DNA from: Nitrospira sp.
GTDB taxonomy: Bacteria; Nitrospirota; Nitrospiria; Nitrospirales; Nitrospiraceae
DNA length: 35,603 nucleotides
Direction of reading: 5' to 3'
NCBI GenBank assembly: GCA_024281365.1
Contig: JAMXAU010000011.1
Coordinates: forward strand, 1-35,603
How positions within the stretch are numbered: position 1 is the first letter of the stretch; every line of letters begins with the position of its first letter. The position numbers and the translations under genes were made by a program. This document shows positions 1 through 35,603 of the stretch, piece after piece. The notes below the pieces were generated by a model that was given only the letters and a program-made list of their open reading frames with translations, was not told the DNA's origin and did not search any database.

Positions 1-2
1 GA

Positions 3-794
3 CCACAGGGACGATTTTCTGAGCCAGCGCGTGAGGCGGTGTATCGGGTAATTTTTGAACGCCGTGACGTGCGCCGGAACTTTCTGCCGAAGCCAATCCC
101 TGATCCGGTGATGATGCGATTGTTAACGGCGGCTCATCATGCCGGATCAGTCGGCTTCATGCAGCCGTGGGATTTTGTGGTCATCCGCAATGGCGCAACG
201 AAACGTGCGGTGAAGAACCTGTTCATCGATGCCAACACCAAAGCTGCTGCCCGATATGCAGGTGCCAAGGGAGCACTGTACCGGCGGTTGAAGTTGGAAG
301 GCATTGAGGAAGCACCGATCAATCTGTGCATCACATGCAGCCGACGACGCGGTGGGCCACAAGTCCTTGGGCGCTCCACGGTGCGTGCGACGGACTTGTA
401 TAGTACCTGTTGCGCGGTTCAAAATCTCTGGCTGGCCGCCAGGGCGGAAGGGATCGGGGTCGGTTGGGTCAGCATCCTCGATCATCAGGCGCTGAAGCAA
501 GTGGTTGGTGTTCCTAAATCGGTGACGATTCTGGCCTACTTGTGTTTAGGGTATGTCTCGAAATTTGAACAAGCTCCTGATTTAGAGACGGCGGGGTGGC
601 GGGAGCGGATTCCAGTTGATCAGCTCATTCACTATGAAGCATGGGGGAATCAAAGTTCGGACAAGGGGAGCAACGGATATGCGGATTACCAAGGTCTATA
701 CAAGAACGGGAGACGCGGGAAAAACCAGACTCGCCGGCGGGCAACCGGTGTGGAAGGACAGTCTTCGAGTCGAGGCGTACGGCACCGTCGATGA
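3..794 (+). CDS. bluB: 5,6-dimethylbenzimidazole synthase BluB (5' end outside window)
   Basis: BluB is a flavin-destroying nitroreductase-fold enzyme that converts reduced FMN to 5,6-dimethylbenzimidazole, the lower ligand of B12. The start of the family is recognisable in the run ERRDVRRNF, followed by the FMN-binding nitroreductase pattern (HHAGSVGFMQPWDF) and a late GVGWVSILD segment. The reading frame is open to the window edge, with residues typical of BluB upstream of the first GTG at 39, so the true start lies outside. The usual family C-terminus is reached near LIHYEAWG (about 640). The frame then continues for roughly 50 residues through the start of the next gene, and that Arg-rich tail looks like an out-of-frame reading of it. 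The neighbouring cobT uses the DMB made here. The family call is secure; the real stop is uncertain. Confidence 0.88.
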   Translation, partial: PQGRFSEPAREAVYRVIFERRDVRRNFLPKPIPDPVMMRLLTAAHHAGSVGFMQPWDFVVIRNGATKRAVKNLFIDANTKAAARYAGAKGALYRRLKLEGIEEAPINLCITCSRRRGGPQVLGRSTVRATDLYSTCCAVQNLWLAARAEGIGVGWVSILDHQALKQVVGVPKSVTILAYLCLGYVSKFEQAPDLETAGWRERIPVDQLIHYEAWGNQSSDKGSNGYADYQGLYKNGRRGKNQTRRRATGVEGQSSSRGVRHRR

Positions 795-1275
795 ATTGAA
801 TTCTTCAATCGGAATGGTTCGGGTTTTTAATCAAGAAATTGTTGAGCACAACAAACAGGCCGGCCAGTTGGAAGATGAGCTTCGATGGGTGCAGAACAAA
901 CTCTTCGATGTCGGAAGTATTCTGGCGACGATACCAGGGCAGACGTTCAAGAATATGCCGCAAGTACTGGCGAGCGATGTCACACGGCTTGAAAAAATGA
1001 TCGATCGATGCCAGAAGAGTTTGGAACCGCTCAAAGAGTTCATCCTTCCCGGAGGGGGAAAAGTGTCGGGTTTTCTCCACCAGGCCAGGACGATTTGCCG
1101 TCGAGCCGAGCGCGTGTGTGTCGCGCTCTCAAAAATTGAAGCGGTTGATCCGACCATCATCAAGTTCGTCAATCGGCTGAGTGATGCCTTGTTTGTCCTG
1201 GCTCGATGGGTGGCCAAGACACAGGGCGAACCGGAATTTTTGTGGGAACGGGATGTCGCCAAGAACTCGACGTAA
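679..1275 (+). CDS. pduO: PduO-type ATP:cob(I)alamin adenosyltransferase
   Basis: This enzyme transfers the 5'-deoxyadenosyl group from ATP to the cobalt of a reduced corrinoid, giving the adenosylated form required by the later steps. The start ATG at 679 follows GGGGAG at suitable spacing and gives the family N-terminus MRITKVYTRTGDAGKTRL, with the ATP-binding TRTGDxGxT motif. Other PduO hallmarks follow: VDELNSSIG, FILPGGGKVSGFLHQAR followed by RRAER, and NRLSDALFVLAR. The product is 198 residues, normal for the family. An in-frame ATG at 616 gives a longer form, but the extra residues are not family-like. The gene overlaps the bluB frame upstream and cobU downstream, consistent with one coupled operon. 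Confidence 0.93.
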   Translation: MRITKVYTRTGDAGKTRLAGGQPVWKDSLRVEAYGTVDELNSSIGMVRVFNQEIVEHNKQAGQLEDELRWVQNKLFDVGSILATIPGQTFKNMPQVLASDVTRLEKMIDRCQKSLEPLKEFILPGGGKVSGFLHQARTICRRAERVCVALSKIEAVDPTIIKFVNRLSDALFVLARWVAKTQGEPEFLWERDVAKNST

Positions 1276-1813
1276 CGCTCGGTCTGTCGGACGACCCAAG
1301 GGTCGTATCATTGTCGTGTTGGGTGGGGCCTCGTCCGGGAAAAGCGAGGTCGCGCTTCAGTTAGCGGGCTCGCGGGGGCCACGTGCATTTGTAGCGACTG
1401 GGCAGGGGCTTGATGCCGAAATGGTGGAACGCATTGCGCGGCATCGGGCGACCCGTTCAGCCGAATGGCAGACGATTGAAGAGCCTCTTGATGTGGAGGC
1501 CTGGTTTGCCAAACAGGGGTCAGAGTACCGGATCATCGTGTTTGATTGTGTGACACTCTGGTTGAGTAATTTGGTCGGGATCGGCCTCGGGGAATCAATC
1601 ATTCTTGCGCGTATAGGAACACTTCTTGACGCGATGCGGCGTACCGGGGCCAAAGTGATCATCGTCAGTAATGAGTTAGGGTCTGGCCTTGTCCCAGCTG
1701 AACCATCAGTGCGAGCTTTCCGTGATCTTTCCGGACGAGTGAATCAATGTCTTGCTGCAGGGGCGAATGAAGCCTATCTGGCGGTCAGTGGACTACCGCT
1801 TCGCCTGAAGTGA
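1253..1813 (+). CDS. cobU: Adenosylcobinamide kinase / adenosylcobinamide-phosphate guanylyltransferase
   Basis: This bifunctional CobU/CobP enzyme phosphorylates adenosylcobinamide and then transfers GMP to it, giving AdoCbi-GDP for CobS. The P-loop GGASSGKS sits near residue 23. It is followed by a family-typical segment with HRATRSAEWQTIEEP and by VFDCVTLWLSNLV; the latter is the second nucleotide-binding signature of CobU. The late segment SNELGSGLVP also fits the family. The ATG at 1253 gives 186 residues, close to the usual length of about 180, and overlaps the adenosyltransferase by 23 bases. An ATG at 1181 in the same frame would add residues that only shadow the upstream gene. Translation is probably coupled to the preceding gene. 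Confidence 0.93.
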   Translation: MSPRTRRNARSVGRPKGRIIVVLGGASSGKSEVALQLAGSRGPRAFVATGQGLDAEMVERIARHRATRSAEWQTIEEPLDVEAWFAKQGSEYRIIVFDCVTLWLSNLVGIGLGESIILARIGTLLDAMRRTGAKVIIVSNELGSGLVPAEPSVRAFRDLSGRVNQCLAAGANEAYLAVSGLPLRLK

Positions 1814-1826
1814 GGAAAGGAGCGTG

Positions 1827-2879
1827 ATGTCGATTCAGGATGTCTGTCATCAGATTCAGCCGCTTGACCCAGCTTTGCACACGAAAGCACAGACTCATTT
1901 GGGTCGGCTGACCAAGCCACTCGGCAGCCTTGGCAAGCTTGAGGAGTTGGCCACAGCCTACGTCACCATGACCGGCGAGTTGAAGCCCACTATCCCCCGG
2001 GGAATGGTGTTCACATTTGCTGCCGATCATGGTGTCACTGCGGAAGGTGTGAGTGCCTATCCGCGTGAGGTCACCCCTCAAATGGTGCTGAACTTCCTAC
2101 GGGGTGGCGCCGGCGTGAACGTACTCGCCAGGCACGCGGGCGTGGTTGTCCGTGTGGTCGATATCGGAGTTGATTATGACTTTAAGACCGCCCCTGGGTT
2201 GATTCACCGAAAAATCATGAATGGGACAGGCAATGTGATGCGTGAGCCGGCGATGATGCGGGAGCAGGCGGAGCAAGCCGTCCAGGTGGGGATCGACTTG
2301 GCGACAGAGGCTGTACGGGAGGGTATCGGTCTCATCGGGACAGGGGAGATGGGAATCGGGAATACGACTCCCAGCGCGGCCATTACGGCGGTGATGACCG
2401 GTCGGCCTGTGGAAGAGGTCACAGGACACGGGACAGGTATTCAGGAGTCAGATCGTGCGCACAAGGTACGTGTGATTCAACAGGCTCTCGATCTACATCG
2501 TCCGAAGCCGTCCGATCCGATCGGTGTGTTGGCAAAGATCGGGGGATTGGAAATCGCTGGACTGGCTGGGCTGATGCTCGGTGCCGCCGCCTCCCGTGTG
2601 CCTGTTGTGTTGGATGGATTTATCGCCGGTGCTGCGGCGTTGATCGCCGTAGGACTTCAGCCGTTGTGTCGTGCCTATCTGATTGCCGCGCATCGGTCGG
2701 TCGAGAAGGGGCATCGCGCGATTCTGAACCAGTTGGGATTGACCCCGCTGTTTGATCTCGATTTTCGACTCGGTGAGGGGACCGGAGCCTGTTTAGGGAT
2801 GGATCTTGTCTGTGCAGCCGTCAAAGTCTATACGGAGATGGCGACTTTCGAAGAAGCCGGGGTGGCAAACAAGTTGTGA
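1827..2879 (+). CDS. cobT: Nicotinate-nucleotide--dimethylbenzimidazole phosphoribosyltransferase
   Basis: CobT activates the lower-ligand base, making alpha-ribazole phosphate from nicotinate mononucleotide and DMB. Supporting motifs are FTFAADHGVTAEGVSAYP, FLRGGAGVNVLARHAG and GEMGIGNTTPSAAI. Near the C-terminus, RLGEGTGA carries the glutamate that acts as catalytic base in the family. Length (about 350 residues) is standard. A strong ribosome-binding site, AGGAAAGG, lies at 1813-1820 and suits ATG 1827 better than the GTG three bases earlier. The stop overlaps the cobS start (TGATG). With bluB and cobS in the same operon, the lower-ligand arm is complete in this cluster. Confidence 0.96.
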   Translation: MSIQDVCHQIQPLDPALHTKAQTHLGRLTKPLGSLGKLEELATAYVTMTGELKPTIPRGMVFTFAADHGVTAEGVSAYPREVTPQMVLNFLRGGAGVNVLARHAGVVVRVVDIGVDYDFKTAPGLIHRKIMNGTGNVMREPAMMREQAEQAVQVGIDLATEAVREGIGLIGTGEMGIGNTTPSAAITAVMTGRPVEEVTGHGTGIQESDRAHKVRVIQQALDLHRPKPSDPIGVLAKIGGLEIAGLAGLMLGAAASRVPVVLDGFIAGAAALIAVGLQPLCRAYLIAAHRSVEKGHRAILNQLGLTPLFDLDFRLGEGTGACLGMDLVCAAVKVYTEMATFEEAGVANKL

Positions 2880-3649
2880 TGCCTATTGGAGCCGTCGCCC
2901 GCCCATTCATCTTCGCCTGGCATTTTCTGACGACCATTCCTCTGAGCAGAGTGCATCATGAACCGACGGCGCCTGAGCTCGCGGCGTCGATGGCCTGGTA
3001 TCCCATCGTGGGCTTGCTGATAGGTGGCGGCCTGGCTGTTGCTGATATGGCATTGCAGGTGGTCTTTGACGGTATCGTGGTGAATGCCTTGTTGATCGTG
3101 CTCCTAGTGCTGCTGACACGCGGACTTCATCAGGATGGATTGGCCGATACGTTAGATGGCCTGGCTGGAGGTTGCACATCGGTCGAACGACTGTCGATCA
3201 TGCGCGATCCCCAGGTCGGTGCACTCGGTGCCACCGGGCTCTTTCTCTCGCTGCTTCTCCGTTATGCCGGCTTGATGGTGTTACCTCAAGAATTGCGAAT
3301 GCCTGCGCTGTGTTGTATGCCTGCGGTCGGCCGTTGGGCCATGGTGACCTCCGCATGGATTTCTCCCTACGCCAGGGCGGAAGGAGGCTTAGCCGCTCCG
3401 TTTCTTACCCATCTCTCGTGGCGACACGTCCTCGTGGCCACACTTCTTGTGGCCATTGGACTGGGTGTAGGTTTCGGCATCGCCAGCTCGTTCATCGTCA
3501 TGATGGCCGGGGTAGTTGTCGTGCTGATTGGTTGGTGGGGGTGCCGTAGATGGTTCGGTGGGATTACCGGCGATACGCTTGGGGCCATGAATGAGGTCAT
3601 CGAGATTCTCTTCCTCCTGTCCATTCCGCTCCTGTTTCGGTTCGCATGA
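2879..3649 (+). CDS. cobS: Adenosylcobinamide-GDP ribazoletransferase (cobalamin synthase)
   Basis: CobS is the integral membrane enzyme that joins AdoCbi-GDP and alpha-ribazole (phosphate), the last assembly step of B12. The N-terminus reads FAWHFLTTIPLSRV, and the metal-binding segment is recognisable as HQDGLADTLDGLAGG followed by MRDPQVGALGA. Several hydrophobic helices fill the rest of the protein, and length (about 256 residues) is typical. The ATG at 2879 overlaps the cobT stop by one base; a GTG at 2876 is an alternative three bases upstream. The end of the gene overlaps cbiB by four bases (ATGA), so the three genes are almost certainly translated as one unit. Confidence 0.94.
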   Translation: MPIGAVARPFIFAWHFLTTIPLSRVHHEPTAPELAASMAWYPIVGLLIGGGLAVADMALQVVFDGIVVNALLIVLLVLLTRGLHQDGLADTLDGLAGGCTSVERLSIMRDPQVGALGATGLFLSLLLRYAGLMVLPQELRMPALCCMPAVGRWAMVTSAWISPYARAEGGLAAPFLTHLSWRHVLVATLLVAIGLGVGFGIASSFIVMMAGVVVVLIGWWGCRRWFGGITGDTLGAMNEVIEILFLLSIPLLFRFA

Positions 3650-4602
3650 CCGGCGGCGAACTTCTTGCTGCGGCTGTAGTGGATGCACTGCTTGGTGATC
3701 CTCACTGGTTGCCGCATCCCGTTCGTGTGATGGGACGATGTATTGCATGGTGTGATCATGGAGTGCGGAGGATCTGCCGAAGCGCGATCAACCTTCGCCT
3801 CGCAGGAATTTGTCTCGCCATCGGATTGCCGACCGTGACCTTCGTGCTTGCCACAGTGATCATCGAAGAGGCCAAACAGGTTGCGGAATGGTTGGGGTCT
3901 GCTCTCTCGATCATCATGGCATGGATGACGCTGGCTGCGAGGGACCTCTGGGACCATGCCCATGCAGTGGATGGCCCACTCCAGGCAGGAAATCTCTCAG
4001 CTGCGCGCCGAGCGGTGGGGATGATTGTCGGGCGAGACACGGCCGGACTCTCCCCATCCGAGGTGGCTCGTGCGACGGTCGAGACTGTCGCCGAAAGTTC
4101 GGCAGATGGTGTGGTTGCGCCTCTCCTGTACTTGGCAATCGGTGGTGCCCCCCTGGCTTTGGCCTACAAGGCAATCAACACGCTTGATTCCATGATTGGA
4201 CACCGCGATACCCGGTATGCTGATTTCGGATGGGCATCGGCTCGACTGGATGATCTGGCCAACTGGATTCCGGCTCGTCTTGCGGCGATGCTCTTGATTC
4301 TTGGTGCCGGCTTGATGACCAGACAACGAGAAGCAGTCTGTCGGGGATGGCGTATGTTCATACGGGATGGAGGGAAGCACCCTAGTCCCAACAGCGGGAG
4401 GCCTGAGGCAGCAATGGCCGGTGTGTTGGGCGTGAGACTTGGTGGCACCAATTTCTATGACGGCATTCCACATAACCGTCCAACGCTTGGCCTCGAAGGG
4501 CGCTGTGTCGAACCAGACGACATCGTCCCGGCAACGAAGGTGATGGCAATAGCCAGTGTGTTAGCTGTTCTTCTGGCCATAGGACTCAGATGGCTCGTGT
4601 GA
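3646..4602 (+). CDS. cbiB: Adenosylcobinamide-phosphate synthase CbiB
   Basis: CbiB (CobD in Pseudomonas nomenclature) attaches aminopropanol or its phosphate to adenosylcobyric acid to give (phospho)cobinamide. It is a multispanning inner-membrane protein. The N-terminus has the family pattern LLGDPHWLPHPVRVMGR. Conserved positions follow in RDTAGLSPSEVARATVETVA, ESSADGVVAPLLYL, YKAINTLDSMIGH and the late segment HPSPNSGRPEAAMAG. Its 318 residues match the family. The ATGA overlap with cobS and the 13-base overlap with the following cobD show tight coupling. Its substrate could come from CobQ or from CbiZ; since cobQ looks broken here, CbiZ is the more likely source. Confidence 0.95.
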   Translation: MTGGELLAAAVVDALLGDPHWLPHPVRVMGRCIAWCDHGVRRICRSAINLRLAGICLAIGLPTVTFVLATVIIEEAKQVAEWLGSALSIIMAWMTLAARDLWDHAHAVDGPLQAGNLSAARRAVGMIVGRDTAGLSPSEVARATVETVAESSADGVVAPLLYLAIGGAPLALAYKAINTLDSMIGHRDTRYADFGWASARLDDLANWIPARLAAMLLILGAGLMTRQREAVCRGWRMFIRDGGKHPSPNSGRPEAAMAGVLGVRLGGTNFYDGIPHNRPTLGLEGRCVEPDDIVPATKVMAIASVLAVLLAIGLRWLV

Positions 4603-5699
4603 ACAGGTCTTTACATGGTGGGAATATCTATCGTGTCGCACGAGCGCTGGCATGTGATCCAGGCGATATCGTCGATTTCAGTGCAAGCATCAATCCCTTG
4701 GGCCCTTCTCCACATGTGTGGAAAGCCATTGCCTCTTCCAGGCATCTGCTGGCCCATTATCCAGACCCGGACTGCTGGGAGCTTCGCCAAGCGTTGGCTG
4801 CATTCTGGCGGATGAATCCAGACCAGATCGTGGTTGGGAACGGCTCTACGGAGTTGATCGATGCGCTGCCTCGTGCGTTGGGTATGCATCGTCTCCTTGT
4901 CGTCCAGCCCACATTTTCAGAATATGCCGCAGCAATGAGGCGGGCTGGAACCCAGACCACAACACTCTATGCAGATCGAATCGACGACTATGCCATTCCA
5001 GTCGATCGTCTTTGTCGGGCCATGGAGACAGGCCGGAACGAGGGGCGCTCCTTTGACAGCGTGATGCTCTGTCACCCCAATAGCCCGACAGGGCAGGCCT
5101 GTACCGTCGATGATCTGATACGATTGGCCGGGTCTGCTCGCAAGCGAGGTCTTTGGCTGATCATTGATGAATCGTTTGCCGATTACTGTTCTGACCGGTC
5201 GGTCTTGCGCCGGGCGGTCTCTTGGCCACATGTCGTGGTCCTACGCAGTATGACCAAGTTCTATGCCTTACCCGGATTGCGGATAGGCTATGCGGTGTCG
5301 GCACAGACAACAATCAGACGGATTCAACGACAGCTCCCTCCTTGGTCGGTCGGTACGATGGGGCAAGTTGCGGCATTGGCGGCCCTCAACGACGAGGCCC
5401 ATGCGCGAACAAGCCTGACATTCATGATACAGGAGCGTGAGCGATTTCGAAGAAAGCTGGCCGCGTTACCTGGCTGTACGGTGATACCCACCTATGCGAA
5501 CTACTGTCTTGTCGAGCTCCCTCGTGCTCACCCTGCACGCGACATCACTGAACAATTGCGAAGAAAAGGAGTATTGATTCGAGATTGTTCTTCAGTGCCC
5601 GGTGCCAACTCACGATCTGTTCGACTCGCGGTGCGAACGAGGTCAGAGAATGACCGACTGTTTCGCGAGCTTTCTCACCTACTCCTCCTTAAGAACTAA
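4590..5699 (+). CDS. cobD: L-threonine-O-3-phosphate decarboxylase (PLP, aminotransferase fold)
   Basis: CobD makes (R)-1-aminopropan-2-ol phosphate, the linker used by CbiB. The fold-type I PLP pattern is clear: HGGNIYRVAR at the N-terminus, DFSASINPLGPS, GNGSTELID, a HPNSPTGQ motif, the IDESFADY aspartate, and the likely Schiff-base lysine at about residue 223 in RSMTKFYALPGLRIGY. The length of 369 is normal. Close relatives include histidinol-phosphate aminotransferase, but the HGGN N-terminus and the position between cbiB and cbiZ favour CobD. No kinase that makes threonine phosphate (PduX-like) is seen in the window. Confidence 0.92.
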   Translation: MARVNRSLHGGNIYRVARALACDPGDIVDFSASINPLGPSPHVWKAIASSRHLLAHYPDPDCWELRQALAAFWRMNPDQIVVGNGSTELIDALPRALGMHRLLVVQPTFSEYAAAMRRAGTQTTTLYADRIDDYAIPVDRLCRAMETGRNEGRSFDSVMLCHPNSPTGQACTVDDLIRLAGSARKRGLWLIIDESFADYCSDRSVLRRAVSWPHVVVLRSMTKFYALPGLRIGYAVSAQTTIRRIQRQLPPWSVGTMGQVAALAALNDEAHARTSLTFMIQERERFRRKLAALPGCTVIPTYANYCLVELPRAHPARDITEQLRRKGVLIRDCSSVPGANSRSVRLAVRTRSENDRLFRELSHLLLLKN

Positions 5700-5701
5700 A
5701 G

Positions 5702-6430
5702 ATGAAGAAACACGCCACACAGGTTCATAGCAGGTATCGTGTGAGAGGGCAGACGTTGGTGATTGAGCTGGAAGGGCGAAAGCGCGTTCTTTCATCGGCT
5801 CCCCAAGGGGGAGGGTTCAGGGTGGCTTCCTATATCCTCAATCATCAGGTGGATGCTCAGTCATCGGTGCCAGGAACGCAGTCGCTGTCCTGTCATGACC
5901 CGGCATTTTGTTTACGGGAGTTGGCCGTTTCCATGGGAATCCACGCATCGACTGTCGGGCTGATGACGGCGGTTCCGATGACGCACGTGGTGACGGCACG
6001 AGCTGCGTCGGATGGGTTATGGGTGGAGTGTTTTGCAACGGTCGGTGTGACCAATGCCGTTCGAGCTGGAGAATGGCCACCCGGAGATGGTGCCGGCAAC
6101 AGATTACTCAAACCTGGGACGATCAACCTCATTCTCATCACGAACGGCAGTCTGTCTCAATCCGCAATGGTCGGTGCCGTACAAGTTGTTACAGAGGCCA
6201 AGAGCGGTGTGTTACGTGATCACAGCGTCCTGAGTTGCCAGAGCAGTGCTGCTGCCACCGGGACTGGGACAGATGCAGTGGTGATTGCCTGTTCTCTGCG
6301 TGGACAGGGGACATGGCATATCTATAGTGGGACGCATACCGTTATGGGGGCATTGATCGGGCAAGTCGTCACCGACTGTGTTACGCATGGCCTGGCGAAG
6401 GCAAGAGCCTGGCAGGAGTCGCATCGATGA
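5702..6430 (+). CDS. cbiZ: Adenosylcobinamide amidohydrolase CbiZ
   Basis: CbiZ hydrolyses the aminopropanol side chain of adenosylcobinamide, regenerating adenosylcobyric acid so that scavenged cobinamides can be rebuilt with the cell's own lower ligand. Recognisable family blocks are VGLMTAVPMTHVV, CFATVGVTNAVRAGEWP, the GTINLILITNGSLS segment, VVTEAKSGVLRD and ATGTGTDAVVIAC. At 242 residues it is typical of stand-alone CbiZ. It starts two bases after the cobD stop and overlaps cobQ by four bases (ATGA). The context gives a salvage function to an operon that otherwise looks like the end of the de novo pathway. Confidence 0.93.
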   Translation: MKKHATQVHSRYRVRGQTLVIELEGRKRVLSSAPQGGGFRVASYILNHQVDAQSSVPGTQSLSCHDPAFCLRELAVSMGIHASTVGLMTAVPMTHVVTARAASDGLWVECFATVGVTNAVRAGEWPPGDGAGNRLLKPGTINLILITNGSLSQSAMVGAVQVVTEAKSGVLRDHSVLSCQSSAAATGTGTDAVVIACSLRGQGTWHIYSGTHTVMGALIGQVVTDCVTHGLAKARAWQESHR

Positions 6431-7834
6431 CGGTACAGGCACTTGCTGTTCTGGGGACTGGCTCAGATGTCGGGAAAAGCCTGATCACAGCAGGAATCTG
6501 CCGATTCCTTCATCGTGCAGGCATGCGAGTAGCCCCATTCAAAGCACAGAACATGTCGCTGAATTCATTCGTGACTCCGGAGGGCGGAGAGATCGGTCGA
6601 GCGCAGGCACTCCAAGCTGAAGCCTGTGGCATTCTCCCGCATGTCGACATGAATCCCATCTTGCTCAAGCCAGAGTCTGACAATCGTTCGCAGGTCGTCG
6701 TGCGAGGATCCGTATGGTCCAGGGAGAACGCTTCGACCTATTTTGAGCGAAGACCACAACTGTGGGCCATTGTGCAGGACAGTTATGCCAGACTGGCACA
6801 ACAGTACGAGACCATAGTCATTGAAGGAGCTGGAAGTGCGGCAGAGATGAATCTGCGCGACCGGGATCTGGTCAATTGGCCTATCGTCGAACTGGCTGAT
6901 GCCCGAGTAATCCTGGTGGCTGATATTGATCGAGGCGGTGTCTTTGCTCAAGTGCTTGGAACGGTAGACCTGTTGGAACCGGACGAGCGAGATAGGGTTT
7001 GTGGTGTCGTCATCAACAAGTTTCGCGGTGATCCGAAGCTCTTTGCCGATGGAGTGAGTTTTGTGGAGTCTCGGAGCGGGATTCCTGTCTTGGGTGTCGT
7101 GCCATTTCTTCAAGATCTGCTGTTGGACCAAGAAGACAGTTTACATCGGGAAAGATATTGTGATCGTTCCTGGGAGTAAGAATACGCTTACCGACCTATC
7201 ATATCTCCGAGAGCAGGGGTATAGCCGTATCCTTGAACGTCATGTGTGTAGTGGGAGGGAGCTTGTGGGCATCTGCGGTGGCTATCAAATGCTTGGTCGA
7301 ACAATCTCAGACTCTCATCATGTCGAGCAAGGCGGAATAAGTTCTGGTCTAGGTTACTTGAGCATTGAAACTGAGCTGAGTCAGAAAAAGTGTACCGAAC
7401 AGGTGGAAGCCAATCCAACAGATACGCTGGTGGCTGATCAAACCATCGTGAGAGGCTACCAAGTTCATATGGGAGTTACCGTGTATCGGAACGAACGCCC
7501 CTGTTTCCGGTTGCAACGTCGTGTTTCTCCAATAGGAGGAGCCCATTCATTGACGGCTGTACAAGAGGATTCGTGTGATGGGGCCATTCGGGAGGATGGT
7601 CTTGTTTGGGGCACCTACATTCATGGAGTGTTTGATGAGCCTAGTTTTCGTCGAGCCTGGCTCAATCGTGCCCGTGCGCGGAAAGGGCTTCTCCCGGTTG
7701 GGGTTCACACCTCCCGATCCGTCACCGCTCGACTGCGAGGTGAACTTGACCGATGGACAGATCACCTGAGTCGATCTCTTGATATGGCGCGGCTACTCTC
7801 CTGCCTATCTCATCGTCGCATATTCTCCCTGTAA
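6427..7834 (+). pseudogene. cobQ: Cobyric acid synthase, broken by internal deletion and frameshift
   Basis: CobQ/CbiP is the glutamine-dependent amidase that converts adenosylcobyrinic a,c-diamide to cobyric acid. The N-terminal synthetase half is intact from ATG 6427: P-loop GTGSDVGKS, FKAQNMSLNSFVT, IVIEGAGSAAEMNL, DIDRGGVFAQV. It reads to LLLDQEDS at about 7140, then changes frame and stops at 7179. The glutaminase half continues in another frame from about 7142, with DIVIVPGSKNTLTDL, the nucleophile motif GICGGYQMLG and the catalytic-His motif GTYIHGVFD, to a stop at 7834. In intact CobQ about 50-60 residues lie between the QEDS and PGSKNT motifs, including the conserved LPxISNxTDFDPL stretch. 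That stretch is absent here. Deletion plus frameshift predicts no working enzyme. Confidence 0.86.
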
Positions 7835-7960
7835 CTTTTGCTTCTTCCGTCTGTCTTCTGCCGATTGCACATCATCTTTAGTCGTGAAGAAATGCTCCCT
7901 CCTGAGCGTAAGTTGCTGATATTCACGGATTTCTTGCCAATCGTCCACAAGGCGATACAC
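7805..7960 (-). CDS. Possible small hypothetical protein, 51 residues
   Basis: On the minus strand a short frame runs from GTG at 7960 to TAG at 7805. It encodes a charged, helix-prone peptide (DDWQEIREYQQL, then SAEDRRKKQKLQGEY). The composition looks protein-like rather than random, but no ribosome-binding site precedes the GTG. Just upstream on the same strand an ATG in another frame leads into a run of eight T; with seven T the two frames would join into a protein of about 60 residues. The frame overlaps the 3' end of cobQ by 30 bases in convergent orientation. I do not recognise the family. It could be a chance frame or a gene remnant. Confidence 0.25.
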   Translation of the reverse strand: MYRLVDDWQEIREYQQLTLRREHFFTTKDDVQSAEDRRKKQKLQGEYATMR

Positions 7961-8349
7961 TGCAAAAAAAACAGTAAGAATCGAGCATAGTTAGCGGTTG
8001 AACAATGCGGATGTAGACCGATCAGTAATGACCGGGAGTCCCATTTACGATTGTGATGGCGAGATTGTGGAGGGTTGCCACAGCCCCTTCCCAGTGACCC
8101 CTTCTAAAGGTGAGAAAGGTTTCACCGATAAGTTCCTCATCAGCCAAGTGATTACCACGCGTAACGCACTGGGCCGTGGGTCCTGAGTATGCCGGTCTCA
8201 CTTGTCTTCCGTGTCATGATGCGACCAAAGGGGAGCGGGATATCGCGAGTTCCAAGAAGGAAGGAATAGAAGAATCGAGCCCTGGTGCTCGCACTAAGTG
8301 GAATCTGGCGTTGCCCTAGGTGATTGCCTCCGCAGAGAGGAACAGTCTC
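7835..8349. other. Intergenic region between the cobalamin and chemosensory operons
   Basis: About 515 bases separate cobQ from the chemosensory operon. The first part is covered by the weak minus-strand frame described separately. Around 8109-8126 there is a small inverted repeat (GGTGA...TTCACC) with no T-run, so I do not call it a terminator. A TTG-initiated plus-strand frame at 7998-8186 has no family resemblance or ribosome-binding site. I cannot point to a convincing sigma-70 or sigma-54 promoter, although the chemosensory operon promoter is expected here. Confidence 0.5.
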
Positions 8350-8712
8350 ATGAGCAAGATTGTGGTTGTTGATGATTCGCAGGCTGAGCTTCAACTCATT
8401 GAGTCGTATCTCAAGGCTGCACATCATACCGTCGTGACGTTTCCGAACACGGAACAGCTTGAAGAGAAAATCTTCAAGGAAATGCCGGATCTGATCGTCA
8501 TGGATGTCGTCATGCCTGGTCGAAACGGGTTTCAGGCCTGTCGAGATCTGAAGAGTGATATGCGATTGAGTCGTATTCCGATCCTCCTGTGCACATCTAA
8601 GGGTCAAGAAAGCGACAAATTCTGGGGGCAACAGCAAGGCGCGAACGGGCATGTGGTCAAACCGTTCAAGCCCGAAGAGCTTCTTCTGGCCGTGAAGCGT
8701 GCACTGAGTTGA
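8350..8712 (+). CDS. Single-domain response regulator (PilH/CheY-like)
   Basis: This 120-residue protein is a stand-alone receiver domain. The acidic pair is in VVVDDSQAE (residues 6-10), the phospho-acceptor aspartate is D52 in LIVMDVVMPGRNGF, and the conserved lysine is about K104 in VVKPFKPEE. The GANGHVVKPF segment resembles PilH/PilG of the type IV pilus chemosensory system more than flagellar CheY. The ATG at 8350 is preceded by GAGAGG at normal spacing; an in-frame upstream start at 8320 adds ten residues without support. It opens the chemosensory operon and is the likely diffusible output or phosphate sink of the CheA encoded downstream. Confidence 0.92.
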   Translation: MSKIVVVDDSQAELQLIESYLKAAHHTVVTFPNTEQLEEKIFKEMPDLIVMDVVMPGRNGFQACRDLKSDMRLSRIPILLCTSKGQESDKFWGQQQGANGHVVKPFKPEELLLAVKRALS

Positions 8713-8741
8713 CGTGCTGATGGTGCAAAGGGCGGAACGAG

Positions 8742-9263
8742 ATGCAATTACTATGTGAGCTGCCTCGGCTTATCTCCGACGGTCAATCCGAGCAGAAAAC
8801 ACCGACAGGTTCGTGGAAAGCCTGTTTGGTCACTCTCGGAGGAGAACTTTTTGCGATCGATCTGCGTCACGTGCGGGAGGTATTCGAGTTAGATGCGATC
8901 ACACCGGTTCCCGGGATGCCGGCGTCATTGGTTGGCGTCGCCAATGTTCGAGGGACGGTTGTCCCTCTCGCGGATTTGCGACGGTCTTTGGGAGTCTCGC
9001 CATCGACAACTCCACGATATGCAATCGTGGTACGGCATGATGCTCATCAAATCGGCCTGTTGATTGACGATGTCCCAGAAATTCGATGGATGTTGCCCGA
9101 AGACCGGCTCGATCCTTCAGGCGCAACCCAGACCGGAGAGCGATCTCTGTTGTCTGGCCTCATCAGGGTGGAGAACCGCGTGAGTGGAATGCTGGAGATT
9201 CCAGCATTGGTCGCGTCGGTGGAAGCAGCAACCCTGGAAGTGAGCCAGTCCGTGAAATCGTGA
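8742..9263 (+). CDS. cheW: CheW/PilI-like coupling protein
   Basis: CheW proteins bridge transducers and CheA in signalling arrays. A single CheW domain fills residues 25-165: LVTLGGELFAIDLRHVREV, then the LVGVANVRGTVVPLADLRR signature, and VVRHDAHQIGLLIDDVPEI. A short N-terminal extension of about 25 residues precedes the domain. Among the three CheW-type genes of this operon it is the one closest to consensus, so it is the best candidate for the main adaptor between the transducer encoded next and CheA. Confidence 0.9.
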   Translation: MQLLCELPRLISDGQSEQKTPTGSWKACLVTLGGELFAIDLRHVREVFELDAITPVPGMPASLVGVANVRGTVVPLADLRRSLGVSPSTTPRYAIVVRHDAHQIGLLIDDVPEIRWMLPEDRLDPSGATQTGERSLLSGLIRVENRVSGMLEIPALVASVEAATLEVSQSVKS

Positions 9264-9323
9264 ACAGTGGTTCCGAGTCAAGTTGCCTGAGCAGGATTGA
9301 GCACGTGGAGGAGGATGTAGGGT

Positions 9324-11213
9324 ATGGCCAGGAATAGCAAATCGACGGTTCGACCGTCGCCGTCATGGTTTCAGAACCTCAAGACTCTGCCGAAGTTAAT
9401 CCTCGGGTTTTCTGCTGTCGGTCTCATCATGATCTCAGTTGGTCTTGTCGGCCTGATGGGACTTCATACGGTCAAGGGAGAGTTACAGTCGATCTACAAC
9501 GGATCGACCTTAGCGCTCTCAAATGTCGGAATCGCCAGTACCAACCTCGGTCTCTATCATAGCGCGCTCCTCAATTTAGGACGGCAGGTTGGAAAGAATG
9601 AGTTTGATCAAGCGCTCGCTGGGCTGGCCGAACTCAAGAAACAGACATTGATCCCCCTGAATGCGTATCAGACATCTCAGTTGCATGAATCAACCAGTGG
9701 TCGGAGTGAAAGTAAAGATCTCGCCAGTCTTCACCAAGCATTGCGTGAATATTTTGCCGCGACAGAGGGTGCGGTTGGTGTATTTGCGGAGAGCTTCAAA
9801 TCATCTCTTGCCGAAGAACAGAAACAGAGCATGCGCGAAGTTGGACAGTTGGCATTGTCCGCTGATGTTGCGAATAAATACAACGCGGCGACTCTACGGG
9901 TTCGGGAGCTCATGACGACGATTCTCGACGTGGCAAGAGAAATGAACGACAACGGGCAAGCTGAAGCCTCCCATCGGGCGAACGTCGTTCTGGCCGGTTC
10001 GTTATTGGCGCTTGTGTTGGCCGGCATAATCGGATTCTACCTCGCCGGCTCTATCGCGCGAAACATCACGCATGTTGCCGATGTCGCCCAACAAGCTGCA
10101 GCAGGGAATCTTCAAGCTCGAGCCAGACTTGAGAGCAACGACGAGATCGGGCATTTGGCTAAGGCGTTCAACATTATGCTCGACCGGCTCACGAGCCTGG
10201 TTTCTACCGAAGAAGAGCGGGATACCATGCAGAAACGATTGGTGCAGTTTCTGGTCCTCGTGTCCGATGTCGGGAAGGGAGACTTGACCAAACGCGGTGA
10301 AGTCACGGCTGATATGTTCGGAAATTTGGCGGACGGTTTTAACCTCATGATCCAACGATTCGCGCAATTGATGAAGCAAGTCAGAGAATCGGCCGAGCGC
10401 GTGAATCGATCAGCCGGGGCATTGCGAGAGAATTCCGGCCAGATGGCCGGTACCGCCAAGCACCAAGCTGATGAATCGATGAAGACGCTCAGCGCTGTGG
10501 AACAACTTGCGGTTTCCATGAGGCAAGTGGCGGAAACGGCTGGAGCCTCTTCCGACTCAGCGCGCCAGGTGTTAAAAGCAACAGAAGATGGCCGAGTTGC
10601 GGTGCAGGAAACCGTGCAGGACATGCAGCGTATTCGATCAGCGGTTCAACGAATGTCGAAACAGGTCAAGGCTCTTGGTGATCGCTCGTTAGAAATTTCC
10701 CAGATCGTCTCCACAATTCGTGAAATCGCCAATCAAACCAACTTACTTGCTTTGAATGCGGCGATCGAAGCCGCAGGGGCAGGCGAAGCCGGTGCTCGAT
10801 TTGGTGTCGTGGCCGACCAGGTTCGAAAGCTCGCCGAAAGCTCCACGAACGCAACCCGTGAAATTGCGGATCTCGTGAAGGTGATTCAGAGCGAGACGCA
10901 GCACGCCGTCGTGGCGATGGAACATGAAACGCAGGCGGTAGAGGCAGGATCCGCCTCAGCCTTGCGGACTGGCGATGTATTCAAAGAGATTTCAACGATC
11001 GCGCAACGGTCTGCAGAGCTTGCCCAGAGCATTGCGGCGGCCGCAACGACCCAGACGGTATCCACGGATCAAGTCGGTCGATCAATCAAGGATTTTACGG
11101 GAGGTGCCATTGCGACGCAAAAAGCAACCGACTCGGCGCGGGCCACGGTAGAAGATATGGTGAAGTTGGCCGAAGGGCTCACGGCTTCGGTGTCACAATT
11201 TAAATTGACCTAA
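9324..11213 (+). CDS. Methyl-accepting chemotaxis-type transducer (PilJ-like)
   Basis: The 629-residue transducer has a first membrane helix at about 24-48, a periplasmic sensory region of about 170 residues predicted helical, and a second membrane helix at about 219-243. A HAMP domain follows (244-297), then a second HAMP-like linker around [20 protein letters not shown]. The cytoplasmic signalling domain extends to the end, with the hairpin tip at about 468-508 containing [20 protein letters not shown] and [14 protein letters not shown]. No CheR-docking pentapeptide is seen at the C-terminus (ends SQFKLT), and no cheR or cheB lies nearby. The architecture resembles PilJ. It starts at ATG 9324 in a compact operon with CheW and CheA. 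Confidence 0.93.
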
Positions 11214-11261
11214 TGGACCAGGAGCGAGCACGCACCTCCTCGTCAGTATAGATGCACACCA

Positions 11262-14200
11262 ATGGGAGCGGAGTCTAATCAACCTGATTTGATTCGAGTC
11301 TTTGTCTCCGAAGCATCGGATGGAACCAGAGTATTAGGAGAAGCATTACGTACCAACGGTGAGCTGATCCCCCCTCCGCACGAAGTTTACGAACACTACA
11401 TTGTCGCCCATCGCCTTCGAGGAGCCGCTGCCCTCTACGGCTACGGGGGAGTTTCTCGACTATCTGCTGAGCTTGAAGTAATTCTCGAGCGCGCGAACGA
11501 CATTGCGCCAGCGGACTGGCCCATGGTTGTGAGTGTGATGCGGGAGGTCGTCGCTGGATTGGTGGACTTGATCCAGCAGATTGGTCGCGATGGTCGTGAA
11601 GATCCGGATGTCGTGACACGCTGTCTTGAATCGCTCGAACGGCTTCAGGTTCTGCCGCCCGCAGTATCAGTCAGTGTGGACTATGTTCATCCTATTCTCG
11701 ACGTTGAGATCCTGTCCTATTTTATCCCAGAAGCGGAGGAGTATCTCCAGACGATCGATGACTTGGTTCGAATTCTTCGTGCAACGCGTGACAACGACGA
11801 TGCCATGTATCGTCTCTTTCGTGCCATCCATACCTTGAAAGGGTCTGCCTATACTGTTGGCTTCCAGGTCATTGGAGATATTGCCCGTCCGATGGAAGAC
11901 GGCATGATCGCGGTAAGAGACAAGCGTCTCGTGTTGACCGACTCTATGCTTGAGGTGTTTGAGAACGCAACGCGAACAGTTCGGCTTCTCTTGCGACGTG
12001 ATCCTCAAGGAGGCTATCAACTGCAGCGTGATGTTCCTGGTCTGATCCACCAACTCATGCAGATGTGTGAGGGGACGGTCTCGGTCGGTCTATTGAGCGC
12101 AGGATCGACGGGACCTGATGTCGTCTCAGCTAGTCCCGTAATACCCGAACCGCTCGTCAGTGTGGAAGTGCCTCCTGTAGACTTGTCTGATGCGTATCTG
12201 CTTCCTGATCTCGATCCGGAAGCCCTCTCGTATTTCGTTCCTGAAGCACAAGAATATCTTGAACTTTTGGAATCGAATCTTCTGCGTTTGGACAAAGAAC
12301 CTCAGAATAGGGAGCTGATCAATGAGGTCTTCCGCACGGCCCATACGCTGAAAGGCTCCGCCTACACCGTTGGATTTCAATCAATCGGCGATCTTGTGCA
12401 TCATGTGGAAGACTTTATGGGGGCCGTTCGCGATGGTCGACTGGTCGTACAGTCAGGCCACACGGACCTTATCCTTCGTTCAGTCGATGTGGTGCGGGTA
12501 CTGATGCGAAGAGACCTCGGCGCAGTATCGGGCACCAGGCAACGGTTTGACGCGACCCGGTCCGACCTCAAGCGATTAGACCAACAAACCTCTGGTGACG
12601 TGACGCCTGCAGTTCCACTCGCTGGGTCGTCACGAGACTCTGCGTCATCCCCGATCTCGGCGATGGAGCCCGTCGAGAAGGACAAGCCGACAGAGGCGAG
12701 GTCATTGGAAGATCGTGAAGTCATTCGTGTCAGTTATGGACGACTCGAACGACTCATGAATCTCGTGGGAGAATTAGTTATTGGGCGAGGTCGATTGGAA
12801 CAACGGCTACGAGTCCTCGAACAACTGTCACAACAGGTTTTGGTATTCAAGTCTCGGTTGGTCGATTCAGTTCAATCCTTTTCTGATAAGCATACCTTTA
12901 CCTATCGAGAGACGCCCCATGCTGAGACGGCGGTTGCGATGCAGGGACCGATGACATTCGGTGATTTTGGCAGCCTCGAACTTGATAAGTATGACGACTT
13001 CAACATCCTCGCTCGACGTATGAGTGAAGTGACGACCGATATCAGCGAGTCATTAGCGCAGTTAGACGGCTCGATTCATCGAGCGCACGACGATATGAGC
13101 CAGTTGCAGCAACTGACTCTCTTAATGCGAGACGAAATTGCCCATGCTCGCATGGTTCCGATCGGGACCCCATTTACACGATTTCGGCGTGCCATCCGAG
13201 AGATTGCGCGTGCCTCAAACAAAGAAGTGACCTTGGTGACGTCAGGTGAGCAGACGGAAGTTGATACAAGTGTTGTGGAGCGTTTGGTGGATCCTCTCGT
13301 CCATCTGGTACGTAATGCCGTCTATCATGGGATCGAACCGCCAGCCGATCGACTCGCCAAAGGCAAGCCCCCAGTCGGTACCATCCACTTACATGCCGCG
13401 CATCGTGGAAATTCCATGATCATTGAGGTGGAGGACGATGGAGCAGGATTGGATTTAGCTAAAATACGGGCCAAGGTGGTCAAGATGGGACTGGCCGGTG
13501 CACAACAGATCGAAACCATCTCCGATGCCGAGCTTCTACAATCGATTTTTCTTCCGGGATTTTCAACGGCTGACAAGGTCGGCGATCAGGCAGGACGTGG
13601 AGTAGGGCTGGATGTCGTGAAGCGGGTCATTGAAGGTATGAACGGTCATATCGCTGTGGAATCCGAGCCCGGCGTCGGAACGAAATTTACCTTGAGCCTT
13701 CCGGTCACACTGCTGATAGCCACGGCCCTCATTGTAAGGGCCGGTGCTGAGCGGTACGCCATCCCATTGCTCAATATTCAGGAAGTGACCATGCCGACCC
13801 CATCGTCATGGAGAGTGGAGGGTGAGCGTACTGTCTTGCAGGTCGGTGAACAAATCATTGAGGTGCACTCGTTACAGCATTTACTTCGGAAGGAGTGGTG
13901 CACTGTTAGTGCAGCGGTGCCGGTCGTCATCGTCCGTACAGCCGGGGGGCCGATTGGGTTAGCCGTCGATGAGCTATTGGGCAGACAAGAAGTCGTCATT
14001 AAATCACTGGGTCAACTGAAACCGCTTGTGCATTCGTTCTTCGGGGGAGCGACGATCGATCCAGAAGGGCGAGTCATTCTAGTAATAGATCCAATACGGC
14101 TGGTTGGGCGAGACAGTAAGGAGTCACGTGTACAGGCCGTGATTTCCAAAAGCCAGGTTCGGCCAGAACAAATGGTTCCAGATCTGGTGAGGTCGACTGA

Positions 14201-14591
14201 GCCGCAGGATGTTCGCCTGTTATTGGTCGACGATTCACTGAGTATTCGAAAGTTTGTTGGGAAAATGTTGGAGTCGGCGGGGTATCAGGTTGATACGGCT
14301 GTTGATGGAGAAGATGGACTGCGTAAGGCATCGTCCTTCCCATACAGCATGATTTTGACCGATCTCGAAATGCCGAAACTAAACGGATTTGAAGTGATTC
14401 AAGCCTTACGAAGACGCTCTGAAACTCGTGAAACACCGGTAGTTGTGATGACGACGCGGGCAGGGGACAAACACCGACAGATGGCGATCAATATTGGGGC
14501 GAATTCCTACATCGCCAAGCCCGTTGAAGAGCGGATGTTGCTTCAGGAAGTCGAACGGTGGGTAGGACCAGCACGAACGCTTGGCAAGTAA
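11262..14591 (+). CDS. cheA: Hybrid CheA/ChpA-type histidine kinase with three Hpt domains and a receiver
   Basis: This 1109-residue kinase is the core of the chemosensory system. Three phosphotransfer sites are visible: His50 in a divergent domain (VAHRLRGAAALYG), His190 and His361, both in HTLKGSAYTVGFQ. The last two domains are near copies. A dimerisation segment begins near VSYGRLERLMNLVGEL. The ATPase follows, with N-box HLVRNAVYHGIE, G1 DDGAGL, FLPGFSTA and G2 GRGVGLDVV (about residue 777). Then come a CheW-like domain and a C-terminal receiver (984-1109) with phospho-acceptor Asp1034 in ILTDLEMPKLNGF. This layout is like ChpA/PilL of twitching motility, reduced in Hpt number. The ATG at 11262 has only weak ribosome-binding support. 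Confidence 0.94.
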   Translation: MGAESNQPDLIRVFVSEASDGTRVLGEALRTNGELIPPPHEVYEHYIVAHRLRGAAALYGYGGVSRLSAELEVILERANDIAPADWPMVVSVMREVVAGLVDLIQQIGRDGREDPDVVTRCLESLERLQVLPPAVSVSVDYVHPILDVEILSYFIPEAEEYLQTIDDLVRILRATRDNDDAMYRLFRAIHTLKGSAYTVGFQVIGDIARPMEDGMIAVRDKRLVLTDSMLEVFENATRTVRLLLRRDPQGGYQLQRDVPGLIHQLMQMCEGTVSVGLLSAGSTGPDVVSASPVIPEPLVSVEVPPVDLSDAYLLPDLDPEALSYFVPEAQEYLELLESNLLRLDKEPQNRELINEVFRTAHTLKGSAYTVGFQSIGDLVHHVEDFMGAVRDGRLVVQSGHTDLILRSVDVVRVLMRRDLGAVSGTRQRFDATRSDLKRLDQQTSGDVTPAVPLAGSSRDSASSPISAMEPVEKDKPTEARSLEDREVIRVSYGRLERLMNLVGELVIGRGRLEQRLRVLEQLSQQVLVFKSRLVDSVQSFSDKHTFTYRETPHAETAVAMQGPMTFGDFGSLELDKYDDFNILARRMSEVTTDISESLAQLDGSIHRAHDDMSQLQQLTLLMRDEIAHARMVPIGTPFTRFRRAIREIARASNKEVTLVTSGEQTEVDTSVVERLVDPLVHLVRNAVYHGIEPPADRLAKGKPPVGTIHLHAAHRGNSMIIEVEDDGAGLDLAKIRAKVVKMGLAGAQQIETISDAELLQSIFLPGFSTADKVGDQAGRGVGLDVVKRVIEGMNGHIAVESEPGVGTKFTLSLPVTLLIATALIVRAGAERYAIPLLNIQEVTMPTPSSWRVEGERTVLQVGEQIIEVHSLQHLLRKEWCTVSAAVPVVIVRTAGGPIGLAVDELLGRQEVVIKSLGQLKPLVHSFFGGATIDPEGRVILVIDPIRLVGRDSKESRVQAVISKSQVRPEQMVPDLVRSTEPQDVRLLLVDDSLSIRKFVGKMLESAGYQVDTAVDGEDGLRKASSFPYSMILTDLEMPKLNGFEVIQALRRRSETRETPVVVMTTRAGDKHRQMAINIGANSYIAKPVEERMLLQEVERWVGPARTLGK

Positions 14592-14661
14592 CCGTGCGGA
14601 AAGCTTTGGATTGATTGACGAAATACGAATTGTTGCGGAGAATGGCCCCGAAGGCGTTGTT

Positions 14662-15195
14662 ATGAGTGTTTCGGGGAAGACAGAGGAGCCTGTCACATCC
14701 ACTTCTACTTCTCCGCCATGTTTGATCATCACAACGATAGGTGGAAGATATTTGGCCTTCGAAGCTGAACATTCCCAGGGGGTACTAACCAGCCAGGACT
14801 GGGAGTTCCTTCACCCTCCAGTTGTGAAAGGCGTACCCTACCCCGTGGTTGATCTTGCCGTGCGGCTTAATCTTGGAGGCGCGAGGCAATGGGATGAGAC
14901 CGAAGGGGTGCTCCTTGCAAATGGGAAGTGCCGAGGTTGCGTGCGTGTTCAGAAAGTCCATGGCATTCTTGAGGCCTGTAGGTCTCAAGTTTTGCCTCTT
15001 CCTGCGCAGTTCCGTGGACCGGAACGAGGATGGTATCGAGGCATGATCCTCTTTGACCACAGTGTGGCACTCGTACTGAATACCGCATGGGTACTTGAAG
15101 AACAGCTTGAGGGGAAGGCAAGCACCGAGTCTCAGGGAACGGAATTCGTTGTGGCTTTGCAAGGAACTATGCAAAGCAAGAACCAGGCATGCTGA
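14662..15195 (+). CDS. Divergent CheW-like protein
   Basis: The protein of 177 residues has a weak CheW fold pattern: CLIITTIGGRYLAFEAEHSQ at the start of the domain, VKGVPYPVVDLAVRLNL in the place of the CheW RGxxxPxxDL signature, and GMILFDHSVALVLNTAWVLE near the end. The invariant arginine-glycine of the signature is changed, so its ability to bind CheA is uncertain. ATG 14662 has GAAGG at a spacing of seven. A TTG at 14581 in the same frame would overlap cheA and add 27 residues. The stop overlaps the start of the following CheW-like gene, so the two are probably co-translated. The CheW assignment rests on weak similarity and context. Confidence 0.65.
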   Translation: MSVSGKTEEPVTSTSTSPPCLIITTIGGRYLAFEAEHSQGVLTSQDWEFLHPPVVKGVPYPVVDLAVRLNLGGARQWDETEGVLLANGKCRGCVRVQKVHGILEACRSQVLPLPAQFRGPERGWYRGMILFDHSVALVLNTAWVLEEQLEGKASTESQGTEFVVALQGTMQSKNQAC

Positions 15196-15638
15196 GAACG
15201 GCCGGCCATGCTCAGCACCGTGAAATGCCTCGATCATGGCATCTCTTGGTGTTTTCTGTAGGAGGAAGACGGCTAGCGGTGAGGACTTTGGAGGTTGGAG
15301 GTATTTCCCAATGGCGTGAGTCGATCCCCGTATCCGGGGGAACTCCCTTTGTTTCAGCCGTGGTTCGGCTCAACCAGACCGTCCTTCCAGTTTTTGATTT
15401 GGCTGGAGTGCTACAACGTACCATGCAGGGAAACAGTCTCTTGTGTCTTAGGGTGAAACATTCATTAGGCGATATGGCGATCTGTATCGATGAAGAGATC
15501 CCGATTCTACAGACTCTTGATCTCTCAATGATTCAGCCCTACCGAGACAACGATGTGCCAGCCGAAGGAAGCTACGCTCATGGCCAGGAAGAAGTTCCGA
15601 TTCTTGCGGTGTCTAGATTGGGGATGGGTTCGTGGTGA
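15189..15638 (+). CDS. CheW-like protein
   Basis: This 149-residue protein matches the CheW domain from about residue 17: HLLVFSVGGRRLAVRTLEV, SAVVRLNQTVLPVFDLAGVL, LLCLRVKHSLGDMAICIDEE and the final VPILAVSRL. The signature VVRLNQTVLPVFDL retains the order of hydrophobic positions but has RLNQ where RGxx is usual. ATG 15189 overlaps the preceding stop by seven bases. It is the third CheW-type gene in the operon, after the consensus-like one at 8742. One possibility is that this pair docks other transducers or alters array packing; sequence alone does not show it. Confidence 0.75.
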   Translation: MLRTAGHAQHREMPRSWHLLVFSVGGRRLAVRTLEVGGISQWRESIPVSGGTPFVSAVVRLNQTVLPVFDLAGVLQRTMQGNSLLCLRVKHSLGDMAICIDEEIPILQTLDLSMIQPYRDNDVPAEGSYAHGQEEVPILAVSRLGMGSW

Positions 15639-15674
15639 TACCCGTTGGTCGCGGGATGAAGGAAGGGTGCGAGC

Positions 15675-16862
15675 ATGCCGAAGATCCTAATTGCGGATGA
15701 CAGCATTGCAGTACGAAAAGTGGCGGAGCGACTGCTCACGGAAGCTGGTTTTCATGTCGCGCTTGCCGCCAATGGAGAAGAGGCCCTCGCCTATCTTGCG
15801 AAAGAACAACCCGACGTGGTTGTGTCGGATGTCATTATGCCGGACAAAAGCGGGTACGAAGTCTGTGCGTTTGTCCGTGGACAGGCCGCGCTTTCGACGA
15901 CGCCTGTCCTTCTGATCTCCGGTATCGTGAATGATGAAGTGACCAAGCAGGCAGAGTCTTGTCGAGCCGATGGGGTCTTGAAGAAACCGTTCCAAGGTAC
16001 GTCTCTCAAAGATCGAGTCTTCGAGCTTCTGGCAAAAAAACAGGAGTCATCTCCCGTCGCCCTTAGTTCACTGACCTCCGTTCCCGGTACAGCGGCAGAG
16101 AGCAGTCTCCCTATGTCGGGACAGCCGTCGAAGAGTGAACCTCAGGAGGCGAATCACCTTAGAGAGCTGGAACGCCAACTGCAGGTTGAGCGTACTCGTT
16201 CGGAGGAGCTCACCGATCGGTTAGCCGCGCTCACAGCACAACTTGTTCGAGCCAAAGAAATCGAATCACAACTGACGATGGAACGTCAACAAGTGAGCGA
16301 TTTGCAGCAAACGGTGACGATACTTGAGCGGCAGGCTGCAAGAATCCCTGAGCTGGAAGCAGCGTTCAAGTCAGAACAAGATGTCGTCAACTCACTCAAG
16401 CAGGCCTTGTTGAATTCACAGGCGACTTCGAGTCGGGTAGCAGAATTGGAATCGTCTTTGGAAGCTGAACGGGCTGCTGCCGAACAACTTGTTCAACAGC
16501 TTGCCGATTTAGAAGGGATCTCCGCAAAGGTGAAGGATACAGAAGCGCGGCTGGCGACGGATCAGCAGCAGATCGTGGATCTTCAGCATGCACGTGCGTC
16601 GCTCGAAGCCGAGCTCTCGACCAAACGGAAGAAAGAGACTGAAACAGCCGAGCGAATACAGGAATTGGAAAGAGTGACTGCCAGAATCCCCGAGTTGGAG
16701 GGACTTCTTGTCTCGGAACGTGAACGTAATGGAGTGCTTGCGCAGCGGGTACTGGAAGCGGAGCAGTCCGCTGAGAGTGCGACTAAGCGTTTTGAGGAGC
16801 TTGTGAGAAAATTGGGCGAGATTGCTGGGTTGGCATCTCAACTGGGAAGTGGAAAGGGATAG
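15675..16862 (+). CDS. Response regulator with long C-terminal coiled coil
   Basis: Residues 1-120 form a receiver domain: ILIADDSIAVRKVAERLL, phospho-acceptor Asp52 in VVSDVIMPDKSGYE, and the conserved lysine in VLKKPFQG. A linker rich in Ser/Pro (about 125-160) leads to a predicted coiled coil from about 160 to the end. The coiled coil has repeated units of the type RxxELExxLxxE; ELE or LEAE patterns recur about every 35-40 residues. There is no DNA-binding or enzymatic output domain. The plan resembles FrzS or polar-localisation regulators in which the coiled coil acts as a scaffold. In this operon it is a likely phosphorylation target of the CheA. Confidence 0.88.
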   Translation: MPKILIADDSIAVRKVAERLLTEAGFHVALAANGEEALAYLAKEQPDVVVSDVIMPDKSGYEVCAFVRGQAALSTTPVLLISGIVNDEVTKQAESCRADGVLKKPFQGTSLKDRVFELLAKKQESSPVALSSLTSVPGTAAESSLPMSGQPSKSEPQEANHLRELERQLQVERTRSEELTDRLAALTAQLVRAKEIESQLTMERQQVSDLQQTVTILERQAARIPELEAAFKSEQDVVNSLKQALLNSQATSSRVAELESSLEAERAAAEQLVQQLADLEGISAKVKDTEARLATDQQQIVDLQHARASLEAELSTKRKKETETAERIQELERVTARIPELEGLLVSERERNGVLAQRVLEAEQSAESATKRFEELVRKLGEIAGLASQLGSGKG

Positions 16863-16922
16863 TCGTAGGCTGGATCTCTGGAGCCCGCTCGTGACCGAGA
16901 TCGTGCTGAAGGACCGACGCGC

Positions 16923-17861
16923 ATGCCTGTTGAAACGGAAGACGGGTTTCAGAAGGAACTAGTTGAGCTCTTCGTGCAAGAGGCCCACGAATGGCTTCAG
17001 CAGATTCATGTGGCACTTGATGAACTTCAACAGGCACCGGAATCTGGCAGGCATCGGTCGTTGGCCCAGACGATTAAGGTCGGCATCACCAATCTCGGTG
17101 GATCGGCCGCAACCGTCAATCTTACAGATGTCGAACGAGCGAGTTTCTCCGCACTTCCATTTGTCGAAGCGCTGCAGGATCCGTCCGCTCGAATTTCGTC
17201 CGATGATTTCCTTGCCTTGTGTAAGCAGTTGGGGCATATCCATGGTGCCCTGACTCGGGCCACCGGAGTGACTTTCGAGGTGGCGCCTTCGCAGGTTCCT
17301 GAGACCGGTACTCCCGCGACCATCCCGACCGAGGAGCTTCTGACTCTACTCCATGGGCTTCAGATGAAATCCAGTCTACCAGGAACAATTCCACGGAATC
17401 TTATCCGGACCATTACGGCTCAAGCCGAATCGCTCCTCCAGCGTGGTACTGGACAGTACCAGATCGCGTCAATTCAAGAATTTCTTGATCGCTCGGCCGA
17501 AGGGGACCAAGGGTTCCTCACACTTGTTCAACAGCACGAGGGCCATCTGACAGATGTCCTACAGGCACTCACCGCGGACGGCACTTCGACTCAGGGAGCT
17601 TCAACTGACCTCCTCATGGGCGTGGAGCGCGTTGCTCAGCTATGGTCGGCTGCGCAACAGGTGAATGCATCACAGGCTATGACATTCTTCATGGGGCTGC
17701 ATAGTTTTCTCACTATTGTGTCACAACAACGCGTTGCTATTTCAGTACAGAGCATGGAGGCTGTTCAGTCGCGTTTGGTCCAGTGCGTACAAGCCGTCGA
17801 AGAATGGGTGGAAAGTGGGAGAGCGGAACGGCTCGCCATCCAAGGTGTGTTATTTCCCTGA
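16923..17861 (+). CDS. Uncharacterised protein with an Hpt-like N-terminal domain lacking the histidine
   Basis: The 312-residue protein is not recognised as a named family. Its first 110 residues look like an Hpt domain: FVQEAHEWLQQIHVALDEL parallels the FVPEAQEYLELLESNL helix of the neighbouring CheA, and TIKVGITNLGGSAATVNLTD parallels the HTLKGSAYTVGF helix, but the phospho-accepting histidine is not there. The remainder is helical, Gln- and Ala-rich, without obvious motifs or membrane segments. It is cytoplasmic by sequence. It sits between the receiver-coiled-coil gene and the HD-GYP gene, so it may act as a pseudo-phosphotransfer adaptor. ATG 16923 is preceded only by a weak purine run. 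Confidence 0.7.
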   Translation: MPVETEDGFQKELVELFVQEAHEWLQQIHVALDELQQAPESGRHRSLAQTIKVGITNLGGSAATVNLTDVERASFSALPFVEALQDPSARISSDDFLALCKQLGHIHGALTRATGVTFEVAPSQVPETGTPATIPTEELLTLLHGLQMKSSLPGTIPRNLIRTITAQAESLLQRGTGQYQIASIQEFLDRSAEGDQGFLTLVQQHEGHLTDVLQALTADGTSTQGASTDLLMGVERVAQLWSAAQQVNASQAMTFFMGLHSFLTIVSQQRVAISVQSMEAVQSRLVQCVQAVEEWVESGRAERLAIQGVLFP

Positions 17862-17956
17862 ACAGGGACCTCCGTGATCACATTCGCTAGCCACCGTCAG
17901 CGAGTCGTCCGCAGTGTATGCTCTTCTGATGGCAACTACAGTGTAGGGGTGTGATT

Positions 17957-18976
17957 GTGAAGACGTGGTATGAGCGTGCGATCCAGACTTTGAACGAAGC
18001 CGCACTGGCCGTGCAGGAAAGGAACAATATTCCGATCCGAAGCCTTGAATCGCTTGCTTCAAATATCGTTGCGTCGCTCCATAAGACGGATGACCTCGTC
18101 GTCGAAGCGCTGTCCGGGCCACCCGGCTCGCCACTGCTGACCAACCTACTGAATGTTTCCATCCTAGGTACACGAGTTGGGATGGGATTGGGATACTATG
18201 GTGACGAGCTGCATCGACTCGCGCTTGCCGGACTCGTTCATGATATCGGGCTATTTGCTGTACCTGCAGAATTACTGAGCAAGAGTGGCAGACTCACTCC
18301 TGAAGAACGGACGCTGATCGAACAACATCCGGAACGCGGAGTCGAGATCATTCTCCAGTGTGACCCTACGTTGCATTGGTTGGCGCAAGTAACATGTCAG
18401 GCACATGAACGATGGAACGGACGGGGCTATCCCCATCGCCTCAAGGGAAGACAGATCCATGAGATGGCCCAGATCTGCGGATTGGTTGATGTGTTTGATG
18501 CCTTGGTGAGTGAGCGTCCGTATCGACCCAGGTTGTTTCCGCATGAAGCTGTGAAGGAACTGCTTGTGGCTGAACGCGCCACCTTCCCACGGGAGATTCT
18601 TAAGGCACTGGTTGAGCAGTTGTCGGTGTATCCGCTTGGAACCACGGTCCGACTCACAACCGGAGCGGTGGGAGTCGTGGTGAAGATCAATAGTCGTTAT
18701 CCTCTTCGTCCGGTCGTGAAAGTAACTGCAGAAGAGCGTGGAGATGATGTGCAATCTCATGAGCTAGACTTGAGCCTCACTCCGTTGATCGCGGTTACTG
18801 AGACTTTAAAGCCGCCTGTTGTAGGTCAAGTTCATGTTGGAACGGTGTTGTCGAGGCCGCCTGCGTCTTCTGCAACAATCGGTGTTTCGGATCATTTCAC
18901 ATCGTTACTTGAGAGTCTTGACGCCATCACCTCCACTCTTCAAGCGGTTGTTGAAACTCAAAAGCGTCAGTCTTAA
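17957..18976 (+). CDS. Divergent HD-GYP domain protein
   Basis: HD-GYP proteins are usually cyclic-di-GMP phosphodiesterases. Here the HD pair is at about residues 95-96 (GLVHDIGLF), HPERG at about 124, the GYP stretch in AHERWNGRGYP (149-159), and the last metal aspartate in GLVDVFDALVSERPYRP. Three usual positions differ. The first histidine before the HD pair appears as Asn or Leu, HDIGK is HDIGL, and HHE is AHE. A long C-terminal region with short beta-like runs (TVRLTTGAVGVVVKINSR) follows. GTG 17957 has AGGGGT six bases upstream; a GTG at 17951 is too close to it. As the last gene of the operon it is a likely c-di-GMP output module, active or binding-only. Confidence 0.86.
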   Translation: MKTWYERAIQTLNEAALAVQERNNIPIRSLESLASNIVASLHKTDDLVVEALSGPPGSPLLTNLLNVSILGTRVGMGLGYYGDELHRLALAGLVHDIGLFAVPAELLSKSGRLTPEERTLIEQHPERGVEIILQCDPTLHWLAQVTCQAHERWNGRGYPHRLKGRQIHEMAQICGLVDVFDALVSERPYRPRLFPHEAVKELLVAERATFPREILKALVEQLSVYPLGTTVRLTTGAVGVVVKINSRYPLRPVVKVTAEERGDDVQSHELDLSLTPLIAVTETLKPPVVGQVHVGTVLSRPPASSATIGVSDHFTSLLESLDAITSTLQAVVETQKRQS

Positions 18977-19323
18977 TCAAGCAGGAATCTGCTCCTCCCT
19001 CAGCGTCGCTGATCCCGCTCTCTGTCCAAGGTCGGTTGTCCTACGATGTTCCCTTCCTTCGCAGAATGTGAAATGCGTCATGGCTTAGTTGGATTCTCGA
19101 AAAGCCGTCTTAGGTGGAATTGTGTGGTCCACCTTTGATCCAGGAAGGTCAGCCGGAATCTTCGGAATGTCAATGACATAGAGCGGTTTCGTCGTGATCT
19201 CTGAGAAGCAAGAGAGAGGCTGCGGTGGAATGAAGGGAGAGATCTCCACTTTTCTGGGAAGCTCGACATCGTTATAATACCGCTCCAATGAGTCGTTCTC
19301 TCGTGAACTAGAAAGGGAATCGC
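18977..19323. other. Intergenic region after the chemosensory operon
   Basis: This 347-base stretch follows the HD-GYP stop. A short inverted repeat AGCAG-GAAT-CTGCT lies at about 18981-18994 without a T-run, so termination there is not convincing. Toward its end lies a promoter-like TATAAT, listed separately. A minus-strand frame (81 codons, TTG start at 19330) covers most of the stretch but has no ribosome-binding site and no recognisable family, so I do not call it. Confidence 0.5.
19250..19278 (+). promoter_or_regulatory. Candidate sigma-70 promoter for the membrane protein gene
   Basis: A perfect TATAAT lies at 19273-19278. The expected -35 position 17 bases upstream reads TTTTCT or similar, which is weak. 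The implied start of transcription would be about 40 bases before the GTG at 19324. The call rests mainly on the -10 match. Confidence 0.4.
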
Positions 19324-19854
19324 GTGCCAAAACTTATTACTGTTCATCATCCGCAGCAAACAATGCAGCAGGCGCTCGAGTACGTGAAGACGTATATTCT
19401 CTTTCCATCGGGCTTTCTCGGTCTGGTCTGTTTGGTTGGTAGTGTTGGAGGACTTGGCTACCAGTTGCTCGGAACTGATAGTTACACCTGGGATACCTTT
19501 TTTCAGAGCTCAGGACTATTTTTGTCAGGGATAGGTCTGGGAGCGGCACAAACCCTGTATCAGCGGTACCTTCTACGAGAATTCCCGGAAGTTCTGGCGG
19601 CGCGTATGCGGGACGGTTTGAACAGACAAAAGGGGAAGCTCAAGAAACAATCCGCTGCCCCGGACATTGAACATGCAGGACGCCAACTGATTCCACTTGC
19701 CTACGGTATCGGTATCCTGTTGCTTGTGGGAAGTGCCATCGCCGCCTTCTCCTACGGACGTGTGCACATGATTCCAGCTATCCTCATGCCATGGGCAGGG
19801 TTCTATTGGGCCAAGATGTTCCTCTGGCGGAGAGTGATCACCGTTGCAAAGTGA
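19324..19854 (+). CDS. Hypothetical membrane protein, about four transmembrane helices
   Basis: I do not recognise this 176-residue protein. Hydrophobic segments are seen around FLGLVCLVGSVGGLGYQLLG (about 37-56), FFQSSGLFLSGIGLGAA (about 65-85), LIPLAYGIGILLLVGSAIAA (about 123-142) and MIPAILMPWAGFYWAKMF (about 151-168). A basic cytosolic-type loop (RDGLNRQKGKLKKQ) lies between the second and third. The GTG at 19324 is preceded by GAAAGGG. The gene ends 14 bases from the convergent lpxD. There is no catalytic motif, and context does not suggest a function beyond the envelope. Confidence 0.75.
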   Translation: MPKLITVHHPQQTMQQALEYVKTYILFPSGFLGLVCLVGSVGGLGYQLLGTDSYTWDTFFQSSGLFLSGIGLGAAQTLYQRYLLREFPEVLAARMRDGLNRQKGKLKKQSAAPDIEHAGRQLIPLAYGIGILLLVGSAIAAFSYGRVHMIPAILMPWAGFYWAKMFLWRRVITVAK

Positions 19855-19868
19855 TGAAGGACGGATCG

Positions 19869-20960
19869 TCAGGAACGACGCTTCTTTGCCGCAGAGTTTC
19901 GTCGTGATGACGTCGAGGCTTGGCGTTCCAGAGCGGTAACGCGCTCTTCCAACTTACGGACTGTCTCCCGTGTTTCAGGAAGCTGAAAGATCCCACCCTG
20001 AATCCGTAGGGCCTTTTCTCGTGGCATCGCGGGTATGCCACCGACGATTTGATTTGCTTCGATACTGCGATTGACGCCAGATTTTGCCGCAATCATCACC
20101 TGATCACCAATTGTGAGATGATCAGCGAGGCCAGCTTGACCGCCGATCATGACATATCGGCCGATAGTCGTGCTTCCAGCGATGCCCACCTGTGCGACAA
20201 GGATGCAATGCTCTCCGACAGTGACATTGTGGGCAATTTGGACCAGGTTATCGACTTTGGTCCCTTGTTTGACCAGGGTATGGCCGAAGGTAGCACGGTC
20301 GATCGTCACATTCGCACCGAGTTCCACATCGTCCTCAATGACCACATTGCCGAGTTGGGGGATCTTATGGTGTCGGCCTTGATGTTGAACATAACCGAAC
20401 CCATCAGCTCCAATGACCGTACCGCTATGGACGATCACTCGAGCACCAAGGCAACAGCCTTCGCGGACCACGACATTGGGATAGAGAACGCAATCATCTC
20501 CGATCGTTGAATCTGACCCGACGAAGACCCCCGGGTAAAGAGTCACGCGATTCCCAATCGTCACGCGGTCGCCGAGCGTCACGAACGGCCAAATGGACGG
20601 GTCAGATCCAATTCGTACATCAACCCCTTGCATGACCGGATCGGCGATTCCTCTAGGAGGCGGTGTCTGCACGAAAAATCTCTGTGCCACACGGGCGAAT
20701 GCCAGCAGGGGATTGTCGACCACAATCTGTGGAATGGCCAAATCCGGCTGATGCCGATGGATCAGTAAGGCAGCAACCTGGGCATGTGCGGCGGCTTTGG
20801 CCATTTTGTCGTTGGTCACGAAGGATAAGGCACAGGAGTTGGCTTGGCCGAGGCTGGTCAGCGCAGAGACCTGGGTCTGGAGGTCACCGTGAACGGTCCC
20901 GCCGACGACTTCATGGATTTGGGCGAGCGTGAGTGGTGTGGGGAGTTGAGGCCTGCTCAT
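19869..20960 (-). CDS. lpxD: UDP-3-O-acylglucosamine N-acyltransferase LpxD
   Basis: LpxD adds the second 3-hydroxyacyl chain, from acyl-ACP, to UDP-3-O-acyl-glucosamine in lipid A synthesis. The N-terminal uridine-binding domain (about 1-105) includes LSFVTNDKMAKAA. A left-handed beta helix of hexapeptide repeats follows (VRIGSDPSIWPFVTLGDRV onward), with GADGFGYV and the catalytic histidine region QIAHNVTVGEHC. A C-terminal helix (TVRKLEERVTALERQ) ends the fold. After it comes a short basic tail, SSRRNSAAKKRRS, not typical of LpxD. The 363-residue length is slightly above usual. Its ATG overlaps the stop of the acyl carrier protein gene (ATGA), so donor carrier and acyltransferase are translated together. 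Confidence 0.96.
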   Translation of the reverse strand: MSRPQLPTPLTLAQIHEVVGGTVHGDLQTQVSALTSLGQANSCALSFVTNDKMAKAAAHAQVAALLIHRHQPDLAIPQIVVDNPLLAFARVAQRFFVQTPPPRGIADPVMQGVDVRIGSDPSIWPFVTLGDRVTIGNRVTLYPGVFVGSDSTIGDDCVLYPNVVVREGCCLGARVIVHSGTVIGADGFGYVQHQGRHHKIPQLGNVVIEDDVELGANVTIDRATFGHTLVKQGTKVDNLVQIAHNVTVGEHCILVAQVGIAGSTTIGRYVMIGGQAGLADHLTIGDQVMIAAKSGVNRSIEANQIVGGIPAMPREKALRIQGGIFQLPETRETVRKLEERVTALERQASTSSRRNSAAKKRRS

Positions 20961-21415
20961 CGTGTTGCACCCTTCTTCTTGACCTTCGAGGTCGCTGACG
21001 ACGTGGCCCTGGGCTTTTTCGAGGAGGCAGGTTTGGGTTTGGGCGGCGAGGGTTTCTTTGAAGCGGACCTTGACGAGGGGGCCTTCTTCGAGGCGGATTT
21101 CCTCGAAGTTGTCTTGGAGGATGCTCCTGGCTTCAGTGATTCGGATTTAGCATTCGACGGGGATGCCGCGAGCTGTCGTTGGACGTAGGCGGCCACGGAT
21201 CCGACCGTACTGAGCCCGGGAAGATCTTGATCGGGAATTTGAAGTTTGAAGCGTTCTTCGATTTCGAACAGCAATTCGATGACGGCGACTGAGTCAAGTC
21301 CTAAGTCATCTCGGAGATGGTGGCTCTCCGTAATGGACGCAGGGTCTCGCTTCAAGTAGGTGGCCAAGGCATGCACGATTTTTTCAGTGATCGCAGGGTC
21401 GATCCGCTCAGTCAT
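20957..21415 (-). CDS. Acyl carrier protein with a Lys/Ser/Ala/Pro-rich C-terminal tail
   Basis: Residues 1-83 are an acyl carrier protein: four-helix pattern, phosphopantetheine serine Ser42 in LGLDSVAVIELLFEIEE, and the usual acidic second helix. About 68 residues follow, composed almost only of Lys, Ser, Ala, Pro, Thr and Arg (for example SRKSASKKAPSSRSASKKP). This is a disordered, strongly basic tail reminiscent of histone H1-like proteins and rare on an ACP. ATG 21415 is preceded by AAGGAG at eight bases; a longer start at 21487 lacks that support. The gene lies between fabF and lpxD in one operon. It may be dedicated to the hydroxyacyl chains of lipid A. Confidence 0.88.
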   Translation of the reverse strand: MTERIDPAITEKIVHALATYLKRDPASITESHHLRDDLGLDSVAVIELLFEIEERFKLQIPDQDLPGLSTVGSVAAYVQRQLAASPSNAKSESLKPGASSKTTSRKSASKKAPSSRSASKKPSPPKPKPASSKKPRATSSATSKVKKKGATR

Positions 21416-21496
21416 TATAAGTACTCCTTCAGTGGAATGAGGCTCTTCGCTGTAGCGTCCGCGAGGAGGCGCCTCACTATCAATCATTCAGTATAC

Positions 21497-22753
21497 TTAC
21501 GCCACAAATTTCTTGAAGACCACGGTGGCATTGTTGCTGCCGAATCCAAATGCATTTAAGAGGGCATACCGAATCTTTCGTTCTTGCACCGTCCGACGAA
21601 TGCCGTCCAACCGACAGTCCGGGTCAGGTTCCTCATAGTTGGCGGTCGGGTGAATCTGCCCGGTATGGATCGCCATCGTAGTGGCAACGGCCCCGATCGC
21701 ACCGGCTGCGCCGAGCGTATGGCCGACGAGGGACTTTGTGGCATTGATGGCAATCTTGTCCGCACGATTCTTGAACAGGTTCCGGATCGCCTTCGTTTCG
21801 ACGGCATCTCCGATCGTGGTCGACGTCGCATGGGCATTGATGTAGTCGACCTGATCGGACCCGATCCCGGCGGATTCCAGCCCGATCTTCATGGTCATAC
21901 TGATCTCCTGTCCATCCTCCTGAGGAATAACCATGTGGTAGGCTTCGCTCGTCGCTGCATATCCGGCGAGCTCGGCATACACTCTAGCCTTCCGTTTCTT
22001 GGCATGTGACAAAGATTCCACGATTAATGCGGCTGCCCCCTCACCCATGACGAAGCCGTCTCGACGTCGGTCGAATGGGCGTGACGCGCGTTCAGGGGCA
22101 TCGTTAAACTCACTGGATAGGGCGCGCAGAGAGCAAAATCCTGCAAAGACCAGCGGAGTAATGCTGGCATCGGCGCCAACGACAATGACGACGTCGGCTT
22201 GACCGGTGCGAATGCAGTGGAGCGCCTGGCCGAGGGCATGAGCACTGGACGAACAAGCCGTTGAGATCGTGAGGTTGGGGCCTTTGGCTCCATGCGCCAT
22301 GGCGACAATCCCCGAGGCGGAATTGAGGGTAATGGTTGGAATAAAATTGGGGTGGACCCGATGGGGGCGTTGGGTTTTAAAGAGCTGTGTAATCTCCCGT
22401 TCACCCATGACCATTCCGCCCATCCCAGCTCCGACAATGACTCCGACGCGGTGGGGGCGTTCTTTTGCCATATTGAGGTCAGCGTCAGCCAACGCTTCCT
22501 TCGCAGCGACTAAGGCAAACTGTGCATAGCGATCGACGCGACTGGCTTGGGTGGCGGTCAGGTATTGTTCTGGCGAGAAATTATGGACTTGTCCGGCTAC
22601 TCGAGAACGGTAGTCTGACATGGGGACCCATCCCAAGGAGGGAATGGCGGTTACTCCCGAACGACCGGTCATGGCCGATTTCCAGAATTCGCTCACACCG
22701 ATCCCGATCGGAGATATCACCCCAAGACCTGTGATCACAACACGTGAGGCCAT
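21497..22753 (-). CDS. fabF: Beta-ketoacyl-ACP synthase II
   Basis: FabF condenses malonyl-ACP with acyl-ACP in fatty acid elongation. The catalytic triad is visible: Cys in STACSSSAHALG, His in NAHATSTTIGD and His in KSLVGHTLGAAGAIGA. The N-terminus VVITGLGVISPIGIG and the C-terminal NAFGFGSNNATVVF are classical, and 418 residues is standard length. A strong AAGGAGGG precedes ATG 22753. The gene is in line with the acp and lpxD genes downstream (81-base gap before acp). It may be a lipid-A-linked or general elongation synthase; a second fabF elsewhere in the genome cannot be excluded. Confidence 0.96.
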   Translation of the reverse strand: MASRVVITGLGVISPIGIGVSEFWKSAMTGRSGVTAIPSLGWVPMSDYRSRVAGQVHNFSPEQYLTATQASRVDRYAQFALVAAKEALADADLNMAKERPHRVGVIVGAGMGGMVMGEREITQLFKTQRPHRVHPNFIPTITLNSASGIVAMAHGAKGPNLTISTACSSSAHALGQALHCIRTGQADVVIVVGADASITPLVFAGFCSLRALSSEFNDAPERASRPFDRRRDGFVMGEGAAALIVESLSHAKKRKARVYAELAGYAATSEAYHMVIPQEDGQEISMTMKIGLESAGIGSDQVDYINAHATSTTIGDAVETKAIRNLFKNRADKIAINATKSLVGHTLGAAGAIGAVATTMAIHTGQIHPTANYEEPDPDCRLDGIRRTVQERKIRYALLNAFGFGSNNATVVFKKFVA

Positions 22754-22791
22754 GCTTCTCCCTCCTTATAGTGGCGCCACGGCGCCTTTCT

Positions 22792-22807
22792 TACCGGAAG
22801 ACCGGTA
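22792..22807. repeat. Perfect short inverted repeat between lptG and fabF
   Basis: TACCGG-AAGA-CCGGTA forms a perfect 6-base inverted repeat in the 78-base gap between lptG and fabF. A second GGCGCC-AC-GGCGCC repeat lies close by at about 22773-22786. Neither is followed by a T-run on the minus strand, so they are not clear terminators. They could be transcript-processing or regulatory hairpins inside the operon. Confidence 0.4.
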
Positions 22808-22831
22808 GACAGTCAACTAAGAAACGGGTGT

Positions 22832-23923
22832 CTAATGGCGAACTTTTAGCAATAAATACAGACCGAAGCTCAAGAAGAGGGCATTCGCCATCCAACCGGC
22901 TAGAACAGGTGCCAGTGCTCCTCCTCTTCCTAGCGCGATGGCAATGGAATGCGTGGTCCAATAGCAAAATCCCACAATGAAGGCTTGTCCGATTCCCACG
23001 GTCATACTACCTCCACGGACTCCGCTCCGCCGGAGACTCAATGCAATGCCGACGAGGACCATCACGATCGTGACCAAGGGCAACGCCATACGGTCGTAGT
23101 AATCCGTCAGCAGACGGGAAAAGGTAAATCCTTCCTGGCGAAAGCGTTCAAGGTAGTTGTGAATTTCTCTGAAAGTCATCGTTTCTGAGTTTCCTACGAG
23201 GGAACTCGAGAAATCGTCAGGAATCAGCGGAAGGTTGATGGTCTGTTCGGAAAACCGAGCGAGCTCCACGGTTTCATTGGAATGAAATTGGCGGTGAAAT
23301 CCATTTCGAAGGACCCAGCCGTTCGTGGCATAGCGGGCTTCCTCAGCTTCGGTAATCCGGTCGAGTTGGAACGGTGGGCGGAAATAAAAAATGCGTATCC
23401 CTCGCAGGGTCTTACCTTCTGCATCGATTTCGGCAACCTTCATGAGGCTATGAGCGCTGATCCGAGCCCATGGTTGAACGGCTTTGACGGTGACAGGCAC
23501 CGGTTTTTGCTCGATTTGGACGGCACGGACCTCCTCGGCTTTTTCGGAAGCGAGGGGGATGATGGTTGAGCTGAAGCTGAAGAGGATTAACGATATGCCG
23601 CTGGCAAAGAGAAGAAAGGGAGATGACATCCAGAGCAAACTCACCCCACAGCTTCGCATGGCCGTGATTTCGTTGCTGCGTGAGAGAAGGCCGAGAGTCA
23701 GCAGGGTGGCGACGAGAACGGCAAACGGTGCGACTTGGAAAGAAATCGAAGGGATCTTCAGAACGAAATACAACAGGATCGGCAGGATGCCGGATTCATA
23801 GCGAAGAAAGCGACGGACTTTTTCAAAAAAGTCGATGACCAAATAGATCGTCACCAAGCCGGAAAAGCACATGCCGAATATTTTCGAATACTCGCGGAGG
23901 ATATAGCGGAACAGAATCGTCAT
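22832..23923 (-). CDS. lptG: LPS export permease LptG
   Basis: LptF and LptG are the membrane partners of the LptB2FG transporter that extracts LPS from the inner membrane. This 363-residue protein has the family N-terminus (LFRYILREYSKIFGMCFSGL), paired helices, and the SNEITAMRSCGVSL coupling-helix segment that contacts LptB. A periplasmic beta-jellyroll region spans about residues 130-265, and C-terminal helices follow, including the LVGIALSLRRSGVRGG turn. It lies four bases downstream of its partner on the minus strand. LptG rather than LptF is chosen from the TILFRYILREY start and its second position; the two paralogues are similar enough that the names could be swapped. Confidence 0.9.
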   Translation of the reverse strand: MTILFRYILREYSKIFGMCFSGLVTIYLVIDFFEKVRRFLRYESGILPILLYFVLKIPSISFQVAPFAVLVATLLTLGLLSRSNEITAMRSCGVSLLWMSSPFLLFASGISLILFSFSSTIIPLASEKAEEVRAVQIEQKPVPVTVKAVQPWARISAHSLMKVAEIDAEGKTLRGIRIFYFRPPFQLDRITEAEEARYATNGWVLRNGFHRQFHSNETVELARFSEQTINLPLIPDDFSSSLVGNSETMTFREIHNYLERFRQEGFTFSRLLTDYYDRMALPLVTIVMVLVGIALSLRRSGVRGGSMTVGIGQAFIVGFCYWTTHSIAIALGRGGALAPVLAGWMANALFLSFGLYLLLKVRH

Positions 23924-23927
23924 TGTG

Positions 23928-25019
23928 CTAGTGCGTGCTCACCCGGTAAAACAAAGCAAGAGTGATGATCATAAAAATAACGTTGGGCAGCCACGCGCCC
24001 CAGAATGGATGAAGGATCAGGGCCGTTACCAGAAAGTCACATCCGACATTCAAGATGTAGAACGCGATGATGATCCCGACCCCAACGGCGAAGCCACCAA
24101 CGCGGCCAGACCGTTTCGAGACGATTCCGACCGGGACGCCAAGGAGGCAAAATACGAGCGAGGCCGTTGGGAAGGCCAAGTCTCTATAATATTCCATCAT
24201 CCGCCGAAGCGCGCCGGCATCTTTGCCGCCGGTTTCAGCGAGGCGTGCGGTGATTTGGTCGTATGACGGGCGTTCCTCCGTCGCGGAGTAACTACTGAGG
24301 TTCAAGTTGATCTTGATGTCATAGCTGGCAAACGCAATCTGTTGAGACTGGTCGATCTGAGGGGGACGGCTATGAATCATGCCGTTTTCCAACTGGAGCG
24401 CCACGTGGTCATGCTCGGCATCCATGAAAATCCGATAATGCTCCGCCACAATGACGCGTGGCTCGTTGGGGAGACGTTCATCCGAGATGAAGATGCCGGG
24501 AGCCGGACGATCCGGCTCAGCCTCTGGAACATAAATCATCATGTGTGGAATCGGCTCGTTGAAGGTACCGCGTTCCAGGGCGAGGGCGAGCTGGTCCTTC
24601 AAAAGATTGAGCGCCACCTTCTTCAGATTGAGTGAACTCCAAGGCTGGCCCCACTGCGATAAGACCAAGGTTAACGTGAAGACGCAGACGGAAAACAACA
24701 GCACCGGTTGCGAAAGGCGAACGAGGCTGAGCCCGGCCGCTCGCATGGCGACCAATTCTTTATCAAAGGACAACCGGCCAAAGGCGGTGACTGAGGCGAT
24801 CAGCCCGGCAATGGGAAGCGTGAGGACGAGCCCTGAGGGAAGCAGCATGGCAATGACTTTGAGGACGGCCCAGATCCCAACTCCTTTGGAGACGAGGAGC
24901 TCGACGAGGCGCAGGAGTTCTCTGGTCAGCATGACAAAACAGAGAGCCCCGAGGCTGAGCCCGAACGGAGTCAGAAGCTCGGTGAAGATGTAGCGATCGA
25001 GTAGTGTGCGTAAGATCAC
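23928..25019 (-). CDS. lptF: LPS export permease LptF
   Basis: This is the second YjgP/YjgQ-family permease. It starts with LLDRYIFTELLTPFGLSLGA, has SFDKELVAMRAAGLSL as its coupling helix and a periplasmic domain from about 125 to 255. The C-terminal helices contain FCLLGVPVGIVSKRSGRVGG. At 363 residues it matches its partner exactly. The GTG at 25019 has no obvious ribosome-binding site. A good sigma-70 promoter lies just upstream (25049-25077). It is the first gene of the minus-strand envelope operon running to lpxD. Confidence 0.92.
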   Translation of the reverse strand: MILRTLLDRYIFTELLTPFGLSLGALCFVMLTRELLRLVELLVSKGVGIWAVLKVIAMLLPSGLVLTLPIAGLIASVTAFGRLSFDKELVAMRAAGLSLVRLSQPVLLFSVCVFTLTLVLSQWGQPWSSLNLKKVALNLLKDQLALALERGTFNEPIPHMMIYVPEAEPDRPAPGIFISDERLPNEPRVIVAEHYRIFMDAEHDHVALQLENGMIHSRPPQIDQSQQIAFASYDIKINLNLSSYSATEERPSYDQITARLAETGGKDAGALRRMMEYYRDLAFPTASLVFCLLGVPVGIVSKRSGRVGGFAVGVGIIIAFYILNVGCDFLVTALILHPFWGAWLPNVIFMIITLALFYRVSTH

Positions 25020-25048
25020 AGAGTTTCAGGTGTGGAGAAGTTGTCGAC

Positions 25049-25077
25049 ACTATAGGAGAGTCCATCTCCCTTGTAAA
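25049..25077 (-). promoter_or_regulatory. Sigma-70 promoter of the lptF operon
   Basis: On the minus strand TTTACA (25077-25072) and TATAGT (25054-25049) are separated by exactly 17 bases. Each matches five of six consensus bases. Transcription would start about 20-25 bases before the lptF GTG and could drive lptF-lptG-fabF-acp-lpxD. Confidence 0.65.
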
Positions 25078-25109
25078 CACAGGAGAAAATCTTGTCACTA
25101 AAGATTCCC

Positions 25110-25138
25110 TTGACAGAGGGTACGCCCTATGTTACATG
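25110..25138 (+). promoter_or_regulatory. Sigma-70 promoter of the cold-shock gene (extended -10)
   Basis: A perfect TTGACA at 25110-25115 is followed after 17 bases by TACATG (25133-25138), preceded by a TG at the extended -10 position. The predicted start near 25145 leaves about 170 bases of untranslated leader before the cold-shock gene. It is divergent from the lptF promoter, with the -35 boxes about 33 bases apart. Confidence 0.6.
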
Positions 25139-25144
25139 CAGCGC

Positions 25145-25317
25145 GAAATTTATTCTAATATGATGATGGGTTCTGTGAGCGATTCATCACTCCTTCAGGT
25201 GCCCGTCCCTCTCTGCCAGCCGAGTGCGTGTCCGTTCTATTCTCGAGTTCTCATCAAACAAAACGTGGGTGGAGGCGCTACGTAACTATTCGTCGTTGTT
25301 GACAAAAGGAGGAGTCC
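25145..25317 (+). promoter_or_regulatory. Long 5' leader of the cold-shock gene
   Basis: The predicted leader is about 170 bases and ends with the strong ribosome-binding site AAAGGAGG just before the GTG. Long leaders are typical of cspA-family genes, where temperature-dependent folding controls translation. I could not fold the sequence here, so the thermosensor role is inference. Confidence 0.4.
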
Positions 25318-25536
25318 GTGAAGACAAAAGGTACTGTCAAGTGGTTCAATGATCGAAAAGGATTTGGGTTTATTCGGTTGGATAGCGGGGACGATGTCTT
25401 CGTTCACTACTCTGCGCTACAAGGAGATGGATTCAAGACGCTCAAAGAGGGTGAAAATGTTGAGTTTGATATCGTACAAGGAGCCAAGGGCCCACAAGCG
25501 GCCAACGTGCTGAAGGCGGTCATTGCCGCCTCGTAA
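25318..25536 (+). CDS. Cold-shock domain protein (CspA family)
   Basis: This 72-residue single cold-shock domain has both RNA-binding motifs, KGFGFI (RNP1) and VFVHYSAL (RNP2), plus the [10 protein letters not shown] start and an [15 protein letters not shown] end. It binds single-stranded RNA or DNA and acts as an RNA chaperone in the cytoplasm. The start is GTG with a near-ideal AAAGGAGG six to seven bases upstream. It has its own promoter and leader, and a strong hairpin follows the stop, so it is probably a monocistronic unit. Confidence 0.96.
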
Positions 25537-25563
25537 TCATTCATTCATATCTCTTGTTCGGTT

Positions 25564-25608
25564 GAAGAACTGCTTCTCCTGGTCATAGACAGGGGGAGCG
25601 GTTTCTTC
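25564..25608 (+). terminator. Strong hairpin downstream of the cold-shock gene
   Basis: The arms 25564-25580 and 25591-25608 can pair over 17 base pairs (counting G-U pairs) with one bulged base, closing a ten-base loop. It begins 27 bases after the csp stop. No T-run follows, so it may be a non-canonical terminator or an mRNA-stabilising 3' hairpin. Confidence 0.45.
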
Positions 25609-25704
25609 CGCCGTGGCGTGATTCCTGCCCGATTCCCTCAATTTCTAGACAAAACCCATTGAGACTGTTAGCGTTTGCCTGTTCCGTTCATGGAGGGCAT
25701 ACTT

Positions 25705-27690
25705 GTGCCACCCGATCGCGGTCGCATTCTTCAACAGGCTCAGCTACTGGCGTCCCGCGGACAGTATGATGCGGCGATTGCTGAGTGGAAAAAGCTTGCC
25801 ATTGACAGTCCTGCCGACGGCAGTATCCACAATACGATCGGTGATTTGCACATCAAGCGGAATGTGCCTGGCGAAGCGGCATCGGCCTATCTGCAGGCGG
25901 CTTCGGCCTTTCGAGCGGAAGGAGCCACTCTCAAAGCGATGGCCGCGTTCAAGAAGGTCCTTAAGTGTGATCCGACGCGATATGAAGTCTACCGCTACCT
26001 TGGGGACTTGAATGTAGAACGAGGCCTCATCAGCAGTGCCGTGCAGGATTATCTTACGCTGGGGAAGTATTACCTCAAAGAGCGTCGTGGAAAGGATGCG
26101 CTTGAAGTCTATAAAAAGATCATCGCGCATGATCCGTCAAATCTCAACGCGCAGCAACGCGTCGCAGAACTCTGTGTCCAAGAAAATCAACAGGATGAAG
26201 CGACAAAGGTCTATCTCCAGTTGGGGCGAGAGAAATCAGCACAGGGGCGATACGATGAGGCCAAGGACGCGTACCTTGCCGTCCTGAAGATTGATCCACA
26301 GAACAACGAGGCGGCTCAATTTGTTGAAAGCCTCAAACATGGTGGAACCGGTTCGGTAAACGTGGTAAAGCCGACCACTTCCACATCGGTGCTGAAATCC
26401 ACACCGATGCAGAAACCCACGGAACCGCTTGATCTACTGGCCGAAGCCGTTCGGCGCGTTGCTGAAAAGCAGTACAGCGGCGCCGAAGCCATTTTGAACC
26501 AACTATTGACCCGAGAACCTGGAAACCCACAGGTCTGCCAACTCCTGGCTCGGTTGCATTTACAACGTGGCGATGTGCAAGTCGCAGTAGGAGAGTACCG
26601 ATTTTTGGCCGGAGCTGCGTTGCGTGCGCATGACCTGAATCTTGCGGAATCACTGATTCAAGAAGTGTTGACTGTGGAGCCCAATTCCGTTCCCTTGTTG
26701 GAGCTGAACGGCGAACTGTACGAAGAAAAAGGCGACCACGCAGTGGCGGCGCTTCAGTATGCCAAGGCGGTCGAAGTGTTGTTAGCCCATCCAGAGCCTG
26801 GAATGGAAAGCCTCCACGAGGAACTGTTTGAGAAGGTGCAAACCCTCGCTCCTGATGCCGACTTCGTGAAGCAATTAGCCGAGAGGGTGAAGAAGGGGGC
26901 AACGGGAGGAGCAAATGGGGAACAAGAAAAGGTGCGGATCGAAGAGCCGTTTGCAGATCGTCACGATGAGGTATCGGGGAGAGGGCCGGCAGCGCAAGAG
27001 ACAGAAGAGATCGCGATTGTAGGGGCTGAGCCAGATGCTGTCTCGTATTCGGCAAATATTTTTGCAAGGGATGATGAGCCACAAGCGATCACGATAGCTC
27101 ACGGTCAGGAGACTCAACCTCAGGCTCAAGACATCCCCTTTGCCTCGACAGTAGATCTCCCGGTAACTTCCACCGTGGTCCAGCCGTCAGTTCCTCATTC
27201 AGGCGAGGCGTCGATCGACCAGCTGTCGAGCAGTACATCGACTTTAGACACATCCACCAAGACGCAGAAGGAGCCGGTGAGGGAACCAGCCGGGACGCCG
27301 CCTGACTACGAAACCCACTATGCATTGGGAGTGGCCTATAAGAATATGGGGTTGTACGAAGAAGCTCATGCGGCGTTCCAGGTCTCCATGGGTAGTGACG
27401 TCTTCTATCTCGATTCGGCGTTGATGACAGCCGTCTGCTTGAAGGAAGAGCAACAGTTCGCCAAGGCGATCGCGGGACTCGAGACTGTCCTGAGCGATCC
27501 TCGGTGTCAGGGGGCGAAGGGGCAAGCCATTCGCTATGAGTTAGGGCTTCTCTATGAAGCAGAGGAACAGTGGGAGAAGGCAGCCCATGTATTTCAAGCC
27601 ATTCCGTCGTTTCACGATGTTCCGCAGCGGCTGGCAACGCTCAAGGGAAAACAACGGGGAGCGGACGTCGGGTTTCGATACGCGTCGTAG
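25705..27690 (+). CDS. Tetratricopeptide-repeat protein
   Basis: The 661-residue protein is made of TPR helices in two blocks. About eight repeats cover the first 370 residues (typical cores: GQYDAAIAEWKKLAIDSP, GRYDEAKDAYLAVLKIDPQ). A linker rich in Glu, Ser, Thr and Pro spans about 400-535, and a final block begins at YETHYALGVAYKNMGLYEEA. There is no signal peptide or membrane segment, so it is a cytoplasmic scaffold by sequence. GTG 25705 has GGAGGG seven bases upstream; ATG 25690 and TTG 25675 in the same frame lack support. A similar TPR-linker-TPR layout is seen in pilus and gliding-related proteins, but no partner is identified here. Confidence 0.88.
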   Translation: MPPDRGRILQQAQLLASRGQYDAAIAEWKKLAIDSPADGSIHNTIGDLHIKRNVPGEAASAYLQAASAFRAEGATLKAMAAFKKVLKCDPTRYEVYRYLGDLNVERGLISSAVQDYLTLGKYYLKERRGKDALEVYKKIIAHDPSNLNAQQRVAELCVQENQQDEATKVYLQLGREKSAQGRYDEAKDAYLAVLKIDPQNNEAAQFVESLKHGGTGSVNVVKPTTSTSVLKSTPMQKPTEPLDLLAEAVRRVAEKQYSGAEAILNQLLTREPGNPQVCQLLARLHLQRGDVQVAVGEYRFLAGAALRAHDLNLAESLIQEVLTVEPNSVPLLELNGELYEEKGDHAVAALQYAKAVEVLLAHPEPGMESLHEELFEKVQTLAPDADFVKQLAERVKKGATGGANGEQEKVRIEEPFADRHDEVSGRGPAAQETEEIAIVGAEPDAVSYSANIFARDDEPQAITIAHGQETQPQAQDIPFASTVDLPVTSTVVQPSVPHSGEASIDQLSSSTSTLDTSTKTQKEPVREPAGTPPDYETHYALGVAYKNMGLYEEAHAAFQVSMGSDVFYLDSALMTAVCLKEEQQFAKAIAGLETVLSDPRCQGAKGQAIRYELGLLYEAEEQWEKAAHVFQAIPSFHDVPQRLATLKGKQRGADVGFRYAS

Positions 27691-27699
27691 GAGGCAGCG

Positions 27700-28674
27700 C
27701 TATCCCTTCGGTACACCTCTGTTCACTTGATTCGGTGCTGGGCGACCTTCCAATACGGACGCAATATTCGTCAGGCAGATGAGCCCCATACGTACCCGGG
27801 TTTCGAGCGTGGCAGATCCGAGGTGAGGGAGGAGTACGACGTTCGATAGGGAGGTCAACGCAGTAGGGACCTGTGGTTCCTGGGCATAGACATCCAATGC
27901 GGCACCGCCGATCGACTTCGTCTCGAGTGCGGCAATCAGCGCGGACTCGTCGATCACGGCCCCTCGTGAGGTATTGATCAGAAAGGCCGTCGGCTTCATC
28001 AATCCCAACTCACGGGCTCCGATCAGGTGATGAGTCGCTGTGTTGAGCGGAACGTGGAGTGAAAGAAAATCGGATTGCGCAAGGATCGCATCAAGAGGCT
28101 GGTGGACCCACGTGACGTCAGGGGGAGAAGCAACAGCATGACGGCTGGCGTAGATGACCCGCATCTGAAACCCGCTTGCCCGTTTCGCAACGGCCCGACC
28201 GATGCGGCCCATGCCGATAATGCCCAGTGTTTTTCCTGAGATATCGGCGCCCAAGAGTTGTGTGGGGCTCCATCCTGGCCATCGACCCCCTCGGAGCCAC
28301 CAGTCCCCCTCCACAATTCGCCGAGCAACCCCGAGCAACAACGCCCAGGTTAAGTCTGCTGTCGCATCGGTCAGCACGTCAGGAGTATTGGTCACGATGA
28401 CACCACGCTGAGTTGCGGCGGGCACATCGATGTTATTATAACCGACGGCATAGTTGGCGAGGACTTTCAGTCGTGTCGCTTCGGACAAGAGCGAGGCATC
28501 AACAGAGTCGCTCAATGTGCAGATGACCGCGTCAGCTTCCGCGAAACCATGACGAAGCTCGTCGGCCGTGGGGGGGTGATCTGTCGCTCCTGCGAGTATG
28601 CGGTAGTCCTTGGGAATCGCCTCCAAGACCGGTTGCGGTAACAGGCGAGTGATATATAAGGTTGGACGATCCAT
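27700..28674 (-). CDS. D-2-hydroxyacid dehydrogenase (glyoxylate/hydroxypyruvate reductase type)
   Basis: This NAD(P)-dependent enzyme interconverts 2-oxo and D-2-hydroxy acids. The Rossmann motif is GIIGMGRIGRAVAKRA. The catalytic arginine lies in INTSRGAVIDE, the glutamate in the YAQEP region, and the histidine in LLPHLGSATLETR. The N-terminal RLLPQPVLEAIP and YAVGYNNIDV fit the GyaR/GhrB group, and 324 residues is standard. Glyoxylate or hydroxypyruvate is the most likely substrate but cannot be fixed from sequence. It is divergently arranged with the glycolate-oxidase-like gene next to it, which suggests linked 2-hydroxyacid metabolism. Confidence 0.92.
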   Translation of the reverse strand: MDRPTLYITRLLPQPVLEAIPKDYRILAGATDHPPTADELRHGFAEADAVICTLSDSVDASLLSEATRLKVLANYAVGYNNIDVPAATQRGVIVTNTPDVLTDATADLTWALLLGVARRIVEGDWWLRGGRWPGWSPTQLLGADISGKTLGIIGMGRIGRAVAKRASGFQMRVIYASRHAVASPPDVTWVHQPLDAILAQSDFLSLHVPLNTATHHLIGARELGLMKPTAFLINTSRGAVIDESALIAALETKSIGGAALDVYAQEPQVPTALTSLSNVVLLPHLGSATLETRVRMGLICLTNIASVLEGRPAPNQVNRGVPKG

Positions 28675-28684
28675 CGTGCGACCT

Positions 28685-28714
28685 ATTGTAGGGGAACCGA
28701 CGGTTCGGGGACAA
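28685..28714 (-). promoter_or_regulatory. Candidate promoter for the hydroxyacid dehydrogenase
   Basis: On the minus strand TTGTCC (28714-28709) and TACAAT (28690-28685) are 18 bases apart. The implied start of transcription lies only a few bases before the ATG, giving a very short or absent leader. Confidence 0.3.
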
Positions 28715-28759
28715 CGAGTTCCAGCATCCCTGAATAGTTTTGGCTAGGAGGTGTATGAC

Positions 28760-30838
28760 GTGATGGCTCCCTCTTCTCCCTTGATCCAACCGACGAAATC
28801 TCACGCGATCGCCAATGATCTTCGCGCCCTCCTCGGCTCCACAAAGGTCAAAGACGATGTGCCGACCATTACGGCATATGCCGTGGATGCCAGCATCTAC
28901 CGCATTCCTCCGCAGGCCGTCGTCCTCGTGGAGTCGGAAGACGATATTGCTGCGACGATTCGGTATGCCGTCTCGCGCGGCATTCCCCTTACCCCTCGGG
29001 CAGCCGGCACGAATCTCACTGGGTCTGCGATCGGTTCCGGGATCATCCTTGATGTCTCACGCCTGAATCAGATTCTGGAGGTCAATCGCGAGGAGCAATG
29101 GGCGCGCGTGCAGCCGGGAATGGTTTTGGCGGAACTCAATCGGCAACTCAGCTCTCACGGGCTGATGTTTGGGCCGGACCCCTCGAGCGGGGACATGTGC
29201 AAACTGGGTGGGATGATCGCCAATAATTCTTCCGGCCCACATACGCTTCGCTATGGCTCCGTCAAAGACAATATCCTCCGGCTCCGTGTTTGCCTCACCT
29301 CCTCGTCCTGGGTGGATGCACAATCCTATGCCCTCACGGATCCGTCCCTCGAACGTCCCTTAACCAGGGTGCCGGCCTTGCGGGAGATCTTGATTCTGGT
29401 CCAGGCCCACGCGGATCTCATCGCTGAGAAACAGCCGACCGTGAGCAAGAACAGTTGCGGGTACAACCTGTTTGGGGTCGCGGACGGGCTTGCGCGAGGC
29501 ATGTTCGATATTCCCAAGCTGTTTGTCGGCAGTGAAGGAACGCTCGGTGTCGTCAGCGAAGCCCGGCTGACCTTGGTGAAGAAGCCCTCCGCGACGCTGA
29601 CTGCCCTGATCCACTTCACCCACCTGGAGGAAGTCGGTGATGCCGTGCCGCAGCTCCTGACTCTTCGACCAAGTGCGTTGGAAGTGATGGATGCCAACAC
29701 GCTGAACCTCATTGGGCGGGCGGCACATGGCATTCCGGCAGACGCTGCGGCGACGCTGCTCCTTGAGTTGGACGCGGACTCAATCGAAGTGGATTTGCAT
29801 GAGCAGGCCGAAGCGCTGGGTACGATCTGTCGTCCCTATCGGCTGGCCTCATCGCCCACGCTTGCGTTTGATGCTGAACGGCGGGAGCAGCTCTGGAAAG
29901 CACGGAAAGCCCTGTACCCGACGCTCTACCGGTTCGATCCAAAAAAGAAACCGATCAACTTTGTTGACGATGTCGTCGTTCCGGCTGGACGGATCAGTGA
30001 GTTGATTCGCTACTTGGAAGAATTCTTTGAAGGGCAAGACGTCCCAGTGGCCATCTTTGGCCATATTGGAAATGGCAATGCGCACATCGTTCCACTGTTG
30101 GATGTGAACAATCGTGGTGATTTCGAGAAAATGGTGCAGGCCTATCAAGAGATTCATTCGACCGTATTGAACCGGTTTGGTGGATCGATTTGCGGTGAAC
30201 ATGGAGACGGTCGTATTCGTGCCGAATTCGTGAAGCGGATGTTTGGTGACGAACTCTATGATCTATTTAGACAGGTGAAGAACGCGTTCGACCCTGGGAA
30301 TGTGCTGAATCCCGGCATCAAGCTCAGCAACGAGTCCTTTACCGAGCATATCGATTACACCAGGCTCTCCAAATCTTGCGCCACCTGTGCCAAGTGCAAT
30401 TCGGTCTGCCCCGTGTATGATGTCTTTCAGTCCGAGGACATGAGCTCGCGGGGCTGGTTCGAGATTGTGACGGCGAACGACTACAGTTACCTCGACTCCA
30501 AGCGGGTTGTCGAAGCATGTTTGAACTGTAAGTCCTGTCGCACCATCTGTCCGGCCGGGGTGGACGTGTCGGACCTAATTCTGCAGAAACGTGCGGAGCA
30601 TCCAAACAGACTCGCCGGTTGGATCTTTACGCTTCAGGCGAAGCGTACTCTCTTTGAGTCATGCTTGCGATTCTTAGGAACCACGCAGGGGCTGTGGGAT
30701 CGACCCTTTGTCAGACGAATAGTGGAACAAATCACGGCACCCATCATGAAGCACCTGGCTCCCACGGCCCGATTGCCGCACCAGCTCCGGCTGCGAAACT
30801 GGCGCCACGGCACTTGCGCGAACGGTATGCTCATTTGA
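28760..30838 (+). CDS. Glycolate/D-lactate oxidase-like FAD and Fe-S protein (first part)
   Basis: This protein has an FAD-binding PCMH-type domain (about residues 40-220, with the PRAAGTNLTGSAIG motif), an FAD-oxidase C-terminal domain ending near FDPGNVLNPGIKL, and a ferredoxin segment. The ferredoxin segment has two CxxCxxCxxxCP clusters, in CATCAKCNSVCP and CLNCKSCRTICP. The next gene supplies the CCG domains. Together they equal the fused GlcD-GlcF type oxidoreductases of about 950 residues that pass electrons from a 2-hydroxyacid to quinones. The frame ends in a family-unlike tail (LRLRNWRHGTC), which suggests a frameshift near 30770-30800. The SD AGGAGG is at 28746-28751; GTG 28760 or ATG 28763 are the likely starts. 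Confidence 0.88.
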   Translation: MMAPSSPLIQPTKSHAIANDLRALLGSTKVKDDVPTITAYAVDASIYRIPPQAVVLVESEDDIAATIRYAVSRGIPLTPRAAGTNLTGSAIGSGIILDVSRLNQILEVNREEQWARVQPGMVLAELNRQLSSHGLMFGPDPSSGDMCKLGGMIANNSSGPHTLRYGSVKDNILRLRVCLTSSSWVDAQSYALTDPSLERPLTRVPALREILILVQAHADLIAEKQPTVSKNSCGYNLFGVADGLARGMFDIPKLFVGSEGTLGVVSEARLTLVKKPSATLTALIHFTHLEEVGDAVPQLLTLRPSALEVMDANTLNLIGRAAHGIPADAAATLLLELDADSIEVDLHEQAEALGTICRPYRLASSPTLAFDAERREQLWKARKALYPTLYRFDPKKKPINFVDDVVVPAGRISELIRYLEEFFEGQDVPVAIFGHIGNGNAHIVPLLDVNNRGDFEKMVQAYQEIHSTVLNRFGGSICGEHGDGRIRAEFVKRMFGDELYDLFRQVKNAFDPGNVLNPGIKLSNESFTEHIDYTRLSKSCATCAKCNSVCPVYDVFQSEDMSSRGWFEIVTANDYSYLDSKRVVEACLNCKSCRTICPAGVDVSDLILQKRAEHPNRLAGWIFTLQAKRTLFESCLRFLGTTQGLWDRPFVRRIVEQITAPIMKHLAPTARLPHQLRLRNWRHGTCANGMLI

Positions 30839-31599
30839 TCCCCGACGGAACCAACTCTTCTCCGACTCGACAAGTGGCCTATTTTCATGGCTGCGCGGCG
30901 AACTATTTCGACGATGGAGTCGGCGATGCAGTGATCGAAGTCTTAAAGAAACACGGTGAGGAACCGGCGCTGCCTCCCCAGCGCTGCTCGGGAACGCCGA
31001 TTCAGACCTATGGACATGTCGATCTCGTGCGTGACGGAGCTCGATTCAATATGCGGTCGTTCGCATCTTACGAAACGATCGTGACCGGCTGCGCGTCCTG
31101 TACGCTCATGCTGAAGGATTATCCCACCCTCTTTGCCGAAGGCCCTGAGCGGGTACAAGCGGAGTCGCTGGCCAAGAAGGTCGTCCATATTTCAGAATTT
31201 GTCGCCCGCTCACAGCAGCAGCCTCCCATGGCTCAAGGCTTCGGTGGCACACAACGTGTGACTTATCATGCCTCATGCCATCTTCGTGCGGCAGGTGTGA
31301 GCAAGGAACCAAGGCAGGTGCTGTCGTCGTTGCCCGGCGTGAGCTTTGTAGAGATGCAGGATGCCGACCGGTGTGCCGGTGGTGCGGGGACCTACGTGAT
31401 CAAAGACTATGACACCTCGCAGAAGATTTTTGACCGAAAAGCCCTCGCAATTACGAAGACCGGTGCCGACGTGGTTGCGACGAGTTGTCCGGCTTGCATG
31501 ATCCAGCTCAAGAATGGGTTGCGCGAATCCGTTCAAGTGAAACATGTCGCGCAACTGCTTCAGGACGCCTATCGGGCAGGGGAGGCGGAGCAGAGGTGA
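30661..31599 (+). CDS. CCG-domain Fe-S oxidoreductase (GlcF/HdrB-like), probable second part of the split protein
   Basis: Two cysteine-rich CCG-type domains are visible. The first runs from VAYFHGCAANYFDDG through QRCSGTPIQTYG to TGCASCTLML. The second runs from YHASCHLRAAGV through DRCAGGAGTYVIKDY to TSCPACMIQL. Such domains bind Fe-S clusters in GlcF, LutA and HdrB. Family-like sequence begins near 30785 (KLAPRHLRERYAHL), while the first 40 residues from ATG 30661 are an out-of-frame reading of the gene upstream. The ATG has no ribosome-binding site and overlaps the upstream frame by 178 bases. A one-base deletion in a single fused gene explains this best; an HdrC/HdrB-like two-gene arrangement is the alternative. 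Confidence 0.8.
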   Translation: MLAILRNHAGAVGSTLCQTNSGTNHGTHHEAPGSHGPIAAPAPAAKLAPRHLRERYAHLIPDGTNSSPTRQVAYFHGCAANYFDDGVGDAVIEVLKKHGEEPALPPQRCSGTPIQTYGHVDLVRDGARFNMRSFASYETIVTGCASCTLMLKDYPTLFAEGPERVQAESLAKKVVHISEFVARSQQQPPMAQGFGGTQRVTYHASCHLRAAGVSKEPRQVLSSLPGVSFVEMQDADRCAGGAGTYVIKDYDTSQKIFDRKALAITKTGADVVATSCPACMIQLKNGLRESVQVKHVAQLLQDAYRAGEAEQR

Positions 31600-31672
31600 G
31601 TCCGGCAGCCTAATCGTGTATAGTCGTTCAATACCCGATAGAGGGCCGATGTCATGAGCGAGGGCAGAGCCT

Positions 31673-31951
31673 ATGGTGTCCGTGCAGGTCTTTGGTCAGG
31701 TCTTACAAACAGTCGTCGAAGAAAGTGAGATGGAGGTTCCGGTGATGGCACCGACCACCGTCAAACAGTTGGTGGAACAGCATCCTGCGCAGTTTGGAGG
31801 ATTGCTTCCCTATCTTGCCAGTCGGGAGATTCTGATCACGATCAATAAGAAGATCGGCTCGGAAGACTCGCCTATTGGTGACGGCGACGTCGTCAAACTC
31901 TCTTTTCAGTCCCGTATTTCCTACGACGGCAACCGCGACATTCCAACCTAA
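31673..31951 (+). CDS. MoaD/ThiS-like beta-grasp protein without C-terminal Gly-Gly
   Basis: The 92-residue protein has the beta-grasp order of MoaD and ThiS: VSVQVFGQVLQTVVEES, a TVKQLVEQHPAQFGGLLPYL helix region, then ILITINKKIGSEDSPIGDGD and VVKLSFQ. Sulfur-carrier members end in Gly-Gly, which is adenylated and thiolated; this one ends ISYDGNRDIPT. It may therefore be a non-carrier paralogue, or the tail may be cleaved. The ATG has GAGGGC upstream. It ends right against the palindromic repeat. Its partner is not in the window. Confidence 0.6.
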   Translation: MVSVQVFGQVLQTVVEESEMEVPVMAPTTVKQLVEQHPAQFGGLLPYLASREILITINKKIGSEDSPIGDGDVVKLSFQSRISYDGNRDIPT

Positions 31952-32077
31952 CAGGCCTGTTGACAAAGGCCGCCAGCGGCGTTCTCACGTCGCTCAGAGG
32001 CTCAACGTACGGGACAGAGTACGATTCGCCTCTTCGCTCGCTGCGGCCTTGCTGGACGGCCTTTCTGAACAGCCTGC
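31952..32077. repeat. Palindromic intergenic repeat element, about 126 bp
   Basis: The outer arms CAGGCCTGTTGACAAAGGCC and the inverse of GGCCTTTCTGAACAGCCTG match imperfectly over about 25 bases. The inner parts are also inversely related: GAGGCTCAACGTAC against GTACGATTCGCCTC, and GGCCGCCAGCG against CGCTGCGGCC. The whole element can fold into one long hairpin. It begins at the stop of the MoaD-like gene. There is no coding capacity. The sequence resembles multicopy intergenic elements that I recall from Nitrospira genomes; copy number cannot be tested here. It may be a MITE or REP-type element. Confidence 0.7.
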
Positions 32078-32271
32078 GGTTCATCCAGATCCTGTCGGTC
32101 ACCCCGCGCACCGATCCGCTTGGTGAATGGCGCAGGGTTTGTCGATACATGGCTAATCAACACTAGCCGCCTCTCTGGAGCAGCTCGGAACATCGTGCTT
32201 CTGTTTCGAGGTCAAGGACAGTAGTTTCTGACGGTCAAACCGGGTAAGCTGCGGCGGCCCGAGGGACCACA
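32078..32271. other. Leader region of the SDF transporter gene
   Basis: Together with the repeat before it, this forms a 320-base non-coding stretch. It ends in GAGGGA just upstream of the transporter ATG. I see no convincing promoter hexamers, no further repeat copy and no short gene. Confidence 0.4.
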
Positions 32272-33582
32272 ATGCACGAGACGTCACGCCGGCTTCCGAT
32301 CCCCCTGTCTATCCAAGTCCTGATCGCCGTGATCGGAGGGGCGACGCTCGGCGTGCTCTTTGGCCAAGAGCCCTATCTGAACGGTCTGCGAAACGAGCAA
32401 CTCGGGCAGCTTGGACTGTGGGTGGTCTGGATGCTCAAGACCCTCGCCATTCCACTCATCTTTTTTGCGATCCTCGATGCCCTGCTCCGCACCAGTATTC
32501 CGATGCGTCAGGGGACCAAGCTGCTGGTCATCTGTCTCGTGAACGTCTCCGTCGCCATGGCCATCGGACTGGCCATCATGAATCTCTGGCAGCCCGGCTT
32601 GGCCTGGTTGGGGCACGTGGATGAATTGCTTCACCTCGTGCCAGGCACAACCGTCTCGTCCTCCGCGCTGGCCAACGTGCAGGCCGGGTCACAAAGTCCG
32701 ATCGAGTATCTCGCGTCCTATATCCCCCGCACCCTGACCAATCCATTTGCAAGTAACAATATCATTGGTGTTGTCCTTCTCGCTCTGCTCCTGGGTAGTA
32801 CCCTGCGATATCTTTATGGCAAATCAGACCAGACGAGTGGAATCGTTGTGATGGTCGCGCGGAGTATCGAACGCATCTATGGGTGGCTCGTCTTGATCCT
32901 TGAGTGGATTATTGTCGTGGTCCCGCTGGCCGTCTTTGGTGTTGTCGCCCAGGTCGTGGGCAAGTCGGGCGTTGGTGTGTTTTCCGTCCTCTGGATCTTC
33001 CTCGTGGCGATGCTGACAGGCCTGGCGGTCCACTCCCTTCTCTATTACCCCCTGGTGGCCTGGCTGGTAGGAAACAAATCTCCGAAGCAGTATGTGGGAC
33101 AGGGGGCAGATGCCATCATGACGGCGGTCTCATGTAACAGTAGTTTGGCCACCGTGCCGGTTACTCTGCGTTGTCTGGAACGAATGCGGGTCTCGGCACA
33201 ATCGGCGCGCCTCGCAGCTTGCGTCGGGACCAATCTCAACAACGACGGCATCACGCTGTACGAAGCGATGGCCGCGCTGTTTCTCGCACAAGCGTTGGGC
33301 TATGACCTCCCCATGACAAAACAGGTCTTGATTGTCCTCGCGTCCATCATCGCCGGAGCTGGTGTCGCTGGCATACCGGAAGCCGGGCTGATTGTCTTGC
33401 CGCTGGTCTTGGCCGCCGCCGGACTGCCGGATCAGGTCATCTTGGCCGCGATTCCCCTCATCATGACGGTGGACTGGATCATCGCCCGCGCCCGCTCGGG
33501 TGTGAACGTCATGAGCGACATGCTCGTCGCCATTCTGCTCGACGCCGGAAAGCCGGCACCGGTAACGAAGCCACTTGCTTAA
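32272..33582 (+). CDS. Dicarboxylate/amino acid:cation symporter (SDF family)
   Basis: This is a 436-residue DAACS/SDF (GltP/DctA) transporter of the inner membrane. The serine-rich hairpin is SCNSSLATVP. The unwound TM7 motif, NMDGT in GltPh, reads NNDGI (in GTNLNNDGITLYEA), and the second hairpin is GVAGIPEAGLIVLPL. In TM8, ARARSGVNVMSD keeps the arginine and asparagine that bind carboxylate and sodium, but alanine stands where GltPh has Asp394, which contacts the substrate amino group. DctA also lacks that aspartate. This points to carboxylates rather than amino acids as substrate. The ATG has GAGGGA upstream. Confidence 0.9.
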   Translation: MHETSRRLPIPLSIQVLIAVIGGATLGVLFGQEPYLNGLRNEQLGQLGLWVVWMLKTLAIPLIFFAILDALLRTSIPMRQGTKLLVICLVNVSVAMAIGLAIMNLWQPGLAWLGHVDELLHLVPGTTVSSSALANVQAGSQSPIEYLASYIPRTLTNPFASNNIIGVVLLALLLGSTLRYLYGKSDQTSGIVVMVARSIERIYGWLVLILEWIIVVVPLAVFGVVAQVVGKSGVGVFSVLWIFLVAMLTGLAVHSLLYYPLVAWLVGNKSPKQYVGQGADAIMTAVSCNSSLATVPVTLRCLERMRVSAQSARLAACVGTNLNNDGITLYEAMAALFLAQALGYDLPMTKQVLIVLASIIAGAGVAGIPEAGLIVLPLVLAAAGLPDQVILAAIPLIMTVDWIIARARSGVNVMSDMLVAILLDAGKPAPVTKPLA

Positions 33583-33727
33583 GACAAGCGCTGACCCGGT
33601 TCAGGATTGTCGTGGGGCACTCAGCAGGCCCGCGCCATTGGCCTCACCGTGTTCATTGGGTTGCGAGCAGATCCTTTTTTGAGGCCATATCGTCCGTTCT
33701 CATTTCCAAGAAAAGCGCCGTCAGGCA

Positions 33728-34762
33728 TCACGAGCCGGCTTTGGCGAGACAACAGTGTTTGCATTTCTTGCCGCTGCCGCAGGGACGGGGGCGTTGCGAC
33801 CCAGGCCGCCGGCTGGACTGGGAGCTAGACCCAGCAGTGCTGCAGGGTCCTGGTGAAACAGATCTCGCATGAGCGCATAGAGCGAAGCGCCGGGTCTTCG
33901 CCGTTCCAGGGACGCGGGCGAGGTGAAGAAGTGCTTGGCCAATACCGCGAAGAATTCATGCTCGTTTCGGAAAGCGTAGGCGTTCAGCCCTGGCCATTGC
34001 CGCCCGACTGGATGGAAGTTCTTGCGCCACAAACCGCATCCACTGCCGCACCGCCATCCAGGGCACTTCCGGCGGGATGCCATACTCGTGGGTCTCTCGC
34101 TCAACCAAGTGTGCGAACTCGTGCACTCCCACGTGGCCCCACGTGCGGTGATGTCCGGACGGATGATCAAATCCCGCGAGCAACGCCGGCTTTGAGAGAA
34201 TCATCACCCCGCAAATGGTGCAACCCGACCATGCCCTGAATATGGTCTCCCCTCCCCTCCGGTCGTCCGGTAGGCGTCGTCGAACGCGTCCGGTACAATC
34301 AGCACCTCGTGCAGCCGGTGGTAGGCCCAATGGTGAAAGCCAAAGGTTGGAATCACGGCGCTCGCCGCGACCAGTACCCGGATCGTGTCGTCCACCTCCG
34401 TCCGGATTCCTGTGATGCGAACCTCACTCAGGAAGATCTGCACGAGTTGCCAGAAACCGCGCCTGGCCCGGCGCGTCCAGCCCGGAAGAATGTCACGTGG
34501 GTGCCCAAAATCGCCTCCCACGAAGCCGGAAACGGCTGCCGCATCATCGCCAGCCGCTGGAGGCAACGCCGCGCACCCACCAGTAGGCGAGAGGACTCAG
34601 CCCGGCCAGAAGCCACAGCACGGGGAAGAGCCAACCCAGCCATGCCGCTGCGATGGCTGCCAATCCGGCAGCGATCAGTGCCTCCCGACGATTTCGTGCA
34701 TTCAGCTCCGGTGTCACCAACATCGGCCTGTTCTTCTGAGGTCGAGCTCGCGCGCGCGACAA
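33728..34762 (-). pseudogene. Decayed MtfA-like (M90) zinc metallopeptidase with SEC-C tail
   Basis: Pieces of one protein are spread over several minus-strand frames, in order. First come two membrane-type helices (ALIAAGLAAIAAAWLGW), then PFPASWEAILGTHVTFF, then LVQIFLSEVRITGI through EVLIVPDAFDDAY. Next comes GHVGVHEFAHLVE with the HExxH zinc site, then AYAFRNEHEFFAVLAKHFF and LYALMRDLFHQDP, and finally a SEC-C zinc motif RPCGSGKKCKHCC ending at 33728. This is the order of MtfA peptidases, with the SEC-C tail added. At least five frame changes are needed to connect the pieces, so no full protein can be made. Start and outer limits are approximate. Confidence 0.78.
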
Positions 34763-34928
34763 TTTCTACTGAGAGATTATGGTTCCTGCTCAGCTCCAGT
34801 CAGTTCTCTGCACTTCCCTCTGATACGTGATTCTTAGAGGGAAACAGGTAAGCTTCAGCAAAATTAGTCCATATCTGCCTGAGTGCGTAGGGAAAACCTG
34901 CGGGATGAGTTAAACGGCAAAGGGACCA

Positions 34929-35603
34929 ATGGCGAAGAAAGACAACACAGCGTCGAAGCAGGATACGGGTGCCAACCTGGGTTTCGAACAGAAACTCTGG
35001 GCTGCCGCTGACGCCCTGCGCAACAACATGGATGCGGCGGAGTATAAGCACGTCGTCCTGGGGTTGATCTTCCTGAAATACATCTCGGATGCGTTTGAGG
35101 CCAAGCACGCCGAACTTGAAGTGCAGAAAAAGCAGGGCGCTGATCCTGAAGATCCAGACGAATATAAGGCCGCGAGGATCTTCTGGGTACCAAAAGAGGC
35201 GCGGTGGTCACATCTCAAGGCCAGCGCCCCGCAACCGACGATAGGCACGATCGTCGATGATGCGATGACGGCCATCGAGCGGGACAATCCGTCGCTCAAG
35301 GGAGTGCTGCCGAAAGACTATGCCCGTCCAGGTCTCGACAAACAGCGCCTTGGCCAGTTGATCAATCTCGTGAGCGACATCGCATTGGGCGCTCCAGCCG
35401 ACCGTGCAAAGGACACACTTGGCCGTGTCTACGAGTACTTTCTCTCGCAGTTCGCCAGCGCCGAAGGAAAGAAGGGCGGGCAGTTCTATACGCCGTTCCG
35501 AGTGGTCCGCGTCCTCGTCGAGATGCTGGCTCCGTACAAGGGCAGAGTCTACGACCCCTGCTGCGGTTCGGGCGGCATGTTCGTGAGCAGCGAGAAATTC
35601 ATT
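34929..35603 (+). CDS. hsdM: Type I restriction-modification DNA methyltransferase HsdM (3' end outside window)
   Basis: HsdM is the N6-adenine methyltransferase subunit of type I restriction-modification complexes. The 225 residues present include the N-terminal helical domain ([20 protein letters not shown], then [19 protein letters not shown]), the TRD-facing region, and the start of the catalytic domain: [18 protein letters not shown] and motif [14 protein letters not shown], the S-adenosylmethionine site. The NPPY motif would lie beyond the window. ATG 34929 is preceded by AAAGGGA at short spacing. Specificity (hsdS) and nuclease (hsdR) genes are expected downstream. It follows a degraded gene, as is common at the edge of an acquired defence cassette. 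Confidence 0.93.

Follow-up and report, generated by a model that had tools for sequence, protein, structure and literature searches.

A broken cobQ gene at a lineage seam in a metagenome-assembled Nitrospira genome

The window analysed here (35,603 nucleotides) is the whole of contig C145 of a metagenome-assembled Nitrospira genome, G000, which comprises 2.63 Mb in 220 contigs and is 76.5% complete, relatives measuring 4.3-4.4 Mb. Its left end carries a cobalamin cluster in which cobQ, encoding cobyric acid synthase, is broken:

1..7153, + strand: cobalamin cluster (left block), in order the end of bluB, cobalamin adenosyltransferase, cobU, cobT, cobS, cbiB, an aminotransferase (CobC/CobD-like), cbiZ and the N half of cobQ (Pfam)
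5702..6430, + strand: cbiZ, adenosylcobinamide amidohydrolase (PF01955, E 1.3e-51), directly upstream of cobQ
6427-7834, + strand: cobQ, the whole broken gene, split at 7153/7154
6427..7153, + strand: N-terminal synthetase (P-loop) half of cobQ (PF01656, E 3.9e-22; PF13500; NF001989, positions 2-239)
7153..7154, + strand: junction, with a 152-bp gap relative to both G006 and G011 (the nearest genomes, see below), one shared base and a lineage seam
7154..7834, + strand: C-terminal glutaminase (GATase_3) half of cobQ (PF07685, E 3.2e-38, profile positions 34-194 of 196)
7154..11900, + strand: right block, with the C half of cobQ, a response regulator, a CheW-like gene and a chemoreceptor

The bluB gene is cut by the contig start; its reading on into the next gene was considered as an extra frame break and ruled out, since there is no indel at that point relative to the relatives. 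In G011, cobB (L131, 8935-10308) lies upstream of bluB; in G000 its place falls within a gap of about 2.9 kb between contigs C63 and C145. At 31948-32076 the window holds a repeat of about 130 bp, dozens of dispersed copies of which occur in G000 and its relatives.

The synthetase half of cobQ is normal as far as its QEDS motif, as an earlier note on this DNA had it: the N-terminal open reading frame (6427-7179) contains a CobQ-type synthetase domain by all three profiles listed above, keeps the CobQ frame through QEDSLHRE (...LLLDQEDSLHRER) until about 7153, and then continues as an out-of-frame tail to a stop at 7177-7179. The C-terminal open reading frame (7061-7834) overlaps it, both frames being open, and the glutaminase half begins there, in a different frame, with DIVIVPGSKNT at 7154, again as described in that note; the restart lies about 13 bases from the end of QEDS rather than the 25 or so estimated. 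The locus resembles CobQ/CbiP (adenosylcobyric acid synthase; TIGR00313, NF001989) in strong profile matches to both domains (to the glutaminase domain only in part), and in gene neighbours and order that match those of sister Nitrospira. It differs in that its halves lie in different frames and cover TIGR00313 only at positions 2-237 (N half) and 284-475 (C half), with 238-283 absent; the first 33 or so of the 196 GATase_3 positions (PF07685) are missing from the C half. Neither open reading frame alone covers the CobQ family profile. Amino-acid identity to the CobQ of G011 is 96.7% in the N half (residues 1-243) and 88.9% in the C half (residues 294-518). Since the linker is gone, the glutaminase domain lacks its start and the frame has changed, cobQ as assembled here cannot be read as one protein.

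The nearest genomes, the Nitrospira MAGs RBC100 (G011) and UBA5698 (G006), both have an intact cobQ, and relative to both exactly 152 bp are absent from the window. Because this amounts to 50.7 codons, the frame changes. The rest of the cobQ alignment is collinear, and in a three-way alignment of about 31.9 kb no window-specific indel other than the 152-bp loss exceeds 3 bp. Translated, the lost segment reads roughly DRRVEFSTEQINIAVISLPHMSNFTDFNSLIAEPDVALKYVTTPSLVEQA; this spans the linker and the point where the glutaminase domain starts, and contains LPHMSNFTDFNSL, the LPxISNxTDFDPL stretch that was expected to lie in the gap. The earlier note was thus right that cobQ lacks an internal segment and has lost its frame, and right that a block is missing, for which 152 bp replaces its figure of about 165 bases or 50-60 residues. 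It also argued correctly against a one-base slip: the block is present in two relatives, which rules out a sequencing slip as the cause. Comparison with intact CobQ, which it had proposed, found 57 of 60 cobQ loci unbroken through the break region, the exceptions being the window, L029 (at a contig end) and G029 (a small frameshift). The frameshift in G029 (L074, G029:C134, 2580-2620) falls at nearly the same codons as the break in the window, at the QEDS motif. A second cobQ elsewhere in the genome, also raised in the note, was not found by a profile search of the 76.5%-complete assembly, the third match being a weak one of glutaminase type. A PDB search with the intact CobQ of G011 found no relative.

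The ends of the lost segment have one base in common. No direct repeat spans or flanks them, which rules out slippage between direct repeats, and the junction contains no Ns. A strong hairpin over the lost segment was likewise rejected as a cause: its folding is no better than that of shuffled sequences (z 0.19). The junction was not found in other genomes; the search for relatives gave just the two intact ones, and records of the genome itself may have been excluded from it.

The C half has 11 synonymous and 10 nonsynonymous window-private codons and no stops (P ~0.02 under neutrality). The relaxed selection expected of a pseudogene is not seen, which excludes just an old loss. By this codon pattern the C half appears still to be under purifying selection, making an old pseudogene, which we reject, unlikely; any loss would thus be recent.

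The two halves also differ in ancestry. We compared the window site by site with G006 and G011, counting the sites private to each, and two blocks emerge:

1..7153, + strand: left lineage block, near G006 and G011 (95.9-96.5% identity), 1.2% window-private sites
7154..11900, + strand: right lineage block, in which the window lies outside a sister pair of G006 and G011, 4.2% window-private sites

While window-private sites rise in this way, those private to G011 (2.9 to 2.3%) and to G006 (2.2 to 2.1%) remain level across the junction. The best changepoint is at 7189, with an interval of about 7067-7222 that includes 7154 and whose lower limit shifts to 7072 or 7075 with the range analysed; the likelihood gains 58 there, whereas none of 30 permutations exceeded 9. 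The contrast holds within cobQ itself, where 7 of 727 sites to the left and 28 of 681 to the right are window-private (Fisher p 1.2e-4) and the figures for G006 and G011 are unchanged. Tree topology switches there as well: in the left block a sister grouping of G006 and G011 is worse by 13 lnL and the window falls among them, whereas in the right block that grouping is better by 30 lnL (100% support), and in the C half of cobQ alone by 10 lnL (98% bootstrap). The halves of cobQ therefore have different histories, which meet at the break.

Such seams are common in this assembly: 27 with a likelihood gain above 15 were found in about 73 kb (four contig stretches of G000), and G000 is therefore a mosaic genome. 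From this seam density we estimate a chance of about 5% that a seam interval of about 150 bp happens to cover any one point, or 1-2% if only the strongest seams are counted. Because seams are so frequent genome-wide, the coincidence of break and seam, as read from these alignments, is suggestive of a joint of two lineages but not decisive, and falls short of proof. Contig C63, just upstream across the assembly gap, is of a divergent type (81-90%). Further to the right, around 12208-15555, two stretches (approximately 11908-12208 and 14628-15555), inside and after a CheA-like gene, differ from both relatives by about 15%, a divergence confined to the window.

The genomic setting bears on whether cobQ could be dispensed with. 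CbiZ makes adenosylcobyric acid, which is also the product of CobQ, from cobinamide (established knowledge and PMC6461909). Corrin-ring genes were not found in G000, G006 or G011, where the TP-methylase profile has only two members, and CbiC is absent from 6 of 6 Nitrospira genomes searched; on these two grounds, these Nitrospira appear to lack ring synthesis and evidently make no corrin ring. N. marina is a B12 auxotroph without ring synthesis, thought to salvage cobyrinate and cobinamide (PMC8115632). In three congeners the orthologous cobQ is a decayed remnant (L225 in G039, L226 in G042, L227 in G055), with residues of about 157-407 gone and an internal stop in G039. These remnants are like the window cobQ in belonging to the same orthologous group and in having an internal loss; they differ in having lost some 250 residues (157-407) or more, and in that each genome keeps an intact second cobQ elsewhere, whereas the window has lost 152 bp and no second copy was seen. 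Loss of cobQ would be tolerable, because ring synthesis is apparently lacking, cbiZ lies directly upstream and cobQ has decayed in these three congeners.

The earlier note thought the gap looked like a true deletion, unless the assembly had collapsed. The block is indeed absent and its relatives have it, but that the deletion is true is not established, since the junction is also a lineage switch. This switch is predicted by a chimeric join or by a recombination end, but not by a simple recent 152-bp deletion in a salvage-dependent Nitrospira, independent of the nearby seam. The exact loss relative to two collinear relatives would fit such a deletion, as would the decay of orthologous cobQ in G039, G042 and G055 (their other cobQ being intact), the capacity of CbiZ to bypass the CobQ product, and the conservation of both halves, which would make the loss recent. 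We nevertheless think it unlikely: it leaves the seam at the junction to chance (about 1-5%), flanking repeats of the slippage type were not found, and no second cobQ was found to offset the loss in G000, an incomplete assembly. A split but functional CobQ is highly improbable. It would consist of two proteins made by translational coupling, ORF 1 stopping at 7179 and the second half possibly restarting from a GTG near 7160, and the open, overlapping frames and some constraint on the second half agree with it. Against this, about 50 conserved residues, including the first 33 of 196 glutaminase-domain positions, are in neither piece; 57 of 60 cobQ loci are continuous, the stretch being missing, besides the window, only at a contig end; and no convincing ribosome-binding site was visible by eye.

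A real deletion where a recombination tract ends, leaving a strain that lacks CobQ and lives on salvage, deserves tentative consideration. Homologous recombination would have brought in 7.1 kb or more of the cob cluster from a G006/G011-like strain, and at one end the exchange would have been resolved illegitimately inside cobQ with removal of 152 bp (homology-facilitated illegitimate recombination). This would account for the coincidence of deletion and seam. The mosaic genome makes recombination between these lineages likely, the block is bounded by the divergent type on C63, and the salvage setting described above would make the loss tolerable. At illegitimate joints like this, 3-10 bp of microhomology is usual, and their frequency relative to homologous recombination is 1e-2 to 1e-3 (PMC6382021). 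Judged from G006 and G011, the junction shares one base, not 3-10, and a rare event is needed whereas other frame breaks in this MAG look technical.

The explanation we favour, though with no better than even confidence, is that the assembly of a strain-mixed, error-prone MAG produced a chimeric join here. The contig would have been joined at 7153/7154 from two Nitrospira lineages, a strain near RBC100/UBA5698 on the left and a more distant one on the right, with 152 bp of cobQ dropped at the join; assembly of a strain-mixed, low-coverage MAG is the most likely cause, and cobQ may then be intact in both source strains. We infer that the joining would have occurred outside the cell, by software or through a rare chimeric molecule. 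A survey of frame breaks is consistent with an error-prone assembly: with about 585 kb of G000 sampled against about 1.26 Mb of G006, of 181 genes that G006 has intact, at least 5 have a broken frame in G000 (two of these in the window contig), and the reverse comparison (186 genes) showed no abutting two-frame break. Two of the three small breaks in G000 outside the window contig sit among clustered mismatches and none of the three in a long homopolymer. A fused GlcD/GlcF-like FAD-oxidase/iron-sulfur gene at 28751-31599, which G006 has in a single frame, is interrupted by the loss of one base at 30793; this break lies inside a divergent stretch and is probably an assembly error or a recent frameshift.

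Assemblers usually change strain at shared k-mers. That metagenome assembly can produce chimeric contigs out of related strains is well recognised (PMC7299287), and the window resembles such contigs in joining two related lineages within a fragmented MAG, but differs in that no shared k-mer is present for an assembler to switch on. The single shared base and the lack of Ns at the junction thus count against a chimeric join, as does the fact that other seams in the window have no comparable gene-internal deletion.

A chimeric join, a loss at a recombination end and a simple deletion are all ordinary kinds of event, and neither a join nor a real loss would surprise a specialist. If the break is a join, gene losses called from strain-mixed MAGs need a check for a lineage seam at the break. 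If the loss is real, it would show B12 handling being eroded further in an organism, a nitrifier, already dependent on others for the corrin ring. A true loss of cobQ at a tract end might, as a possibility we hold only tentatively, impose a need for external corrinoids that are already amidated, rebuilt via CbiZ, CbiB and CobU/S/T; were that so, dependence on B12 would have become one step stricter in a genus that lives by salvage.
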